Origin: Herbiconiux ginsengi
Lineage (GTDB): Bacteria > Actinomycetota > Actinomycetes > Actinomycetales > Microbacteriaceae
Length of the DNA stretch: 64,000 nucleotides
NCBI RefSeq assembly: GCF_900107435.1
Contig: NZ_FNPZ01000003.1
Coordinates: 1 to 64,000 of the forward strand
Direction: 5' to 3'
Positions 1-64,000 of this stretch are shown one piece after another. The position numbers were made by a program, and so were the translations under genes. The notes beneath the pieces are model-generated. The model was not told the DNA's origin and searched no databases. It saw only the letters and a program-made list of their open reading frames with translations. Numbering within the stretch: position 1 is the stretch's first letter; every line of letters starts with the position of its first letter.

Positions 1-438
1 CGGGCCCGCGCACGCAGGCTCGCGACCCGCGCCGGTGTGGTCACCATCGTGGTCGCCGCCGCGTTCCTGCTCTGGACCTCGCTCGCCTACGGCACCCTCG
101 CATCCGTCCTCCTCTCCGCGGTCGCGGCGGTGACCCTCATCGGTGCCGTGCTCGCGAACGCGCGGGGCCGTGAAGGTCTCTCGTTCGGGCTCATGGCGGC
201 CACCATCGGGGTCGCGGTGCTGAGCCTGTTCTTCGCCCTGTTCCCCGACGTGATGCCGGCCTCCAACGACCCCGCCAACAGCCTCACCATCACCAACGCC
301 TCGTCGTCGGAGTACACCCTCACGATCATGACGTGGGTCGCCGTGATCGCCTTGCCGCTCGTTCTCGCCTACCAGGGCTGGACCTACTGGGTCTTCCGCA
401 AGCGCGTGACGCGCGCCCACATCCCGGCGGGTGGGTGA
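1..438 (+). CDS. cydB: Cytochrome bd quinol oxidase subunit II, C-terminal part
   Basis: C-terminal 145 residues of the membrane subunit of the bd-type terminal oxidase, which oxidises quinol and reduces O2. The frame is open from base 1, so the N-terminus lies outside the window. Visible are hydrophobic segments, the stretch FPDVMPASNDPANSLT that is typical of the CydB C-terminal half, and a last membrane helix ending in the basic tail WVFRKRV. In most actinobacteria cydA lies upstream and the cydDC exporter may follow; here an ArsR-type gene follows instead, so any cydDC is elsewhere. Confidence 0.88.
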   Translation, partial: RARARRLATRAGVVTIVVAAAFLLWTSLAYGTLASVLLSAVAAVTLIGAVLANARGREGLSFGLMAATIGVAVLSLFFALFPDVMPASNDPANSLTITNASSSEYTLTIMTWVAVIALPLVLAYQGWTYWVFRKRVTRAHIPAGG

Positions 439-459
439 GGACCAGGAGTCGCTGGCGGA

Positions 460-484
460 TTGATTGAATGATAGATTCATCAAG
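460..484. promoter_or_regulatory. Inverted repeat, candidate ArsR-family operator
   Basis: Arms TTGATTGAAT and ATTCATCAAG flank GATAG and pair with a single inserted base. The site is 23 bp before the start of the ArsR-type gene, where an autorepressor would bind. AT-rich sequence in a GC-rich region supports a promoter here. Confidence 0.55.
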
Positions 485-507
485 TCGTCATATCGAGGAG
501 TCCGCCC

Positions 508-885
508 ATGCAACCGTTCTTGTCCGACGAGCGCCGGCCGCTCTATGAGGTCAAGGCGAACCTCTTCAAGGGACTGGCGCATCCGGTGCGCGTGCGGATT
601 CTCGAGCTGCTGAGCGCCGCCGGCGAGGTCACGGTCGCCGAGCTGATCTCCGAGACCGGCCTCGAGGCCTCGCACATGTCCCAGCATCTCTCCGTTCTGC
701 GGCAGCACCACCTGGTTCTGGCCGACCGGCGTGCGAGCCAGGTCTTCTACCGGCTCGCCTATCCGCAGGTGGCCGATCTGCTCCGCGTGGCGCGGATCCT
801 CCTCGCCGAGATCCTGGAGACCACGCACGACCGACTGGTCTCGACGATCAACCTCCCCTCGCTCGAGCCGGAGACCGCTCGGTGA
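508..885 (+). CDS. ArsR/SmtB-type winged-helix transcriptional regulator
   Basis: Small DNA-binding repressor of 125 residues. The winged helix spans about residues 18-95, with the recognition region TGLEASHMSQHLSVLRQHHL and a wing around ADRRASQVFYRL. There is no cysteine in the whole protein, so it is not a classical thiolate metal sensor. A GAGGAG ribosome site precedes ATG 508. The next gene, a SulP transporter, begins 10 bp after the stop, so the two are likely co-transcribed and the regulator probably controls the transporter and itself through the inverted repeat at 460-484. The effector cannot be read from the sequence. Confidence 0.88.
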   Translation: MQPFLSDERRPLYEVKANLFKGLAHPVRVRILELLSAAGEVTVAELISETGLEASHMSQHLSVLRQHHLVLADRRASQVFYRLAYPQVADLLRVARILLAEILETTHDRLVSTINLPSLEPETAR

Positions 886-895
886 ACGGACCGTC

Positions 896-2554
896 GTGCG
901 CGAGGTGATCGCGCGCATCCGCTCGTTCCTGCCGGCCGCGAACGACTACCGCGGTCTGCGGCGCAGTTGGCGGGCCGATCTCGTCGCCGGGCTGACGGTC
1001 GGCATCGTCGCGCTCCCCCTCGCCCTGGCCTTCGGCGTCAGCTCCGGAGCCGGGGCCGGAGCGGGGCTGATCACCGCCATCGTGGCCGGGGTCGTGGCCG
1101 CCGTCTTCGGCGGCTCCAACCTGCAGGTGTCGGGTCCGACCGGCGCCATGGTGGTCGTGCTCGCACCGATCATCGCGCACCAGGGCATCGGCGCGCTGGC
1201 TCCCGTGTGCATCCTGGCCGGCGGAATCCTCGTGGTCGCGGGAACGGCCCGCCTCGGCCGCGTGGTGGCGCTCATCCCCTGGCCCGTGATCGAAGGCTTC
1301 ACCCTCGGAATCGCGGTCATCATCTTCCTGCAGCAGGTGCCGACGGTCGTGGGGGTCGCGCCGGGCGGCAGCAGCAACGCCGCCGTGGCAGCGGTCGAGG
1401 CGATGACGCGGATCGACTCGTCGACCGCGATCTGGACGATCGGGATCGCGGTGTCGGTGGCCGCGATCATGCTGGTCGCGCCGCGCATCCACCGGCACCT
1501 CCCGGGCTCGATCCTCGCCGTGGTGGTGGTCACCGCGGCCGCCGTGCTGCTCCAGGCGCCGGTGGCCAGGATCGGCGTCGTGCCGTCGGCGCTGCCCGCC
1601 CCCGCGTTGCCGAGCGTCGATCCGTCGTCCCTCCCGACGCTGCTCGGCGCCGCGGCGACCGTCGCCGCACTGGCCGGCATCGAGTCGCTGCTCTCCGCCC
1701 GGGTCGCGTCGACGCTCTCCACCGCCGGCGACTACCTTCCCGACCGAGAACTCCTCGGTCAAGGCCTCGCCTCGATCGCATCCGGCCTGTTCGGCGGCAT
1801 GCCGGCGACCGGTGCCATCGCGCGAACCGCGGTGAACGCCCGGTCGGGTGCACGAACCCGAATGGCGGCGATCGTGCACAGCCTGGTGCTGCTCGTCATC
1901 GTCTACGCCGCGAGCACAGTGGTGAGTGTCATCCCCTTGGCGGTCCTCGCCGGCGTGCTCATGGTGACGGCGGTCACGATGATCCCCGTCCCGGCGATCC
2001 GCGCGATCTTCCGGTCGAGCCGGGCCGATGCCCTGGTCTTCACCGTGACCGCACTCGTGACCGTGAGCGTCGACCTCATCTACGCCGTCCTCATCGGTTT
2101 CGCGATCGCCGCTCTGTTCGCCCTGCGCAACCTGGCCGGTTCCGGTGGCGTGCATCGGGAGGTGCTGGAAGGACCAGTGAGGGCCGGCGACGAGCGCATC
2201 GCCGTCTTCCGCATCGAGGGCGCCCTGTTCTTCGGAACGGCCGAGAAGGTGGTGCAGACGATCAACGACGTGCACGACATCTCCGTCGTCATCCTCCGGC
2301 TCTCCCGGATGCAGCTGCTCGATTCGACGGGAGCGCACACGCTGGCCGAACTCGTCCGCGACCTCGAACGACGAGGTGTCACCGTGCTCGTGAAAGGCGT
2401 GCGGCCGGAGCACCTGCCGCTCACCACACGCCTCGGGGTGGTCACGGCACTCCGGCATCCGAATCATCTGTTCGACGACCTCCCCGCCGCCGTCGCGCAC
2501 GCGCGCTCGCACGTGGTCGCGACCAGCCTGGCCAAGCCGGCGAGCGCGTCGTGA
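896..2554 (+). CDS. SulP family inorganic anion transporter with STAS domain
   Basis: Membrane carrier of about 552 residues for sulfate, bicarbonate or a similar anion. The N-terminal region has the SulP features ADLVAGLTVGIVALPLALAFG and VSGPTGAMVVVL, followed by about ten further hydrophobic segments. A cytoplasmic STAS domain occupies the last 110 residues (LDSTGAHTLAEL). The frame stays open far upstream inside the ArsR-type gene; I chose GTG 896 because it gives the usual N-terminus and lies just after the regulator stop, but GTG 905 is possible. No carbonic anhydrase gene is adjacent, so the substrate is open. Confidence 0.87.
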   Translation: MREVIARIRSFLPAANDYRGLRRSWRADLVAGLTVGIVALPLALAFGVSSGAGAGAGLITAIVAGVVAAVFGGSNLQVSGPTGAMVVVLAPIIAHQGIGALAPVCILAGGILVVAGTARLGRVVALIPWPVIEGFTLGIAVIIFLQQVPTVVGVAPGGSSNAAVAAVEAMTRIDSSTAIWTIGIAVSVAAIMLVAPRIHRHLPGSILAVVVVTAAAVLLQAPVARIGVVPSALPAPALPSVDPSSLPTLLGAAATVAALAGIESLLSARVASTLSTAGDYLPDRELLGQGLASIASGLFGGMPATGAIARTAVNARSGARTRMAAIVHSLVLLVIVYAASTVVSVIPLAVLAGVLMVTAVTMIPVPAIRAIFRSSRADALVFTVTALVTVSVDLIYAVLIGFAIAALFALRNLAGSGGVHREVLEGPVRAGDERIAVFRIEGALFFGTAEKVVQTINDVHDISVVILRLSRMQLLDSTGAHTLAELVRDLERRGVTVLVKGVRPEHLPLTTRLGVVTALRHPNHLFDDLPAAVAHARSHVVATSLAKPASAS

Positions 2555-2581
2555 GCGGCGCGCTGCGACCGAGCGGCGCAC

Positions 2582-3376
2582 TCAGGGAACGACGAGCTCG
2601 ACGCCCCCCTCGGCGAGCGCCCGCTGCAGGGCCTGCGACGGCAGCGTGTCGGTGACGAGCACGTCGGCGCCGCTCAACGGAGCCACCTGGGCGAAGAGTC
2701 GTCTCTCGAACTTGGAGGAATCGGCCATCACGATCACCCGGTCGGCGCGGCTCATCATGTCGGCCATCATCGCCGCATCACCGAGGTTCGAGGTCGAATA
2801 GCCGTCCTCCGACACCGCCCCCACAGCGATCAGTGCCACGTCGCAGCGGAGGTCGATCTCGCTGCCGCCCGGACCGAGATTGAAGCTCACCGGGCCCGTC
2901 GTGGCTTGAGTGATCGACCGTACCGACCCGCCGAAGACGTAGAGGTCGCGGAACACGGTCGGCATGATCTCGGCCGGCACCTGCAGGTTGTTCGTGGCGA
3001 TGGTGAGATCCCGATGATTGCGCAATGCCCGCGCGAGCGCCAGCGCGGTCGTGCCCGCATTGATCATCACCACGGAACCGTCGCTCACCATGGAGGCGGC
3101 CAGTTCGCCGATGCGTTCCTTCTCGGCGGCCTGCACCCGCAACCGCACGTCGAGGCCGCGGTCGGTGGTGCGACTCACGGCGGTGAGGCTCAGCGCGCCC
3201 CCGTGGGTGCGCACGATCTGCCCGTCGGAGTCGAGCCGGTCGAGGTCCCGGCGGATGGTGTCGATCGACACGGAGAACTCCTCGGCCAAGGCCGCGACCG
3301 TCACCTGGCCCTGCAGATTGATCGCCTCGACGAGGGCCGCTTTCCGCCCCGCCGGAAGCCGTCGTGATTCATTCAT
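2582..3376 (-). CDS. DeoR family sugar-operon repressor
   Basis: Repressor of 264 residues. An N-terminal DeoR helix-turn-helix (about residues 8-60, VTVAALAEEFSVSIDTIRRD) is followed by the DeoRC phosphosugar-sensing domain with the motifs INAGTTALALA and DLYVFGGSV. ATG 3376 gives the standard family N-terminus; a frame extending to 3874 runs over the divergent gene and is not real. It is transcribed away from the sugar transporter operon. Two inverted TTTGTTCGA half-sites in the shared intergenic region are its likely binding sites, and a phosphorylated sugar from the operon pathway is the likely inducer. Confidence 0.9.
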   Translation of the reverse strand: MNESRRLPAGRKAALVEAINLQGQVTVAALAEEFSVSIDTIRRDLDRLDSDGQIVRTHGGALSLTAVSRTTDRGLDVRLRVQAAEKERIGELAASMVSDGSVVMINAGTTALALARALRNHRDLTIATNNLQVPAEIMPTVFRDLYVFGGSVRSITQATTGPVSFNLGPGGSEIDLRCDVALIAVGAVSEDGYSTSNLGDAAMMADMMSRADRVIVMADSSKFERRLFAQVAPLSGADVLVTDTLPSQALQRALAEGGVELVVP

Positions 3377-3398
3377 ACGGCAATAAGTAGCACAGAAG

Positions 3399-3467
3399 TC
3401 GAACAAAGTTGAGAAGAACGGCTCATTCTCGCCTCCGTTTTTTGCAGCTTGACGCAGTTTTGTTCGA
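3399..3467. promoter_or_regulatory. Pair of inverted half-sites, candidate DeoR operator
   Basis: TCGAACAAA at 3399-3407 and its exact reverse complement TTTGTTCGA at 3459-3467 lie about 60 bp apart in the divergent intergenic region. The right copy falls between the -35 and -10 boxes of the sugar operon promoter. This geometry suits looping or dual repression by the adjacent DeoR protein. Confidence 0.6.
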
Positions 3468-3477
3468 GGTCTACGAT
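3449..3477 (+). promoter_or_regulatory. Sigma-70-type promoter of the sugar operon
   Basis: TTGACG at 3449-3454 and TACGAT at 3472-3477 are separated by exactly 17 bp. Transcription would start near 3484, about 47 bp before the binding-protein gene. Confidence 0.6.
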
Positions 3478-3530
3478 TCGAATACTGCATCAAAGCGCAA
3501 TTTCCCGCGCGATGTCCTGAATGGAGAATC

Positions 3531-4823
3531 ATGAGCAAAGACGCTCGCGCTCGTCGAGGCACCTTCCGCCTCCTTGGCGTGCTGGCCACAGCAGCCACCC
3601 TCGCTGCCACCGCCGGCTGCGCAGCCTCCGGATCGTCGGAATCCTCCGACGGCACCGTCACTCTCGAGTTCGCCCAATGGTGGGAGCCCGAGCTCCCCGA
3701 AGGCGCTCTCCGCGGGATGATGGACGACTTCGAGGCCCAGAATCCCGGCATCAAGGTCAACCTGCTGAGCGGCCCGTACGCCTCCACCAAGGAGCAGCTG
3801 TTCGCCGGCGCCGCAGCCGGAACCATGTCCGACGTCGTCGGACTGGATGGCGCCTGGGTGAGCGATTTCGCCAAGCAGGGTGCTCTTGCCGACCTCAGCG
3901 CGTTGATGGCCGACGCGGGCTTCGACGACAGCGAACTGGCGAGCCAGATCCAGGTCGACGGATCGACCTACATGATCCCGGCCGTCAACTTCGTCTACCC
4001 CCTCTTCACCAACGACGACCTGTTGTCGAAGGCCGGCATCAGCGCGCCGCCCACGAATCGCACCGAGTTCGCCGCCGCCGCCAAGGCGGTCTCGGCGCTC
4101 GGCGACAACACCAGCGGCTGGATCCTGCCGCTCTCCCAGGAAGCGCCCAACGGAATCCAGAACGACGTCATGTCGTGGACCTGGGCGTCGGGCGGATCGA
4201 TGCTCAAAGACGGCCAGCCCGACCTCACCAACGACGACGTGAAGAGCGCCGTCGAGTTCGTGCAGGGCATGTGGAACGACGGATCGATCGCTCCCGGCTC
4301 CTTCACCATGAAGGAGCAGGACAAGGTCGAGGAGTTCAGCAACGGCCGGGTCGGCATGATGATCGACTCGCTCGCCCACATCAACCTGCTGCGCGAGAAC
4401 GACCCGAACCTGAAGTTCAGCATCTCGGCCATCCCGGCCGAAGACGGCTTCACAGGTGAACGAGGCATTCCCTACGCGTCGTGGGGCATCGGGGTCTCCG
4501 ACAGCTCGGCGCACCCCGCCGAAGCCTTCAAGCTCGTGCAGTACCTGATGAGCGAGAAGGTCAACTCCGAGCTCTCCACGGTGGCGAACGCCTTCCCCGG
4601 CAACACGAAGTCGGTGCCGGATTTCTCCAACAGCGACCCGCTGTTCCAGACCGCGTTCGACATCTACAAGGCCGGCTACCCCGCGAACGAGTTCACGGGC
4701 CTGCCCGTGGCCGAAGACCTCATGCGGAGCTTCGACGGCCAGTTCCAGAGCCTGCTGAACGGCGACCAGTCGGTGGACGAGACGCTCGAGAACGCTCAGA
4801 AGGAATGGGAATCGCAGTTCTAG
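3531..4823 (+). CDS. ABC transporter extracellular sugar-binding lipoprotein
   Basis: Family 1 extracellular solute-binding protein of 430 residues. A basic N-terminus, a hydrophobic segment and the lipobox TAGC (Cys30) show a lipoprotein anchored outside the membrane. The mature part has the usual FAQWWEPE start and the NGRVGMMID and GIPYASWGIGVS segments of maltose/glycerol-3-phosphate-type binding proteins. TGGAGA precedes ATG 3531. It is the first gene of an operon with two permeases, an aldolase and a kinase, so the ligand is probably a monosaccharide or sugar alcohol that is phosphorylated and cleaved after uptake. Confidence 0.9.
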   Translation: MSKDARARRGTFRLLGVLATAATLAATAGCAASGSSESSDGTVTLEFAQWWEPELPEGALRGMMDDFEAQNPGIKVNLLSGPYASTKEQLFAGAAAGTMSDVVGLDGAWVSDFAKQGALADLSALMADAGFDDSELASQIQVDGSTYMIPAVNFVYPLFTNDDLLSKAGISAPPTNRTEFAAAAKAVSALGDNTSGWILPLSQEAPNGIQNDVMSWTWASGGSMLKDGQPDLTNDDVKSAVEFVQGMWNDGSIAPGSFTMKEQDKVEEFSNGRVGMMIDSLAHINLLRENDPNLKFSISAIPAEDGFTGERGIPYASWGIGVSDSSAHPAEAFKLVQYLMSEKVNSELSTVANAFPGNTKSVPDFSNSDPLFQTAFDIYKAGYPANEFTGLPVAEDLMRSFDGQFQSLLNGDQSVDETLENAQKEWESQF

Positions 4824-4930
4824 CCGCTCCCCTGCTCTGAGCCTCCGCTCGGAGTTCCGAACCGGCCGCGTCGCGGTGACGCCCCCCATCGTGATCCCGC
4901 GACGCGGCCCCTCGATCTCGAGGAGTCCGC

Positions 4931-5854
4931 ATGACCTCGTCGTCAGTCGACAGAACCCTGCGAGCGCCCGGCCGATTCTCGAAGGCGCGCCGCGGCAGCG
5001 AACCGTACGCCTTCATCCTTCCGACCGCTCTGCTCATCACCGTGCTGATGATCGTTCCGATCGTGATGGTGATCGGCTACTCGTTCAGCGACAACGTGAT
5101 CACCAACAAGCACCCCGAATTGGTGTGGCTCGCGAACTACGCCGAGGTGCTCGGTGATCCGGTGTTCCACACCGCTGTGATCAACACGGTCGTCTTCACC
5201 GTGGGGAGCGTCGCGGCTCACCTGGTGCTGGGGCTGGCCTTCGCGATGATGCTCAACACCCAGCTGCTCAGCCGGTTCACGAAGGCCCTGTTCCGAACGG
5301 TCTACATCCTGCCGTGGCTGTTCACCGCCGCCGTCATCGCGGTGCTCTGGCGGTTGCTGCTCAGCCCGAACGGCGTCGTCAACTATCTGCTGGACTCCAC
5401 AGGGATCGCCAGCGGACAGGTCGAATGGCTCTCCAACCCCGACCTCGCGCTCGGATCGGTCACCTTCATCAACATCTGGGCCGGTTATCCCTTCTTCATG
5501 ATCAGCCTGCTCGCCGGGCTGCAGGGCATTCCGCACGACCTCTACGAGGCCGCGACGGTCGACGGGGCGAACGGCATCCAGAAGTTCTTCAGCGTCACCA
5601 TCCCCCAGCTCAGGCCGATCATCATCAGCATGCTGCTGCTCGACCTCATCTGGACCTCGCAGCAGTTCGCGTTGATCTGGATGACCACCGGTGGTGGCCC
5701 CATCAACGTCACCGAGATGCTCAGCACCTACACCTACAAGCTGGCGTTCAGTCGCTACGAGTTCGCCCTCGCCTCGACCAGCGCCGTCCTCGTTCTCGCA
5801 CTCTCGATGGTTCTCGCCGTCTTCTACGTGCGCCACCAGAGAGCCCGCGATTGA
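4931..5854 (+). CDS. ABC sugar transporter permease, MalF/UgpA type
   Basis: Inner-membrane permease of 307 residues with about six membrane helices. The EAA loop that contacts the ATPase reads YEAATVDGANGIQKFFSVTIP near residue 210, the family hallmark. AGGAG precedes ATG 4931. It lies 107 bp after the binding-protein gene and one base before the second permease. No ATP-binding subunit is in the operon, which in actinobacteria usually means a shared MsiK-like ATPase encoded elsewhere (known of the family, inferred here). Confidence 0.9.
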   Translation: MTSSSVDRTLRAPGRFSKARRGSEPYAFILPTALLITVLMIVPIVMVIGYSFSDNVITNKHPELVWLANYAEVLGDPVFHTAVINTVVFTVGSVAAHLVLGLAFAMMLNTQLLSRFTKALFRTVYILPWLFTAAVIAVLWRLLLSPNGVVNYLLDSTGIASGQVEWLSNPDLALGSVTFINIWAGYPFFMISLLAGLQGIPHDLYEAATVDGANGIQKFFSVTIPQLRPIIISMLLLDLIWTSQQFALIWMTTGGGPINVTEMLSTYTYKLAFSRYEFALASTSAVLVLALSMVLAVFYVRHQRARD

Positions 5855-5855
5855 C

Positions 5856-6707
5856 ATGACGACGATGACCAAGCGCAACCGCAACCGCCTGCTCATGAAG
5901 GTCGGCGTCATCCTGGGCCTCGTCGCCGGTGCGATGTTCGCCGGGTTCCCGATCCTCTGGATGCTCTCCAGCTCGTTCAAGTCGAACGGCGAGATCTTCG
6001 AGTTCCCGCCGCGCCTCGTCACCGAGGACTTCTCGTTCGGCGCCTACCTCTCCATCCTCACCGACCCCACGAAAGTGCGATTCTTCGTGAACAGCTACGT
6101 GGTGGCGATCGCCGTCACGCTGCTCACGCTGTTCGTGGCGATCATGGCGGCCTACGCCTTCAGCCGGTTCGAGTTCCGGGGCAAGCGCATCATCAACGTG
6201 GTGATCGTGAGCGTGCAGGCCGTGCCGCCGATCACCCTCCTCATCCCGTACTTCGGGCTGGTCGTCGTGCTCGGCCTCTACAACACCTACCCCGGGCTCA
6301 TCCTCACCTACATGGTGTTCACGCTGCCCTACGCGATCATCATGATGACCGGCTACTTCAACACCCTTCCCCGCGAACTCGACGAAGCGGTGCGGATGGA
6401 TGGCGCCGGCTCCATGACCGCGCTCTGGAAGGTGCTCGTTCCGATCGCGGTGCCCGGCATCGTCTCGGTGGGCATCTACACCTTCATGATCGCCTGGAAC
6501 GAGTATCTCTTCGCTCTCACCCTCACGAAGACCGAGGACATGCGCACGGTGCCGATCGGCATCCAGCTGTTGATGGGCCAGCACTCCTACCAGTGGAACG
6601 AGATCATGGCGATGAGCATCCTGGGCTCGGTTCCGGTGCTGATCCTCTTCCTCTTCTTCCAGCGCTACTTCATGGGCGGACTCGCCTCCGGCTCGGTGAA
6701 GAGCTGA
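5856..6707 (+). CDS. ABC sugar transporter permease, MalG/UgpE type
   Basis: Second permease, 283 residues, about six membrane helices. Its EAA loop reads LDEAVRMDGAGSMTALWKV, and the C-terminal MGGLASGSVKS tail is typical of MalG-like proteins. ATG 5856 lies one base after the stop of the first permease, so translation is probably coupled. A longer open frame upstream overlaps the first permease and is not used. Confidence 0.9.
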   Translation: MTTMTKRNRNRLLMKVGVILGLVAGAMFAGFPILWMLSSSFKSNGEIFEFPPRLVTEDFSFGAYLSILTDPTKVRFFVNSYVVAIAVTLLTLFVAIMAAYAFSRFEFRGKRIINVVIVSVQAVPPITLLIPYFGLVVVLGLYNTYPGLILTYMVFTLPYAIIMMTGYFNTLPRELDEAVRMDGAGSMTALWKVLVPIAVPGIVSVGIYTFMIAWNEYLFALTLTKTEDMRTVPIGIQLLMGQHSYQWNEIMAMSILGSVPVLILFLFFQRYFMGGLASGSVKS

Positions 6708-6763
6708 TCCCCCACGCCCACATGCCCCCCTCTACCAACCACAAATAACAAGGAGAATCACCA

Positions 6764-7624
6764 GTGCTGATCACAGGCAAAGATCTGCTCGCCGTCGCCC
6801 ATGAGAACTACTTCGCGGTGCCGGCGTTCAACATCAGCGATTGGGCGATGTTCAACGGAATCGTCGAGATCTGCGAGGCGGAGCAATCTCCGCTGATCGT
6901 CGCGATCCACCCCGATGAACTCAGTCACATCACCCCCGACCTGCTGCCCTCCATCATCGCCCGCTCGCACCGCGCGTCGGTGCCGGTGACGATCCACCTC
7001 GACCACGGAGCGAGCTACGATCAAGCGCTCGTCGCCATCCAGGCCGGGTTCACGTCGTTGATGATCGACGGCTCGATGCTCTCGTTCGACGAGAACGCCG
7101 CTCTCACCAAGCGCGTGGCCGAGACCGCCCACACGGTGGGGCTCTCGGTCGAGGGCGAGCTGGGCACCATCGGCAAGATGGACGAAGAGGCCGAAGACGG
7201 CGCCGTCGAGATCATCTACACCGACCCGGATGACGCGGTGCGCTTCATCCAGGAGACCGGTGTCGACAGTCTCGCCGTGGCCATCGGCACCTCGCACGGC
7301 ATCTACCCGTCGTGGTTGAAGCCGGCCCTCAAGCTCGACCTGTTGAAGGAGATCAAGGTGGCCACGGGCATCCCGCTCGTGCTGCACGGCGGATCCGGCA
7401 ACCCCGACGACGAGATCGCCGAGGCCGTGAAACTCGGCGTCAACAAGATCAACATCTCCAGCGACATCAAGCACGCCTACCACTCGAAGATGCGAGAGGT
7501 GCTCGCCGACGGCGGAGTGCGCGAACCGAACACCATCCAGCCGCCGTCGATCAAGGCCATGAAGGAGACGGCGAAGCACAAGATCCACCTGTTCGAGGCC
7601 GACGGAAAGGCCACACTGTACTGA
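6764..7624 (+). CDS. Class II (zinc) ketose-bisphosphate aldolase
   Basis: Aldolase of 286 residues of the FbaA/GatY/KbaY family, which cleaves a ketose 1,6-bisphosphate (or 1-phosphate) into two three-carbon units. Visible motifs are HLDHG (zinc ligand and catalytic aspartate), VEGELGTIGK, LVLHGGSG with another zinc histidine, and GVNKINISSDI for phosphate binding. GTG 6764 follows AAGGAG at a normal distance. The start codon of the sugar-kinase gene overlaps its stop by one base. Placed between importer and kinase it probably cleaves the product of that kinase; whether this is fructose-, tagatose- or another bisphosphate is not decided by the sequence. Confidence 0.87.
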   Translation: MLITGKDLLAVAHENYFAVPAFNISDWAMFNGIVEICEAEQSPLIVAIHPDELSHITPDLLPSIIARSHRASVPVTIHLDHGASYDQALVAIQAGFTSLMIDGSMLSFDENAALTKRVAETAHTVGLSVEGELGTIGKMDEEAEDGAVEIIYTDPDDAVRFIQETGVDSLAVAIGTSHGIYPSWLKPALKLDLLKEIKVATGIPLVLHGGSGNPDDEIAEAVKLGVNKINISSDIKHAYHSKMREVLADGGVREPNTIQPPSIKAMKETAKHKIHLFEADGKATLY

Positions 7625-8847
7625 TGAGCAACAGGATCGTGCTCGGGCTCGGCGGCACCGTCGACTACGAGATCGACTGGAACGAGCGCCGCCTCGACGA
7701 GCTGATCGGCTGGTACGGCATCCAGCCCGCCGAGCTCTCCCGACGGGCGCCGATCGAGTCCGAGCGCGATCTGGTGCGCACCCTCGCCGCCTTCCTGGCC
7801 GACGGCACGGGGGGCGAGCGGTTCGTCGCCTCGTCCGACATCCTCGAGCAGTTCGCCGCCCGCTTCGACAAGCGCATCACTCTCGGCGGCACGTGCGTGC
7901 GAGCCGCGATCGCACTCGATCGGCTCGGTGTGGCGAGCACGGTGCACCTCGTCTCGATCGACGACCACGTACGACGGCTGCTGCCGGCGTCGGTCGAGGT
8001 GATCTGCAGTGCCGACCACGACACCACCGATCCCCATCTGATCGTGCAGTATCCCGCCGGCGCGTCCGTGCGGGTCGGGGACAGCCTGCACCGGGCCAGG
8101 CATCCGAACCGGATCATCTTCACCAACGATCCGCCCAATCGCTCGCTCGTGATCAGCCCCGATCTCCGGGTGGCCACGGCGGTCTCCGAGGTGTTCCTCG
8201 TGTCGGGTTTCAACACCATTCAGAGCCCCGACGTGCTCGCCGATCGCCTCGACCGGGTCGCCGAGGCGATCGCAGCGGTCCCCGACGGAGGTGTGGTGGT
8301 GTACGAGGACGCCGGTTACCACCTGACCGAGTTCACCGCGGCCGTGCGCGAGCGATTGCTCGGCTCGGTCGACCTCTGGAGCATGAACGAAGACGAGCTG
8401 CAGCACTACCTCGACCGCACCGTCGACCTGCTCGACCGCGACGAGGTGCACTGGGCGCTGCTCGATCTGCGGCGGCTGTTCCCCGGCCCTGCCCTCGTGG
8501 TGCACACGCGGCACTGGTCGGCGGTGCAGGCTCCGGATGCTCGGCGCTGGGCGGCCGTCGTGCAGGGCGGCATCACCATGGCGAGCACTCGATATCTGCA
8601 CGGCGACGCGTGGAATGCGATCGACTTCGAGGCCACCGGCCGTCTGCCGCGTCAGGAGGAGGCGTCCCGGCTCGCCGAGGCCCTGAACACGGCCGGGCAC
8701 GGCAGGCTCGTGATGGTGCCGGCATTCGAGCTCGTCACCGCTCATCCCACCACCATCGGGCTCGGCGACTCGTTCGCGGGCGGGATGATCGAGGCGCTCA
8801 GCCGCGAGCGCGCGACCGGATCGGAATCCGCACGCGCCGTCTCTTGA
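7624..8847 (+). CDS. ADP-dependent glucokinase/phosphofructokinase-like sugar kinase
   Basis: Protein of 407 residues that I assign to the ADP-dependent sugar kinases (ADP_PFK_GK, ribokinase-like fold), which use ADP rather than ATP. The N-terminal GLGGTVDYEIDW, the middle GGTCVRAAIALDRLG and IIFTNDPPNRS, and the C-terminal IGLGDSFAGG with its catalytic aspartate fit this family. ATG 7624 overlaps the aldolase stop. Such kinases are best known from archaea and vertebrates. Its position after the aldolase suggests it makes the aldolase substrate. Sugar specificity is unknown; an ordinary PfkB-like kinase is the alternative. Confidence 0.75.
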   Translation: MSNRIVLGLGGTVDYEIDWNERRLDELIGWYGIQPAELSRRAPIESERDLVRTLAAFLADGTGGERFVASSDILEQFAARFDKRITLGGTCVRAAIALDRLGVASTVHLVSIDDHVRRLLPASVEVICSADHDTTDPHLIVQYPAGASVRVGDSLHRARHPNRIIFTNDPPNRSLVISPDLRVATAVSEVFLVSGFNTIQSPDVLADRLDRVAEAIAAVPDGGVVVYEDAGYHLTEFTAAVRERLLGSVDLWSMNEDELQHYLDRTVDLLDRDEVHWALLDLRRLFPGPALVVHTRHWSAVQAPDARRWAAVVQGGITMASTRYLHGDAWNAIDFEATGRLPRQEEASRLAEALNTAGHGRLVMVPAFELVTAHPTTIGLGDSFAGGMIEALSRERATGSESARAVS

Positions 8848-8872
8848 CGTCGCACTTGTTTTTTGCAAGTGT
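8844..8872 (+). promoter_or_regulatory. Promoter with palindromic candidate HxlR operator
   Basis: TTGACG (8844-8849) is followed by the inverted repeat ACTTG-TTTTTTG-CAAGT (8854-8870). HxlR-family operators known from other bacteria have this kind of short palindrome around a T- or A-run. The HxlR gene is the second gene downstream, so autoregulation is likely. Confidence 0.5.
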
Positions 8873-8912
8873 GGTGGATGTCCGACGACGGACCCACGAG
8901 AGGGAGACCACG

Positions 8913-9350
8913 ATGACCACCATGATGTTCGTCAACCTGCCGGTGACCGACCTGGAGCGCGCGAAGGCGTTCTACACGGCCCTCGGATTCACCATCAATC
9001 CGAAGTTCACCGATCACAACGCGGCCTGCGTGGTGGTCGAGCCCGACCACAGCGCATTCATGATCCTCACGCGCGAGTTCTTCCAGACCTTCAGCGAGCG
9101 CCCGATCGGCGACCCGGCGAAGGACGTCTCGGTGGCCACCGCGATCTTCCTCGACAGCCGCGATGACGTCGACACCGCCGTGGCCGGTGGCCTCGCAGCG
9201 GGCGGCACGGAGGCGCAGGCGGCATCCGACTACGGCTTCATGTATCAGCGTCAGCTCACCGACCCCGACGGCAACATCCTCGAGTTCGGCTGGATGGACC
9301 CGTACGCCGCCGAGCACGGCCCCGAGGCCTACGCTGCTCAGCAGAGCTGA
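8913..9350 (+). CDS. VOC (glyoxalase/bleomycin-resistance fold) family protein
   Basis: Cytoplasmic protein of 145 residues with the vicinal oxygen chelate fold. It opens with MFVNLPVTDLERAKAFYTALGF and closes with TDPDGNILEFGWMDP, the standard paired beta-alpha-beta-beta-beta modules. GAGGGAGA precedes ATG 8913. It lies 11 bp before an HxlR regulator and shares its promoter. This subgroup is often annotated as extradiol dioxygenase-like or glyoxalase-like without a known substrate, and I cannot assign one. Confidence 0.85.
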   Translation: MTTMMFVNLPVTDLERAKAFYTALGFTINPKFTDHNAACVVVEPDHSAFMILTREFFQTFSERPIGDPAKDVSVATAIFLDSRDDVDTAVAGGLAAGGTEAQAASDYGFMYQRQLTDPDGNILEFGWMDPYAAEHGPEAYAAQQS

Positions 9351-9361
9351 GGCCGTCGCCC

Positions 9362-10009
9362 GTGGCTGCACGCGACTACGGGCAGTACTCCGGCATCTCC
9401 CGGGCCGTGGAGCTCGTGGGCGAGCGCTGGGCGCTGCTCATCATCCGCGACCTGCTCGTGGGGCCGCGCCGCTACGGTGAGCTCGCCGCGGGGCTGCCCC
9501 GCATCCCGAGCAACATCCTCGCGGCGCGGCTCAAGGAGCTGCAGGCGGCCGGCGTCATCCGCCGGGCGCCGCGGTCGCGGGTCATCGTCTACGAGCTGAC
9601 ACCGTACGGGCGGGAGCTGGAACCCGTCGTGCTCGCTCTCGGGGCGTGGGGGTTCAAGGCTCTCGACGATCCTCGGGAGGAGCAGATCATCACGCCCGAT
9701 TCGATGACGATGGATCTGCGCACCGCCTTCCGGCCCCAGGTGGCCCTCGAGCTGCCCGCGACCGCCTACGCGGCGCGCCTGGGCGCTGCCGAGCTCCTCA
9801 TCCGCGTCGACGGCTCGTCGCTGGACGTGCGGCGCGGCGACGGGCAGGTCGATCTCGCCTTCGCCTTCGAAGAGGGCGCGGGCATCCGTCGCCTGATCTC
9901 CGGCGAACTCGCCGCCGAGTGCGCGATCGCGACCGGAGTCGTCGAGGTGCTGCGCGGACGCGGGGATCTCCTCAATCGCTTCGCCGACACCTTCCACCTC
10001 GCGGCCTGA
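9362..10009 (+). CDS. HxlR family winged-helix regulator with C-terminal sterol-carrier-like domain
   Basis: Regulator of 215 residues. The first 100 residues are a HxlR winged helix (VELVGERWALLIIRDLLVGPRRYGEL, then LAARLKELQAAGVIRR). The rest resembles the small SCP2-like domain found in many actinobacterial HxlR proteins. GTG 9362 lies 11 bp after the VOC gene. It probably controls the VOC gene and itself at the palindrome at 8854-8870. Ligand unknown. Confidence 0.85.
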   Translation: MAARDYGQYSGISRAVELVGERWALLIIRDLLVGPRRYGELAAGLPRIPSNILAARLKELQAAGVIRRAPRSRVIVYELTPYGRELEPVVLALGAWGFKALDDPREEQIITPDSMTMDLRTAFRPQVALELPATAYAARLGAAELLIRVDGSSLDVRRGDGQVDLAFAFEEGAGIRRLISGELAAECAIATGVVEVLRGRGDLLNRFADTFHLAA

Positions 10010-10020
10010 TCATTCGCTCC

Positions 10021-10043
10021 GGTCGCGGAAGCCTTCCGCGACC
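10021..10043 (+). terminator. Perfect GC hairpin after the HxlR gene
   Basis: GGTCGCGGAA and TTCCGCGACC form a perfect 10-bp stem with a three-base loop, 11 bp after the HxlR stop. There is no T-run after it, so termination efficiency is uncertain. Confidence 0.5.
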
Positions 10044-10203
10044 AGGTCGCGGACAAGATCGTCGTCGACATCGGGGCGGCCGTCCGTTCGCATGCCTACG
10101 CTCCCACCGTTCGTGCCGATCATCCCGTTGTCGCCGCCACCAACGCCGCCGGCTGAGGGTGCCGCACCGAGCGCCGACATCGCGATCGTCCCGCGTGGGA
10201 CGG

Positions 10204-10219
10204 GACCTGAGTCTATGGT
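10204..10219 (+). promoter_or_regulatory. Copy 1 of shared GRCC..RGTCTATG motif
   Basis: GACCTGAGTCTATGG ahead of the small membrane-protein gene. It contains a possible -10 box, TATGGT (10214-10219). The inverted CCATAGA at 10236-10242 pairs with TCTATGG at 10212-10218. Similar sequences precede the genes at 11271, 14332 and 19574. Confidence 0.45.
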
Positions 10220-10270
10220 GCAGCGCATTCCGGACCCATAGATTCGTCCTCGACCAGTCCAGGGAAAGTG

Positions 10271-10663
10271 ATGAAGCCCATGTCGAAATCAGCCGCCCCC
10301 GCGGAGTCCGATCGTGGTCGCTCCGCGGCCACGTACCGGGCCCTGCTCCTTGCCTCCGTCTTTTTCGTCGCAGCGCTTCTCCTCACTCTGCTTCTGGGCG
10401 AGCCATTGGACGCGCGCGTCCTCATCCTCTACGCAGGAGCGGGCCTGTTCGTCGGTGGCCTGGTGACGGCGGTCAGCGAACGGCGACCTGCAAGGGGTGA
10501 CACGTCCGCCGGTCATCTTCGAGCGCAACCGACGCGGGAGCAGCTGGAGCGTCGACGCCTGATCGTCTTCGCTGTCGCCGCGATTCTCGCTCCGATCTGG
10601 AGCCTGACCGGGCGAGGGGCCACCGTGCGACGGATCGCGCATCTCGATCAGCCGTCGACATGA
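10271..10663 (+). CDS. Small membrane protein of unknown function
   Basis: Protein of 130 residues with three hydrophobic segments (about residues 20-42, 50-70 and 98-113) and a charged loop between the second and third. I recognise no family. ATG 10271 is favoured over GTG 10268 and ATG 10280 because GGGA sits five bases before it. Its stop overlaps the start of the next gene by four bases (ATGA), so the two form an operon. A motif shared with neighbouring envelope genes lies upstream. Confidence 0.65.
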   Translation: MKPMSKSAAPAESDRGRSAATYRALLLASVFFVAALLLTLLLGEPLDARVLILYAGAGLFVGGLVTAVSERRPARGDTSAGHLRAQPTREQLERRRLIVFAVAAILAPIWSLTGRGATVRRIAHLDQPST

Positions 10664-11232
10664 GCGACGCGGATTCGAGGCCTGCGCGGACGCTGCTGAT
10701 GGAACGGTTCGCAACGATGTACCGGGCACGACATTTCGACACCGATCCATTCGATCTCGAAGGCGGCTATTTGCAGACGACCCTCTCCGACGAGGCGCGT
10801 ATGCCGTTGCGGTATTTCGTGGAGTACAACAACGCCTGGTGGTTTGAGATCGTGACCGCGGTCGAGGTGCCCGTCGCCGCCTACGATCCGGCCAGTCACT
10901 CCGGCTTCATCGTTCTCGAGATCTCCTACGGCGACGATGTTCTTCGCGCGGCCCAACACGTGCACTTCGCCGGGAAGAAGATCGCTCGAATCCGTACGTA
11001 TGCGTCATCGGCGTTCTTCGCCGGGTCGAACCCCCTGGTGCGGCTTGACCGGATCGGGAACTCCATCTGGCTCGAGACCGGCTACGACCTCACCGCATCG
11101 ACCGCCGCCGCCCGACGATTCGTGGACAGCCCGACGGGCCGTCGATTCGCTCTGGCGGAACCGACGGCGGCGGCGATCGCGCAGATCACAGCGAATGTGA
11201 CCGCGCTCGAACGACGGCTCGGCACGGCCTAG
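10660..11232 (+). CDS. Hypothetical protein, 190 residues
   Basis: Soluble protein with no signal peptide and no recognised motif. The sequence is of mixed alpha/beta character with aromatic-rich stretches (RYFVEYNNAWWFEI) and an alanine-rich C-terminal helix. Codon use is like its neighbours, and the ATGA overlap with the upstream membrane-protein gene supports it being real and co-translated. The stop codon forms part of the inverted repeat at 11230-11243 that belongs to the next promoter. Confidence 0.65.
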   Translation: MSDADSRPARTLLMERFATMYRARHFDTDPFDLEGGYLQTTLSDEARMPLRYFVEYNNAWWFEIVTAVEVPVAAYDPASHSGFIVLEISYGDDVLRAAQHVHFAGKKIARIRTYASSAFFAGSNPLVRLDRIGNSIWLETGYDLTASTAAARRFVDSPTGRRFALAEPTAAAIAQITANVTALERRLGTA

Positions 11233-11247
11233 ACCCAGGTCTATGTC
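11230..11247 (+). promoter_or_regulatory. Copy 2 of shared GRCC..RGTCTATG motif
   Basis: TAGACC-CA-GGTCTA is a near-perfect palindrome at 11230-11243, followed by TGTCC. It lies 28 bp before the serine-hydrolase start. Confidence 0.5.
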
Positions 11248-11270
11248 CATCGACCCCGCCGTACTGCACG

Positions 11271-12545
11271 ATGGTGATCATGCTCAAGAAAACGGTCCTC
11301 GCTGTCATCGCGCTCGGGACGCTGCTGTCGGTGAGCGCCTGCACATCCGGTTCGGCGACGTCCGGCTCGTCCAATCCCGCGACGGCCGCGCCGGCAACAG
11401 CCGAACCCGACTACGCGTCGGCGCTGCAGGATCGGATCGCCGAAGCGATGGAGAAGAACGCGATCCCCGGAGCTGTCGCTCTCGTGCTGTCGCCGTCGCG
11501 CGGTGATTGGTCGTCCACCTTCGGAACCGCCGAGCTGGGCAGCGATGTGCCGATGTCTCTGGACGACTACCTCCGCATCGGCAGCAACACCAAGACCATG
11601 ACCTCGACCGTCATCCTGCAGCTCGTCGAGGAGGGCAAGCTCTCCCTCGAAGACCCGATCTCGAGGTTCCGCCCCGACGTTCCGGATGGGGAGAACATCA
11701 CTATCGCGAATCTCTCCGAGATGCGCAGCGGGCTCTACAGCTACACCTTCGACCCCCAGTTCAATGCCACCCTCGACGCCGAGCCGCAGAAGGCCTGGAC
11801 CCCGGATGAGCTGCTCTCCATCGCCTTTTCCCACCCCGCGAATTCGGCTCCCGGAGTGACGTTCGACTACAGCAACACCAACATCGTGCTCCTCGGGGTC
11901 GTGATCGAACAACTGACGGGTATGTCGGCATCCGAGGCTTTCGAGAAGCGGATCTTCGCGCCGCTCGGGCTGGAGCACACCGCGCTGCCGGCCAACACCG
12001 ACTCGTCGATTCCCGAGAACCACCCGCAGGGCTATCAGTTCGGCACCAACGTGCAGACAATCGATTCCTACGCGGTGCCCGCCGCTGAACTGCCCAGCGC
12101 ACTCGACGGAACCCTGAAGCCTCTCGATCAGACGAACGCCAATCCCTCGTGGGCTTGGACCGCTGGTGCGGCCATCTCTACCCCCGACGATCTCGCGACA
12201 TACGTGAAGGCGCTCGTGGGCGGTGGCCTCCTCGACGACACGACCCAGAAGCTGCGGCTGGACAGCATCCAGCCCATGGTCGCCGGAGGCTCGCCCGACG
12301 TCGGATACGGGCTCGGCATCGCTCAGTTCGCCCCGGGCATTCTCGGGCACGACGGTCAGCTGCCCGGGTACTCCACATTCATGGTCTACAACGTGAACAC
12401 CGGCGACACGCTCATCATCGGATGCAACCTGTCTGCGTCGCCGGTCGATGGTGAGAACGCAGCGGTCGTGGTGGCAAAGTCCGTGATCGCCACGCTTTAC
12501 GGTGCGGGTGACGTGCCCGGCGACCCGGCGGCGCCCGCGTCCTGA
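11271..12545 (+). CDS. Beta-lactamase-family serine hydrolase lipoprotein (A)
   Basis: Exported class C beta-lactamase/DD-carboxypeptidase-like protein of 424 residues, lipobox SVSAC with Cys24. The catalytic SxxK is SNTK in RIGSNTKTM, the second motif is YSN in FDYSNTNIVLLG, and the third is HDG in LGHDGQLPGYS, so all three active-site boxes are present. Such proteins usually act on D-Ala-D-Ala peptides or small esters rather than giving drug resistance. ATG 11271 has no clear ribosome site; ATG 11280 is an alternative. A paralogue lies at 15966. A decayed histidine-kinase fragment follows downstream. Confidence 0.85.
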   Translation: MVIMLKKTVLAVIALGTLLSVSACTSGSATSGSSNPATAAPATAEPDYASALQDRIAEAMEKNAIPGAVALVLSPSRGDWSSTFGTAELGSDVPMSLDDYLRIGSNTKTMTSTVILQLVEEGKLSLEDPISRFRPDVPDGENITIANLSEMRSGLYSYTFDPQFNATLDAEPQKAWTPDELLSIAFSHPANSAPGVTFDYSNTNIVLLGVVIEQLTGMSASEAFEKRIFAPLGLEHTALPANTDSSIPENHPQGYQFGTNVQTIDSYAVPAAELPSALDGTLKPLDQTNANPSWAWTAGAAISTPDDLATYVKALVGGGLLDDTTQKLRLDSIQPMVAGGSPDVGYGLGIAQFAPGILGHDGQLPGYSTFMVYNVNTGDTLIIGCNLSASPVDGENAAVVVAKSVIATLYGAGDVPGDPAAPAS

Positions 12546-13085
12546 CGACCGTACCCCCGCGATCGGGAACGCACGTTGTCAGGGCGGCGGAGCCACCTGG
12601 CAGACGTCCCGCCTGGTCCACTCGATGTGCCGGCGGTACGACGAGGATCGCACCAGATCAGGCTTGTCCAAGGCAGAATCTGCCGGGGTGCTGGCCCGGA
12701 TGCGGCTCGTCGCGGGCCGCGAGCGGTGTATTCGGAGGACGCGGCCGAATTCGTCGACGAACGCGGAGGCTCGGCGACCGGACGTCGGGTGGTTCCGCGT
12801 CTGGCAAGGACCTCCTCGACCGGCTCGCATTCCGGCCATCCTCGAGAGCGACGTCGATGACCGCGCTCGCCCCTGCGACGACACAGACCGCCTACCTCAT
12901 CGTGGCGGAGGCTCTTACCAACGCGGTCGAGCGCTCCGGCACATCATCCGCCTTCGGATGATTCAATCCACCCGAGGTTCCACGACGCGCGGCGATCGTC
13001 GATGACGGTCACAGGAGCCTCGCTCGACGAAGAGCGAGGATTGCGAACATCCGCGCCTGATGTGCCGAGACTGTTCACTGCCTGG
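12546..13085. other. 540-bp gap with a decayed gene fragment
   Basis: No intact gene is convincing here. The frames that are open have atypical composition. The only recognisable content is the histidine-kinase remnant at 12691-12945. Confidence 0.6.
12691..12945 (+). pseudogene. Fossil of a NarL-system histidine kinase
   Basis: Three pieces in two frames match the kinase encoded at 17814-19574. The piece ending RMRLVAGRER matches its SRLRLVETADRER. DLLDRLA (12809-12829) and, one frame over, PAILESDVDD (from 12832) match DLVDRLAIPATLEADVDD. LAPATTQTAYLIVAEALTN (from 12866) matches LAPATTHTAYLIIAEALTN. About 145 bp that would hold the phosphoacceptor histidine are missing, and the frame changes twice. 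It is therefore a dead paralogue. It is on the plus strand, opposite to the living copy. Confidence 0.8.
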
Positions 13086-14123
13086 TTACCGCCAACCCAG
13101 CTCCGGAGCGACATATCGCAGGATCGACTCGATCACGTGGGCGTTGTACGCAACGCCCAATTGGTTCGGCACGGTGAGCAGCAGCGTGTCGGCCTCGGCG
13201 ATCGCCTCGTCTTCGGCGAGCTGCTTCACGAGGCGCTCCGGCTCGGCGGCATAGCTCCGGCCGAAGATCGCTCGCATGTTGGCGTCGATGTTGCCGATCT
13301 GGTCTTCGCCGTCGTCGCCGCCACCGAAATAGGCGCGGTCCTGGTCGGTGGTGATCGCGAAGATGCTGCGACTCACCGAGACGCGCGGCTCGAAGCGGTG
13401 ACCGGCGGATGCCCACGCCTCGCGGAACTCGCGGATCTGCTTCGCCTGCTGCACGTGGAACGGCTCGCCCGTCTCATCCATCTTCAGAGTCGAGGACTGC
13501 AGGTTCATGCCCAATTCGGCGGCCCAGCGCGCCGTCGCGTTCGACGCGGCGCCCCACCAGATGCGCTCGCGCAGGCCCTCCGAATACGGCTCGATCCGCA
13601 GCAGCCCAGGAGGGTTCGGGAACATGGGCCGTGGGTTCGGCTGCGCGAAGCCCTCGCCCTTCAGCAATTCCAGGAAGACCCGGGTGTGCTCGCGCGCGAG
13701 GTCGGCGTCATCCTGACCCTCACCGGGGCGATAGCCGAAGTAGCGCCAGCCCTCGATCACCTGCTCGGGTGACCCTCGGCTGATGCCGAGCTGCAACCGG
13801 CCACCGGAGATCAGATCCGCGGCGCCGGCGTCTTCGGCCATGTAGAACGGGTTCTCGTAGCGCATGTCGATGACGCCGGTGCCGATCTCGATGGTCGAGG
13901 TGCGTGCGCCGACGGCGGCGAGCAGCGGGAAGGGCGATCCGAGCTGGCGGGCGAAGTGGTGCACCCGGAAATATGCGCCGTCGGCACCCAGTTCTTCGGC
14001 CGCGACCGCGAGATCGATCGACTGTAGCAGCGTGTCGGATGCGCTGCGGGTCTTCGACTGAGGAGACGGCGTCCAGTGCCCGAAGGAGAGGAAGCCGATG
14101 TTCTTGCGATTCGATGCGGTCAC
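13086..14123 (-). CDS. LLM-class flavin-dependent oxidoreductase
   Basis: Luciferase-like monooxygenase of about 345 residues that uses reduced flavin. Diagnostic stretches are IGFLSFGHW at the N-terminus, GADGAYFRVHHFARQLGSPFPLL, IEIGTGVIDMRYENPFYMAED and LISGGRLQLGISRGSPEQVI. Its substrate is unknown. I chose GTG 14123, which gives the usual short N-terminus before the first strand; ATG 14180 would add 19 residues without a ribosome site. It is transcribed divergently from the carboxypeptidase gene at 14332. Confidence 0.87.
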   Translation of the reverse strand: MTASNRKNIGFLSFGHWTPSPQSKTRSASDTLLQSIDLAVAAEELGADGAYFRVHHFARQLGSPFPLLAAVGARTSTIEIGTGVIDMRYENPFYMAEDAGAADLISGGRLQLGISRGSPEQVIEGWRYFGYRPGEGQDDADLAREHTRVFLELLKGEGFAQPNPRPMFPNPPGLLRIEPYSEGLRERIWWGAASNATARWAAELGMNLQSSTLKMDETGEPFHVQQAKQIREFREAWASAGHRFEPRVSVSRSIFAITTDQDRAYFGGGDDGEDQIGNIDANMRAIFGRSYAAEPERLVKQLAEDEAIAEADTLLLTVPNQLGVAYNAHVIESILRYVAPELGWR

Positions 14124-14194
14124 AGCTTCTGCAACACCGCGGAAACGAGGTGCATTCCTTGCCGGGCCCGACGCCGTCATCGACGGCAACACGC

Positions 14195-14206
14195 GACCTA
14201 GGTCTG
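14195..14206 (+). promoter_or_regulatory. Copy 3 of shared GRCC..RGTCTATG motif
   Basis: GACCTAGGTC is a perfect palindrome (14195-14204), followed by TG. It lies in the intergenic region ahead of the carboxypeptidase gene. Confidence 0.4.
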
Positions 14207-14331
14207 TTCCGCGCCCGCCTGCGATCTGCGACGATCTGGATGCAGGAGTCGGTCGACCGTTCCTACCAGGTCGAGGATCGGGGTCGATCGCACAGGCCCG
14301 ATTGCACGGGGACAATCGAAGGAGACAGAAG

Positions 14332-15924
14332 ATGCTGACCGGGAGAACGTTCGCACTCGTCGGCGTGGCCGCGATCGCCGCGCTGGGCCTCGCCGCGTGC
14401 ACGGCCCAACCCCAATCGACACCCGCAGCATCGAGCAGCGCCTTCACCGACGTCCCGGGCCTCGACCAGACGGCCCTCGACGTGATGAACCAGCCGGCCT
14501 ACGCCAACGGACAGTGGGCCATCTCGGTGCAGGACATCGACACCGGGGAACAGATCGTCTCACTCAACGCCGACACCTTCTACGAGCCCGGCTCCATCGT
14601 GAAGACCTACAGCATCGGCGCTGCCTGGCAGCAGTTCGGGCCGGATTCGACCGTGGTCACGCCCGTGAAGAGCACAGGCCAGGTGATCGACGGCACCCTC
14701 ACTGGAGACCTCGTGCTGGTGGGCCAGGGCGACCTGACCATGGGCGGGCGCACCAAGCCCGACGGCACCGTGGACTTCACGAACCTCGACCACAACGACG
14801 CGAACGGCGTTCCCGGCGCCACCCTCACCACCGAAGACCCGCTCACCGGATTGAACGATCTGGCGGCACAGGTCAAAGCCTCCGGCATCACCACGGTGTC
14901 GGGCGACGTCATCGTCGACGATCGACTGTGGGACCCGGCGGAGCTGGTCGGCGAGCCGATCACACCGATCATCATCAACCAGAACGTGATCGACCTCACG
15001 ACCACGCCGGGCGCCGTCGGCGAACCCTCCACGACGGCGATGAGCCCCCAGGTCGCGCCATGGACCGTCGACAACCGAGTGACGACGGTCGCGGCCGGCG
15101 AGCGGACGGGCATCCAAGCCACCTCCACCGACCAGAAGACGATCGTGCTGACCGGGCAGATCGCAGCCGACGCGGGCCCGACCGTGAGCGTCTTCGCGTT
15201 CGATGACCCGGCAACCTTCGCGCGCACGGCCTTCATCGAGGCCCTCGGGCGGGCCGGTGTCACCGTGACGGCCGACCCGGTCGCAACCAACCCCGAGGGC
15301 GCCCTGCCCGACACGGCTGCGGTCTCCGCCTTGCCCGCGGTGGCCGAGCTCACCAGCCTCCCGTTCCTGGAAGAGGCCACGTACACGATGAAGATCAGCT
15401 ACAACCGGGGCGCACAGACGTTCATCTGCCGGCTCGCCGTCGCCTCGGGAAGCACCGACTGCGACGACGGCCTCGGCCAGGCGGGCGAGGTCTGGTCGAA
15501 GGCCGGACTCGACACCACGCAGGCCGTGCTCATCGACGGCTCCGGGCTGCCGGGCAACGTCATCACCGCGAACAGTGAGGTGCAGCTGCAGAGCATCATG
15601 GCGAAGCGGCCCGACGCCGAGGAATGGCGCTCGACCCTCCCCGGTCTCGGCGTCGACGGCTCCCTCGCGAAGGTGCAGGCGGATACTCCGTCGGCCGGCA
15701 AGGTCGTCGGCAAGACCGGCACGCTGGCCTCGGTGGACGGCTTCAACGACGAGCGCTACTTCCTCCCCGCGAAGGCCTTGGGCGGTTACATCGAGACCGA
15801 AGGCGGCCGCCATTTCGCTTTCACGATCATCGCGACCAACAGCGTCTTCGACGACGTGCAGGGCGTGTTCGCCGCGAACGACGACGTCGGCAAGGTCGCG
15901 GCCTCCATCCAGCAGGCCTACTGA
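14332..15924 (+). CDS. dacB: D-alanyl-D-alanine carboxypeptidase/endopeptidase, PBP4 family (S13)
   Basis: Exported peptidoglycan hydrolase of 530 residues with lipobox GLAAC (Cys23), so it is probably membrane-anchored, which is less usual for this family. Active-site boxes are SIVK in YEPGSIVKTYS, SYN in KISYNRGAQ and KTG in VVGKTGTLASVDG. The long insert between the first two boxes is the S13-specific domain. AAGGAGA precedes ATG 14332; the frame upstream of it is not used. It is followed after 41 bp by a second serine hydrolase. An 84-bp piece of this gene (15387-15470) recurs at 19758-19841. Confidence 0.9.
   Translation: MLTGRTFALVGVAAIAALGLAACTAQPQSTPAASSSAFTDVPGLDQTALDVMNQPAYANGQWAISVQDIDTGEQIVSLNADTFYEPGSIVKTYSIGAAWQQFGPDSTVVTPVKSTGQVIDGTLTGDLVLVGQGDLTMGGRTKPDGTVDFTNLDHNDANGVPGATLTTEDPLTGLNDLAAQVKASGITTVSGDVIVDDRLWDPAELVGEPITPIIINQNVIDLTTTPGAVGEPSTTAMSPQVAPWTVDNRVTTVAAGERTGIQATSTDQKTIVLTGQIAADAGPTVSVFAFDDPATFARTAFIEALGRAGVTVTADPVATNPEGALPDTAAVSALPAVAELTSLPFLEEATYTMKISYNRGAQTFICRLAVASGSTDCDDGLGQAGEVWSKAGLDTTQAVLIDGSGLPGNVITANSEVQLQSIMAKRPDAEEWRSTLPGLGVDGSLAKVQADTPSAGKVVGKTGTLASVDGFNDERYFLPAKALGGYIETEGGRHFAFTIIATNSVFDDVQGVFAANDDVGKVAASIQQAY
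15387..15470 (+). repeat. Copy A of an 84-bp duplicated segment (inside dacB)
   Basis: Covers the SYN active-site box of the carboxypeptidase. It matches 19758-19841 at 80 of 84 positions, and all four differences are silent third-position changes. Confidence 0.9.
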
Positions 15925-15965
15925 CTCGGGCGACCTCACCCGCGCCCCCACCAGAAAGAGACGCC

Positions 15966-17162
15966 ATGACGACACGAACCACGACTCGCGGTCTGCTGGC
16001 GGCGAGCGCCGCCCTCACGCTCGCCCTGACCGGATGCACGGCGTCGGGTGGCGGTGCGACCGCCCCGACCCCGAGTTCGGATTCGGCCTCGCTCGCGAGC
16101 TCCCTCGACCTCGCTCTCGCCGAGCTGGTCGCCATGCCCGGGGGTCCTCCCGGCGCGATCTCCCTCGTGCAGGTCGGCGACGACCTCACGGTGCACACCG
16201 CAGGCGTCGCCGAGGTGGGCAGTTCGACGCCCCCGGCGCCCGACGACTTCATGCGCATCGCCTCCGTGGCGAAGGCATTCAGCGGTGCCACGGCGCTCGC
16301 GCTGGTCGACGAGGGCACGCTGTCGCTCGACGACACCATCGGCGAACTCCTCCCCGATCTGCCGCAGGCCTGGGCCGACGTGACTCTACGCCAACTGCTC
16401 GACCACACCAGCGGGTTGCCCGACTTCACGAAGAGCCCGTCGCTCGCCGAAGCCGCCGGCGCCTCGCTCGACGTGGCTCCGGCACCTGACCAGTTGCTGA
16501 CCTTCGCGGCCGACGAGCCGTTGAACTTCCCTCCGGGCAGTGAATACCGCTACAGCAACTCCGACAACATCGCCGTGGGCCTGATGATCCAGGCGGCGAC
16601 CGGCAAGCCCTACACGGACTCCCTGCAGTCGCTCGTGCTCGATCCGCTGAAGCTCGACTCCACGAGCCTCCCGGTCGGCACCGAGATGCCCGAGCCGACA
16701 TTCCACGGTTACGACCTGGATCCGCCGGACGCTCCCGTCGACGTGACGACGCTTATCGCTGCGGGCTGGGCCTGGGCATCCGGCGGCGTCGTCTCGACGC
16801 CGTCCGACCTCAACACCTTCATCCGCGGCTATGTCGGGGGTGAGCTGTTCGGCGCCGACACGCAGGCCCTGCAGACCGACCTGTTCATCCCGGGCGGCGA
16901 ATCCGGTCCTCCCGGCCCGGGCGTGAATTCGGCGAGCCTGTCGCTGTTCCGCTACCAGACCCCGTGCGGCACCGTCTACGGCCACACCGGCAACACGCCC
17001 GGCTACACCCAGTTCGCCGTGGCGAGCCCCGACGGCACGCGATCGGCCACGATGTCGATCAACCTCGCCCGCAATCTCGACAGCACGGGTCAGGACCTGG
17101 AGGTGCTGCACGCGCTGCAGAAGGCCGAAGCCGCCGCGGTGTGCCTGGCGCTCGCTAGCTGA
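15966..17162 (+). CDS. Beta-lactamase-family serine hydrolase lipoprotein (B)
   Basis: Exported lipoprotein of 398 residues (lipobox ALTGC, Cys24) of the class C beta-lactamase/DD-peptidase family. Boxes: SVAK in RIASVAKAFSG, YSN in YRYSNSDNIAVG, HTG in YGHTGNTPGYTQ. ATG 15966 follows AGAAAGAGA. It is in tandem with the S13 carboxypeptidase, and its last 8 bp overlap the convergent response-regulator gene. Together with the S13 enzyme and hydrolase A it suggests a small set of envelope peptidases that may be under control of the adjacent two-component system. Confidence 0.87.
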   Translation: MTTRTTTRGLLAASAALTLALTGCTASGGGATAPTPSSDSASLASSLDLALAELVAMPGGPPGAISLVQVGDDLTVHTAGVAEVGSSTPPAPDDFMRIASVAKAFSGATALALVDEGTLSLDDTIGELLPDLPQAWADVTLRQLLDHTSGLPDFTKSPSLAEAAGASLDVAPAPDQLLTFAADEPLNFPPGSEYRYSNSDNIAVGLMIQAATGKPYTDSLQSLVLDPLKLDSTSLPVGTEMPEPTFHGYDLDPPDAPVDVTTLIAAGWAWASGGVVSTPSDLNTFIRGYVGGELFGADTQALQTDLFIPGGESGPPGPGVNSASLSLFRYQTPCGTVYGHTGNTPGYTQFAVASPDGTRSATMSINLARNLDSTGQDLEVLHALQKAEAAAVCLALAS

Positions 17163-17826
17163 CCCGGCCGGTGTCGCTCGCCGCCGAGAGGAAGCGGATG
17201 ACGGCCAGCACCCGCCGGTGGTCGTCCGCATCCACAGGCAAACCGAACGCGTCGTAGATCTTCGAGGTGTGCTGCACCACCGACTTCTCACTCAGGTGCA
17301 GGTGGCTCGCGATTCCCGCGTTGCTCCTCCCCTCCGCCATCAACCCCAGAACCTCGAGCTGGCGGGGTGTGAGCGACCCGACCGCGTCACTCACGCGGCT
17401 CGCCCGAGACACCATCACGGCCACCACCTCGGGATCGAGCGCCGTTCCGCCCTGGGCGACGCGACGCAGGTCGGAGGTGAACGTGGTGACGTCGGCGATG
17501 CGCTGCTTCAGCAAGTACCCGACGCCGCCGGTGTTGGTATCGAGCAGCTCGGTGGCGTAGCGGCGCTGCACGTACTGCGAGAGCACGACCACCGCGATCG
17601 AGGGGTGGGCGCGCCGGATGCGCAGTGCGGCGAGCAGGCCCTCGTCGGTGTGAGTGGGAGGCATCCGGATGTCGGTCACCACGAGGTCAGGCTGGAGCCG
17701 CGGCACCTCCGCCTCGAGTTCGACGGCCGTACCGACCGCGGCGACCACCTCGAATCCATCCGACTCGAGCAGGTGTCGCACGCCTTCGCGCAACAGCACT
17801 TCGTCTTCACCGATCACGACCCGCAT
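17155..17826 (-). CDS. NarL/LuxR-type response regulator
   Basis: Two-component regulator of 223 residues. A receiver domain (residues 1-120, phosphoacceptor aspartate in LVVTDIRMPP, lysine in GYLLKQRIAD) is followed by a LuxR helix-turn-helix (LTPRQLEVLGLMAEGRSNAGIA, SEKSVVQHTSKIY). ATG 17826 lies within the 3' end of the kinase gene, overlapping it by 13 bp, so the two are translationally coupled. The shared motif at 10204, 11230, 14195 and 19649 is a candidate binding site. Confidence 0.92.
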   Translation of the reverse strand: MRVVIGEDEVLLREGVRHLLESDGFEVVAAVGTAVELEAEVPRLQPDLVVTDIRMPPTHTDEGLLAALRIRRAHPSIAVVVLSQYVQRRYATELLDTNTGGVGYLLKQRIADVTTFTSDLRRVAQGGTALDPEVVAVMVSRASRVSDAVGSLTPRQLEVLGLMAEGRSNAGIASHLHLSEKSVVQHTSKIYDAFGLPVDADDHRRVLAVIRFLSAASDTGRVS

Positions 17827-19574
17827 GGCAGCTCGACTCTCATTCGTGTTCCTTGCCCGTTCACGGACTCCAGCGCGAAGATCCCGCCCAGCACGTCGAC
17901 TCGGTCGGCGAGGCCTTTGATGCCGGTGCCGGCTCCGTTGCCGTAGCTCGCGCCGCCGATCCCGTTGTCGGCGATCTCGAGGTGCAGCCGGGCGCCCACC
18001 TGCCCGATCGTCACGCGCACCGACGTGGCGTGGGAATGCTTGACCGCATTGGTGAGTGCCTCGGCGATGATGAGGTAGGCGGTGTGCGTGGTCGCGGGGG
18101 CGAGCGAATCGTCGTCGACGTCGGCCTCCAGGGTCGCCGGGATCGCCAGGCGGTCGACCAGGTCTTCGGCGGCCGCTGAAAGGCCCCGTTCCACGAGCGC
18201 GGCAGGCAAGACGTTGTGCACGAGCCGTCGCAGCTCCGCGGCTGCTTCGTCGATGCGGCGGCGCAGCTCGGTCGCCGCGCGGCTGGTCGCGACCGAGGCA
18301 TCCGGTGCGTTTCCGATCTGCTGGGCCTCGAGTGCAAGAAGCACGAGCTGCACCTGGAGCCCGTCATGCAGATCCTGCGCGATGCGGGAGCGCTCGCGGT
18401 CGGCGGTCTCCACCAGACGGAGCCGGGACTGCAGCAAGGCGTCATTGCTGGCCAGTAGCTCCGCGGTGAGTCGTTCGCGGTCGATGGCGATCGCCAGCAC
18501 CTCGCCCGCGCGGCGCACCACGTCGGTGTCGGCGATCATCCGGTTGTCATAGACGATGGCGCCGACGAGGCGGGACTCGACCGACACCTCCAGCCAGGTT
18601 CGGCCGGCATCGCCGCGAGCGTCGTCGACAGGCATCCCGAGCCCGTCGACGAAGGCTGATCGGTCGGGTGACCAGTAGACCACCTGGAGCGAGTCGTCGC
18701 CCATCGTGCTGGCCAGGGCACGCTCGACCGTCGATCGGGGCGCGCCTGAGAGTCCCAGCCAGGCGGCGAGCGCCTCGAGCTCCCCCGTGCGACGGAACCC
18801 GCCGAACAGCACGCCGAGCAGGAAGGCGATCGGCAGCCCCGCGAGGAGAGCGAGTTGGATCACACCGCTCACGGCCTGGGGCTCCCCGAGAGCGCGCACG
18901 ACGAGCGGCGCCGCGGGGATCAGCAGCACAGCAAGACTCCCGTAGAGGAACAGAGGTGCGAGAACCTTGCGATGCGCGTGGTCTGCGGCGCGCAACCGAC
19001 CGACGAGGATGATCACGGTGATCACCATCAGGGCGATTCCCAAGGTGCTCTGCACCGTCGTCAAGGCGCTGATGGCCGCTCGGTCGCCGCGGATGGCAAT
19101 GCTCAGTGCCTGCAAGACGACGGAGACGCCATAGGAACCGATCACCACGGCGATCGACAACCGGCCGTGCAGGCGCCCCGATGGGAAGGCGTGCAGGAGA
19201 TGCACCACGACGGCCAGCACGCTCGTGGCGAAGACAGCGCTGATCACGCTCAGCAGCTCGATTCCCAAGTTGACGAGGCCACCGAGGAGCACGGTGATGC
19301 CGCCGATGACGATCAGGGCGCCGGTGGCGTTGTTCGGGCGCCGCCACCATGCGGTGACTCCCGCCGCGACCCACACCCAGAACGCGGCCGTGAACACGAC
19401 CACCGCCCAGAGGTTGTCGGGCACGCCGAGCCCGACCGCGATCTGGATGATGCCCAGCAGGAGCGCGCACCCCACGACCACGAGCAGAGCGAGCCGGAGC
19501 GATCCCTGACGCCCCGAGCGGAGGCTCATCGATCGAGCGGGCACGACGACGTCCGTTCCGGGCCGAGTCGTCAC
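17814..19574 (-). CDS. Membrane histidine kinase of the NarL/DesK type
   Basis: Sensor kinase of about 586 residues. The first 300 residues hold roughly eight to nine membrane helices and no large outer domain, followed by a GAF-like linker. The HisKA_3 segment ADRERSRIAQDLHDGLQVQL carries the phosphoacceptor histidine. The ATPase domain has AEALTNAVKHS and ADNGIGG. GTG 19574 is preceded by AGGAAGAGG at seven bases; ATG 19529 is the alternative. It phosphorylates the overlapping response regulator. The signal is unknown, but the neighbouring exported peptidases suggest an envelope signal. Confidence 0.88.
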   Translation of the reverse strand: MTTRPGTDVVVPARSMSLRSGRQGSLRLALLVVVGCALLLGIIQIAVGLGVPDNLWAVVVFTAAFWVWVAAGVTAWWRRPNNATGALIVIGGITVLLGGLVNLGIELLSVISAVFATSVLAVVVHLLHAFPSGRLHGRLSIAVVIGSYGVSVVLQALSIAIRGDRAAISALTTVQSTLGIALMVITVIILVGRLRAADHAHRKVLAPLFLYGSLAVLLIPAAPLVVRALGEPQAVSGVIQLALLAGLPIAFLLGVLFGGFRRTGELEALAAWLGLSGAPRSTVERALASTMGDDSLQVVYWSPDRSAFVDGLGMPVDDARGDAGRTWLEVSVESRLVGAIVYDNRMIADTDVVRRAGEVLAIAIDRERLTAELLASNDALLQSRLRLVETADRERSRIAQDLHDGLQVQLVLLALEAQQIGNAPDASVATSRAATELRRRIDEAAAELRRLVHNVLPAALVERGLSAAAEDLVDRLAIPATLEADVDDDSLAPATTHTAYLIIAEALTNAVKHSHATSVRVTIGQVGARLHLEIADNGIGGASYGNGAGTGIKGLADRVDVLGGIFALESVNGQGTRMRVELPCGS

Positions 19575-19648
19575 CGACGAGCCTCTTCCTGAACACCGGC
19601 GTATGGACGCATGTCGGCTAGGCTCCCACACTCGCCGGGCATCCTCCA

Positions 19649-19660
19649 TAGACCTGGGCC
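19649..19660 (-). promoter_or_regulatory. Copy 4 of shared GRCC..RGTCTATG motif
   Basis: Read on the minus strand this is GGGCCCAGGTCTATGG, upstream of the kinase-regulator operon and in the same orientation as the copies before the other genes. It would allow autoregulation. Confidence 0.45.
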
Positions 19661-19757
19661 CATGCGTCATTGGCAGATCCCTCGACCTCTTTCACCATCC
19701 GTCGGGACGAGTCGCCAGCCGCGGCGACATCACACCGAGACGGTGGACGAGGCGGGA

Positions 19758-19841
19758 GATGAAGATCAGCTACAACCGGGGCGCACAGACGTTCATCTGC
19801 CGCCTCGCCGTGGCCTCCGGCAGCACCGACTGCGACGACGG
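19758..19841 (+). pseudogene. Copy B of the dacB segment, orphan gene fragment
   Basis: Encodes a piece of the S13 carboxypeptidase around the SYN box (MKISYNRGAQTFICRLAV) and runs into a stop 15 bp later. It matches 15387-15470 at 80 of 84 bases with only silent differences. No other carboxypeptidase sequence surrounds it, so it is a stranded fragment of a second, once functional copy or of a sister allele. Confidence 0.8.
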
Positions 19842-19855
19842 ATCCCTGCCGTGAT

Positions 19856-21253
19856 TCAGGGGGTCGCCGAAGCACGATGATCGTCTCCGCCGGGCTCCGG
19901 GCTGACGCTCTGCGGGTGCCGGAACACGTCGTACGGGTCGTATGCCGCCTTCACCTGCCGCAGGCGTTCGACGTTCGAGCCCCAGTACGAGTGCTGCCAG
20001 CCGGCCGCCCCGGCGTTGGGCACGTTGACGTAGGCGCCCTGCACGAATGGCGAGAGAGCATCCTCGAACGCGGCAACCCAGCGGAGACACTCCGGCGTCA
20101 GAGGGTCGTCGCGTGCGGGCACGCCACCACGTCTCCCCCAGCCGGCGCCCGGCTCGGCGTAGAACAATGCGCTGCGGTGGGCGAACACGCTCCCGCCGGG
20201 CGGTTCGCTCGTCGGCACGACGCCACCGAACGCGTTGGCGAAGTAGTTGCACTCGGAGGTGGGCGCCGACGCCATGAACGACGCGATCACGTCGATCGCC
20301 TCGGGTGGGAGCGGTGTGGTCACGAATTGCGAGGCGAACTTCCAGTTCGCCGCCTCCTCGGGAGTGGGGATCTGGAAGCCGCCGTAGATGCCGGCCCAGT
20401 CACCCTCGACCGCCGAGACCTCCGGGTGCCCGATCGAGAGCACGGGTTGCAGCAGACCGAGCGTCTCCCCGACGGATGCGCGCACCGACACCGCGATCAT
20501 CGTGATGTCGTCGCGGTGGATCTCGAGCTGACTCGTGAGACGCACGTCGGCGGTGGGAGCCGATCTCTGCCAGGCCTCGAACACGCGATCGAGATCGCCG
20601 AGACCGGTCCAGTGGGCGGTCAGGTAGACGGCCCTCGGCACGGGGTGGATGCGGTACGTCAACGCCGTGACCACGCCGAAGCCGCCGTTGCCGGCGCCGC
20701 GGAGCGCCCAGAGCAGATCGGCATGGCGGGTCACATCGACGGTGATCGCCTCCGCTCCCCCGATGCCGGCGGCGGTCACGATCTCCACCGACAGCAGGTT
20801 GTCGCTGGCCAGACCGAAGGCGCGGGTCAACAGCCCGAATCCGCCGCCGAGGGTCGCGCCGGCCAGCCCCACCGAGCCCTCCGTCCCGGTGGGCGTCGCG
20901 AAACCGGCCGCACCGAGCGCGGTCACCGCCTCGAGCTGGGTGAGTCCGGCTCCGACGGTGGCGGTTCGCGCATCCGGGTCGAGCGCCACCGACTTCAGCT
21001 CGCTCACGTCGATCACCAGACCGCCGTCGAGAGACGACCAGCCCTCGAGGCTGTGACGACCGCTGCGCACGCGGAACGCGACGTCGTTCCGGCGAGCCCA
21101 GCCGACGGCGTCCACGACATCCTGAACCGCCTGCACGAACACGATCGCAGAGGGCTCGCGGATCACGAGCAGGTTCCAGGATGCGCGCGCGGTGTCGTAC
21201 TCCTCGTCGCCCGGTCGCACGACCCGGCCCGGGAGTTCGTCGCGGGCGCTCAT
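19856..21253 (-). CDS. FAD-binding oxidoreductase, berberine-bridge-enzyme type
   Basis: Flavoprotein of 465 residues of the PCMH/BBE family. The FAD-binding half shows RSGRHSLEGWSSLDGGLVID and LAGATLGGGFGLLTRAFG, and the C-terminal BBE motif is YDPYDVFRHPQSV with the FAD-contacting SYWGSN. Family members oxidise alcohols, sugars or alkaloid-like compounds with O2. ATG 21253 overlaps the stop of the permease by four bases, so it is the last gene of a three-gene operon. A longer frame upstream lies within the permease and is not used. Substrate unknown. Confidence 0.88.
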   Translation of the reverse strand: MSARDELPGRVVRPGDEEYDTARASWNLLVIREPSAIVFVQAVQDVVDAVGWARRNDVAFRVRSGRHSLEGWSSLDGGLVIDVSELKSVALDPDARTATVGAGLTQLEAVTALGAAGFATPTGTEGSVGLAGATLGGGFGLLTRAFGLASDNLLSVEIVTAAGIGGAEAITVDVTRHADLLWALRGAGNGGFGVVTALTYRIHPVPRAVYLTAHWTGLGDLDRVFEAWQRSAPTADVRLTSQLEIHRDDITMIAVSVRASVGETLGLLQPVLSIGHPEVSAVEGDWAGIYGGFQIPTPEEAANWKFASQFVTTPLPPEAIDVIASFMASAPTSECNYFANAFGGVVPTSEPPGGSVFAHRSALFYAEPGAGWGRRGGVPARDDPLTPECLRWVAAFEDALSPFVQGAYVNVPNAGAAGWQHSYWGSNVERLRQVKAAYDPYDVFRHPQSVSPEPGGDDHRASATP

Positions 21254-22758
21254 TCGACCGTCTCGACCGTCTCCGCCACTTCGACGACCCCCACGGTCTC
21301 CCCGGTCTCGACTCCCTCGACCGCCGCTCCGCCGTCGGGCTCGGTCTCGAGCACCGAGCGCCTGAAGATCATCAGCCACGCGAAGTAGGCACCGCCCGCG
21401 AGGATGAGCCCGAGCACCACCAGCGCAGGAATGAGCGACTCCGGCGGCGTCACGAGCACGAAGAGGGCCACACCCACCCAGAGCAGCGCCACGATCGTCA
21501 CGGGCAGCTCGAAGCGACCGAGATTGAACCCGCCCGCCTTACGCTCCAGCTTGCTGCGCACCGCGAGATAGAGCACCACGATCGCGCCGTACATCAACGC
21601 GGGCAGCAGCGTTCCGCCCACGAGCAGCTGATTCAAGGCGTCTCCGGGCAGCGCCAGCATGAGCACGACGCCGATCACCACGATCGACACCGTCGCCGCG
21701 ACAGGTGTCCGGGTGCGAGGATTCACCCGGCTCATCAGCCGAGCGGCGGGGAAACGTCCGTCGCGCGCCATCGCGAACACCTGGCGCGAGCAGGCCGCCA
21801 TCACCACCATGCCGGCGCCGAAGAACGCGAAGGCGATCCCGCCGATCACGATGCGCTCCCACACCGGCCCGAGCTGGCCGCGGATGATGGCAGCGACCGG
21901 CGAAGGATCGGCGGTGACGGCATCCACGTCGGTGATCGCGAGCGTCAGCACGATCAAGAAGATCAGCCCGGCGACGCTCGCGGCGATCACCGATCCCACG
22001 ATCGCTCGCGGCACGTTCCGGAAAGGGTTCTTGGCCTCCTCGGACAGATTGGCGGCCGAGTCGAAGCCGACCAGCGTCGTGAGTCCCATCAGAGCACCGG
22101 CCATCAGCCCGCCTCCGATGGCGAAGTAGTGCGGGTCGCCGATCGACACTCCACGCGCACCGAGGTTGCCGACGTCGCCGCCGCTCGTGATAGCCATCAC
22201 CACGAGCAGGGCGACGACGATCACCGCGATGATGCCGAGCTCGACGCTGACGGCGGCCGAGGTGATCAGACCGAACAATCGCGTCGAGGCGATCACCAGA
22301 GCGGCCTGAACCACCAGGATGGCGAGAGTGAGGATGCGGGTCACGCCCTCATCCGCGTCCAGACCGAGCAGTGGCATCAGCGCTTGACTCGCCATGGCGT
22401 TGGCCATCGTGACGACGGCGATCGCCAGGTACCAGAAGCTGAGCCAGCCGAAGAACCAGCCGATCTTCGGGTTCGCAAGCCTCGATGCCCACTGGTACGA
22501 CGACCCGCTGAGGGCGATGCGGGCCGCGAACTGGGCCACGACCAGGGCGACGAGGGTCTGCCCCACGGCGGCGAGCACCCAGAGCCAGATGCCGACGGGC
22601 CCGGCCGTCTGCAGCAGTTCGCCGTAGGTGGCGAACACACCCACGGCCACCGAGATGAAGGCGAAGGAGATGGCGAACACCTGAAAGCCCCCCAGGGTGC
22701 GTTTCAGCTGCGGCTGATCGCCTGCAGGCGGATCGAATGCGTCGGGTCGGGTCGTCAT
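21250..22758 (-). CDS. APC family amino acid/amine permease
   Basis: Membrane transporter of 502 residues with about twelve to fourteen helices. The N-terminal LGGFQVFAISFAFISVAVGVF, GSSYQWASRLANPKIGWFFGW and GFDSAANLSEEAKNPFRNVPR are typical of the GABA-permease/BAT1-like branch of the APC superfamily. It overlaps both neighbours by four bases. The partners, an alpha/beta hydrolase and an FAD oxidase, suggest uptake of an amine or amide compound for oxidation, but this is inference. Confidence 0.88.
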   Translation of the reverse strand: MTTRPDAFDPPAGDQPQLKRTLGGFQVFAISFAFISVAVGVFATYGELLQTAGPVGIWLWVLAAVGQTLVALVVAQFAARIALSGSSYQWASRLANPKIGWFFGWLSFWYLAIAVVTMANAMASQALMPLLGLDADEGVTRILTLAILVVQAALVIASTRLFGLITSAAVSVELGIIAVIVVALLVVMAITSGGDVGNLGARGVSIGDPHYFAIGGGLMAGALMGLTTLVGFDSAANLSEEAKNPFRNVPRAIVGSVIAASVAGLIFLIVLTLAITDVDAVTADPSPVAAIIRGQLGPVWERIVIGGIAFAFFGAGMVVMAACSRQVFAMARDGRFPAARLMSRVNPRTRTPVAATVSIVVIGVVLMLALPGDALNQLLVGGTLLPALMYGAIVVLYLAVRSKLERKAGGFNLGRFELPVTIVALLWVGVALFVLVTPPESLIPALVVLGLILAGGAYFAWLMIFRRSVLETEPDGGAAVEGVETGETVGVVEVAETVETVE

Positions 22759-24119
22759 CGTGCCGGCTCCTCGGTGAATTGTGCGATGAAGTCACCGAGT
22801 TGCCTCTGCAACGCGGTGGAGAACGGGTAGGCGATCTGATCGGCGGGCGCCGGCACGTCTGCCGAGCCGACATCGCGCAGGATGTGCACCATGTCAGGCA
22901 GCTGCACCGACTGCGCGACCCCCGGCGGGAAGGCGTCGGCCACAGCCAGCACGCCGGAGCCGGATGCTCCGTCGCCGCAGGGGGTGTTGAAGTCCTTCGT
23001 GCCGCAGGTGATGAGCGTGGGGACCGTGACCTGTGGGGACAGCTCGCCCGGGTCGACCGCGTCGTATCCCTTGCCGTACGCCGTGCGGTAGGCGTGCGTG
23101 ATCACCATCTGCGCGGGGTCGCTGCCGTAGATGTTCGACGCGATGGCGTCCTGATAGACGGCCGTGATCCCCGTCGCAGCCGGCAGTGGCACCGGGTCGG
23201 GGTCGGGGTAGGGAGGAGTGCCCGTTCTGATCTCGTCGATCCCGTGCGACATCCATTCCTCGAGGTCCGCGGCATCCGGTGCGGTCATCGCTCCGCCGGC
23301 CACCGCAGCGTCGATTTGCTCCGTGAACTGGCGGGCGACGATGTCGAGGATGTGCGTGTAGGCGGGCTCGATCAGCAGCAGGCCGGCCACGGCGGGAGCA
23401 TCTCCGGGGTCGGTCGCGACGACCAGCGCGTCGGCGCCCCCTTCGCTGTGACCGAGGAGCAGCAGACGACTCGCGTCGACGCCGGGCTGCACCGCGAGGA
23501 AGGAGAGCGCGTCGCGGATGGGCTGCACCCGCAGCCGGTCGTAGCCGAGCGGAAGCAGGGCGTCGGGGTCGGCGGCGAACGACCCGAGGCCGGTGGCGCC
23601 GGTGCCGAGTTTGTCGTAACGGAGGGATGCGACCCCCTCCGCGCTCATCTGGTCGGCCAGCCACCGGTAGGCCTCGGTGGCGAGAGCGGGGGCGTTCCCG
23701 TCGCGGTCGACGGCGCCGGTGCCGACGACGATCACGACGGCCGGCACCGCCGCCGACGGATCGACCGGGCCCCGGTAGCTTCCGTGGAAGGTCACGCCGC
23801 CGCTGTCGAAGACGACGTCGCGGTCGTCGGCGATCACCGGCGGCGCGGGGGCCGGGGCGGGAGCGGGAGTGGCGCACGCGACCTCCGCCGCCTCGGCGAA
23901 CGACGCCGCACCGGCGAGCGCGCCGATCCCGCCGGTGCCCACGCCGAGGCCCAGAGCTGCGACCAGAAGAAGCGCTGTCGCACGGCCGTTCGAGCGGGGT
24001 GCCCGACGTCCGAGCCCGGCGACCAGGAAGGCGGCGACTGCGGCCGCGACGAGGAGGAGGCCGATGAGCAGGAGGGAGATCAGTCCGTTGGAACCGGTGG
24101 CGGCAAGACAAGCGGTCAT
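22755..24119 (-). CDS. Membrane-anchored alpha/beta hydrolase
   Basis: Hydrolase of 454 residues. Two N-terminal membrane helices (about residues 10-35 and 45-70) and a proline/alanine linker APAPAPAPP precede the catalytic domain. The nucleophile elbow is GHSEGG; a histidine near the end (LPDMVHILRD) completes the triad. ATG 24119 has GAGGGGAA before it; the frame is open much further upstream but that part overlaps the divergent gene. First gene of the operon with the APC permease and FAD oxidoreductase. Confidence 0.83.
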   Translation of the reverse strand: MTACLAATGSNGLISLLLIGLLLVAAAVAAFLVAGLGRRAPRSNGRATALLLVAALGLGVGTGGIGALAGAASFAEAAEVACATPAPAPAPAPPVIADDRDVVFDSGGVTFHGSYRGPVDPSAAVPAVVIVVGTGAVDRDGNAPALATEAYRWLADQMSAEGVASLRYDKLGTGATGLGSFAADPDALLPLGYDRLRVQPIRDALSFLAVQPGVDASRLLLLGHSEGGADALVVATDPGDAPAVAGLLLIEPAYTHILDIVARQFTEQIDAAVAGGAMTAPDAADLEEWMSHGIDEIRTGTPPYPDPDPVPLPAATGITAVYQDAIASNIYGSDPAQMVITHAYRTAYGKGYDAVDPGELSPQVTVPTLITCGTKDFNTPCGDGASGSGVLAVADAFPPGVAQSVQLPDMVHILRDVGSADVPAPADQIAYPFSTALQRQLGDFIAQFTEEPAR

Positions 24120-24135
24120 GGCACGGTTCCCCTCA

Positions 24136-24204
24136 GGACATGACTCATTGTCCGGATCCGTCCACCCGCCGACAAGCACCGCTTGCGGACATGTCCGCTT
24201 GCGG
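24136..24204. promoter_or_regulatory. Operator-like cluster in a divergent promoter
   Basis: GGACA-N8-TGTCC (24136-24153) and the perfect palindrome GCGGACATGTCCGC (24185-24198) share GGACA/TGTCC arms. CCGCTTGCGG is repeated at 24179-24188 and 24195-24204. They lie between the hydrolase operon and the regulator gene, and are good candidates for the site of that regulator. Confidence 0.5.
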
Positions 24205-24239
24205 CCACGATTGTCGCGAGTGGCGACGAGAGGACCGGC

Positions 24240-25184
24240 ATGAATGACGACACCGTGCTTGCGGCGGTCTATCGCGGCAGGCCCGCGACGATCGAGGACC
24301 TCGCGACGTTGACGCACCTCACCGCGCACGAAGCGGGCGCGGCCGTCGAACGTCTGCGGAGCCGAGGTCTGCTCGGGGGGCTGGGCGACAGCCTGAGCTA
24401 CCCGCATCCCGCCGCCTGGGCGGCCGGCGCCGTGTCGGAGCGCTCCGCCGAACTGCGACGGAGCACTCGCGACGTGCTCGCCGGCCTGGAGCAGATCGTC
24501 ACCGATCTCCCGGGAATGCTGCGCCAATGGTCGGTGGGCGAGGCGTCGGCGGATCTGGTCCCGGTGCTGACGCGACACGGCCCTCAGGCCTCCGAAGACC
24601 TCTGGTACGACACTGCGCAACACGACTCCGGCACCTTGAACGCGGTGCTCCCAGAAGTCGACCGATTCCTCGCCACCGGTGACGAACGCGTCGTGCGATT
24701 CGTGCAGGCGCTCGCCGGCAAAGAATCGGTGCACGTGATCGTCCCCACCTCGGCGGCCGATGACCCGGCTGCGATGGAGCGGATGCGACGCTACGGCAGC
24801 GTAGGTGTCGAGTGCCGGCTGCTGGACGACCCGCCGAGCTGGTTCTGGGTCGACGGGGATCAACTGGCCGTGCCGTTCGAGTGGGGCGAGGGTCGCCCCA
24901 CGAGTGTGCTCGGCGTGCGCCACGCAGCGCTCGCGGGCATGGCACGCGACTATTTCGAGAGCTTGTGGCAGCGCGCCGACCCGATCTCGCCCTCTGGCCA
25001 CGGCTGGACACCGCTGTTGCGGTTGATGCGGCAGGGCATCACTCTCGAGACGGCGTCGCGCCTGGTCGGGGTCACTCCTCGAACCGGGCGGCGGCGGGTT
25101 GCTGCGGCGATGACGCACTACGGCGTGTCGACGCTCTTCGCGCTCGGGGTGGCGTGGGCTGCCGATTCCGATCGGGCGGCTTGA
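24240..25184 (+). CDS. TrmB-like regulator with C-terminal LuxR-type helix-turn-helix
   Basis: Regulator of 314 residues. The N-terminus (TIEDLATLTHLTAHEAGAAV) reads like a TrmB winged helix. The middle is a sensor region of the kind found in TrmB-like proteins (ESVHVIVPT). The C-terminus (LMRQGITLETASRLVGVT) resembles a LuxR-type helix-turn-helix. GAGAGGA precedes ATG 24240. It is divergent from the hydrolase/permease/oxidase operon and probably controls it. Confidence 0.72.
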   Translation: MNDDTVLAAVYRGRPATIEDLATLTHLTAHEAGAAVERLRSRGLLGGLGDSLSYPHPAAWAAGAVSERSAELRRSTRDVLAGLEQIVTDLPGMLRQWSVGEASADLVPVLTRHGPQASEDLWYDTAQHDSGTLNAVLPEVDRFLATGDERVVRFVQALAGKESVHVIVPTSAADDPAAMERMRRYGSVGVECRLLDDPPSWFWVDGDQLAVPFEWGEGRPTSVLGVRHAALAGMARDYFESLWQRADPISPSGHGWTPLLRLMRQGITLETASRLVGVTPRTGRRRVAAAMTHYGVSTLFALGVAWAADSDRAA

Positions 25185-25223
25185 TCACGACTGGGCAGCC
25201 TATCCCCGGTGAGAGCGCAGGGG

Positions 25224-25229
25224 TACTCT
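25224..25229 (+). promoter_or_regulatory. -10 box TACTCT, leaderless start at 25236
   Basis: TACTCT ends six bases before GTG 25236, and no ribosome site is present, the usual arrangement of a leaderless actinobacterial gene. It decides the start over GTG 25209. Confidence 0.5.
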
Positions 25230-25235
25230 GAGCGC

Positions 25236-26630
25236 GTGCCGTTGTCGCCTGACGAATATCGAGCACCGCTCGCTCGGGCGGCGCTGCACGCCGGCGAGTG
25301 GCTCGACTCCGTTCCCACGCGGCCCGTGAAGCCTCGCGAAGGCATCGAGGCGCTCGAGGCGGCATTCGCGCGGTCTCTCCCCGAGCATCCGTCCGACCCG
25401 GCCGAGGTCGTCGACGAGCTCGCGCGTCTCGCCGAACCGGGGCTCATGGCCATCGGCTCGGGGCGCTTCTTCGGGTGGGTGATGGGCGGCACCCTGCCGG
25501 CCGCGCTCGCGTCGGATTGGCTCGTGAGCGCCTGGGATCAGAACAACGGGCTGCGCTTCGCCACACCCGCGACGGCCGCGATCGAAGAACGCGCCGGCGC
25601 CTGGATCCTCGACCTCCTCGGTCTGCCCACGACGAGCACGGTCGGCTTCACGACCGGCGGCACGATGGCGAACTTCGTGGGCCTGACGGCCGGCCGGGGC
25701 GCGGTGCTGGAGGCGGCCGGCTGGAACGTGAATCGCGACGGTCTCACCGGAGCTCCCCGCGTCTCGGTGCTCGTGGGCGCTGAAGTGCACAGCTCGGTGG
25801 AGCTCGCGCTGCGCTACCTGGGCCTCGGCGAACCGACCCGCGTCGCCGCCGACGCGCAGGGGCGGATCCGACCGACCGCGCTGGCCGAGGCTCTGGCGGC
25901 GGCAGAGGGTCCGGTCCTCGTCGCTCTGCAGGCCGGCAACCTCCACTCCGGGGCGTTCGACCCGATGCGCGAGTGCATCCGGGTGGCGCACGAACACGGC
26001 GCCTGGGTGCACGTCGACGGCGCGTTCGGCCTGTGGGCGGCGGCGAGCCCGCGCTGGGCCGAGACTCTCGATGGTCTCGGCGAGGCCGATTCCTGGGCGA
26101 CGGATGCGCACAAGACCCTCAACGTGCCGTACGACTGCGGGGTCGCCGTCGTGGCACGGGCGGGCGCGATGCAGTCGGCGTTCACGGCTCACACGAGTTA
26201 CTTCATCCGCGACGACGCCGGCATCCCCGACCCCATGGACATCGTTCCGGAACTCTCCCGCCGCGCACGCGGCGTTCCGGTGTGGGCGGCGCTCCGTTCG
26301 CTGGGGCGCACCGGCACCATCGAGCTCGTCGAACGCCTTGCCGCGAACGCCCAAGCACTCGCGGAGGGGTTGACCGCCGTTCCGGGCGTCGAGGTGCTCA
26401 ACGACGTGGTCTTCACCCAGATCTCGCTGGCGTTCGGCTCGGACGAGCGCACGCGTGCCGTGACGCAGGCGTTGATCGCCGACGGCGCCGTCTGGATGTC
26501 GGGGTCGCGGTGGGCGGGCCGTGACGTGCTGCGCATCTCGGTGAGCAACTGGTCGACGGATGCCTCCGACGTGACCGCCTCGATCGACGCCGTCGTGCGG
26601 GCGATGGCCGCAGCCGACGCCCGCCGCTGA
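25236..26630 (+). CDS. PLP-dependent decarboxylase/aminotransferase of the aromatic-L-amino-acid decarboxylase group
   Basis: Fold-type I pyridoxal-phosphate enzyme of 464 residues. The PLP lysine is Lys293 in TDAHKTLNVPYDCG. FTTGGTMANFVGL binds the cofactor phosphate, VHVDGAFGLWA carries the aspartate that pairs with the PLP nitrogen, and GRFFGWVMGGTLPAALASDWL is a substrate-side motif of the family. It removes CO2 from an amino acid, the identity of which cannot be read; the group also includes aspartate 1-decarboxylase-like and tyrosine-decarboxylase-like enzymes. It stands alone between a regulator gene and pgi. Confidence 0.82.
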   Translation: MPLSPDEYRAPLARAALHAGEWLDSVPTRPVKPREGIEALEAAFARSLPEHPSDPAEVVDELARLAEPGLMAIGSGRFFGWVMGGTLPAALASDWLVSAWDQNNGLRFATPATAAIEERAGAWILDLLGLPTTSTVGFTTGGTMANFVGLTAGRGAVLEAAGWNVNRDGLTGAPRVSVLVGAEVHSSVELALRYLGLGEPTRVAADAQGRIRPTALAEALAAAEGPVLVALQAGNLHSGAFDPMRECIRVAHEHGAWVHVDGAFGLWAAASPRWAETLDGLGEADSWATDAHKTLNVPYDCGVAVVARAGAMQSAFTAHTSYFIRDDAGIPDPMDIVPELSRRARGVPVWAALRSLGRTGTIELVERLAANAQALAEGLTAVPGVEVLNDVVFTQISLAFGSDERTRAVTQALIADGAVWMSGSRWAGRDVLRISVSNWSTDASDVTASIDAVVRAMAAADARR

Positions 26631-26720
26631 CGGTGACGGTGCGTCACCGGGAACGATACGTTAAGGGTGACCGCACGACCGGGCCGCAGCGGCCCGCGAC
26701 GAACGAGCCCAGGAGAAGCA

Positions 26721-28463
26721 ATGACCGAATCGGCGCCCATCGACCCGACCGCAACCGATGCCTGGAAGCAGCTCACCGGCATCGCTTCCGGATTCGCCCC
26801 CGACCTCCGCGGCTGGTTCGCCTCCGACGCTGATCGCGCCGAGACCTACACCTTCCCGGCCGGCGACCTCACGGTCGACCTCTCGAAGAACCTGGTGACC
26901 GAGGAGATCCTCGCCCAGCTGCTCGAGCTGGCGAAGGACGCCGGCGTCGCCGAGCGCTACCAGGCCATGATCTCGGGCGAGCACATCAACGTGACCGAGG
27001 ACCGCGCCGTTCTGCACACCGCCCTCCGCCGCCCCGCCCCGGGAACCGAGGCAGCGGCTCAGCTCGATCCTGCGGCCGGCTTCGTGGTCGACGGCGCCGA
27101 CATCGACGCCGAGGTGCACGCCACGCTCGAGAAGGTCTACGCCTTCGCCGACCGGGTGCGCGACGGCTCGTGGACGGGCGTCACCGGTAAGCGCATCGAG
27201 ACCGTGGTGAACATCGGCATCGGCGGCTCCGACCTCGGCCCCGTCATGGTCTATGAAGCCCTCAAGCCCTACGTGCAGGAGGGCCTCGAGGCTCGGTTCG
27301 TCTCGAACATCGACCCCTCCGACATCTACGAGAAGACGGCCGGACTCGACCCCGAGACCACGCTCTTCATCGTCGCCTCGAAGACCTTCGGCACCCTCGA
27401 GACGCTCACCAACGCGCGCCTGGCCCGCCAGTGGCTGTGGGAGCGGCTCGGCGCATCCGGTGCCATCTCCGACGACGACGAGGCCCGCACCGCCGCTGTC
27501 GCCAAGCACTTCGTCGCCGTCTCGACCGCCCTCGACAAGGTGGCCGCCTTCGGCATCGATCCCGAGAACGCGTTCGGTTTCTGGGACTGGGTGGGCGGCC
27601 GCTACTCCGTGGACTCCGCGATCGGCACCTCGCTCGCCATCGCGATCGGGCCCGACGGGTTCCGTGACTTCCTGGCCGGTTTCCACGCCCTCGACGAGCA
27701 CATGCGCACCACCCCGCTCGAGCGCAACGTACCCGTGCTGATGGGCCTGCTGAACGTCTGGTACACCAACTTCCTCGACGCGCAGAGCCACGTGGTGCTG
27801 CCCTATGCGCAGTACCTGCACCGCTTCCCGGCCTACCTGCAGCAGCTCACGATGGAGTCCAACGGCAAGAGCGTGCGCTGGGACGGCACGCCCGTCGTCA
27901 CCGACACCGGTGAGGTCTTCTGGGGCGAGCCCGGCACGAACGGGCAGCACGCGTTCTATCAGCTGATCCACCAGGGCACCCGCCTCATCCCGGCCGACTT
28001 CATCGCGGTGGCGAACCCGGCGCATCCGCTGAAGGACGAGACGGGCGACGGCAAGGCCGTCACACCCGGCGCCGACGTGCACTCGCTCTTCCTCGCGAAC
28101 TTCTTCGCGCAGACGAAGGCGCTGGCGTTCGGCAAGACGGCCGACGAGGTGCGCGCCGAGGGCACCGCCGAGTCGGTCGTTCCGGCCCGCGTGTTCAGCG
28201 GCAACCGGCCGACGACGTCGATCCTGGCGCCGGCACTCACCCCGAGCGTGGTGGGTCAGCTGATCGCGCTCTACGAGCACATCGTGTTCACCGAGGGCAC
28301 CATCTGGGGCATCGACTCGTTCGACCAGTGGGGCGTGGAGCTCGGCAAGCAGCTCGCCCTCGAGATCGCCCCTGCGGTCGACGGGGATGCCGCGGCTCTC
28401 GCTTCACAGGACTCCTCGACGAAGGCGCTCATCGCGAAATACCTCTCGCTGCGCACGAACTAG
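26721..28463 (+). CDS. pgi: Glucose-6-phosphate isomerase
   Basis: Glycolytic enzyme of 580 residues interconverting glucose 6-phosphate and fructose 6-phosphate; slightly longer than the usual 550. Signature motifs are [52 protein letters not shown], the PGI box with [20 protein letters not shown] (catalytic glutamate and histidine), and the C-terminal [13 protein letters not shown] with the catalytic lysine. AGGAG precedes ATG 26721. It appears to be a single-gene unit. A preceding TACGTT box could be its -10 region. Confidence 0.97.
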
Positions 28464-28550
28464 TCGCCGAGTTCGAACGCGGTGCCCCGACGACGACGAG
28501 CACGGCGGAGAGCTGGGCACGGCAGCCAGGGTGGCCGGTCGCCGATGCGA

Positions 28551-29270
28551 TCAGGCGCGGCCCGGGCCGAGGACCTCACCCTCGACCAGTGCTCCGTCGA
28601 CGAGTGCTCCGTCGACGAGCCGCACGACCGCGTGCATCCGCGGGAGGTGCACGAGATCGTGCGTGACGAGCACCGTCGAGGTGTTCTGCTCCTCGGTGAG
28701 CCGCACGATCAGCTCGATGATGCCGGCTCCACGCTCCTGGTCGAGGGCGCTGGTGGGCTCGTCGACCAGGAGCACGCTCGGGTCGTTCATCAGTGCGCGG
28801 GCGATGTTCACGCGTTGGCGCTGCCCGCCGGAGAGCTGGTGCGGCCGCCGGTCGCGGTGACCGCCGAGGCCGACGGCGTCGAGGAGGGCGTCGGCCCGCT
28901 CGGCCGCGGCTCGGCGGGCGCGGCGCGCGCCCCGGCCGCCGAGCTCGTTCATCACGGCGAGTTGCTCCTGCGCCGTGAGCGACGGGATGAGGTTCGACTG
29001 CTGGAAGACGATTCCGATGCTCCCGCGCCGCAACGCGGTCGTCTCCGTGGCGCTCAGCCGGGTCGCGTCGACCCCGTCGATCACCACCCGCCCGGAATCG
29101 GGCCGGATGAGGGTCGCGGCCACGGCGAGCAGGCTCGACTTGCCCGACCCGCTGGGCCCGGTGACGCCCGTGACGGTCCCCGGGCGCGCGGTGAGGGTGA
29201 CGTGGTCGACGGCCGTGACGCGGCCGTCTCCGTCGGGGAAGGTGAGGGTGACGTCGTCGAGGTGGATCAT
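28551..29270 (-). CDS. ABC transporter ATP-binding protein, LolD/MacB type
   Basis: ATPase of 239 residues. Walker A is GPSGSGKSS, the Q-loop is FQQSNLIPSLT, the signature is LSGGQRQRVNIARAL, Walker B is VLLVDEPTSALD and the H-loop is LVTHDL. It pairs with the FtsX-type permease, whose stop overlaps its start by four bases. Such pairs export lipids or peptides or act in envelope stress. The C-terminus holds a duplicated VDGAL unit caused by a 15-bp tandem repeat. The divergent two-component system probably controls it. Confidence 0.92.
   Translation of the reverse strand: MIHLDDVTLTFPDGDGRVTAVDHVTLTARPGTVTGVTGPSGSGKSSLLAVAATLIRPDSGRVVIDGVDATRLSATETTALRRGSIGIVFQQSNLIPSLTAQEQLAVMNELGGRGARRARRAAAERADALLDAVGLGGHRDRRPHQLSGGQRQRVNIARALMNDPSVLLVDEPTSALDQERGAGIIELIVRLTEEQNTSTVLVTHDLVHLPRMHAVVRLVDGALVDGALVEGEVLGPGRA
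28588..28617. repeat. 15-bp tandem duplication inside the ATPase gene
   Basis: AGTGCTCCGTCGACG occurs twice head to tail. The unit is a multiple of three, so it only adds five residues near the C-terminus. Confidence 0.85.
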
Positions 29271-30337
29271 CGGTTGCTCCCGAGGGCGGTGAGGGGGTCG
29301 GCGGAGGTGACGGAACGGAGCGCGAAGGCCGCGCCGGCGAGCCCGAGCGCGATCATGATCACGCCGGGCAGCACGGTGGTGACCGGGCTGAGGAGGAAGG
29401 GCAGAGCGGTGCCGGCGAGGGCGCCGAACGCGGTCACGAGGACGATCCCCGCACCGACGCCCGCGAGCAGCACGACGAGCGCTTGGCCGAGGGCATCCCG
29501 GATCAGCGACGGCGTGCTCGCGCCGAGGGCTTTGAGCACGGCGATGTCGCCTCGGCGCTGCATGGTCCAGACCGTGAAGAACGCGCCGATGACCAGTCCG
29601 GAGATCCCGAACAGCAAGACGACCATCAGGAGCAGCGACCCGATCTCGGAGCGGAAGGCGCTGAGCGCGGTCAACGCTCCGATCGGGCTCTCGGAGAGGG
29701 TGGCATTCGCGGTGTCGGCGGCGGCCCAGTCGGGATCGCCGGTGACAGAGAGCACTGTGGCGAAGGCGCCGGGACTCCCGGTGGCGGCCGCGAAGGCCTG
29801 CCAATCGTGCAGCGTCATCTGCACGACGGGCGTGTGGCTGTACCAGCCGTCGCCCGCGATGGCCTCGACGCGGTAAGCCGTGCCGGCGATCGTCACGTCG
29901 TCGCCGGTGGTGACGCCGAGATCCTTCGCAGCCGGTTCGGAGAGGCCGAGGAGTCCGTCGTGCGAAGGGGCCACGGCGTCGAAGCCGGGTCGCACGCCGA
30001 AGACCGCGACGGCCACCCGCGCGTCTCCGGCCTCGGCGCGGGTCTGGCTGATCCCGATGGGATCGGCCGCCGTGACGCCGTCCGTCGACGCCCAGGCGAC
30101 CGCCTGCTGTTCCGTGATCGTCGAGTCGGAGAAACTGGCGCCCGCGCTCCCCGCGGTGGGAGCGGAGAAGGCGATCCGATCGCCCGGGATGGCCAGGACG
30201 GCCGAGATGTTCTGGGTGGCGAGTCCTCCGGTGAGGCCGCTGAGAAACCCGACGAGAACGGTGATCAGCGCGACGACGGAGCCGATGAGGACGAATCGGC
30301 CCCTCGCGAAGCGCAGGTCGCGGAGAGCGACGAACAT
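29267..30337 (-). CDS. ABC transporter permease, FtsX/MacB type
   Basis: Permease of 356 residues with one N-terminal membrane helix, a large outer MacB-like domain (about residues 45-220) and three C-terminal helices. The conserved MQRRGDIAVLKALGAS loop contacts the ATPase. GGAAAGGA precedes ATG 30337; a frame start at 30382 adds 15 residues without support. First gene of the two-gene ABC operon, divergent from the histidine kinase at 30503. Confidence 0.9.
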   Translation of the reverse strand: MFVALRDLRFARGRFVLIGSVVALITVLVGFLSGLTGGLATQNISAVLAIPGDRIAFSAPTAGSAGASFSDSTITEQQAVAWASTDGVTAADPIGISQTRAEAGDARVAVAVFGVRPGFDAVAPSHDGLLGLSEPAAKDLGVTTGDDVTIAGTAYRVEAIAGDGWYSHTPVVQMTLHDWQAFAAATGSPGAFATVLSVTGDPDWAAADTANATLSESPIGALTALSAFRSEIGSLLLMVVLLFGISGLVIGAFFTVWTMQRRGDIAVLKALGASTPSLIRDALGQALVVLLAGVGAGIVLVTAFGALAGTALPFLLSPVTTVLPGVIMIALGLAGAAFALRSVTSADPLTALGSNR

Positions 30338-30489
30338 GGTGCGTTCCTTTCCTGCCATCGGATGCGATGACACCCTCCACACTCGCCGTCGCGGCCGCCC
30401 GGGTCATCGGCCTCGTGACCACCGTTCGACCCCCGGACGGTGGGCCGGGAAGTCGTTCTTTCGGACGATGACAGCCCGGCACCGACGCG

Positions 30490-30495
30490 TAGAGT
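30490..30495 (+). promoter_or_regulatory. -10 box TAGAGT, leaderless start at 30503
   Basis: TAGAGT ends seven bases before ATG 30503 with no ribosome site between. Confidence 0.55.
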
Positions 30496-30502
30496 TCGAC
30501 AC

Positions 30503-31678
30503 ATGGCCCACACCGCGCTCACCCCGGTCTTCGTGGGGCTGCGCACCGGATTGCACGTTCTCTTCGCCGCCCTCACGATCCTGGTCGTCGCCCGAGCCGT
30601 GCTGTCGCCCGCAGCGGCGAGCGCGGCGGTCGTGGGGCTCGCCGTGGTGCTGCTAGCCACCTACGGACTCGGCGCGCTGGTCACCCGCCGCACGGGGCGG
30701 CGGCGCGCATCCGGACTGCTCTGGCTCGGTGTGCTGAGCGTCGAGTGGGTGATCCTGCTCTGGCTGATCCCCGAAGCGGCCTATCTCGTGTTTCCCCTGT
30801 TCTTCCTCTACCTGCATCTGCTCGGGCGGTGGTGGGGCTCGGCCGCGATCCTGGCGGCCACCGTGGTGGCGATCGCCGCGCTCGGCCTGCACGGCGGCTG
30901 GACCGTCGGCGGAGTGGTGGGGCCCCTGGTGGGTGCGGGCGTCGCACTGCTGATCGGGCTCGGCTATCAGGCGCTGGCCCGGGAGGCCGAGCAGCGCGAG
31001 GCGCTGATGCGGGAGTTGCTCGACACCCGCGGCCAGCTCGCGGCCACCGAGCACGAATCGGGAGTGCTCGCCGAACGGGCCCGCCTGGCTCGCGAGATCC
31101 ACGACACCCTCGCACAAGGCCTGTCCAGCATCCAGATGCTGCTCTACGCGGCGGAACGAGCCGACCCCCTGCGACCGGGGGTCGAGCACATCCGGCTCGC
31201 CCGGGAGACCGCCGCCGCGAATCTCGCCGAGGCCCGCCGCTTCATCCGCGAACTCACGCCGCCCGATCTCGACGACCACGGGCTCGGGGCGGCGTTGCGC
31301 CGGCTCGCCGCGACGCACTGGGCGAGCCGCGGGCTCCGGGTGGAGGTGCGCGTCTCCGACGCGCTCGAGCTCCCGATGCAGGTGCAGACCGCCCTGCTGC
31401 GCATCGCCCAGGGAGCGATCGCGAACGTCATCCAGCACGCCCGGGCCACGACCGCGACGATCACTCTCACCGTCGGCGGCGGCCAGGTTCACTTCGCGAT
31501 CGCCGATGACGGGCAGGGATTCGATCCCGACGAGGCCTCGCGCGCGCGGTCGGACTCATTCGGCCTCCACGCCACTCGCGAACGCGTGACGCAGCTCGGA
31601 GGGGTGCTCGCCATCGACTCCGAACCCGGCCGGGGAACCACCCTCGCCGTCGATCTGCCCCTCGAGCAGCTCGCATGA
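30503..31678 (+). CDS. Membrane histidine kinase, NarL/LiaS type
   Basis: Sensor kinase of 391 residues. About six closely spaced membrane helices fill the first 160 residues. HisKA_3 reads ARLAREIHDTLAQGLSSIQML with the phosphoacceptor histidine, and the ATPase domain shows IANVIQHARA, IADDGQGFD and a G-box. It overlaps the response-regulator gene by four bases. The divergent MacB-type ABC transporter makes this a likely envelope-stress or antimicrobial-peptide sensing module, by analogy with known BceRS/LiaRS-type arrangements. Confidence 0.92.
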   Translation: MAHTALTPVFVGLRTGLHVLFAALTILVVARAVLSPAAASAAVVGLAVVLLATYGLGALVTRRTGRRRASGLLWLGVLSVEWVILLWLIPEAAYLVFPLFFLYLHLLGRWWGSAAILAATVVAIAALGLHGGWTVGGVVGPLVGAGVALLIGLGYQALAREAEQREALMRELLDTRGQLAATEHESGVLAERARLAREIHDTLAQGLSSIQMLLYAAERADPLRPGVEHIRLARETAAANLAEARRFIRELTPPDLDDHGLGAALRRLAATHWASRGLRVEVRVSDALELPMQVQTALLRIAQGAIANVIQHARATTATITLTVGGGQVHFAIADDGQGFDPDEASRARSDSFGLHATRERVTQLGGVLAIDSEPGRGTTLAVDLPLEQLA

Positions 31679-32301
31679 TCCGGCTCGTGATCGCCGACGA
31701 CCATCCGATCGTGCGTGCCGGTCTCATCGCCTTGTTCGCGCTGGAGAGCGACGTCGACGTGGTCGCCCAAGCGGCCACGGCCGACGAAGCGGTGACCGCC
31801 GCCGAGCGGGAGAACCCCGACGTCGTGCTGATCGATCTGCAGTTCGGCGCCCCGGCCACGGCCACGGGGGCCGACGCCACCCGGCGCATCCGGGAGCTCG
31901 ACGCGGCACCCTACGTGCTCGTGCTCACCAACTACGACTCCGACGCCGACATCCTCGGAGCCATCGAGGCGGGGGCGAGCGGCTACCTGCTGAAAGATGC
32001 CCCGCCACACGAGCTGATCGCCGCCGTTCGCGCCGCCGCCGCCGGGGAGAGCGCGCTCGCGCCCGTGATCGCGTCGCGGCTGCTCGACCGGATGCGCGCC
32101 CCGCAGGTGAGTCTGAGTTCGCGCGAGATCCAGGTGCTCGAACTCGTCGCCGCCGGGCGAACCAACACCGAGGTGGCGGCGGAGCTGTTCGTGAGCGAGA
32201 CCACGGTGAAGTCCCATCTCGCCCACATCTTCACGAAGCTCGGCGTCGCCTCGCGCACGGCCGCGGTCTCGGCGGCACGGCAGCGCGGCATCCTGCGGTA
32301 G
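31675..32301 (+). CDS. NarL/LuxR-type response regulator
   Basis: Response regulator of 208 residues. Receiver: IADDHPIVRAGL acidic pocket, phosphoacceptor aspartate in VVLIDLQFG, lysine in GYLLKDAPP. Output: LuxR helix-turn-helix LSSREIQVLELVAAGRTNTEVA with VSETTVKSHLAHIFTKLGV. Partner of the preceding kinase by a four-base gene overlap; convergent with map. Confidence 0.94.
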   Translation: MIRLVIADDHPIVRAGLIALFALESDVDVVAQAATADEAVTAAERENPDVVLIDLQFGAPATATGADATRRIRELDAAPYVLVLTNYDSDADILGAIEAGASGYLLKDAPPHELIAAVRAAAAGESALAPVIASRLLDRMRAPQVSLSSREIQVLELVAAGRTNTEVAAELFVSETTVKSHLAHIFTKLGVASRTAAVSAARQRGILR

Positions 32302-32314
32302 GGGTCGCCCGTGC

Positions 32315-33076
32315 TCAGGCCGTGAGCACGAGTGGGCCGTCGGGCGTGATGGCCAGGGTGTGCTCGGTGTGGGCGGCACGACTGCCGTCGGCGGAGCGCA
32401 CGGTCCAGCCGTCGGCGTCCATGCGGATGCGCGACGTCGTCTTCGCCCACCAGGGCTCGAGGGCGAACACCAGGCCCGGGCGGATGCGATAGCCTCGGCC
32501 GGGCCGCCCGTCGTTGGGGATGAAGAGGTCGCCGTGCATGGTGCGCCCGACAGCGTGCCCGCCGAATTCGAGGTTGACCGGGTAACCGTACTCCGCCGCA
32601 ACGGCGCCGATGGCCGCGGAGATGTCGCCGATGCGGTTGCCCGGCTGGGCGGCCTCGATCCCGGCCGCCAGCGCCTCCTGGGTGGAGCGGATCAACCGCT
32701 GGTCGGCGGGGTCGGGCCGGCCCACGATCACGGTGACCGCGGCATCCGCCACCCAGCCGTCGACCGAGACGGCGAAGTCCAGGCTCAGCACGTCGCCGTC
32801 GCGCAGGCGGTAATCGTGGGGCAGGCCGTGCTGCGCGGCGTCGTTCACCGAGAGGCAGATGACGTTGTGGAACGGGCCGTTGCCGAACGAGGGCGCGTAG
32901 TCCCAGTAGCAGGATGTCGCCCCTCGCTCGGCAATGGCCGCCCGGGCCGCGCGCTCCAGGTCGAGGAGGTTCACGCCGACCATGGCCTGCGCGGAGAGGG
33001 CAGCCAGTGTGTCGCGCACGAAGGCCCCCGCGGCGCGCATCCGGTCGATTTCGGCAGGGGTGTGGAGCTCGATCAT
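32315..33076 (-). CDS. map: Type I methionine aminopeptidase
   Basis: Cytoplasmic metalloenzyme of 253 residues that removes the initiator methionine. Metal ligands are visible as the aspartates in SLDFAVSVDGWVADAAV, the histidine in GGHAVGRTMH, the glutamate in LVFALEPWW and the glutamate in HTEHTLAI. It is divergent from a small XRE regulator with two GGTAT-N4-ATACC operators between, the first one only four bases from the map start codon. Regulation of a methionine aminopeptidase by a dedicated repressor suggests a second, non-housekeeping copy. Confidence 0.93.
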   Translation of the reverse strand: MIELHTPAEIDRMRAAGAFVRDTLAALSAQAMVGVNLLDLERAARAAIAERGATSCYWDYAPSFGNGPFHNVICLSVNDAAQHGLPHDYRLRDGDVLSLDFAVSVDGWVADAAVTVIVGRPDPADQRLIRSTQEALAAGIEAAQPGNRIGDISAAIGAVAAEYGYPVNLEFGGHAVGRTMHGDLFIPNDGRPGRGYRIRPGLVFALEPWWAKTTSRIRMDADGWTVRSADGSRAAHTEHTLAITPDGPLVLTA

Positions 33077-33079
33077 GTT

Positions 33080-33113
33080 GGTATAATAATACCGAAACTG
33101 GTATGAAAATACC
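33080..33113. promoter_or_regulatory. Two palindromic operators in the map/XRE divergent promoter
   Basis: GGTATAATAATACC (33080-33093) and GGTATGAAAATACC (33100-33113) are perfect GGTAT-N4-ATACC palindromes with centres 20 bp apart, i.e. on the same DNA face. The first contains the consensus -10 box TATAAT on the plus strand (33082-33087). Confidence 0.75.
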
Positions 33114-33135
33114 GGCCCGTCGATGGAGGTCCCGC

Positions 33136-33411
33136 ATGATGGTCCGCGCTCCGCTCACCCCCGAGCAGCTGGAGGCCGGTCGTCGGCTCGGCGAGTCCCT
33201 ACGGCGAGCGCGTGGCACCCGATCGCTCAACGAGGTGGCCGCCCAAGCGGGCATCTCCCCCGAGACCCTCCGCAAGATCGAGACCGGCCGGTTGCCGAGT
33301 CCGGCGTTCGGGGTGGTCGCCGCACTGGCCGGCGCGCTGAACCTCTCGCTCGACGTTCTCGCGGTGGAGTGGTCCGGCGCTCCGGCCGACGGCGCCGCAC
33401 GAAGCGCGTAG
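33136..33411 (+). CDS. Small XRE-family regulator
   Basis: Regulator of 91 residues that is little more than a Cro/CI helix-turn-helix (LNEVAAQAGISPETLRKIETGR). GGAGG lies five bases before ATG 33136; upstream ATG 33103 lies inside the second operator and is unlikely. It probably represses both itself and map through the paired palindromes. Confidence 0.88.
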   Translation: MMVRAPLTPEQLEAGRRLGESLRRARGTRSLNEVAAQAGISPETLRKIETGRLPSPAFGVVAALAGALNLSLDVLAVEWSGAPADGAARSA

Positions 33412-33516
33412 CCCCGACGCCCCAGGCCCGGGCCCGAATCACCGGAGCCGCGCTACTGTTGACAGCGTCACCGCTGCCCCGTCGGCAGGTCCACGCCCCC
33501 ATCCAAGGAGATGCCC

Positions 33517-34413
33517 ATGTCGGTCGGCCTGCTCGCCGTCGTCGATGACATCCTCACCGCCGCCCTCAAAGCCAGCGCCAAGACCGCGGGCGTCGTCATC
33601 GACGACGCAGCCGTCACACCGCAGTACGTGCAGGGCCTCACGCCCGCGCGCGAGCTGCCCGTGGTGTGGCGCATCTCGCTCGGCAGCCTGTTCAACAAGT
33701 TCGTCATCATCATCCCGCTCGCGCTTCTGCTCTCGGCGTTCGCGCCCTGGGTGCTGCCGTTCCTGCTCATCGTCGGCGGAACCTACCTGTGCTTCGAGGG
33801 CGCGGAGAAGGTCACCGAATGGTTCGGGCACCATGGCGGGGGCGAAAGCGACGGCGAGCCGCGCGACGAGCGGCGACTCGTGTTCGGCGCCATCCGCACC
33901 GACCTCATCCTCAGCACCGAGATCATGCTCATCGCGCTGGACAGCCTCGATCCCGAATTCACGGTCTGGATGACGCTCGCGGCACTCGCGGTGATCGCCC
34001 TCGGCATGACCGCCCTCGTCTACGGCGCGGTCGCCCTGCTGGTGAAGATCGACGACGTGGGATTGCGGCTGATGGAGAGTCCCGCACGAGGTGTGCGCCG
34101 CACCGGTGCGCGCATCGTGGCCGCGATGCCCGGCGTGTTCCGCGTCATCAGCGTCGTCGGCACGGTCGCGATGCTCTGGGTCGGCGGCCACCTGGTGATC
34201 GCCAACCTGGCCGAGACGATCTGGCACGGACCGGCCGACCTGCTGCACGCGGTCACGCACGCCATCGAGGCGGCCGGGCCCGTCGTGGTCTGGATCGCCG
34301 ACACCGCGATGTCGGCCGTCTTCGGGCTGCTGCTCGGCCTCGTCATCGTCGCGATCGCGACCGCCGTCTCACGCCTGGTCAAGCGGAGGCAGCCGGAGAC
34401 CGTCGCGCACTGA
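33517..34413 (+). CDS. DUF808 family inner-membrane protein
   Basis: Membrane protein of 298 residues of the DUF808 (YedI-like) family. It shows the family start SVGLLAVVDDILTAALKASA, the core YLCFEGAEKV and the segment AIRTDLILSTEIMLIAL, with six to seven hydrophobic helices. ATG 33517 is six bases after AAGGAG; ATG 33511 is too close to that site. Function is unknown; a role as a transporter has been proposed for the family without proof. Confidence 0.9.
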   Translation: MSVGLLAVVDDILTAALKASAKTAGVVIDDAAVTPQYVQGLTPARELPVVWRISLGSLFNKFVIIIPLALLLSAFAPWVLPFLLIVGGTYLCFEGAEKVTEWFGHHGGGESDGEPRDERRLVFGAIRTDLILSTEIMLIALDSLDPEFTVWMTLAALAVIALGMTALVYGAVALLVKIDDVGLRLMESPARGVRRTGARIVAAMPGVFRVISVVGTVAMLWVGGHLVIANLAETIWHGPADLLHAVTHAIEAAGPVVVWIADTAMSAVFGLLLGLVIVAIATAVSRLVKRRQPETVAH

Positions 34414-34457
34414 CCCGCCTGTCTCGTTCACGAGTCATGACGGCACCCGCATCGCCC

Positions 34458-36632
34458 TCAGCAGGGTGTGAGCGACGCGACGCTCGGGGAGAGTGACGCC
34501 GGGCCCCCGATGAGGGTGATCCGCTCGATCCGCTGAATTCTCATCGCGTCGAGCACGGCTCGTGGAACGCAGTCCGGTCTGGCGACGTAGAGCGGTGCCG
34601 ATGACGATCCTGCCCAGGCCGAACCCGCCAGGGCATCGGGGAACTTCAGGCCGGTGGCCAAGAAGGCACGCTCCGCCGAGGGAAACGCGTCTGCGTTGAT
34701 GTTCGCCGACGCCTCGAATCGGTCGGCGCCACCCTGCCGTGCCGTGTGCGCGATCGTGCTGAGCGAGGCCGCCATACCCGCACTGACGGATGCCGGCCCT
34801 CCGGCGATGACGATCTCCTGCACCGCCAAGGAATCGAGCAGAACGCCCGTGGCGACGTCGACCGATCCTGCCGAGCCGTCGACCAGCACCACCGGCCCGC
34901 CCCGGGAGGCTGCAGCCGCTCCTGCCGAGAGGGCGTCGGGGAAGTCGGTGCCGGTCGCCACATACGTCACGGCAGCACCCCCGTCGCCGAAGGCGTAGCT
35001 CGCGAGGTTGCGCGACGCTTCATAGCGATCGGCTCCACCGATTCTGACGACGTTGCGCTGCAACGAGCGCAGTCGGCCGAGCACGAGCTCGGAGACGGAG
35101 TTCACCCCGCCCACCACCACGATCTTCGCCGGCTTCAGACGCGTGATCTCCGCGACGACGACGGGGAGCAGCGCGTCCTTCTCGGTGAGAAGCAAGGGTC
35201 CGCCCTCGTGAGCGGCAGCCGGACCGGCCGAGAGCGCATCGGGGTAGTTCGCGCCCGTGACGACGTAGACGACGGGCGCGGTCGTCGGGAACGCCGCCTT
35301 CGAGACATTCACCGCGGCCTCGTAACGGTCGGCTCCGCTCACGCGCTCCGTGGACGGCGGCACCGCGACGGCGCTGTCACTGGAGGGTGGCATCGGAGCG
35401 GTCCTCGTGAGCAGCGAATCCGTCACGGTGTCGCCGTTCACGAAGGTCGGGTTGTCGCATCCGTCGAGCATCGCCTCGCTCGCACCGGGAATCCGGGACG
35501 CCTGCGAAAGCGACTGCTGAACGAGGTTCAGAGGCAGCGGGGCGTAGCCGAGGTCGGCGATGCGGCGCTGGCCGGCACAGACGGAGTGCTGGGCGAAAGC
35601 GCCCAGCGTATGCCCCTTCGCCGCCGTGAAGATGCCACCCTCTTCGGTCGGCACGATGAGGTAGGTCGCGGAGGACAGCGGGTAGGCACGCCGGTCGGGG
35701 TTCTCGTAGACGCCACGCAACCGGAGTTGCGCGAATTCCGGAGACGCGGGATCCGTCTCGGCGCTCGCACCGAGGAGGGCGATCGAGACGGCGTCGTTCG
35801 TCGGCGGGACGTAGTAGCCACCCGCGTTGAGGAGTTTCGCCACCGGAAAGCCGGAGTTCTTCGCGTACGAGTTCTCGACGTAGGTGATTCCTCCCTCGCC
35901 GTAGCCCTGCGACACGTAGCCCATCACGCCGAGCGAGCCGTTCTGCGCCTTCATGTTCGGCAACGCCGGGAACTGGCTGGTGGCCGGGCACTCGGCCTCG
36001 GCGCACATCGTGTTCCACTGGGCCGGCTGCCGGTCTTTGAGCCAGCTCGTGAACTGCCAGGTCGATCCGCTGCCGTCAGCGCGCACCACCGGAACGATCG
36101 GCTTGGCCGGAAGCCGAGTACCGGGGTTCTCGGCCGCGATGGCCGGGTCGGTCCACGATCGGATGCTGCCGGTGAAGATGCCCGCCGTCGTCGCGGCCGA
36201 GAGTCGCAGATTCGTGATCCGTGCGCCGTCGGTGCCGATGAGGTTATACGCGAGGCTTGTCGCGCCGGCCGCGAACGGGAGGTAGCTGTATCCCTGTGTC
36301 GGCACCTCGGGCGCCGAACCGTCTTCGGGAGCCGCTTGGAACGGCAGCTCGGAGACGGCGAAATCGACCGTTCCGTGGAGGAAATCCTGGCGACCGCCCG
36401 ACGATCCGATGCCCGAATAGGCGACCGTCATGCCGTAGTCCGTGGCGACTTGCCTGCGCCACTCGTCCAGAGCCCTCTGGGCCCAGGTCGAACCTGTTCC
36501 CGCGATCGGAGCGAAAGACGCGGCATCGGCGGATCTCACGCCGGACCCGATCGGCAGCATGACGATCAGGGATGTCACGATCGCAGCGGATAGCAGGACG
36601 GAGAGCAGCCGCGGTCGAGAAAGGCGAGACAT
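34458..36632 (-). CDS. PstS-like phosphate-binding protein fused to three CWB2 cell-wall-binding repeats
   Basis: Secreted protein of 724 residues. A Sec signal peptide (residues 1-38, cleavage near SADAA) has no lipobox. A PstS-type domain follows (about 40-420): GTGSTWAQRAL, GIGSSGGRQDFLHGTVDFA, RADGSGSTWQFTSWL. Residues 430-724 are three cell-wall-binding repeats, each opening with GADRYEA or GADRFEA and containing FPDALSAG or FPDALAG and VIAGG/VVVGG/LIGGP. The protein should sit in the wall rather than in the membrane. No pstCAB genes are adjacent. Confidence 0.9.
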   Translation of the reverse strand: MSRLSRPRLLSVLLSAAIVTSLIVMLPIGSGVRSADAASFAPIAGTGSTWAQRALDEWRRQVATDYGMTVAYSGIGSSGGRQDFLHGTVDFAVSELPFQAAPEDGSAPEVPTQGYSYLPFAAGATSLAYNLIGTDGARITNLRLSAATTAGIFTGSIRSWTDPAIAAENPGTRLPAKPIVPVVRADGSGSTWQFTSWLKDRQPAQWNTMCAEAECPATSQFPALPNMKAQNGSLGVMGYVSQGYGEGGITYVENSYAKNSGFPVAKLLNAGGYYVPPTNDAVSIALLGASAETDPASPEFAQLRLRGVYENPDRRAYPLSSATYLIVPTEEGGIFTAAKGHTLGAFAQHSVCAGQRRIADLGYAPLPLNLVQQSLSQASRIPGASEAMLDGCDNPTFVNGDTVTDSLLTRTAPMPPSSDSAVAVPPSTERVSGADRYEAAVNVSKAAFPTTAPVVYVVTGANYPDALSAGPAAAHEGGPLLLTEKDALLPVVVAEITRLKPAKIVVVGGVNSVSELVLGRLRSLQRNVVRIGGADRYEASRNLASYAFGDGGAAVTYVATGTDFPDALSAGAAAASRGGPVVLVDGSAGSVDVATGVLLDSLAVQEIVIAGGPASVSAGMAASLSTIAHTARQGGADRFEASANINADAFPSAERAFLATGLKFPDALAGSAWAGSSSAPLYVARPDCVPRAVLDAMRIQRIERITLIGGPASLSPSVASLTPC

Positions 36633-36933
36633 GGCGCGAGTGTAGGAAGCACCGAAGTCCGGAGCGTGTACGTCGAGAAAACGACAGGTGTCGAGGGCGC
36701 TCGGAGGTCGAAGACCCCGGGCGGCCGATCGGTCAGCCCGGGGCGACCGTCAAACGCCCCCGGGCCGCTGGACCGGCATCCGTTCGACCAACGACAGCCG
36801 GGCCGAGCGGCGCTTCGCCGACAAGGGCTATACGCTTCTGAGCCCCTCGGTCGCGGTGACCGATACGGACTGCTGAGCCGGATCGTCCGCGCGAACGGAA
36901 TGCGCACGGGGGCTACGGGAGTTGGATGGAACT
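36633..36933. other. 301-bp gap, nothing recognised
   Basis: A GC-rich stretch between a wall protein gene and an oxidoreductase gene. Short open frames occur on both strands but none has a ribosome site or recognisable family. It must hold divergent promoters; I see no clear boxes. Confidence 0.5.
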
Positions 36934-37956
36934 ATGAGAGCGATCGTCTACACCTCCAACGGCCCGTCCGATGTCATGCGGCTCGAGGAGCGTCCGATTC
37001 CCGAACCCGCCGCCGGTGAGGTGCGCGTGCGGGTCGCCGTGTCGGCGGTGAACCCGACCGACTGGAAGAACCGCGCCGGGAGTGGGGCGGGCGGCGCGGT
37101 CGAGGGGCAGTCGCCGAACCAGGACGGCGCCGGTGTGGTCGACGCGGTCGGGCCTGGCGTCACCACCGTGGTGCCCGGCGACCGGGTGTGGCTCTTCCTC
37201 GCGGCGTATCAGCGGCCGAGCGGCACCGCCCAGGAGTACACGGTGGTTCCGGCGTCGCGAGTGGTGAAGCTGCCTGACGGCGTTTCATTCGACGTGGGTG
37301 CGTCGCTCGGTGTGCCGGCGATGACCGCGCACCGCGCGCTGACCGTGCACGACGGCGGGCCGTCGCGCCTGGCCCCGGGCGCGTTGTCCGGCCGGACGGT
37401 GCTCGTGGCCGGCGGCGCGGGAGCGGTGGGTCATGCCGCGATCCAGCTCGCCCACTGGGCCGGGGCGACCGTCATCACCACCGTCTCGTCGCCCGCGAAG
37501 GCTGCTCTCGCGGCATCCGCCGGCGCTGATGTGATCGTGGACTACCGCACCGAGGATGCGGCCGCGCGCATCCGCTCGGCCGCGCCGGAGGGGGTCGACC
37601 TCGTGGTCGAGGTCTCCCCCGCCCGCAATGCGGAGCTCAACGCGGCCGTGCTCGCGAATCACGGCACGGTCGCGGTCTACGCCACCGACGGCGGCTCGAC
37701 GATGTCGCTCGACGTGCGCACGCACTTCGCTCTCAACGTGCGCTACCAGTTCCTGCTGCTCTACACGATGGGTCCGGATGCGCTGTCCGCGGCGGCGGAG
37801 GACCTCACGGCCGCCCTGGCCGACGGCGCGCTGCCGGTCGGTGCCGACGCGGGTCTCCCGCTGACGCGCTTCCCGCTCGAGGAGACGGCGGCGGCCCATG
37901 ATGCGGTCGAGCACTCGGTCGTCGGCAAGGTGCTCATCGACGTGGCGTCGCTCTGA
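36934..37956 (+). CDS. Quinone oxidoreductase-like zinc-free medium-chain dehydrogenase
   Basis: NADPH-dependent oxidoreductase of 340 residues of the MDR superfamily. N-terminal GroES-like domain with AVNPTDWKNRAG and GAGVVDAVGPGV; Rossmann domain with VLVAGGAGAVGHAAIQLAHWAGA. No structural zinc cysteines are present. ATG 36934 follows GGATGGA. The following gene in the same direction is a MerR regulator, but a gap of 143 bp with a MerR-type promoter separates them. Confidence 0.87.
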   Translation: MRAIVYTSNGPSDVMRLEERPIPEPAAGEVRVRVAVSAVNPTDWKNRAGSGAGGAVEGQSPNQDGAGVVDAVGPGVTTVVPGDRVWLFLAAYQRPSGTAQEYTVVPASRVVKLPDGVSFDVGASLGVPAMTAHRALTVHDGGPSRLAPGALSGRTVLVAGGAGAVGHAAIQLAHWAGATVITTVSSPAKAALAASAGADVIVDYRTEDAAARIRSAAPEGVDLVVEVSPARNAELNAAVLANHGTVAVYATDGGSTMSLDVRTHFALNVRYQFLLLYTMGPDALSAAAEDLTAALADGALPVGADAGLPLTRFPLEETAAAHDAVEHSVVGKVLIDVASL

Positions 37957-38062
37957 TCGACGGCGGCCCCGTCGGGCGACAGGGCGAAAGGCGCAGCGGC
38001 CAGCAACGCACGACTCGACGGTTGCGGGCGAAGTCGGTGCGAAGCGGAGTTCGAGGGGCCGC

Positions 38063-38093
38063 TTGACTTCAAGCGCTTGAAGTGTGTTGGGAT
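38063..38093 (+). promoter_or_regulatory. MerR-type promoter with 19-bp spacer and palindromic operator
   Basis: TTGACT (38063-38068) and TGGGAT (38088-38093) are separated by 19 bp, the elongated spacer typical of MerR-activated promoters. The perfect palindrome CTTCAAGCGCTTGAAG (38067-38082) lies in the spacer. Confidence 0.8.
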
Positions 38094-38099
38094 GCCGGT

Positions 38100-38540
38100 A
38101 TGACGGCATTGACCATCCACGACGTGTCGCGACGGAGCGGGCTCAGCGAGCCCACGTTGCGCTACTACGAAGAGGTCGGGCTCATCGGCCCGATCGCCCG
38201 CGACCCCAGCAGCCGGCACCGCCGGTACGGGGACAACGACCTCGACACCGTGCAGGCGCTCGCCTGCCTGCGGTCGATGGGCGTCGGGATCGACGACATG
38301 CGCACCTACCAGGCGAATCGGGCGCGGGGCCGTGCGGCCGCGGGCGAACAGCGCGATCTGCTGCGCCGGCACGCCGAGCGGGTCGAGCGGGAGATCGAGA
38401 CGCTGTATGTGCACCTCGAGTACCTCCACGCCAAGTCCGAGCTGTGGGATGCACGGGAACGCGGTGATGCAGCCGAAGAGGCGGAGGCGAGCATCCGCGT
38501 GAACGCGATCGTGCCGCGGCTGCAGGAGGCCCTGCGATGA
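38100..38540 (+). CDS. MerR family regulator
   Basis: Regulator of 146 residues. The N-terminal helix-turn-helix and wing read LTIHDVSRRSGLSEPTLRYYEEVGLI and SSRHRRYGDNDL, followed by a long coiled-coil dimerisation helix. No cysteines are conserved for metal binding, so it belongs to the branch sensing organic or reactive compounds. It lies directly behind the promoter with the 19-bp spacer and overlaps the next gene by four bases, so it probably activates its own operon. Confidence 0.9.
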   Translation: MTALTIHDVSRRSGLSEPTLRYYEEVGLIGPIARDPSSRHRRYGDNDLDTVQALACLRSMGVGIDDMRTYQANRARGRAAAGEQRDLLRRHAERVEREIETLYVHLEYLHAKSELWDARERGDAAEEAEASIRVNAIVPRLQEALR

Positions 38541-39502
38541 CCGTTCTCGTCACCGGCGCATCCGGATATCTCGCCACCCGTCTCATCGCCGATCTGCTGC
38601 GCTCGGGAACCGCGGTGCGCGGCACGGTGCGGTCGCTCGACAGCGAGTCCGACGTGCGCACCGCCATCCGCCGCGGCGGAGCCGACGACAGCGGTCTCGA
38701 GCTCGTGACCACCAGCCTCCTCGACGACGAAGGATGGGCCGCCGCCGCGGCCGGTACCGACGGTGTCTACCACGTGGCCTCGCCGATGATCCTCGGCACG
38801 GAGCCCGACGATGTCGTGATCCCGGCGCGAGACGGAACACTGCGGGTGCTGCGCGCCGCACGCGACGCAGCCGTGCCCCGAGTCGTGCTCACGTCGTCGT
38901 TCGCGGCGGTCGGGTACTCGCCGAAACCCGTGCGCGACTACGACGAGAGCGACTGGACCGACCCGGACACACCCGGCCTGCCGGCCTATCCGCTCTCCAA
39001 GGCGGTCGCCGAGCGCGCGGCCTGGGACTTCCTGTCGCACGAGGGCGGTGGCATGGAACTCGTGGCGATCAACCCCACCTGGATCGCCGGCCCCACGCTC
39101 ACCACCGCCGCCCGCTCGTCGTTGCAGGTCTTCACGGCCATGCTCGACGGCACCATGACCGCCACCCCGCGCCAGCTCTTCGGCATCGCCGACGTGCGCG
39201 ACGTCGCCGCGCTGCACATCGCCGCGATGACGACTCCGGGTGCCGCGGGCAAGCGCTACCTCGCCCTCGCCGATGGCCCCACCACCAGCTTCCTCGGTGT
39301 GGCGACCGTGCTGCGGGAGCGCGTGGGGGCGCTCGCCTCCCGGGTGCCGACGGTCGAGGTGCCCGGCGACGACCCCGCACCGCTCGTCATCCACAACGAC
39401 CGGGCGAAGCGCGAGCTCGGATTCCGGCCGCGGCCCGTCGACGACACCATCGTCGAGACCGCGGAGAGCCTCCGCGACCTCGGTCTTCTCGCCGAACACT
39501 GA
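38537..39502 (+). CDS. NAD(P)-dependent epimerase/dehydratase-type aldehyde reductase
   Basis: Extended short-chain dehydrogenase of 321 residues, dihydroflavonol-reductase-like. The cofactor motif is VLVTGASGYLATRL; the catalytic pair is in YPLSKAVAE; SSFAAVGYSP gives the serine. ATG 38537 overlaps the MerR stop by four bases. MerR/reductase pairs of this type commonly detoxify reactive aldehydes or ketones; the exact substrate is not known. Confidence 0.88.
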   Translation: MTVLVTGASGYLATRLIADLLRSGTAVRGTVRSLDSESDVRTAIRRGGADDSGLELVTTSLLDDEGWAAAAAGTDGVYHVASPMILGTEPDDVVIPARDGTLRVLRAARDAAVPRVVLTSSFAAVGYSPKPVRDYDESDWTDPDTPGLPAYPLSKAVAERAAWDFLSHEGGGMELVAINPTWIAGPTLTTAARSSLQVFTAMLDGTMTATPRQLFGIADVRDVAALHIAAMTTPGAAGKRYLALADGPTTSFLGVATVLRERVGALASRVPTVEVPGDDPAPLVIHNDRAKRELGFRPRPVDDTIVETAESLRDLGLLAEH

Positions 39503-39555
39503 TCATCTCTCAGTTCATCTGGTGGCCGCCCGGGGGTTGTGGCATCCTTGCAGGC

Positions 39556-39909
39556 ATGGAACGTGTGGTCGGAATCGGTGGACATTTCTTGCGGGCCCGC
39601 GACCCGGAGGCGTTGAGCGCGTGGTATCGCGAGAGTCTCGGACTCGACGCCGACGAGATGGGGCTGTGGCAGCAGGAGGCCGGGCCGACGGTGTTCGCCG
39701 CCTTCGACACCGACACCGATTACTTCGGGCGGCGCGACCAGCAGGTCATGCTCAACTTCCGGGTGCGCGATCTCGACGCGATGCGTGCCCAGCTGCGGGA
39801 GGCCGGTGCCGACGTCGCGGAGGAGACGCAGGAGATGGACGGGGTCGGCCGGTTCGGGTGGGTGACCGATCCGGAAGGCAACCGCATCGAGCTCTGGCAG
39901 CCCGCCTGA
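39556..39909 (+). CDS. VOC family protein
   Basis: Glyoxalase-fold protein of 117 residues: GIGGHFLRARDPEALSAWYRE at the start and WVTDPEGNRIELWQP at the end. No ribosome site is seen; CATCCT seven bases before ATG 39556 could be a -10 box. Substrate unknown. Confidence 0.85.
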   Translation: MERVVGIGGHFLRARDPEALSAWYRESLGLDADEMGLWQQEAGPTVFAAFDTDTDYFGRRDQQVMLNFRVRDLDAMRAQLREAGADVAEETQEMDGVGRFGWVTDPEGNRIELWQPA

Positions 39910-39976
39910 GCCCTGCGGTACCGACGCGACGCCCGCCCCGACTCCACTGCCCCGCGCGTCCCCGCGCTGCGCGCGC

Positions 39977-40840
39977 TCAGCGCCTGGCGCCGGCGTCGAT
40001 CGTCTCGGTTCCGAGCACGTTCAGCAGCGCCAGCGCCTCCGCGTCGCGCGAACCCTGCGGCGCGGAGTAGAGCACGAGGTGCTGATCGCGACCGGTGAGC
40101 GCCAAGGAGTCGCAGTTGACCGTGACGTCTCCGACCACAGGATGCCGGAAGGTCTTCGTGAGCATCGGCACGGTCTGCACGTCGTGCCGCTCCCAGAGGC
40201 GGGCGAACTCGGCGCTGCCGGAGCGCAGTTCCTCGATGAGTCCGATCACCGCGGGATCGGAGGGATAGCACGCGACCGTCGTGCGAAGCCGCATCACGAC
40301 GGTCTGCCGGAATTCGGCGCCGTCGGAGATGCCGTAGAGCGGTACGCCTCGTCGCTCGGCCTCCGGCACGAGGAAGGCCTTTCGGGCGAGGTCACGGTCG
40401 GCGGGCGCGAGCGCTCCGAAGTCCTCCATCAAAGCCGCGGCGAGATCGTTCCAGGCGAGCACCTCGAACGCCGCCGACGTCACGAACCCCGCCGTCTGCG
40501 GCAATCGCTCGAGGAGCGTCAGGATGCTCGGGCGCACGTCCCGACGGTGGAGTCCCGCCCGAACGGATGCCGTCCCGGCGAGGAGGTGCAGGTGCTCCGA
40601 CTCCGCGTCGGTCAGGCGGAGACCGGCCGCGATGCCCGCCAGCACCTCGCCCGACGGTCGCGGCGCCCGGCCCTGCTCGAGCCGCACGTAGTACTCGGTG
40701 GAGATGTGGGCGAGCACCGCGATCTCCTCGCGGCGGAGCCCCGGTGTCCTTCGTCGCGGGCCCGACGCGAGACCGACGTCCTCCGGGCGCAGCCGCTCAC
40801 GGCGGGTGCGGAGAAACGCTCCGAGGTCCTGCTTGTCCAT
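39977..40840 (-). CDS. XRE-family regulator with MmyB-like ligand domain
   Basis: Regulator of 287 residues. The N-terminal helix-turn-helix (LRREEIAVLAHISTEYYVRLEQGR) is followed by the MmyB-like domain (about 105-275; VLAWNDLAAALMEDF, HPVVGDVTVNCDSLAL), which in related proteins binds a fatty-acid-like ligand. ATG 40840; upstream frame not used. Divergent from a short-chain dehydrogenase, which it probably regulates, a very common actinobacterial pairing. Confidence 0.9.
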   Translation of the reverse strand: MDKQDLGAFLRTRRERLRPEDVGLASGPRRRTPGLRREEIAVLAHISTEYYVRLEQGRAPRPSGEVLAGIAAGLRLTDAESEHLHLLAGTASVRAGLHRRDVRPSILTLLERLPQTAGFVTSAAFEVLAWNDLAAALMEDFGALAPADRDLARKAFLVPEAERRGVPLYGISDGAEFRQTVVMRLRTTVACYPSDPAVIGLIEELRSGSAEFARLWERHDVQTVPMLTKTFRHPVVGDVTVNCDSLALTGRDQHLVLYSAPQGSRDAEALALLNVLGTETIDAGARR

Positions 40841-40881
40841 GTCTTCAGTGTGCGCGCTCGCCGATCGCCGATCGTAGTACT

Positions 40882-40923
40882 GCCAGTGCCTGCATCCGGA
40901 TGCCGCATCCGGTCGACACTGGC
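40882..40923. promoter_or_regulatory. Nested inverted repeats in a divergent promoter
   Basis: GCCAGTG (40882-40888) and CACTGGC (40917-40923) flank the perfect palindrome GCATCCGGATGC (40892-40903). The site ends just before the dehydrogenase start and is a candidate operator for the divergent XRE regulator. Confidence 0.5.
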
Positions 40924-40926
40924 GGC

Positions 40927-41715
40927 ATGACAAACACCATCGTCCCCGAATCGACCCCGATCGGCCTGCTCACGGGCAAGGTCGTGTTCATCACCGGCGC
41001 CAGCCGCGGCATCGGCGAGGCTGCAGCCCGCCTCTTCGCCCGGGAGGGCGCCTCCGTCGTGCTGGCCGCCCGAGGCGCGGATGCCCTCGAGCGGATCGTC
41101 ACCGAGATCCGCGGCGAGGGCGGCGTCGCCGACGCCGTCACCCTCGACCTCGCCGATCCGTCGAGCATCCGCGCCGCCGTCGATCGCGTCGATGAGATGC
41201 ACGGCCGCCTCGACGGCGCGTTCAACAACGGCGCCGCGATCCAGCAGCCGGGCCGGTTGGACGCGACGAGCGACGACGACATCGACGCCCAGTTCGCCGT
41301 GAACTTCCGCGCTCATTGGACCGCCATGACAGCCGAGGCCGCGCTCATGCAACGAACCGGCGGCGGCGCGATCGTCAACACCTCGAGCATCGGCAGCCGT
41401 CGCGCGAATCCCGCCCTCCCTGCCTACGCTGCGATGAAGCGGGCGCTGAACAGCATCACCGAGACCGCGGCTGTCAGCTGGGCACCCGACGGCATCCGGG
41501 TGAACGGCATCACGCCCGGCGGCACGGCGACGGAGATGATCGACGCGTGGGAGAAGGCGACCCCCGGCGTGATCGAGCGGATGTCGGCGACCATCCCGCT
41601 CGGGCGGATGGCTCAACCCCGCGAGGTGGCCGAGGTGGCCGCGTGGCTGCTCAGCGATCGGGCATCGTACGTCACGGGCGCGATCGTGCCGGTGGACGGC
41701 GGTGCCGGGGCCTGA
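40927..41715 (+). CDS. Short-chain dehydrogenase/reductase
   Basis: NAD(P)-dependent classical SDR of 262 residues. Cofactor loop TGASRGIGEAAARLF; active site NTSSIGSRRANPALPAYAAMKRAL with the Tyr-x-x-x-Lys pair; C-terminal YVTGAIVPVDGG. ATG 40927 gives the usual N-terminus; upstream frame is a shadow of the regulator. Regulated probably by the divergent XRE/MmyB protein. Substrate unknown. Confidence 0.9.
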   Translation: MTNTIVPESTPIGLLTGKVVFITGASRGIGEAAARLFAREGASVVLAARGADALERIVTEIRGEGGVADAVTLDLADPSSIRAAVDRVDEMHGRLDGAFNNGAAIQQPGRLDATSDDDIDAQFAVNFRAHWTAMTAEAALMQRTGGGAIVNTSSIGSRRANPALPAYAAMKRALNSITETAAVSWAPDGIRVNGITPGGTATEMIDAWEKATPGVIERMSATIPLGRMAQPREVAEVAAWLLSDRASYVTGAIVPVDGGAGA

Positions 41716-41721
41716 GCGCGC

Positions 41722-42102
41722 TCAGCCTGCCGGGCGCGAGAACAGGTTGACCAGGTTGCCGTCGGGATCGCGGAACAGTGTCGAGCGATTGCCCCAGGGC
41801 ATGGTGCTGGGCTCCAGCACCACGTCGTCGAGCGCGTCGCGAAGACGTGCGAACTCGGCATCCACGTCATCGACCTGGAGCTCGATGATCACGGAGTCGT
41901 TGCTGCCGGGCCGCGGGGCGCGATCTCCCAGCATCGCGACGGTGGCCGTGCTGCCGATCGCGAGAGCCGCTCCCCCTCCGGCGGTTCTGATCTCGGCGAA
42001 CACCGGTGCTGGTCGCGCAGCGACCGTGCCGGTGACGAGCTCGTAGAAGCGGGCCAGGCGGTCGACGTCGTCGGTGACGATGCGGATGGATGCGAACTCC
42101 AC
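41722..42102 (-). CDS. VOC family protein
   Basis: Glyoxalase-fold protein of 126 residues with IVTDDVDRLARFYELVTG and TLFRDPDGNLVNLFSRP. AAAGGA lies before ATG 42102. It converges on the dehydrogenase gene, six bases apart. Substrate unknown. Confidence 0.85.
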   Translation of the reverse strand: MEFASIRIVTDDVDRLARFYELVTGTVAARPAPVFAEIRTAGGGAALAIGSTATVAMLGDRAPRPGSNDSVIIELQVDDVDAEFARLRDALDDVVLEPSTMPWGNRSTLFRDPDGNLVNLFSRPAG

Positions 42103-42168
42103 GGTGGTCCTTTCCGGCGGGTCGTGCGACCCGACGTGGCCATCATGCGCCGAGCCACCGACATCCGT

Positions 42169-42453
42169 TCACGCGCCTCCGACGAGCAGTGCGATCTCGA
42201 CCGCGTCGCCCTCCTCGACGCCTTCGTGCTCTCGGAGCGCCGTCTTGAGCGGCACGATGTAGGCGCCGTCTTTCGGCCAGCGCGATGTGGGCAGCGTCGT
42301 GTCGCCGACACGGACGGTGGCCGGGATCATGCCCCACCCGTAGCTGACCGCCGGCGCCAGCTGGGCGATGAGTTCGCTCTCGGCGGCCGGCACGGCACGA
42401 AGTGGAAGGGCGAGAGTCCGCGCCTCGCCGCGGAATCGGAGTTCCACGCCCAC
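42169..42453 (-). CDS. DUF1905 family protein
   Basis: Small protein of 94 residues of the DUF1905 beta-barrel family, recognised by VSYGWGMIPATVRVG and SRWPKDGAYIVPLKTALRE. GTG 42453 gives the family N-terminus (VELRFRGEA); the open frame further upstream is low-complexity and not used. Some family members are fused to a DNA-modification-related YdeI domain, but here it stands alone. Function unknown. Confidence 0.8.
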   Translation of the reverse strand: MGVELRFRGEARTLALPLRAVPAAESELIAQLAPAVSYGWGMIPATVRVGDTTLPTSRWPKDGAYIVPLKTALREHEGVEEGDAVEIALLVGGA

Positions 42454-42635
42454 ACGATATCCGTCGCGCCGCGGATGCCGTCGCGCCGCGGGTGCCGCCG
42501 ATGGCGGGCGCCGGGTCGATCCGTGGTGCACTCCGCTCGCCTGCGTTCCGTGGTTCGGTGCCCTTCGCGAGAGTGCCCGACGTGGCGCCCGGGTCGTCGA
42601 CCTCAATGTCGGTAGCTCGTGATTGACTTATTCTC

Positions 42636-44225
42636 ATGAATCAGTCGATCGTCGTCTTCACCCCGGCACCCGCCCCGGTGTCGGATGCGCGCGACCGCGC
42701 CGGGTCCAGTCGCTCCGCCGCCGCCCGCGATGCGTGCAGTCTGGGCGAACTGGGTGCCCGCTTCGATCACGTGGTGCGCGGGATCACGGCGGAAGACACG
42801 GTGGTCGCCGCGTCCGACGCGCGCCGCGCCCGCCTGCTCGCCGAAGCAGCCGCCCTGTCCGACCGGATGGCGCGCCTGGACGGGTCTGCGGGCACAGCGA
42901 CGGGTCGGGAATGGGCGCGGCGGAAGCTCGCCACCGAGATCGCCTGCGCCACCCACCGCTCCGAGCGCGCGGTCACCCTGCTGATCGATGACAGCGAGAA
43001 CCTCGTCGACCACCTCCCCGCAACCCTCACCGCCCTGGAGACCGGCCGGATCTCCTACCGGCACGCCCAAGCGATGGTCGCCCACGCCCGCACCCTCCCC
43101 GAGCCGGCCCGTGGCCCGTTCGAACGCGAAGTCCTCCCGCACGCCGCAGCCCTCCCACCGCACCTGTTCGCCGACCGGGCCCGCCGCCACCGCGAAACCG
43201 CCCACCCCGACTCCCTCACGACCCGCACGAAAGCCGCCCGCACCGAACGATATGTCGCGTTCCACCCCGAACCGGACGGGATGGCCACGATCTACCACCA
43301 CCTCCCCGTGATCGACGCCATCGCGATCGACGACCTCATCGACCGGATCGCCCGAGCCGACCGCACCACCACAGCAACGGAGCCCACCAGGAGAACCGGC
43401 GACACTTCCCCCACCACGGGCACCACAACCACCAACACCTCCACCGCCACCGCCACGGCCACCGCCACCGAACCGGGCATGGCCGAGGCTGCACGCACCC
43501 ACGCGCAGCGACGTTGCGACGCCCTCACCGACCTCATCCTCGGCCGCCGCGACCGACCCCGCATCACCCCCACCATCCTCATCACCGCGCCCGCCACCAC
43601 CATCGCCGGAGTCTCCGACTCCCCCGGCACGCTCCACGGCTACGGACCCATCGACCCCGCCACCACCCGTGCCATCGCGGCGACCGCCCCCACCTTCCTC
43701 CGCGCCCTCCTCCACCCCGAAACCGGCACCCCCACCACCATCACCCGCCACCGGCACCGCCCCACCGCCGGACCCGTCCCACCCCAAGCCGCCGGCGCCA
43801 CGCCCACGGGCCCGATCAGCCCAGCCACCACGCTCAACACCCCCGCCACAATCACCGACACCGAAACCGGCGAAACCGGCGAAACCACCATCGTGGCGCG
43901 GGCGGCTCCGACCGCTCCGTCAGGCCGCGACCGGTACACCCCCTCACCCATCCTGCGCACCGCCCTGACCATGCTCGACGAGACCTGCCGATTCCCGGGA
44001 TGTGGCCGCCGCGCCAACCGCTGCGAACTCGACCACACCACGGCCTGGGCCGACGGCGGAACCACCACCCCCGACAACCTCGCCCATCTCTGCCCCCGCC
44101 ACCACCACCTCAAACACGAAGGCAACTGGAAAGTCACCCAAGACCGAGACGGCACGAGACGCCTCACCTGGACCAGCCCCCGCGGCGCCACCTACACGAC
44201 CACCCCCGACCCACCACCCCCGTAA
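42636..44225 (+). CDS. DUF222/HNH endonuclease domain protein (13E12-repeat type)
   Basis: Protein of 529 residues. A DUF222 domain (about residues 20-400) precedes a C-terminal HNH nuclease domain: CRFPGCGRRANRCELDHTTA, then NLAHLCPRHHHLKHEG with the zinc and catalytic histidines. Two low-complexity Thr-rich inserts lie in the middle (about 247-277 and 385-425), the first with repeated TAT units. Such proteins occur in many copies per genome in Microbacteriaceae and mycobacteria. Their role is not established; they may be selfish or recombination-associated. Confidence 0.92.
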   Translation: MNQSIVVFTPAPAPVSDARDRAGSSRSAAARDACSLGELGARFDHVVRGITAEDTVVAASDARRARLLAEAAALSDRMARLDGSAGTATGREWARRKLATEIACATHRSERAVTLLIDDSENLVDHLPATLTALETGRISYRHAQAMVAHARTLPEPARGPFEREVLPHAAALPPHLFADRARRHRETAHPDSLTTRTKAARTERYVAFHPEPDGMATIYHHLPVIDAIAIDDLIDRIARADRTTTATEPTRRTGDTSPTTGTTTTNTSTATATATATEPGMAEAARTHAQRRCDALTDLILGRRDRPRITPTILITAPATTIAGVSDSPGTLHGYGPIDPATTRAIAATAPTFLRALLHPETGTPTTITRHRHRPTAGPVPPQAAGATPTGPISPATTLNTPATITDTETGETGETTIVARAAPTAPSGRDRYTPSPILRTALTMLDETCRFPGCGRRANRCELDHTTAWADGGTTTPDNLAHLCPRHHHLKHEGNWKVTQDRDGTRRLTWTSPRGATYTTTPDPPPP

Positions 44226-44579
44226 ACCCGAGGCGGCCGGCCCGACGTCGCGCGCAGCGCCGACCCGAGCCACAAAGCGCCGCGCCCTCACCGCGAATCC
44301 GTGTGCCCCCGTGATCACCCGCAAGCGAGTCCGTGACGGCCCGCGCCCCGGAGCCGTGCGCTCCCTGCGCCGACGCAATGTCGGGCAAGCGGCGCGTCCG
44401 CCGCCGTGAACCGCTCAGCGCGGACGTACGTGGCGGTTCGAGCAGGGGAAGCCCGCCGTGCAGCACGAGGTCTGGGGCGAGGACGTCCCGGTCGTGCAGC
44501 CTACGGGTCGAGGCGTGGACGTGGGCACAATCATGTCGACGCGTTTCGCGAGCCGGCCGTCGCCTGACAGGCTGGCACT
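44226..44579. other. 354-bp gap, nothing recognised except a weak promoter
   Basis: No open frame here has a start signal or family. CAGGCT at 44568-44573, six bases before GTG 44580, may be the -10 box of the following gene. Confidence 0.4.
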
Positions 44580-45213
44580 GTGGGGGCACACGGGATCTAC
44601 GTCGAAATCGAGATCGCAGCATCACCGGACCGCGTGTGGGAACTGAGCCAGAGCCCCGAAGCGCACACCCGCTGGGACCTGCGCTTCTCCTGCATCACTC
44701 CGCTGGAGACACGGGTCGAAGGCGAGCCCTACCGCTTCCGCTACGAGCGAAGGGTGCCGTTCCACACCATCGTCGGCACCGGGATCGCGCTGGGTGAGCG
44801 GGAGTCCCGCACGTCCGAGCGCACTTCGGCGTTGCGCTTCACCACCGACGACCGCCTGTCTCCTCTGCGCGACGGACGAGGCTACTGGTGCTACACGCCG
44901 ACGGCACGCGGCACGCGGCACGCTGTTCGCCACCGGCTATGACTACCGACCCGGCTGGGGGACGCTGGCCGACCGCCTGCTGCTGCGTCGGCTGATCGGT
45001 TGGATGACGGCCTGGAGCTTCGATCGCCTGCGCATCTGGGCCGAGACGGGCATCGAACCCGAGCGCTGGTCACCCTGGACGGTATTCGCCGTCTGGCGAC
45101 GCGGCAGGCCGCGCGCTGCCCGGTGCCGACGGGCTCGTGCGGCCCGCGCGGCCGGCACGGTCGGCGCCCTCGCGGATGCGCCCGACGCGCTGGCCCGGCT
45201 CGAAGCGCCGTGA
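44580..45213 (+). pseudogene. SRPBCC-family protein interrupted by a 7-bp repeat frameshift
   Basis: The first part (to about 44909) encodes a polyketide-cyclase/SRPBCC start: YVEIEIAASPDRVWELSQSP. The frame then runs out in RHAVRHRL and stops at 44942. The second part continues in another frame as LFATGYDYRPGWGTLADRLL to 45213, the natural end of the family. GGCACGC is present three times in a row at 44903-44923; removing one unit joins the two parts into one 208-residue frame (TARGTLFATGYDYRPGW). The gene is thus off in this sequence, by slippage, by a fixed mutation or by a sequencing error. Its end overlaps the DUF4166 gene start. Confidence 0.85.
44903..44923. repeat. GGCACGC x3 tandem repeat causing the frameshift
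   Basis: Three perfect 7-bp units. Because 7 is not a multiple of 3, gain or loss of one unit switches the reading frame of the SRPBCC gene. Confidence 0.9.
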
Positions 45214-45884
45214 CATCGATCTTCGTGGCCGCGCTCGGCGAGAAGTTCCAGCACCTGCACCCGATGTCGCAACGGCGCTTCGGTGTGGGTGTCGACGCGG
45301 GCTACGGATGCGTCGGCGCCGGCACGATGGCCCACATCCGCCGCGGACCGTGGTGGACGGTGCCGTTCCTCCAGATCGGGCGGCTCCGCAACATCCTGGT
45401 CGCCGACACCGGCACGGGAGTACCTGTCGTGATCGAGAACTTTCCCTACCGCGACCCGTTCGGCCGCGAGACGGTGACCTTCGTGCGCGAGTACGCGGTG
45501 CGGTCACGGGCGCGGCCCAGCCGGTTCGACGCGACGATGATCCTCGACCACGGCCGCGTCATCGACTACCTCGGCACCCACCAGCACCTCGCGGTGGATC
45601 TCGATCTCGACGTCGACGACGAAGGCGCGCTCCTGCTCCGTTCAGGCGCGCAACGCTTCTACGAGGGCGCACTGGGCTTCCGGTTCCCGATGCTCCTCAG
45701 CGGAACTGCCGAACTCCGCGAATCGTTCGACGAGCAGGCCGGGGTCTACCGGATCGCGCTGGAGGTGCGTAACCGGGTCTTCGGCTTCCTCTTCGGTTAC
45801 GAAGGCGAGTTCACCTGCGAGTTCCCGGCGGCGACGGATGCGCCCGCCCGGCTCAAGCCGAAACGCCACGAAGCGCGCACCTGA
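45210..45884 (+). CDS. DUF4166 domain protein
   Basis: Protein of 224 residues matching the DUF4166 family along its whole length: LGEKFQHLHPMSQRRFGVG, VPVVIENFPYRDPFGRETV, DYLGTHQHLAVDLDL and RFYEGALGFRFPMLLSG. GTG 45210 overlaps the stop of the SRPBCC gene by four bases (GTGA), so translation was coupled to the now interrupted upstream gene. No enzymatic function is known. An upstream start at 45000 is a shadow. Confidence 0.85.
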   Translation: MTSIFVAALGEKFQHLHPMSQRRFGVGVDAGYGCVGAGTMAHIRRGPWWTVPFLQIGRLRNILVADTGTGVPVVIENFPYRDPFGRETVTFVREYAVRSRARPSRFDATMILDHGRVIDYLGTHQHLAVDLDLDVDDEGALLLRSGAQRFYEGALGFRFPMLLSGTAELRESFDEQAGVYRIALEVRNRVFGFLFGYEGEFTCEFPAATDAPARLKPKRHEART

Positions 45885-45923
45885 CGCCCCGAACGAGGGC
45901 TGCCGCTCCCAGCACCCACACCC

Positions 45924-45929
45924 TAGGGT
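45924..45929 (+). promoter_or_regulatory. -10 box TAGGGT, leaderless start at 45937
   Basis: TAGGGT ends seven bases before ATG 45937, without a ribosome site. Confidence 0.5.
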
Positions 45930-45936
45930 CAAGACC

Positions 45937-46266
45937 ATGTCGACCATCACACCCACCCCGCCCGTTCTCTCGAAGGGGCTCGCGATCGCGACGATCGTGT
46001 TCGCGGCTCTCGCCGCCGTCGGGCTCGTCGTCACCCTCGTGCTGCTCTTCCTCACCGTCGGTCACAACGACACCGAGGAGTTCGGCTGGTACTTCGCGTT
46101 CTCGCTGATCGCATCGGTGCTCAACGTGATCCCGGCCGTCGTGGCGCTGATCCTCGGCATCGTCGGGCGACGCGCCGCGAGTCGCATCCCGCTCCTCGGG
46201 ATCGTCATCGGCGCCGCGGTGCTGGTGATCCTCGTGGGGCAGTTCATCTTCCTCGCCACGGTCTGA
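45937..46266 (+). CDS. Small membrane protein
   Basis: Protein of 109 residues with three membrane helices (about residues 15-38, 50-75 and 84-106) and a short polar N-terminus. It resembles DUF4190-like or similar small actinobacterial membrane proteins, but I cannot assign a family. It appears to be a single-gene, leaderless unit. Confidence 0.75.
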   Translation: MSTITPTPPVLSKGLAIATIVFAALAAVGLVVTLVLLFLTVGHNDTEEFGWYFAFSLIASVLNVIPAVVALILGIVGRRAASRIPLLGIVIGAAVLVILVGQFIFLATV

Positions 46267-46317
46267 CGGGCCGGCGGGATACCGCCCCGGGCATACCAGT
46301 AGGCAGACGCGCCCGAT

Positions 46318-46839
46318 TCAGAAGAGGGTGTCGTCGGCGCGCGCCACCGGCGCGGGCTCGACCAGAGGCGCCGGTCCACCCGGGAAGCCGGGCCCCGTGT
46401 CGGGCGTGCGACCCCGCGCGAACGCCTCCGCGGCGCCACGCGCTCGGGTGTCCGCCGCCTCGTTCAGCTCGTGGCCGACGTGGCCCTTGACCCACTCGAA
46501 GGTGTAGCGCCTACCGGCCACGGCCTCGTCGATCTCCTTGATCAGATCGAGGTTCATCACCGGCTTGCCGTCGCCCTTGCGCCAGCCCTTGCGCTTCCAG
46601 CCCGGCATCCACTTGGTCACCGTGTTGATCACGTATTGGCTGTCGCAGAGCACGTGCAGATCGTCGTCGACGTGCGCGGTGGCCCGGAACAGCTCGAGCA
46701 CCGCCTTCAACTCACCCATGTTGTTGGTGCCGTGCGGCCAGCCGCCGGCAGCCCAGGTGTCGTCGTCGATGTACCAGGCCCAGCCGGCAGGTCCGGGGTT
46801 GCCGAGCGCGGAGCCATCGGCGGAAGCGGTGATTGTCAT
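46318..46839 (-). CDS. rnhA: Ribonuclease HI
   Basis: Nuclease of 173 residues that degrades the RNA strand of RNA-DNA hybrids. The acidic catalytic residues are seen as the aspartate in SADGSALGNPGPAGWAW, the glutamate in NNMGELKAVL, the aspartate in LCDSQYVINT and the aspartate in NEAADTRARG. The C-terminal 35 residues are a proline-rich extension beyond the standard domain. The -10 box TACCCT lies seven bases before ATG 46839. Confidence 0.94.
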   Translation of the reverse strand: MTITASADGSALGNPGPAGWAWYIDDDTWAAGGWPHGTNNMGELKAVLELFRATAHVDDDLHVLCDSQYVINTVTKWMPGWKRKGWRKGDGKPVMNLDLIKEIDEAVAGRRYTFEWVKGHVGHELNEAADTRARGAAEAFARGRTPDTGPGFPGGPAPLVEPAPVARADDTLF

Positions 46840-46846
46840 CGACTCC

Positions 46847-46852
46847 AGGGTA
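46847..46852 (-). promoter_or_regulatory. -10 box TACCCT of rnhA
   Basis: On the minus strand TACCCT is followed by GGAGTCG and ATG 46839, consistent with a leaderless or very short-leader transcript. Confidence 0.5.
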
Positions 46853-46973
46853 GCGGCGCCGACGACGGATGCCGGTCACCGGGCCGCCCCGAACGGGTGT
46901 TACGGCCGTGTAAAACGTTCCGCGATCCGGGGCGTCTCTCTTGCGCGCGTCCGGAGCACGATGCCAGAATCTC

Positions 46974-47016
46974 TACTATTGCGATAACGGGTCCTCAGAA
47001 TGTAAGAATTTGAGAA
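46974..47016 (+). promoter_or_regulatory. Promoter region of the first B6 operon with TGAGAA site
   Basis: TACTAT (46974-46979) could be the -10 box. TGAGAA at 47011-47016 lies just downstream and matches half-sites found at the two other B6 promoters. GTGTAAAAC (46908-46916) upstream also recurs at 56358-56366. Confidence 0.4.
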
Positions 47017-47058
47017 TCCACCGGCTCGACATGAGCCACCGAGCGAGGGGAACCACAG

Positions 47059-48201
47059 ATGGCCGAGAGCCGACGCCATGCCGAGATCTCCGGCGGGGGT
47101 TTCGCCGGACTCACCGCCGCCGCAGCACTGGCCCGCATGGGCTGGAGCGTGCGCGTGCACGAGCGGGCCCCGGAGCTCCGCACCGAGGGCGCGGGCATCG
47201 TGCTCTGGAACAACAGCCTCCAGGTGCTCGACAAGATCGGCGCCATCCACGACCTGATGTCCGAATCGATGACTCCGCCGGCCTACGAGACGCGCATGAA
47301 CAACGTGATCCAGTCCCAGGAGACGCTCGACGGCATCCGCTGGCGCACGTTGACCCGACCGCACCTCTACGAGACGCTGCTCCTCGCCGCACGCGAGGCG
47401 GGCGTCGAGGTGGTCGCCGGCTCCGAGGTGGTGTCGGCCACCGCCGACGGGCACATCTCCTTCGCCAGCGGCGAGACGGCCGAAGCCGACCTCGTCATCG
47501 GCGCCGACGGCGTGGGCTCGGCCGTGCGCGACTCGCTCGGCGTGCCCCTGAAGCGAGAACGCTCGCGCGACGGCATCACCCGCTTCCTCGTTCCCCGCCG
47601 CAAGGCCGAGTTGCAGGCGCTCGAGCCCGACACCGAGTGGGACAACGTCATCGACTTCTGGAACCTCGACCCCCGGGTGCTGCGCGTGCTCTACACCCCG
47701 GCCAACGACGAGGAGCTCTACATCGCCCTGATGTCGCCGGCCGCCGACGCCGACGGATCGCGCGTGCCGATCGATCTCGACCTCTGGACCTCGATCTTCC
47801 CGCAACTGGCCCCCGTGCTCGAAGTCGCCGCCGAGACCCCCGGCAAGTACTACGGCTACCAGACCACACGCCTCGACTACTGGACCGACGGCAAGGTCGC
47901 CCTGATCGGCGACGCGGCGCACGCGATGTGCCCGGCACTGGCCCAGGGCGCCGGATGCGCGATGCAGAACGCCTGGACGCTGGCGGTCGCCGCCACGGCC
48001 GCCGCCGACGGAGAACTGCCCGAGGCGCTGAAGGAGTGGGAACGCCTCGAGCGTCCGATCACCGACCGCACCCAGGACAAGTCGCAGTGGTACGCCGACA
48101 CCCGCGAGATGGCCAAGGGCAGCCAGTTCACCGGCGACAGCGTCGAAGCCGCTCTCTACAACCCCACCGATCCCAACCGACACGAGGTGCACGCAGCATG
48201 A
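47059..48201 (+). CDS. 3-hydroxy-2-methylpyridine-5-carboxylate oxygenase (FAD monooxygenase)
   Basis: FAD-dependent monooxygenase of 380 residues. It matches the remembered Mesorhizobium ring-opening oxygenase (MHPCO) closely: EISGGGFAGLTAAAALARMG at the N-terminus, GAGIVLWNNSLQVL, DLVIGADGVGSAVRDSLG and LIGDAAHAMCPALAQGAGCA. That enzyme uses NAD(P)H and O2 to hydroxylate and open the pyridine ring, giving 2-(acetamidomethylene)succinate. AGGGGAA precedes ATG 47059. First gene of a seven-gene operon; four-base overlap with the next gene. Confidence 0.88.
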   Translation: MAESRRHAEISGGGFAGLTAAAALARMGWSVRVHERAPELRTEGAGIVLWNNSLQVLDKIGAIHDLMSESMTPPAYETRMNNVIQSQETLDGIRWRTLTRPHLYETLLLAAREAGVEVVAGSEVVSATADGHISFASGETAEADLVIGADGVGSAVRDSLGVPLKRERSRDGITRFLVPRRKAELQALEPDTEWDNVIDFWNLDPRVLRVLYTPANDEELYIALMSPAADADGSRVPIDLDLWTSIFPQLAPVLEVAAETPGKYYGYQTTRLDYWTDGKVALIGDAAHAMCPALAQGAGCAMQNAWTLAVAATAAADGELPEALKEWERLERPITDRTQDKSQWYADTREMAKGSQFTGDSVEAALYNPTDPNRHEVHAA

Positions 48202-48782
48202 CCATCGATCCGTACTACGACGTCCGGGCCTGGCACTCCTTCGTTCAGGAGACCGTCCACGACCTCGGACCCGCTCCCGAGCAGCCGTTGATCAAGGCGG
48301 CGGTGGCCGTGGTGATCGCGAATCCCTTCGCCGGGCAGTGGGTCGACGATCTGTCGCCCCTCACCGATCCGAGCGCGAGCCTCGGCACCGAACTCGGGCG
48401 CCGCGCGGTGGCGCTGCTCGGCGGCCGGCCCGCCGAGAGCTACGGCAAGGGCGGCCTCGCCGGGCTGAACGGCGAGCAGGAGCACGTGGTGGCCTGCGTC
48501 ACCACCGTCTTCGGCAACGCCCTCCGCGACGCCATCGGCGGGGGAGAGGCCTGGATCTCTTCGGCCACGAAATCCGCGGCTGCGGGCGCGACCATCGACA
48601 TCCCACTGGCGTACAAGGACGAAGTGTACGTACGGTCGCACTATGACGCGATCACCATCACGATCCCGGATGCCCCGCGACCCGACGAGCTCGTCATCAT
48701 CGCGGCCGTGGCCACCGGTGGCCGCGTCAACGCCCGCGTGGGCGGCATGACCGTCGCCGACGTCGTCGCCCGCAAGAACTGA
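48198..48782 (+). CDS. AA_synth (PF06684, formerly DUF1185) family protein
   Basis: Cytoplasmic protein of 194 residues. It matches the AA_synth family along its length: AVAVVIANPFAGQWVDDLSPL, ELGRRAVALLGGRPAESYGK, GLNGEQEHVVACV, IDIPLAYKDEVYVRSHYDAI and GGRVNARVGG. The family name reflects an old guess about amino acid synthesis; no reaction is firmly known to me. It is translationally coupled to the ring-opening oxygenase and precedes the decarboxylase in the B6 operon, so a role in a late step or in handling an unstable ring-opened product is possible. No member of the classical pathway corresponds to it. Confidence 0.85.
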   Translation: MTIDPYYDVRAWHSFVQETVHDLGPAPEQPLIKAAVAVVIANPFAGQWVDDLSPLTDPSASLGTELGRRAVALLGGRPAESYGKGGLAGLNGEQEHVVACVTTVFGNALRDAIGGGEAWISSATKSAAAGATIDIPLAYKDEVYVRSHYDAITITIPDAPRPDELVIIAAVATGGRVNARVGGMTVADVVARKN

Positions 48783-48805
48783 CCGCCCGAAACCGAGGAG
48801 CCAGC

Positions 48806-49585
48806 GTGACCTACGAGCACACGCAGTACTACGAAGACCAGTCCATCGCGAGCGTGCTCGCCGACGTCGCCCGCGCCCACCGCATCCTGGAGCTGGAGGG
48901 CCACGGCGATATGTCGATGGGCCACCTCTCCTATCGCGACCCGTTCGGGCGCGGGTTGTGGCTGAAGCGCGGCAACCTCGCTCTGAGCGAGGTCGAGGGC
49001 GACGACTTCATCCTCATCGACTTCGACGGAACGGTGCTCGAGGGCACGGGACTCCGCCACCTCGAGTGGCCGCTGCACGCGGAGATCATGAAGGCCCGGC
49101 CCGACGTAAATTTCGTGGGCCATTCGCACGCGCACTACTCGACCGTGCTCGGGGCGTCGGAAGAGACCCTGAAGCCCTACAACAACCACGGCGTGTGGTT
49201 CGCCTACGAAGGCGTGCCCCGCTTCGCCGAGACCAGCCACATCATCACCACGGTTCCCCTCGGCGTCTCGGCGGCGAAGGCGCTCGGCAACGCGCAGGCG
49301 ATCCTGCTGGCCAACCACGGCATCGCCTTCGTGGGCAGCACGGTCGCCGAAGTGACCCTCACCGGTATCTTCCTCGAGAAGGCGGCCCGGTTCCAGGTCG
49401 ACCTCAAGGCATCCGGATTCGTGCCGATCGAACCGGATGCGGAGGAGACCAAGGAGAAATTCGACCGCATCTACCCCGCCAAGGCCCAGCACAACTTCTG
49501 GACCTTCTTCAACCGGCGCCTCGAGCGCGTCGAGGGTGTCTACGGCATCGGCATCTCGCCGATCGCATTGCCGCCCGGCATCTGA
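48806..49585 (+). CDS. 3-hydroxy-2-methylpyridine-4,5-dicarboxylate decarboxylase, class II aldolase-like
   Basis: Metal-dependent class II aldolase/adducin-fold protein of 259 residues. Metal histidines are in FVGHSHAHYS and ILLANHGIAF; the N-terminal GHGDMSMGHLSYRDPFG and HAEIMKARPDV are family features. In the Mesorhizobium B6 pathway the 4-decarboxylase (HMPDdc) belongs to this family, and the neighbouring genes fit that role. GAGGAG precedes GTG 48806, 23 bp after the AA_synth gene. It would act in the cytoplasm, releasing CO2 from the 4-carboxylate. Confidence 0.82.
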   Translation: MTYEHTQYYEDQSIASVLADVARAHRILELEGHGDMSMGHLSYRDPFGRGLWLKRGNLALSEVEGDDFILIDFDGTVLEGTGLRHLEWPLHAEIMKARPDVNFVGHSHAHYSTVLGASEETLKPYNNHGVWFAYEGVPRFAETSHIITTVPLGVSAAKALGNAQAILLANHGIAFVGSTVAEVTLTGIFLEKAARFQVDLKASGFVPIEPDAEETKEKFDRIYPAKAQHNFWTFFNRRLERVEGVYGIGISPIALPPGI

Positions 49586-49644
49586 ACCGGCCCGCTCCGA
49601 GCCATCCGTTCCGCCCCACCCATCACGCGAGAAAGAGTATTGAG

Positions 49645-50580
49645 ATGAGCAGTCTTCCCAGCATCGCCACCGTCATCGGATCGGGCACCATGGGCCCGGG
49701 CATCGCCGCCACCCTCGCTCGTGCCGGCGCGACGGTGCGCCTGTACGACATCTCCGAAGACGCGATCGCCCGCGCCGAGGCCGCCTACGGCGTCGTGCAG
49801 GGAGTGCTCGCCGCCGTCGACTCCCCCTCGGCGCCCGGCGGATCGGTGTCGTTCGGCACCGACCTGGATGCCGCACTGGAGGGCACCGAGCTGATCATCG
49901 AGGCCGTGCCCGAGAAGCTGGAGCTCAAGCAGAAGGTCTTCGCCGACCTCGAGGCCCGCATCGGCGACGAGGTCATCATCGCCACCAACACCTCGGGCAT
50001 CCCGATCACCACCATGGCCGAGAGCCTGCGGGTGCCCGGCCGCCTCATCGGCATGCACTGGTCGAACCCGCCGCACCTCATCCCGATGATCGAGATCATC
50101 CCCGGCCAGGCCACCGACGAGGCGCTCGTGGGGCAACTCGTCGACATCGTGAAGGCGTTCAACTACGTTCCCGTGCTCGAGAAGGAGATCCCCGGATTCG
50201 TGGAGAACCGCGTGCTCTACGCGATCCTCCGCGAGTGCATGGCCCTCCTCGAAGAGGGCATCGTCACCCCGGAAGGCCTCGATGCCTGCGTCAAGTGGGG
50301 GATCGGCTACAAGCTCTCGGTGATCGGCCCGACCCGCCTGCTCGACATGGCCGGTCTCGACATCTATCAGGCCGTTTCGAGCTACCTCAACAAAGATCTC
50401 GATGTGAGCACCGACACCCCCCAGTTCATCAAGGACAAGATCGCCGAGGGCAAGCTCGGCTTCAAGTCGAACGGCGGCATGTACGAGTACGGCGAGGGCG
50501 ACGTCGACGCCAAGCGCAAGGAGATCGTCACGGGCCTCATCGCGGCGCGGAAGACGCTCTCGTCCATCCCGAACGTCTGA
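49645..50580 (+). CDS. 5-formyl-3-hydroxy-2-methylpyridine-4-carboxylate dehydrogenase (HCDH-like)
   Basis: NAD-dependent protein of 311 residues of the 3-hydroxyacyl-CoA dehydrogenase family. Rossmann motif VIGSGTMGPGIAATLARAG; GMHWSNPPHLIPMIEIIPG; PGFVENRVLYAILRECMAL; GIGYKLSVIGPTRLLDMAGL. The NTSGIPIT and HWSNPPH segments match the remembered Mesorhizobium enzyme (FHMPCDH), which oxidises the 5-aldehyde of the pyridine ring to the 4,5-dicarboxylate. ATG 49645; overlaps the hydrolase start by one base. Because no separate 4-pyridoxate dehydrogenase is seen, this enzyme might also oxidise the alcohol; that is speculation. Confidence 0.85.
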   Translation: MSSLPSIATVIGSGTMGPGIAATLARAGATVRLYDISEDAIARAEAAYGVVQGVLAAVDSPSAPGGSVSFGTDLDAALEGTELIIEAVPEKLELKQKVFADLEARIGDEVIIATNTSGIPITTMAESLRVPGRLIGMHWSNPPHLIPMIEIIPGQATDEALVGQLVDIVKAFNYVPVLEKEIPGFVENRVLYAILRECMALLEEGIVTPEGLDACVKWGIGYKLSVIGPTRLLDMAGLDIYQAVSSYLNKDLDVSTDTPQFIKDKIAEGKLGFKSNGGMYEYGEGDVDAKRKEIVTGLIAARKTLSSIPNV

Positions 50581-51419
50581 TGCCGCCGGCCGTCTCCGTC
50601 GAGCCGATCGACGACGGCCTGTTGCGCACCCGGGGCGCCGATGTCGACATCGCGTTCCGGATGCGCGGCTCGGGGCCCGCGGTCGTGCTGCTGCACGGCA
50701 CCTCGGCCAACCACGCGGTGTGGGAGCCGGTGGGCGATGCGCTCGCGGGCCGCGCCACCGTGGTCGCTCTAGATCAGCGCGGACACGGGCGCAGCGACAA
50801 GCCGGCGACCGGGTACACCGGACCGGATTTCGCTGACGACGTCGTGACCGTGCTCGACGCACTCGGCCTCGAGCGCGCGGTCGTCGCCGGCCACTCGCTC
50901 GGCGGCCGCAACGCGTGGCTCGCGGCGGCGCGGCATCCTGACCGGGTGTCGGGTGTCGTCGTGGTCGACTACACGCCGTACGTCGAGGCATCCGTTCTCG
51001 ACGAGTTGGCGGTGCGTGTGGCGGGTGGCTTCCGCGCCTTCGCCGATCAGGCGGAGATCGAGGCGTATCTGCGCGACCGGTACCCGCGCATCCTGCCCGG
51101 CGCCGTCGAAAGGCGGGCGCGGTGGGGCTACCGGCAGCAGGACGACGGCACCTGGGCGCCGTACGCCGACCCGGAGGCGATGCGTCAGCTGATCGAAGGC
51201 TTCCGCACGCCGTGGGACGCCGAGTTCCGGGCCGTTCGTTCGCCCATGACCCACCTCCGAGGCGCCGGGAGTACGATCCTGAGCGAAGCCGCCTGGAGCG
51301 CCGCGATGGCCGACCGGCCCGCGGACCGCTGGGTGGTGGTGGACGAGGCCGACCACTACATCCCCGAAGAATTCCCCGACCTCATCGTCGCCGAGCTCGA
51401 TCGCGTGCTCGGGAACTGA
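50580..51419 (+). CDS. 2-(acetamidomethylene)succinate hydrolase (alpha/beta hydrolase)
   Basis: Hydrolase of 279 residues. Oxyanion region LLHGTSANHAVWEP, nucleophile GHSLGGRN, acid/histidine end VDEADHYIPEEFPDL. The stretches DQRGHGRSDKPATGY and VVVDYTPYVEASVLDEL match the remembered Mesorhizobium AAMS hydrolase, which yields succinate semialdehyde, acetate, ammonia and CO2 and so ends the pathway. Start ATG 50580 overlaps the dehydrogenase stop by one base. Confidence 0.85.
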   Translation: MPPAVSVEPIDDGLLRTRGADVDIAFRMRGSGPAVVLLHGTSANHAVWEPVGDALAGRATVVALDQRGHGRSDKPATGYTGPDFADDVVTVLDALGLERAVVAGHSLGGRNAWLAAARHPDRVSGVVVVDYTPYVEASVLDELAVRVAGGFRAFADQAEIEAYLRDRYPRILPGAVERRARWGYRQQDDGTWAPYADPEAMRQLIEGFRTPWDAEFRAVRSPMTHLRGAGSTILSEAAWSAAMADRPADRWVVVDEADHYIPEEFPDLIVAELDRVLGN

Positions 51420-51433
51420 CCGAAAGGAACACC

Positions 51434-51889
51434 ATGCCCCTGTTCGACAAGCTCGCCGTCTCGAGCCCCGATTTCGAGAACCTCGGCCGCATCCCCGATC
51501 GCCTCAGTGCCGACGGCGGCAACGAGACGCCCGTCGTCGAGTTCGCCGGCGCTCCCGAGGGCACGGTCGAGCTGGCGCTCATCGTGAACGACCCGGATGC
51601 GCCCCTGCCGAACGGTTTCACGCACTGGGTGGTCTACGGCATCCCCGCCGACGCCACGACCCTCGATCTCGCGGCCGACGGCGTGAAGGTGGCCCCGATG
51701 GGAGCCGGCCAGAGCGTCTGGTACGGCCCGCAGCCGCCGGCCGGCCACGGCGTGCACCACTACTTCTTCCACGTGTACGCGCTCGGCACCTCCGTCGAGG
51801 GCACCCCTGCGCGCGAGGAGTTCCTCGCGACCTACGCGGGCGACGTGCTCGAGACCGCCCGGTACGTCGGCACGTTCAGCAACGACTGA
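51434..51889 (+). CDS. YbhB/YbcL (PEBP, Raf-kinase-inhibitor-like) protein
   Basis: Small soluble protein of 151 residues of the phosphatidylethanolamine-binding-protein fold: IVNDPDAPLPNGFTHWVVYG and YGPQPPAGHGVHHYFFHVYAL are the ligand-pocket motifs. GAAAGGAA precedes ATG 51434. Members often sit in catabolic operons, but their role is unclear; binding of a small anionic ligand is the usual suggestion. It has no assigned step in B6 breakdown. Confidence 0.87.
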   Translation: MPLFDKLAVSSPDFENLGRIPDRLSADGGNETPVVEFAGAPEGTVELALIVNDPDAPLPNGFTHWVVYGIPADATTLDLAADGVKVAPMGAGQSVWYGPQPPAGHGVHHYFFHVYALGTSVEGTPAREEFLATYAGDVLETARYVGTFSND

Positions 51890-51898
51890 CACCGGATC

Positions 51899-52618
51899 AT
51901 GCCCATCACCGACGCCCACATGCACGTGGGGGACTTCCCGACCTTCGGGGTCAGCCTCGACGAAGACGGCCTCGCGGAGTACCTGGCGAAGAACGACATC
52001 GACAGCGCGATGGTGTTCCACCAGGACAACGCGATGGTGCAGCGGGTGATCCAGGACATCCCCGGTGCCTACGGGCTGTACTGGGCGAATCCGAAGAACC
52101 CCGACGTGGTCGCGGAGCTCCGGGACTTCCTCGACGACCCGAAGTTCCGCGGCGTGAAGCTGCATCCCCTGATGGACGGCTTCCACCCCGACGACCCGCT
52201 CGTCTGGCCGATCATCGAGCTGTTGATCGAACGCGACCTGCCGGCGCTCATCCACTGCGGGCATCCGATCTTCTCGCTGCCGTGGAGCATCGAGGAGCTG
52301 ATCGCGCGCTACGAAGAGGCGAAGATCATCCTCGGGCACATGGGGCACGGCAACGTGATCTACATCGACGCGTCGATCGGGGTCGCGTCGCGGCATCCGA
52401 ACGTGTGGCTGGAGACGAGCGGGATGCCGATGAGCATCAAGATCCTCGAGGCCGTGCGGAAGGTGGGGGCGGACCGGGTGCTGTACGGCTCCGACGGTCC
52501 GTGGCACGAGCCCAAGGTCGAGCAGCTCAAGGTGCAGCTCGCGGGCCTGGAGCCCGCCGACCTCGCCGAGGTCATGAACGGCACGGCCCAGCGCCTCTTC
52601 CTCGGTGCCCACGCCTGA
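51899..52618 (+). CDS. Small amidohydrolase-superfamily (amidohydrolase_2) protein
   Basis: Metal-dependent TIM-barrel hydrolase or decarboxylase of 239 residues. Metal/catalytic residues: HMH in TDAHMHVGDF, histidines in GVKLHPLMDGF, PALIHCGHPIF and ILGHMGHGN, and the aspartate in LYGSDGPWHEP. It is shorter than most family members. Last gene of the operon, nine bases after the PEBP gene. The classical B6 pathway has no such enzyme; hydrolysis of a lactone or amide intermediate, a decarboxylation, or an unrelated substrate are all possible. Confidence 0.85.
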   Translation: MPITDAHMHVGDFPTFGVSLDEDGLAEYLAKNDIDSAMVFHQDNAMVQRVIQDIPGAYGLYWANPKNPDVVAELRDFLDDPKFRGVKLHPLMDGFHPDDPLVWPIIELLIERDLPALIHCGHPIFSLPWSIEELIARYEEAKIILGHMGHGNVIYIDASIGVASRHPNVWLETSGMPMSIKILEAVRKVGADRVLYGSDGPWHEPKVEQLKVQLAGLEPADLAEVMNGTAQRLFLGAHA

Positions 52619-52626
52619 CCGCCCTC

Positions 52627-52685
52627 TCGACCCGTCACTTCTCGTCGGAAACACGCCCTCTGAGCGACGAGAAGTGACGGGTCGA
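52627..52685. terminator. Perfect 21-bp inverted repeat between convergent operons
   Basis: Arms 52627-52647 and 52665-52685 are exact reverse complements with a 17-bp loop. The arm begins TCGACCCGTCACTTC and ends TCGTCG. It starts nine bases after one operon and ends 17 bases before the other, so a bidirectional terminator is likely. There is no T-run. It may also belong to a dispersed intergenic repeat family. Confidence 0.7.
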
Positions 52686-52701
52686 TGCGGCGGGCGGGAC
52701 G

Positions 52702-54267
52702 TCAGGCGTCGAAGTGGGCCGCGAAGGACTCGGCGATCGCGAGCACCGCGGCGTGCACGGGGCCGGCCGTGATCGACGGGATGACGGAGGCGTCGGCGAC
52801 GTGGAGGTTGTCGAGACCGCGGAAGCGCAAGGCGGGCGTGACCGGCGCCGTGTCGTCGGCGCCCATGGCGAGGGTGCCGACCGGGTGGTGGTGGGTGATC
52901 GCGGCCCGGGCGATGAAGGCGTCGAGCACCGCGGCGTCATCGGCATCGGAGCCGACGCCGGCCAGCCAGCGGGCGGGGAGGATCTCCTCCTCGCGCCAGG
53001 CGGTCAGCCCCGCCGATCCGCCCACCAGGCGGGCGTGCGCGAGCGCCGCCCGGAACGTGGCGCGATCGTGCTCGGTGTCGAGGTAGTTCGGGTCGATCAG
53101 GGGCTCGTCGGCGACATCCGGGCCGGTGATGCGGAGGGAACCACGGCTGGTGGGGTTCGTGACCCCGAAGAGCAGCGTGTAGCCGTCGCCGGGTGGCACG
53201 GCCGCGGCGGCGTCGGGGAACGACTCGGAGACGCTCGGCGCCACGACGCAGCCCACCACGATGTCGGCCGCTCCGGATGTCGCGGAGAGGCTCTCGAGCG
53301 AGAGATACGTCATCGATTCCGACAGCTGCAGTCGGGTCGGCGGCACCGGCCGGCTCGAACGGTAGAGGTTGCCGGCGCCCAGCAGGTGGTCGTGCAGATT
53401 GCGGCCGAGGCCGGGAGACGACAGCACGGGGGAGACCCCCGCGGCAGTGAGCACCTCGGGGTCGCCGACGCCCGAGCGCATGAGCAGCAGCGGATCGCCG
53501 ATCGAGCCACCCGCGAGGATGACGTCGCCCGCCTCGATGATCTCGTCGACCCCGTCGCGCGTGATGGCGACGCCGGTCACCCGTCCGCCGGCGATCACCA
53601 GGCGGTGCACGGTGACCCCCGTGAGCAGGGTGAGGTTCGGTCGCTCGAGCACCGGATCGAGGTAGACGTCGGAGACGGTGACCCGCTGCCCCTCGCGGAT
53701 GGTGAGCGAGTTGGGGGTGGCACCGAGCATCTCGCCGCCGTTGTGATCGGGGATGCGCGGAACGCCGAGCGCCGTCCAGGCGTCGAGGTAGTCGAGCACC
53801 AGCGGGCTGGAGAGGTCGGGCCCGGGGAGCAGCACGGGGAGAGGTCCGTCACCGCCGTGCACCGCATCCGCTCCGCCGGAGAAGGTCTCGGAAGCGCGGA
53901 AGAACGGCAGCAGGCCCTCCCACGACCAGCGCGGGTCGCCGGTCGCCTCGACCCAGCGGTCGAAGTCGGCCCGGCAGCCGCGCATGTGCGCCATGGCATG
54001 CACCAGGCTCGAGCCGCCCGGGCCCTTGCCCCGCGCCCAGTCGAGGCTGCGCCCCGCGAGACCGGGCTGCGGCGTGGTGCGGTAGGCCCAGTCGTAGGAG
54101 CGGCCGTGGATGAACGGCCAGAGTTCTGGCCGGCGCATCTCGGGGTCGGTGACGCGCTCACCGGCCTCCAGCACCGTCACCCGTCGCGAGGGATCGGCGC
54201 TGAGCCGGTTCGCGAGCACGCTGCCGGCGGAGCCCGCCCCGATGATCAGGACGTCGGAGAGCGCCAC
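52702..54267 (-). CDS. Pyridoxine 4-oxidase-like GMC flavoprotein
   Basis: FAD-dependent GMC oxidoreductase of 521 residues. FAD motif VLIIGAGSAGSVLANRLS; GMC stretches WARGKGPGGSSLVHAMAHMR and GLGRNLHDHLLGAGNLY; active-site histidines in AAITHHHPVGTLAMG. Segments such as GRSYDWAYRT, HNGGEMLGATPNSLTIREG, PVPPTRLQLSESMTY and SITAGPVHAAVLAIAE match the remembered Mesorhizobium pyridoxine 4-oxidase better than a general choline-dehydrogenase-like protein. It would convert pyridoxine to pyridoxal with O2. Start is GTG 54267, two bases after the pyridoxal-dehydrogenase stop. The alternative role is 4-pyridoxate dehydrogenase, which is also a GMC protein. Confidence 0.82.
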   Translation of the reverse strand: MALSDVLIIGAGSAGSVLANRLSADPSRRVTVLEAGERVTDPEMRRPELWPFIHGRSYDWAYRTTPQPGLAGRSLDWARGKGPGGSSLVHAMAHMRGCRADFDRWVEATGDPRWSWEGLLPFFRASETFSGGADAVHGGDGPLPVLLPGPDLSSPLVLDYLDAWTALGVPRIPDHNGGEMLGATPNSLTIREGQRVTVSDVYLDPVLERPNLTLLTGVTVHRLVIAGGRVTGVAITRDGVDEIIEAGDVILAGGSIGDPLLLMRSGVGDPEVLTAAGVSPVLSSPGLGRNLHDHLLGAGNLYRSSRPVPPTRLQLSESMTYLSLESLSATSGAADIVVGCVVAPSVSESFPDAAAAVPPGDGYTLLFGVTNPTSRGSLRITGPDVADEPLIDPNYLDTEHDRATFRAALAHARLVGGSAGLTAWREEEILPARWLAGVGSDADDAAVLDAFIARAAITHHHPVGTLAMGADDTAPVTPALRFRGLDNLHVADASVIPSITAGPVHAAVLAIAESFAAHFDA

Positions 54268-54269
54268 GG

Positions 54270-55004
54270 TCAGTTGCGGGTGTGCCCGGCGTCGACCACG
54301 AGCGTCTGCCCGGTGATCCAGCCCGCCTTCTCCGAGGCGAGGAATGCGACGGCGGGGGCGACGTCTTTCGGCAGACCGCGACGGTCGAAGGCCTGCATCG
54401 GCACGACGAATTCGAACCCGGCCTGGTGGGGGCCCGCGAGCACGCCTTCACTCGCGATGATGCCGGGGGCGACCGCGTTGATCGTGATGCCGAGCCTGCC
54501 GAGCTCGCCGGCGAGAGCGCGCACGAGACCGATCGACGCACCCTTGGTGGCCACGTAGTGGGCGCAGTCGGGCGTGCCGGCCACGAAGGTGTTCGAGGCG
54601 ATGTTCACGATGCGGCCGTAACCGGCCTTGCCCATCACGGGGGTGACGGCGTGGGTGACGAGGTAGAGGCCGTCGAGGTTCACCGACATGACCTTGCGCC
54701 ATTCCTCGAAGGTGATGTCGGCCCACGGAGTGAGGGGAACCAGCGCGGCGTTGTTCACCAGAACGTCGATGCGCCCCAGCTCGTCGACGATCTCGCCCAC
54801 CACGGCCGCGACCTGCTCGGGGCTCGACACGTCGAGCGTCTTCGCCACGCCGCCGATCCGCTCGGCGACCTTCGCCGCACCCTCGCCGTTCACGTCGGTG
54901 ACGACGACTTTCAGACCCTCCTCCGCCAGCTCTTCGGCGATGGCGGCACCGATGCCCTGGGCGGCTCCGGTGACGAGGGCGACGCGCTGTTCTGTCTCAG
55001 CCAT
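54270..55004 (-). CDS. Pyridoxal 4-dehydrogenase (SDR)
   Basis: NAD-dependent short-chain dehydrogenase of 244 residues. Cofactor loop TGAAQGIGAAIAEEL; catalytic NIASNTFVAGTPDCAHYVATK with serine, tyrosine and lysine; C-terminal WITGQTLVVDAGHTRN. The segments NNAALVPLTPWADI and VAPGIIASEGVLAGPHQAG follow the remembered Mesorhizobium pyridoxal 4-dehydrogenase closely. It oxidises the hemiacetal form of pyridoxal to 4-pyridoxolactone. Middle gene of the minus-strand operon, 44 bp after the lactonase. Confidence 0.87.
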   Translation of the reverse strand: MAETEQRVALVTGAAQGIGAAIAEELAEEGLKVVVTDVNGEGAAKVAERIGGVAKTLDVSSPEQVAAVVGEIVDELGRIDVLVNNAALVPLTPWADITFEEWRKVMSVNLDGLYLVTHAVTPVMGKAGYGRIVNIASNTFVAGTPDCAHYVATKGASIGLVRALAGELGRLGITINAVAPGIIASEGVLAGPHQAGFEFVVPMQAFDRRGLPKDVAPAVAFLASEKAGWITGQTLVVDAGHTRN

Positions 55005-55048
55005 GGTTCGATTTCTTCTCTCTGATCGGGTGATGTCGTGACGGGCGG

Positions 55049-55807
55049 TCAATTGCCGCCGTAGTACTCCGGGGCGAGCTTCCACTCCTGGAACGACTCG
55101 AGTTCGTGCGACGGGTAGACGTCGGCGTTCTTCGTGCGCGCGAGGTAGTTGAGGCGGCGGATCGCCTCGACCGACTTGGTGGGGTCGAGGTGGAAGCCCG
55201 CGATCCACTCCTTCTCGAGGGTGGTGCGGGTGTATCCGGCGTCGCCGCAGAAGAGCATGCTCTTCTCGTTCTCCAGCTCCACCAGCAGCGAGTAGTGGCC
55301 GATGGTGTGGCCCGGCGTCTCGAACAGCCAGACACCCGGCGCCACTTCGTAGTCGCCGGAGATGGGCTTGTAGGTCACGCCCGGGTGGTCGAAGGTGAGG
55401 TCGGAGTAGCCGAGGCGCTCGAAGGGCTCCGGCACTTTCGCGTGCCGCAACTCCTCCTTGTGCACGAGGGTGGTGGCCTTGGTGAGGTGCTTGTTGCCGC
55501 CCACGTGATCGAAGTGGAAGTGCGAGTTCACCACGATGTCGACGTCGTCGGGCGTGAAACCGCAGCGGGCGAGCTGGGCCGGGATGGTCTGCTCCGCGGT
55601 CTGCTCGGGCAGCTCGAAGGGCAGCACCTTGTTGACGTGGTCGAGGTCGAAGCCGGTGTCGTAGAGGATCAGGGCGTCGGGATGCTCGATCAGCACGCTG
55701 TACACCGGGAACCGCACCGGGTTGCCCGCGTTGATGTGCCAGTGCACGTCGGATTCGTCGATGACGAGCGTTCCGCCATCGAGCAGGTAGACCTTGGGGT
55801 CCGTCAT
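55049..55807 (-). CDS. 4-pyridoxolactonase (metallo-beta-lactamase fold)
   Basis: Zinc lactonase of 252 residues in the AHL-lactonase branch of the MBL superfamily. HxHxDH motif is VNSHFHFDHVGGN, further ligands in ETPGHTIGHYSLL and LFCGDAGYT. VYLLDGGTLVID and RFPVYSVLIEHPDAL match the remembered Mesorhizobium 4-pyridoxolactonase, which hydrolyses 4-pyridoxolactone to 4-pyridoxate. ATG 55807 is chosen over 55843 because of this conserved start. First gene of its operon, behind a region with three TTCTCA/TGAGAA half-sites. Confidence 0.88.
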   Translation of the reverse strand: MTDPKVYLLDGGTLVIDESDVHWHINAGNPVRFPVYSVLIEHPDALILYDTGFDLDHVNKVLPFELPEQTAEQTIPAQLARCGFTPDDVDIVVNSHFHFDHVGGNKHLTKATTLVHKEELRHAKVPEPFERLGYSDLTFDHPGVTYKPISGDYEVAPGVWLFETPGHTIGHYSLLVELENEKSMLFCGDAGYTRTTLEKEWIAGFHLDPTKSVEAIRRLNYLARTKNADVYPSHELESFQEWKLAPEYYGGN

Positions 55808-55826
55808 CGTGGCCTCATTCCATGGT

Positions 55827-55875
55827 TTCTCATATGGCGCCAATTAACGATCACGTTATGAGAAGCAATTTCTCA
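55827..55875. promoter_or_regulatory. TTCTCATA / TGAGAA-N5-TTCTCA operator cluster
   Basis: TTCTCATA (55827-55834), ATGAGAA (55858-55864) and TTCTCA (55870-55875). The last two form the 17-bp palindrome TGAGAA-GCAAT-TTCTCA, of the size IclR-family proteins bind. It precedes the lactonase operon. Confidence 0.6.
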
Positions 55876-55917
55876 CTGTCAAGAGGCTCGCCCGGAGTTT
55901 ACCCATCGGTAACACGC

Positions 55918-56313
55918 TCAGCCGGCCGTGACCGCGGGGAAGTCGGGGAAGGTCGGTGCGAAGTCGTAGTGCGCCCACCGGTAGCAGTGGTCGAGCTGCG
56001 GGTCTTTCGCGAAGTCGCCGATGCAGGTCGCGTCTTGATAGCGGTCGCCGCTGTCGTCGGTGTAGTGCACGCGGCACAGCACCTTCCACACGGTGTCGGC
56101 GACCGACGGATCGTCGACCAGGTGGTCGGAGGGCAGCCAGCACTCCGTGGACGTGATGGCGTCGGCGGGCACGTTCGAGGTGGGGCCGGCCACCGCCGCG
56201 AGGGTGGTGAGGGCGGCGGCATCCTTCTGCGAGAGGGGAGCGGCCCCCGCGCATCCGCTGAGCGCGACGGCCAGGGTGAGAGCGACGAGAGGGAAATATG
56301 CGCGTCGGGGCAT
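55918..56313 (-). CDS. Hypothetical lipoprotein
   Basis: Exported protein of 131 residues with a signal peptide and lipobox ALSGC (Cys23). The mature part has four cysteines at about WLPSD, VLCRVHY, ATCIGDF and DHCYRW that could form disulfides, and a Trp/Tyr-rich C-terminus. AAGGAG precedes ATG 56313. It lies between the lactonase operon (same direction, 110 bp ahead) and the divergent BMP gene, so it may share the B6 regulation, but nothing in it shows a role. Confidence 0.75.
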   Translation of the reverse strand: MPRRAYFPLVALTLAVALSGCAGAAPLSQKDAAALTTLAAVAGPTSNVPADAITSTECWLPSDHLVDDPSVADTVWKVLCRVHYTDDSGDRYQDATCIGDFAKDPQLDHCYRWAHYDFAPTFPDFPAVTAG

Positions 56314-56394
56314 TGGGGTCTCCTTTTCCCTCATCGTCGGGGGCCCGTGTTTCCGGAGTGTAAAACCTGCAGATTCGTCGTTGACGCTGCCTTC

Positions 56395-56440
56395 GTTCTT
56401 CTCATACTGTATCGCTACCCCCGCACATTGTGAGAAGAAC
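56395..56440. promoter_or_regulatory. Inverted repeat GTTCTTCTCA / TGAGAAGAAC
   Basis: Perfect 10-bp arms at 56395-56404 and 56431-56440, between the lipoprotein gene and the BMP transporter gene. TTCTCATA (56399-56406) is identical to the site at 55827. Confidence 0.6.
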
Positions 56441-56498
56441 GTACCGAATTGATAACAACGAAGTTCGGGGGCCCTTACTCGAGAGGAAATCTTCGGCA

Positions 56499-57596
56499 AT
56501 GTTCACATTCAGCAGCCGCGGCAACCAGCGCCGCGTTATCACCCGGGTCGCCGTGCTGGCGACCACGGGCGCTCTAGCAGTCAGTCTCGCAGCGTGCTCC
56601 GGCGGTCGCGGCGGAGACGAATCCACCGGTGGCGCGACCACGTCGGCCGGAACCACCGTCAGCAAGTTCGCTCTCGTCGCACCCGAGAACGAGTCGGACT
56701 TCGGCTGGAACCAGGCCGGTCTCTTGGGCGCCGACCAGGCGGCCACCGAGCTCGGCATCGAGGTCACCCTCGTTCCGGATGCCGGCTGGGACAACACCGA
56801 GACCGTGCTCGGCCAGGTCGCCGACGGCGGGGCGCAGTTCATCATCGCTCACGCATCGGGCTACGGCGTGGCCGCCACCAGCGTGGCCGACGCGAAGAAC
56901 GTGCCCATCCTCATCCAGGACGCCGGAGAGAACATCCCCGGCAAGATCGCGGTCACCAAGACCCAGGCGCAGGAGGGCGGCTACCTCGCCGGCATCGCCG
57001 CGGCGATGACGACGAAGAGCAAGACGATCGGCATCGTGGTGTCGGCCGACGACCTCAACTGGTTCAAGATGTCGGCCGGATTCGCGGAGGGCGTCTACAG
57101 CGTCGACCCGTCGATCACCGTGCTCTACACCTCGGTCGGCCCGGCTGCCTACGCGGATGCCGCGGGCGGCAAGACCGCGACCGAGCAGCTCATCGCCTCG
57201 GGCGCCGACGTCATCTTCGGCATGGGCGACGGTGCCACGCACGGCTACCTGCAGGCCGTCGAGGCCGCACCCGGTGTGAAGTACATCGCCGACATCGGCG
57301 ACGTCACCTCGGGCCTAAGCGACCCGAGCGTGCTTCTCACCTCGGTGCTCTGGAACTACGGCCCCACCTATGTGCAGGCGATCAAGGACGTCGAAGCAGG
57401 CACCTTCGGTGAGGCGGGCTACGAGCTGACCACGGAGAACGGCGGGCTCTCGTTGCAGGAGACCGACCAGTTGACCCCGGAGATGCAGACCGCGATCGAC
57501 ACCGCCAAGGCAGGCATCGCCGACGGATCGATCGTGCCCACCCCGGCCACGACGCCCGACGAGGTCGCCAAGGTCATCGCCGCCAAGGGCGCCTGA
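56499..57596 (+). CDS. BMP-family (PnrA-like) ABC transporter binding lipoprotein
   Basis: Solute-binding lipoprotein of 365 residues (lipobox SLAAC, Cys28) of the basic-membrane-protein/PnrA family, which normally binds purine nucleosides. Family stretches: DFGWNQAGLLGADQAATELG, ITKTQ-like VTKTQAQEGGYLAGIAAAM, FGMGDGATHGYLQAVE. GAGAGGAAA precedes ATG 56499. First gene of an operon with the ATPase, two permeases and pyridoxamine-pyruvate aminotransferase, so a B6 vitamer is the probable ligand. Nucleoside import is the alternative. Confidence 0.9.
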   Translation: MFTFSSRGNQRRVITRVAVLATTGALAVSLAACSGGRGGDESTGGATTSAGTTVSKFALVAPENESDFGWNQAGLLGADQAATELGIEVTLVPDAGWDNTETVLGQVADGGAQFIIAHASGYGVAATSVADAKNVPILIQDAGENIPGKIAVTKTQAQEGGYLAGIAAAMTTKSKTIGIVVSADDLNWFKMSAGFAEGVYSVDPSITVLYTSVGPAAYADAAGGKTATEQLIASGADVIFGMGDGATHGYLQAVEAAPGVKYIADIGDVTSGLSDPSVLLTSVLWNYGPTYVQAIKDVEAGTFGEAGYELTTENGGLSLQETDQLTPEMQTAIDTAKAGIADGSIVPTPATTPDEVAKVIAAKGA

Positions 57597-57677
57597 CCCC
57601 ACTCGATCAGACAGGACTCGGTGCCGGGCGATCCGGTTCGGCACCGAGTCCGATCCACTCACGCCGAGGAGCCCTTC

Positions 57678-59279
57678 TTGACACCATCGACCGCGCCGGA
57701 CGTGATCTCGCTCCGCGACATCACCAAGGCCTTTCCCGGGGTCGTCGCCAACGATCACATCTCGCTCGACATCGTGAGCGGCCAGGTGCACTGCCTGCTC
57801 GGCGAGAACGGCGCGGGCAAGTCGACCCTGATCAGCATCCTCGCCGGCATGCAGCAGCCCGACGCCGGCACGATCTCGATCAACGGCGTGCCCGCCGCGA
57901 TCACCTCGCCGAAAGCCGCGGTCGACTACGGCATCGGCGTGGTGCACCAGCACTCCACGCTGGTGCCCGCGTTCACCGTGCTCGAGAACCTCATGCTCGG
58001 CGAGACCGGCCTGATGATGCAGAAGAAGCGCGCGGCGGAACGGCTCGACGAGCTCTCCGAGCTGCTCGGCGCCCAGATCGATCCGCATGCCCTCGCCGCC
58101 GACCTCGGTCTCGGTCAGCAGCAACAGGTCGAGATCGCGAAGGCGATCTGGAAGGGCAGCCGGTTGCTCGTGCTCGACGAGCCGACCTCGATGCTCACAC
58201 CGCAAGCCATCGAGAACCTCTCGGAGAGCGTCGCCCGCGTCAAGGCGCAGGGGCTCGCCGTGGTGTTCATCACCCACAAGCTGCGCGAGGCCTACGCCAT
58301 GGGCGACTGCGTCACCGTGCTCCGCGGCGGCCGCAACGTGGGCCACATCTCGGTGGAGGAGCTCGCGACCTACAGCGAACAGCAGGCGCAGGACGCCATC
58401 CTCCGGGCGATGTTCGGCGACGACCTGAAGACGGTCGGCGCCGAGGATGCGGCCGAACTCGCCGGCGCGACCGAGTCGACGCGGGAGATCCGCAGCATCG
58501 ACCTGGCCACCCGCCCGGTGCGCCTGGAACTGCTCGGCGTCTCCAGCCACGGGCACGGCCGCGACGTGGAGGTCGACGACGTCGCCCTCCAGGTGCACGA
58601 GGGCGAGATCCTGGGGGTGGCCGGCATCGACGGGCACGGCCAGGGGGCGCTCGCCGAGGTCGTCGCCGGCCAGCGGTCGGCGTCATCCGGAACCGTGCGC
58701 TTCGACGGCAAAGACGTGACGAGACTCGGCGTGCGGGGCCGCCAGCAGCTCGGCTTGCGCTACGTGACCGACGACCGGCTGCACGAAGGAACGGTCGGGT
58801 CGATGTCGGTCGCCCTCAACCTCGTGATCAAACGGATCGGCCAGCGACCGTTCTGGCGGTTCGGCCAGATCCAGAACAAGGCCGTCGACCAGGAGGCCGC
58901 TCGGCTGATCGCGGAGTACGACATCCGTACCCCCTCGCCCGCCACGCGTGCCGGCACGCTCTCCGGCGGCAACATCCAGAAGATCCTGCTCGCCCGCGAA
59001 CTCACGCACGGCGCGCGACTCGTGGTGGTGAACAAGCCCACCTACGGGCTCGACCTGAAGACCGTGCAGCTCGTGCGGGAGATCCTCATCGACTTCGCCT
59101 CGAACGGCGGATCGGTGCTGCTGCTGTCGACCGATCTCGACGAACTCGTCGAGCTCTCGCACCGCATCGAGGTCATCTCGCGCGGCCGGATCGTGGGCAG
59201 CGTGACGAACGACGGGCCGGGAACGGCGGAGAAGGTGGGCCACTACATGACCGGTGCGATCGAGGGTGTGCAGGCATGA
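57678..59279 (+). CDS. Twin-domain ABC ATPase, nucleoside/BMP importer type
   Basis: ATP-binding protein of 533 residues with two fused ABC domains as in RbsA/YufO-like importers. Domain 1: Walker A GENGAGKST, VVHQHSTLVPAFTVLENL, LGLGQQQQVEIAKAIWKG, Walker B LLVLDEPTSMLT. Domain 2: GVAGIDGHGQGALAEVVAG replaces a normal Walker A, with LSGGNIQKILLARELTH; its ATPase site is degenerate as usual in this family. No ATG or GTG fits; TTG 57678 lies behind GAGGAG at normal distance and is the likely start. Four-base overlap with the first permease. Confidence 0.9.
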   Translation: MTPSTAPDVISLRDITKAFPGVVANDHISLDIVSGQVHCLLGENGAGKSTLISILAGMQQPDAGTISINGVPAAITSPKAAVDYGIGVVHQHSTLVPAFTVLENLMLGETGLMMQKKRAAERLDELSELLGAQIDPHALAADLGLGQQQQVEIAKAIWKGSRLLVLDEPTSMLTPQAIENLSESVARVKAQGLAVVFITHKLREAYAMGDCVTVLRGGRNVGHISVEELATYSEQQAQDAILRAMFGDDLKTVGAEDAAELAGATESTREIRSIDLATRPVRLELLGVSSHGHGRDVEVDDVALQVHEGEILGVAGIDGHGQGALAEVVAGQRSASSGTVRFDGKDVTRLGVRGRQQLGLRYVTDDRLHEGTVGSMSVALNLVIKRIGQRPFWRFGQIQNKAVDQEAARLIAEYDIRTPSPATRAGTLSGGNIQKILLARELTHGARLVVVNKPTYGLDLKTVQLVREILIDFASNGGSVLLLSTDLDELVELSHRIEVISRGRIVGSVTNDGPGTAEKVGHYMTGAIEGVQA

Positions 59280-60391
59280 TCACCGAGCACAGCAGGGCAC
59301 GCAACATCGTCGACGGCCTGGTGCGGTCGATCCTGCCGGTCATCCTGGCGCTCATCGTCGCCGGATTCATCATGCTCGCCATGGGCAGCAATCCGCTCGA
59401 CTTCTTCGCCGGCGTCTGGACCTACGGCATCACCGGCGGCAACTGGCAGCGCAGTCTCGTGCTCATGGCGCCGCTCGTGATCGTTGCGGTCGGTCTCATC
59501 GTCGCCTTCCGCGGGCAGCTCTGGAACCTCGGCTACAACGGGCAATACCTGCTCGGCGCGGTGGTGGCCTCCGGGGTCGGCCCGTACCTGTTCGCGGCTC
59601 TGCCGGCCTGGCTCGCCACGCTCATCATCTTCGTGGGCGCCATCCTCGTCGGGGCGGTGTGGTCGCTCATCCCGGCCATTCTCAAGGCCCGCTACGGCAC
59701 GAACGAGATCATCACCTCGCTGGTGATGTCGTTCATCGCGGTGGGCATCGTGAACCTCCTCATCAAGGGGCCGTTCAAAGACCCGAACACGCCGATGCCG
59801 CAGACGGCGGTGATCCCCGACGACCAGCTGCTGCCCTACATCCCGGGCACCGAGATCCACGTCGGATTCGTGATCGCCATCGTGCTCGCGCTGGTGGCCC
59901 AGTTCGTGCTCAGCCGCACCTCGTTCGGCCTGCGCATGGACATCTTCGGCGCCAGCCCGAAGGCGGCCCGACACGTGGGCATCAACTCCACCTGGATGGT
60001 CATCCTGCTCTTTGCGCTTTCGAGCGGGCTGATCGCGTTCGCCGGATCGATCGACGTGCTGGGGCAGTACACCTATCAGCGGGCGAACTGGGATCCGCAC
60101 TACGGCGACGCCGTGATGCCCTTCGTCTTCCTGGCGCGGCTCAGTCCGCTCGCCGCCATCCCGCTCGTCGCGTTCTACGCCATCCTCGCCACGGGAGGCA
60201 CGCTGGCCGCGCAGCAGGCGGGGCTGAACGTCGACTTCCTGCTGGTGATCGTGGGCCTCATCCTCATCTTCATGACCATCACCGAGTACGTGGGCGAACG
60301 CCGGCGGCTCGGTCAGAGTTATCTGCCGCCGGGATTGCGGCGCACCCTGGTGCGGCCTTTCGACGGAATGCGCGGAAGGAAGTCCTCATGA
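59276..60391 (+). CDS. ABC importer permease 1, BMP/nucleoside type
   Basis: Membrane protein of 371 residues, about ten helices, BPD_transp_2 family. Diagnostic: FRGQLWNLGYNGQYLLGA near residue 80 and RYGTNEIITSLVMSFIAVG. The binding-protein, ATPase and second permease genes flank it, with four-base overlaps on both sides. Confidence 0.92.
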   Translation: MITEHSRARNIVDGLVRSILPVILALIVAGFIMLAMGSNPLDFFAGVWTYGITGGNWQRSLVLMAPLVIVAVGLIVAFRGQLWNLGYNGQYLLGAVVASGVGPYLFAALPAWLATLIIFVGAILVGAVWSLIPAILKARYGTNEIITSLVMSFIAVGIVNLLIKGPFKDPNTPMPQTAVIPDDQLLPYIPGTEIHVGFVIAIVLALVAQFVLSRTSFGLRMDIFGASPKAARHVGINSTWMVILLFALSSGLIAFAGSIDVLGQYTYQRANWDPHYGDAVMPFVFLARLSPLAAIPLVAFYAILATGGTLAAQQAGLNVDFLLVIVGLILIFMTITEYVGERRRLGQSYLPPGLRRTLVRPFDGMRGRKSS

Positions 60392-61320
60392 GCGTTCTCT
60401 CTGCCGCCTTCGTCACCGTCTTCATCGCCACGGTCATCGCCCAGGCCATGCCGCTCCTGCTCGCCTCGGTGGGAGAGACCATCGGCGAACAGGCCGGAGT
60501 GCTCAACCTCGGTATCGAGGGCGTGATGCTCATCGGTGCGTTCTCGGGCTTCGTGGTGACCCTCGCCACCGGCAACTTCTGGCTCGGGATGCTCGCCGGA
60601 GCCGTCGGCGGGGTGATCGCCAATCTGGCGATGCTGGTGCTGAACGTCTGGCTCGGGCTCAACCAGATCGTCATCGGTCTCGCCATCACGCTCATCGGCG
60701 AGGGCCTCACGAGCGTGCTCTACCTGCAGAACTACTCCAAATCGAGCACCAGTCTCGGCACGGCGCCGGAGCTGCACATCCCGTTCCTGGCCGACATCCC
60801 CGTGGTGGGGCCGGCGATCTTCCAGCAGTCGGGCATCTTCTGGGTCTCGCTCCTCCTGGCGATCGCGGTGGGGTTCTTCCTCGCCAAGACCAACTGGGGG
60901 CTCTCGATCCGCTCGGCCGGGCAGAAGCCGTCGTCGCTGGATGCCGCGGGCGGCAGCGTGGTGAAGATCCGGTCGCAGGCCGTCATCCTCGGCGGCGCGT
61001 TCGTGGGCTTCGGCGGCGCCTACCTCGCCGAACTCACCACGGCGACCTTCACCCCGTTCATCACGAACGGCCTGGGCTTCATCGCGATCGTCATCACGAT
61101 GCTCTCGCGTGGCCGGATCGTGTTCGTGGTGATCACCTCGTTCGTCTACGGCCTCGCCGTGGCGATCGGCCCGGCGCTGCAGGTGCTCGGCTTCGCGGTG
61201 CCGGCCGACGTCATCAAGATGCTGCCGTTCATCGTGGTCATCCTGACGCTCATCATCTTCGCGCGCAGCTCGGTGGTTCCACCGGCTCTCGGCGCTCCGT
61301 ACACCCGAGGCGCGCGCTGA
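60388..61320 (+). CDS. ABC importer permease 2, BMP/nucleoside type
   Basis: Second membrane subunit, 310 residues, BPD_transp_2 family. Diagnostic: SVGETIGEQAGVLNLGIEGVML and LSIRSAGQKPSSLDAAGGSV, then FGGAYLAELTTATFTPFITNG. AAGGAAG precedes ATG 60388; overlaps permease 1 by four bases. Ends 26 bp before the aminotransferase gene, so all five genes are one operon. Confidence 0.92.
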   Translation: MSVLSAAFVTVFIATVIAQAMPLLLASVGETIGEQAGVLNLGIEGVMLIGAFSGFVVTLATGNFWLGMLAGAVGGVIANLAMLVLNVWLGLNQIVIGLAITLIGEGLTSVLYLQNYSKSSTSLGTAPELHIPFLADIPVVGPAIFQQSGIFWVSLLLAIAVGFFLAKTNWGLSIRSAGQKPSSLDAAGGSVVKIRSQAVILGGAFVGFGGAYLAELTTATFTPFITNGLGFIAIVITMLSRGRIVFVVITSFVYGLAVAIGPALQVLGFAVPADVIKMLPFIVVILTLIIFARSSVVPPALGAPYTRGAR

Positions 61321-61346
61321 CGCGGGCCCGAACAGAAAGGCACTCC

Positions 61347-62507
61347 ATGGCACACCCCGACTTCACGCTCTCGGCCGGGCCGGTCACCGTCACCGCCCGC
61401 ACGCTCGCGGGCCTCGGCTCGCCGATCCTCTACCACTACGACCCCGAATTCCTCGCGACGTTCCGGCGCACGCAGGGCAAGGTGGGGCAGATGTTCCAGA
61501 CCGACAACGACATCATCCTCATGCAGGGTGAGGCCATCGTCGGTCTCGAGGGCGCCTTGCGCTCGCTGATCACGCCCGGGATGCACGTGCTGAACCTCGT
61601 GCAGGGCGTGTTCGGCAAGGGCACCGGCTACTGGATCGCCGACTTCGGCGCCGTGCTGCACGAGATCGAGGTCGGCTACGACGACGCGGTCTCGCCGGCA
61701 CAGGTCGAGGAGTACCTCGACGCGCATCCGGAGATCCAGATGGTGTGCCTGGTGGCCTCCGAGACCCCGTCGGGCACGGTGACGGATGTCGCGGCGATCG
61801 GCCCGATGTGCCGGGACCGCGGCATCCTGACCTACATCGACACTGTCTCGGGCGTGCTCGGCATGCCCTGGAAGACCGACGAGTGGGGCCTGGACCTCTG
61901 CGTCGCCGGCGCTCAGAAATGCCTCGGGGGCCCTCCTGGCGTGGCGCTCATCTCGGTGAGCCAGAAGGCGTGGGACGTGATGTACGCGAACCCGGCCGCC
62001 CCGCGTGACTCCTATCTCTCGCTGATCGACTGGAAGGAGAAGTGGCTCGGTGAGGGCCGCTTTCCGTACACGCCGTCGGTGAGCGACATGAACGGGCTCG
62101 AAGCGGCGCTCGACCAGGCGCTGGAGGAGGGGATCGACGCGGTCGTCGCGCGTCACGAGGCCGCCGCCGCCGTGACCCGCGCCGGCGCCCGAGCCATGGG
62201 TCTCGAGCTCTGGGCGAAGAGCGAGGAGATCGCGTCGGCCTGCGTCACCTCCATCCGCCTGCCCGACGACATCGACAACGCCGTGGTGCGCGACCACGCC
62301 CGCGAGGTCTACGGGGTGATGCTCTCGCACGGGCAGGGTGCCGGCAACCTCGTGCGGCTCTCGCACATGGGCCCGACAGCCGGTGGCCTCCACTCGGTGG
62401 TGGGCCTCGCCGCGCTCGGCCGCACCCTCGCCGATCTGGGCATGTCCGTCGACATCGGAGCGGGACTGGAGGCGGCGCTCGCGCTGCTCAGTACCCAGCG
62501 GCGGTGA
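61347..62507 (+). CDS. ppaT: Pyridoxamine-pyruvate aminotransferase
   Basis: Class V (fold-type I) aminotransferase of 386 residues. The reactive lysine is Lys191 in VAGAQKCLGGPPG. The protein follows the remembered Mesorhizobium PPAT along its length: LSAGPVTVTARTLAGLG, ASETPSGTVTDVAAIGPM, YANPAAPRDSYLSLIDW, PYTPSVSDMNGLEAALDQAL and RLSHMGPTAGGLHSVVGLAA. PPAT uses pyridoxamine as substrate, not cofactor, giving pyridoxal and alanine from pyruvate. AGAAAGG precedes ATG 61347. Being in the transporter operon, it links import to catabolism. Confidence 0.9.
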   Translation: MAHPDFTLSAGPVTVTARTLAGLGSPILYHYDPEFLATFRRTQGKVGQMFQTDNDIILMQGEAIVGLEGALRSLITPGMHVLNLVQGVFGKGTGYWIADFGAVLHEIEVGYDDAVSPAQVEEYLDAHPEIQMVCLVASETPSGTVTDVAAIGPMCRDRGILTYIDTVSGVLGMPWKTDEWGLDLCVAGAQKCLGGPPGVALISVSQKAWDVMYANPAAPRDSYLSLIDWKEKWLGEGRFPYTPSVSDMNGLEAALDQALEEGIDAVVARHEAAAAVTRAGARAMGLELWAKSEEIASACVTSIRLPDDIDNAVVRDHAREVYGVMLSHGQGAGNLVRLSHMGPTAGGLHSVVGLAALGRTLADLGMSVDIGAGLEAALALLSTQRR

Positions 62508-62538
62508 CGTCTCCCGTAACGTTTCCGCGGTGCACGAT

Positions 62539-62544
62539 TAGGAT
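62539..62544 (+). promoter_or_regulatory. -10 box TAGGAT, leaderless start at 62551
   Basis: TAGGAT ends six bases before GTG 62551, no ribosome site. Supports that start over ATG 62560 and a separate promoter for the regulator. Confidence 0.55.
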
Positions 62545-62550
62545 CGACAG

Positions 62551-63381
62551 GTGGTTCAGATGAGCACACGACAGCCGACAGAGGGCCGGGAGACCGGCTC
62601 CGCCGAAGACGGAGACGCAGTGACCGCGCAGCCGCAGCGCACCAAAGGCGTGGACAGCGCGCGCCGGGCGCTCCAGATCCTGCTCCAATTCAACGAGACC
62701 ACGCCGGAACTGACGGTCGAGAACCTCATCGAGGATCACGACATCTCGGTGCCGAGCGCCTACCGCTACATCTCGCTGTTACGGGAGATGGACCTGATCG
62801 AAGAGCGGGAGAAGGGGCGGTTCGTGCTCTCCCCGCAGGTGCTGCGGCTGGCGCGCGCGGCGGAGGCGTCGTTCGACTACCGGGCGCAGGCGCAGCCCAT
62901 CCTCAACCGCCTGGCGGAAGTGACGGGGGAGACCGCGCTCTATCTGCGCCGGGTCAACGACTCGGCCGTGTGTCTGGCGATCGCCGAGTCGGATCATCCG
63001 ATCTCCATCTCGTTCCAGCCGGGCAACCTGATGCCGCTGCACAGCGGTGCGGCGGCGAAGCTGCTGCTCAGCGACCTCTCGCCGGCGAAGCTCGCCCAGT
63101 ACTTCCAGCGGGTCGGGCCGACGATGACGAAGGCGGCGCGCGCGACCCTCGAGACCGATCTCGACGCCATCCGCACGACGGGCTACGCCGAGAGCGCGGG
63201 CGAGGTCGATCAGGGTGTGTGGGCGAGCGCTGCGGGCATCCACGTGCGCGGCCGGCTCGTCGGAGCTGTAACGGTGGTGGCGCCCGCCTACCGTCTGTCG
63301 GAGGAGCACCGCGACACGATCGCCGACGCGGTGCGCTCGGGTGCGCGCGACCTGGAGGCTGCGCTGGCCGCACGGGGCTGA
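62551..63381 (+). CDS. IclR family regulator, probable regulator of B6 catabolism
   Basis: Regulator of 276 residues. After a polar 35-residue tail, the N-terminal winged helix reads GVDSARRALQILLQFNE and LIEDHDISVPSAYRYISLLR. The C-terminal IclR effector domain (about 105-270) shows ALYLRRVNDSAVCLAIAES, PLHSGAAAKLLLS and the late VWASAAGIHVRGRLVGAVTVVAP. It follows the aminotransferase by 43 bp but has its own -10 box. It is the only regulator in the B6 locus, so the TGAGAA/TTCTCA palindromes are its likely targets, with a pyridine intermediate as effector. Confidence 0.9.
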   Translation: MVQMSTRQPTEGRETGSAEDGDAVTAQPQRTKGVDSARRALQILLQFNETTPELTVENLIEDHDISVPSAYRYISLLREMDLIEEREKGRFVLSPQVLRLARAAEASFDYRAQAQPILNRLAEVTGETALYLRRVNDSAVCLAIAESDHPISISFQPGNLMPLHSGAAAKLLLSDLSPAKLAQYFQRVGPTMTKAARATLETDLDAIRTTGYAESAGEVDQGVWASAAGIHVRGRLVGAVTVVAPAYRLSEEHRDTIADAVRSGARDLEAALAARG

Positions 63382-63387
63382 CACGCC

Positions 63388-63393
63388 TAGAGT
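63388..63393 (+). promoter_or_regulatory. -10 box TAGAGT, leaderless start at 63400
   Basis: TAGAGT ends six bases before ATG 63400, no ribosome site. Confidence 0.55.
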
Positions 63394-63399
63394 GCTGGC

Positions 63400-64000
63400 A
63401 TGAGCACGCTGCTCTCGCTGAACGTCGGGCTGCCCCAGGATGTGCCGTGGCAGGGCGAGACGGTGCACACGGGCATCGACAAGGCTCCGGTCGACGGTGC
63501 GCGGATGGTGCGCCGCCTCAACGTCGACGGCGACGGGCAGGGCGACCTGGCGGGGCATGGTGGCGAGCAGCGCGCCGTGTTCGTCTACCAGAAGCAGTCG
63601 TACGAGCACTGGGCGGAGTTCCTCGGGCGCGACGATCTCACCCCGGGTGCCTTCGGCGAGAACTTCACCGTCGATGGGATGCCCGACGACGAGGTGTGCA
63701 TCGGTGACCGCTATCGCATCGGCGACGCCGAGTTCGAAGTCACCCAGCCCCGCGTCACCTGCTTCCGGGTGGGCCTGCGGCTGAACGACACGCGGATGCC
63801 TGCGCTGCTCGTCGGTCATCGCCGGCCGGGCTTCTATTTCCGCGTCATCACCGAGGGCGAGGTGCGTGCCGGCGACACCATCGTGAAGACGCGCACCGGC
63901 CCGCACGGATTGACGGTGGCGCAGACGGACGCCCTGCTCTATCTGCCCGACCGCTCCGAAGACGACCTCCGTAAGGCGGTCGACATCCCGGCACTCAGCC
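63400..64000 (+). CDS. MOSC domain protein, N-terminal part
   Basis: Partial gene, open at the right edge (200 residues visible). MOSC domain proteins carry sulfur on a conserved cysteine for molybdenum-cofactor-related chemistry. Visible: GDGQGDLAGHGGEQRAVFVY, FGENFTVDGM, IGDRYRIGDAEFEVTQPR, and the conserved cysteine in RVTCFRVGLRL. The YiiM-type N-terminus is present. A long form with a C-terminal FAD/ferredoxin reductase is possible since the frame continues past the domain (TDALLYLPDRS). Confidence 0.88.
   Translation, partial: MSTLLSLNVGLPQDVPWQGETVHTGIDKAPVDGARMVRRLNVDGDGQGDLAGHGGEQRAVFVYQKQSYEHWAEFLGRDDLTPGAFGENFTVDGMPDDEVCIGDRYRIGDAEFEVTQPRVTCFRVGLRLNDTRMPALLVGHRRPGFYFRVITEGEVRAGDTIVKTRTGPHGLTVAQTDALLYLPDRSEDDLRKAVDIPALS

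Follow-up and report, generated by a model that had tools for sequence, protein, structure and literature searches.

We examined a transporter operon and its surroundings in a window of 64,000 nucleotides from Herbiconiux ginsengi, the window being the whole stretch of DNA that was analysed. The genes for a BMP lipoprotein, an ATPase, two permeases and a pyridoxamine-pyruvate aminotransferase (PPAT), which a sequence-only reading had reported here, are all present:

56499..57596, plus strand: BMP-family substrate-binding lipoprotein, 365 aa, lipobox LAAC with C33; NF047927 446.7 bits against a cut-off of 400
57678..59279, plus strand: ATPase with two ABC domains; NF047930 805 bits against a cut-off of 670; PF00005 (ABC_tran) in two stretches
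59276..60391, plus strand: permease subunit 2; NF047929 491 bits against a cut-off of 400; PF02653 (BPD_transp_2)
60388..61320, plus strand: permease subunit 1; NF047928 336 bits, below the cut-off of 465; PF02653 (BPD_transp_2)
61347..62507, plus strand: PPAT, the pyridoxamine entry enzyme; best PDB match 2z9u, E 3.7e-102; NF046070 414 bits, below the cut-off of 600

A Pfam domain scan places the lipoprotein in the Bmp family (PF02608, E 2.3e-20), and the ATPase start was read in the present analysis as a TTG behind GAGGAG. The same four subunits are described by the NCBIfam models ABC_BMP_B6, ABC_ATP_B6, ABC_B6_perm_1 and ABC_B6_perm_2 (NF047927, NF047930, NF047928 and NF047929), which NCBIfam itself names "putative"; all four proteins match, three of them above the curated cut-offs and permease 1 below. 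The five genes are predicted to form what is likely a single operon. Their description as fused by overlaps is half right, because overlaps occur at only two of the four junctions: ATPase/permease and permease/permease overlap by 4 nt each (ATGA), while gaps of 81 nt and 26 nt separate BMP from ATPase and permease from PPAT. The PPAT label likewise holds in part, since the best solved homologue is the Mesorhizobium loti enzyme (2z9u) but the NCBIfam PPAT score lies under its cut-off. Compared with what we take to be the M. loti residues Glu68, Arg336 and Arg345, the window protein keeps the catalytic Lys, Glu68 and Arg345 and has Gln in place of Arg336.

Adjoining the transporter operon, positions 47059-55807 encode most of a vitamin B6 degradation pathway, which had gone unmentioned in the sequence-only reading:

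47059..48201, plus strand: 2-methyl-3-hydroxypyridine-5-carboxylate oxygenase-like; best PDB match 3alj, E 7.9e-121
48803..49585 (start approximate), plus strand: class II aldolase family, possible pyridine dicarboxylate decarboxylase; PF00596; 2z7b, E 1.5e-15, fifth of seven matches
49645..50580, plus strand: 5-formyl-3-hydroxy-2-methylpyridine-4-carboxylate (FHMPC) dehydrogenase-like; NF042925 385 bits, below the cut-off of 500
50574..51419 (start approximate), plus strand: (acetamidomethylene)succinate hydrolase-like; best PDB match 3kxp, E 3.9e-58
52702..54267, minus strand: GMC oxidoreductase; best PDB match 4ha6 (pyridoxine 4-oxidase), E 3.2e-165
54270..55004, minus strand: pyridoxal 4-dehydrogenase, SDR type; NF047923 387.6 bits against a cut-off of 325
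55049..55807, minus strand: 4-pyridoxolactonase; NF047925 430.5 bits against a cut-off of 325; start codon chosen in the present analysis

The dehydrogenase and the lactonase of the route via 4-pyridoxolactone are thus both present above their NCBIfam cut-offs. Judging by its closest solved structure, the GMC oxidoreductase, the single GMC protein among the window proteins scanned, is probably a pyridoxine 4-oxidase, with 4-pyridoxate dehydrogenase as the alternative. An opposing explanation of the locus is nucleoside import as in characterised BMP systems, with the transporter's place in the B6 cluster being either accidental or a matter of scavenging nucleosides; it draws on the Bmp family membership and on the nearest solved structures, which include the nucleoside binders Lbp and pneumococcal PnrA. 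Against it, no nucleoside-metabolism gene was recognised among the scanned proteins (covering part of the ORFs in the left 46 kb), in agreement with what had been said of the neighbourhood, save for one weak match: a MOSC protein at 63400 has 6-hydroxyaminopurine reductase as its best NCBIfam match, at 96 bits and far below the cut-off of 294.

The transporter and the lactonase gene also have an operator-like element in common, and a regulator gene follows the operon:

55827..55864, unstranded: operator-like element, second copy, before the lactonase gene
56399..56436, unstranded: operator-like element TTCTCATA-N24-TGAGAA in the BMP promoter region, within an inverted repeat at 56394-56441
62560..63381, plus strand: presumed cluster regulator of the IclR type; PF01614 6e-25, PF09339 2e-6

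At up to one mismatch, exactly two sites were found in the 4.85-Mb genome, one before the transporter operon and one before the B6 lactonase gene, against none for a reversed-pattern control. Since the pattern was drawn after both promoters had been inspected, what is informative is that it is missing from the rest of the genome and recurs in relatives. There, at up to two mismatches and with the window included, it occurs in 18/22 BMP and 16/20 lactonase upstream regions, with shuffles that preserved base content only; these regions come from 22 of the 30 loci (L046-L049, L052, L072, L080 and L085 were left out). Upstream of the oxygenase gene the element is weak, with 3/14 mismatches in the window. 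A 17-bp palindrome considered as the lactonase operator was dropped, as 16 of 100 shuffles gave equal matches, and was replaced by the 38-bp two-arm form, which has 4 matches (both strands counted) against 0/100 shuffles. The adjacent IclR protein is probably the binder of the shared element. An operator-like element in common with a lactonase gene also speaks against nucleoside import.

We compared the binding protein with the PnrA-type nucleoside contacts, a comparison set beforehand as a refutation test for B6 import. Around the nucleoside, Phe151, Asp225 and Lys242 of BmpA are reported as conserved (PMC13325309). In the sequence alignment the window protein has Met191, Ile266 and Trp285 at these places; BmpA itself lies outside the alignment, its numbers having been placed on Lbp by motif, with the placement of Phe151 uncertain and a one-residue register shift possible around Asp225, where the window protein has Asp265 and Asp268. 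The contact residues are lost throughout the B6-type proteins: Asp225 is replaced by Ile and Lys242 by Trp in all 28 distinct B6-type rows, whereas the 36 other BMP rows have Asp in 34 and Lys in 34. The Phe151 position is Met in 25 B6-type rows and Gln in 3. At stacking positions 27 and 176, occupied by Trp70 and Tyr218 in the window protein, the B6-type rows are aromatic and never Phe (28/28), whereas all 36 others have Phe at both. These counts leave out rows L007, L008 and L009, which duplicate the window and L038, and the final ones also exclude L072 and L080 as exact repeats; L082, L085, L051 and L052 are shortened by contig ends. B6-type rows form one side of a branch with 100/100 support in a tree built without the L003 paralogue and carrying a long-branch warning, a membership that is partly circular because these rows were mostly found with NF047927. 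An AlphaFold model of the BMP protein, built on five sequences (the window and L039-L042), reached a mean pLDDT of 51, too poor for use, so that the pocket residues rest on the sequence alignment.

Relative to PnrA and BmpA-D, the B6-type proteins keep the Bmp domain, an aromatic stacking pair and the conserved Asp67 and Asn71, and differ in the stack (Phe to Trp or Tyr, and Phe to Tyr), in Phe151 (to Met or Gln), in Asp225 (to Ile) and in Lys242 (to Trp). The host genome moreover has six other BMP proteins, with Asp at the 225 position in four, Lys at the 242 position in four and both in three. With the contacts replaced in every distinct B6-type row and such paralogues in the same genome, nucleoside import appears very unlikely.

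The distribution of the system across genomes points to B6. B6-type BMP proteins (E <=1e-60) occur in 18/249 sampled genomes of the family and PPAT (E <=1e-80) in 12/249, all 12 among those 18 (Fisher 2e-16, a value that overstates independence because clusters are inherited whole among these 18 related genomes); these PPAT calls lie below the NCBIfam cut-off (0/249 above), and the control Methanocaldococcus jannaschii also matches at the threshold. 4-Pyridoxolactonase (E <=1e-30) was found in 21 of the 22 BMP-bearing genomes tested, 20 of them above the cut-off. Within the locus stretches, PPAT is present at 11/12 loci in one set and 10/17 in another, and Rhizobium and Ochrobactrum plasmids have it beside the transporter at about 40% BMP identity. 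The transporter is kept with GMC and without PPAT in L074, L076, L077, L079 and L081, and with PPAT and without GMC in stretches L075, L083 and L086. Because the transporter persists through these changes of entry enzyme, it is predicted to accept, probably, several non-phosphorylated vitamers.

The vitamers could instead be secondary and the main cargo a derivative of B6 (a pyridoxine glycoside, for instance, or 4-pyridoxic acid) or a different substituted pyridine. The same cluster should degrade 4-pyridoxate, and the Thioclava locus (L046) has the transporter, at 417 bits on the B6 model, beside amidases and an HpaB-type monooxygenase-like protein (below cut-off), with PPAT not found in its 29-kb stretch. 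The window's oxygenase, decarboxylase, hydrolase and FHMPC dehydrogenase also lack a match in the three Rhizobium/Ochrobactrum stretches. Retention of the transporter under each entry-enzyme pattern speaks against a derivative as main cargo, as does an enriched loss of PdxS among carriers. PdxS is missing from 6/18 BMP-bearing and 11/231 other genomes (p 5e-4), or from 4/15 and 6/210 when only near-complete genomes are counted (p 0.002), a test based on a small number of events, with two losses falling in a single genus, the window's. Only PdxS is informative, as none of the five genomes tested for PdxJ, among them that of the window, has it. One genome, G656, the sole BMP-bearing one of the 22 without the lactonase, has the transporter and lacks PPAT, PdxS and PdxJ as well, a setting in which a usable vitamer is the most sensible cargo; a B6-kinase-like gene (match below cut-off) lies about 29 kb from its transporter. 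We regard a derivative as the main cargo as unlikely.

B6 vitamer import, the candidate proposed from the sequence, is borne out as a candidate by the co-occurrence with PPAT and lactonase, the genome-unique shared operator-like element, the lost nucleoside contacts and G656. The system is very probably an ABC importer of the BMP type that takes up non-phosphorylated vitamin B6, its substrate and direction of transport being predicted from these patterns. In the proposed mechanism, the lipoprotein cleft would catch a vitamer (pyridoxine, pyridoxamine or possibly pyridoxal), Trp70 and Tyr218 probably sandwiching its pyridine ring in an arrangement suggested by the alignment, with Trp285 in the place of the ribose-contacting Lys of nucleoside binders. 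The two permeases and the two-domain ATPase would carry it into the cytoplasm, where PPAT would convert pyridoxamine, and the GMC oxidase pyridoxine, to pyridoxal. Pyridoxal 4-dehydrogenase and 4-pyridoxolactonase would then yield 4-pyridoxate for degradation by the rest of the cluster, and the operator common to both promoters, probably bound by IclR, would turn transporter and lactonase on together.

Few genes are known through which bacteria take up free vitamin B6. COG1744 is taken to be the Bmp group. B6 transporters are described as still under investigation in PMC8427247. According to the same paper, P5PA of Actinobacillus, likewise a B6 uptake system, has pyridoxal 5'-phosphate as its ligand, and a comparison is drawn with AfuA. 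HmpT serves B6 uptake too, but is an ECF transporter with pyridoxamine as its reported preferred substrate (PMC4860826). PMC5320631 treats putative B6 transporters of PdxR-type regulons, and "bmp" is absent from the available part of its text. The COG1744 protein RfuA binds the vitamin riboflavin, and spirochaete RfuABCD resembles the present system, by description, in pairing a COG1744 vitamin binder with a predicted ATPase and two further subunits, the ligand being riboflavin and not B6 (PMC4418817). Among the matches listed in a search of open-licence literature by title and start of abstract, no published test of a BMP-type B6 transporter was found. To call B6 a substrate class new to the family was nevertheless an overstatement, given the four NCBIfam "putative B6 ABC transporter" models and the published riboflavin binder. 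The B6 assignment is already guessed in databases; what is new here is the shared operator-like element, the pocket switch and a four-Cys lipoprotein. If correct, the assignment would add an importer of non-phosphorylated vitamers that depends on a binding protein and whose pocket (Trp70, Tyr218, Trp285) can be tested directly, and it would show how a pocket for nucleosides was converted to one for pyridines. It would also bring with it an orphan lipoprotein to study, a candidate role in salvage and a defined operator-like element.

Two pocket residues vary with the entry enzymes. Asp265 occurs in 14/15 distinct rows with the GMC oxidase and 0/11 without (2 unknown), and Tyr70 in 5/5 GMC-bearing loci without PPAT and 0/2 other PPAT-less rows; the tree requires so few changes (GMC 2, Asp265 2, PPAT 3, Tyr70 1) that neither link can be called significant.

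The lipoprotein lies between the lactonase and BMP genes:

55918..56313, minus strand: small uncharacterised lipoprotein, 131 aa, four invariant Cys; in the same genomes as the transporter

Its AlphaFold model (the window and L039-L042 proteins) is too poor for use, at a mean pLDDT of 49. We give an even chance to a fuller picture in which a BMP branch dedicated to B6, with a rebuilt pocket for several vitamers, has this lipoprotein as its standing partner. The two together would serve catabolism in most carriers, with an IclR-type switch controlling them, and vitamin salvage where B6 synthesis is absent. Within the family, the lipoprotein occurs in exactly the same 18/249 genomes as the B6-type BMP protein.

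The probable transporter operon encodes, on the forward strand, a BMP lipoprotein (56499-57596), an ATPase (57678-59279), two permeases (59276-60391 and 60388-61320) and pyridoxamine-pyruvate aminotransferase (PPAT; 61347-62507), and an IclR gene follows at 62560-63381. All five operon genes were found where the sequence-only reading had placed them. Its description of these genes as fused by overlaps holds at two junctions (4 nt each) but not at the BMP-ATPase and permease-PPAT junctions, where gaps of 81 nt and 26 nt lie. Pfam assigns the binding lipoprotein to the Bmp family, two ABC domains to the ATPase and BPD_transp_2 to both permeases. Searched for named relatives, the BMP protein matched best to Microbacteriaceae (Herbiconiux, Salinibacterium, Microbacterium and Microterricola; 78-85% identity), the family to which the window is accordingly assigned. 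A PDB search returned Mesorhizobium loti PPAT as the nearest match of the aminotransferase. NCBIfam holds equivalog models for all four transporter subunits under the name "putative B6 ABC transporter", and three of the four window subunits pass their cut-offs. Thus, the B6 importer that the sequence-only reading put forward as new is an existing database prediction, which gains further support here along with a new candidate component, a four-cysteine lipoprotein. We predict that the window BMP system is very probably a B6 vitamer importer. No experimental report on a BMP-type B6 transporter was found among the matches listed in the literature searched.

PDB and NCBIfam searches place homologues of most enzymes of bacterial vitamin B6 degradation, a pathway described for M. 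loti (outlined in part of the overview PMC6253932), at 47059-55807, beside the transporter.

Pathway homologues in the window B6 cluster
2-methyl-3-hydroxypyridine-5-carboxylate oxygenase homologue; best PDB match 3alj, E 7.9e-121
Class II aldolase, a possible dicarboxylate decarboxylase; weak PDB match
FHMPC dehydrogenase-like protein; NCBIfam 385 bits, cut-off 500
Acetamidomethylene succinate hydrolase-like protein; PDB 3kxp, E 3.9e-58
GMC oxidase, nearest to pyridoxine 4-oxidase; PDB 4ha6, E 3.2e-165
Pyridoxal 4-dehydrogenase; over the NCBIfam cut-off
4-pyridoxolactonase; over the NCBIfam cut-off

No 4-pyridoxate dehydrogenase was identified in this cluster. AA_synth (48198-48782), YbhB-like (51428-51889) and Amidohydro_2 (51899-52618) proteins recur in many B6 clusters, and the amidohydrolase gene adjoins BMP in loci L050 and L052 as well.

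Nucleoside import, the known function of BmpA, Lbp and PnrA, is an alternative. According to the part of PMC13325309 on BmpA and its relatives, Phe27 and Phe176 stack the base, and Phe151, Val224, Asp225 and Lys242 surround the nucleoside. Aligned with Lbp, to which BmpA numbers were transferred by motif, and pneumococcal PnrA, the window protein has Trp70, Tyr218, Met191, Asp265, Ile266 and Trp285 at the pocket positions. Among distinct rows (28 B6-type, most of them picked up by NCBIfam model NF047927, and 36 other BMP proteins), position 27 is Trp (23) or Tyr (5) versus Phe in 36/36, position 176 is Tyr (28/28) versus Phe (36/36), position 151 is Met (25) or Gln (3) versus Phe (34/36), position 242 is Trp (28/28) versus Lys (34/36), and position 225, whose register is uncertain by one residue, is Ile (28/28) versus Asp (34/36). 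Conserved PnrA nucleoside contacts, named by the sequence-only reading as evidence against B6 import, were looked for and are replaced at positions 151, 225 and 242 in all 28 B6-type rows of the alignment. As read from these residues, the predicted pocket is one that speaks against nucleoside import. The six other BMP proteins of the window's genome keep both Asp and Lys in three cases, with one changed in two and both in one. A tree separates the B6-type rows from the others at a branch with 100/100 support; some of the other rows were flagged for long branches.

The B6-type protein is rare: NF047927 is passed in 2/296 class-sample and 4/396 phylum-sample genomes, the window's own counted in both. 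In the 249-genome family sample it occurs in 18 (E up to 1e-60; 17 over cut-off). PPAT (E up to 1e-80) occurs in 12 of the 249, all inside these 18 (Fisher 2e-16), in calls of which none passes the NCBIfam cut-off and at an E value that one control archaeon also reaches. 4-pyridoxolactonase (E up to 1e-30) is present in 21 of the 22 BMP-bearing genomes tested (20 over cut-off). Among 72,556 plasmid records, five match BMP (E up to 1e-20): two from Thioclava, two from Rhizobium and one from Ochrobactrum. Among the four loci examined, PPAT ends 2.5-3 kb upstream of BMP in the two from Rhizobium and the one from Ochrobactrum, and was not found in 29 kb of the Thioclava locus. At the Rhizobium loci (L047, 1-11125; L048, 138-11091), BMP and PPAT adjoin 4-hydroxyphenylacetate 3-hydroxylase-type, amidase and flavin reductase annotations, with 2,5-dihydroxypyridine dioxygenase also at L047; these stretches show no match to the window's later pathway enzymes, and possibly represent another B6 or pyridine degradation route.

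Some family loci pair the transporter with both GMC oxidase and PPAT. Five (L074, L076, L077, L079, L081) have GMC oxidase without PPAT, which was not found genome-wide there either, and three (L075, L083, L086) have PPAT without GMC oxidase in the fetched 18-20 kb. The transporter thus stays constant while the entry enzymes change, which argues for a substrate range of several vitamers or their common product pyridoxal. At the position of Arg336, as we take M. loti PPAT to be numbered, the residue is Gln in the window, L039, L040, L070, L075 and L086, Tyr in L050 and Arg in L047 and L049; the enzymes may differ in substrate preference. A second PPAT-like gene (18855-20006; 61% to window PPAT) lies near the B6 cluster in L039, and genome G679 has two PPAT matches, one at C1:3036819-3037907.

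PdxS (SOR_SNZ) is absent from 6/18 BMP-bearing versus 11/231 other family genomes (p 5e-4), or 4/15 versus 6/210 among near-complete genomes (p 0.002), the losses being non-independent events. Genomes G664 and G852 lack PdxS and have PdxY over cut-off. Genome G656 is an informative case for a candidate role in vitamin salvage: it carries the transporter and lacks PPAT, lactonase, PdxS and PdxJ, the last saying little, as it is missing in 5/5 genomes tested. Its transporter neighbours are unrelated by Pfam, the surrounding 20 kb matches no window pathway protein, and a kinase about 29 kb off has pyridoxine/pyridoxal/pyridoxamine kinase as its best NCBIfam match, below cut-off. The window's own genome has PdxS, so the transporter's role there is presumably catabolic.

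The operator-like pattern TTCTCATA-N24-TGAGAA occurs without mismatch upstream of lactonase (55827-55864) and of BMP (56399-56436), the only places in the 4.85-Mb genome at up to one mismatch; the reversed control pattern has no occurrence there. With up to two mismatches it is present in 18/22 BMP and 16/20 lactonase upstream regions supplied, and was not found before G656 BMP, where the closest copy has 3 mismatches (a level reached by 1 of 200 shuffles), or in L050, L051 and L086. Its arms overlap probable -10 boxes, which would fit a repressor site, and the adjoining IclR product would be the natural candidate regulator.

Between the two genes lies the four-cysteine lipoprotein gene:

55918-56313, minus strand, small lipoprotein (131 aa), between lactonase and BMP

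The best Pfam and NCBIfam matches of the protein (E 0.016 and 0.08, respectively) are not near a cut-off, and searches of the PDB (up to E 10) and of plasmids (1e-3) gave none. It occurs in 18/249 family genomes at E up to 1e-6, exactly the transporter-bearing 18 including G656, which share inherited clusters and are not 18 independent events; PPAT is in 12 of them and lactonase in 17. In an alignment of 19 sequences, four Cys are invariant in addition to the one presumed to bear the lipid. The distant loci (stretches L046-L052) showed no copy of the gene. Its usual place is between lactonase and BMP, but it lies nearer lactonase in G801, G853 and G700 and on the lactonase contig in G665, which makes lactonase and transporter both possible partners. 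G656 lacks lactonase yet has the lipoprotein, directly upstream of BMP, which favours a tie to the transporter. From this co-occurrence, the lipoprotein is a new candidate component alongside the transporter.

Two further window genes were observed. A MOSC-type protein at 63400-64000 has 6-hydroxyaminopurine reductase as its best NCBIfam match (96 of 294 bits, far below cut-off), and the protein at 7312-8847 matches ADP-specific phosphofructokinase/glucokinase (PF04587, E 6e-26), which is unusual in an actinobacterium.
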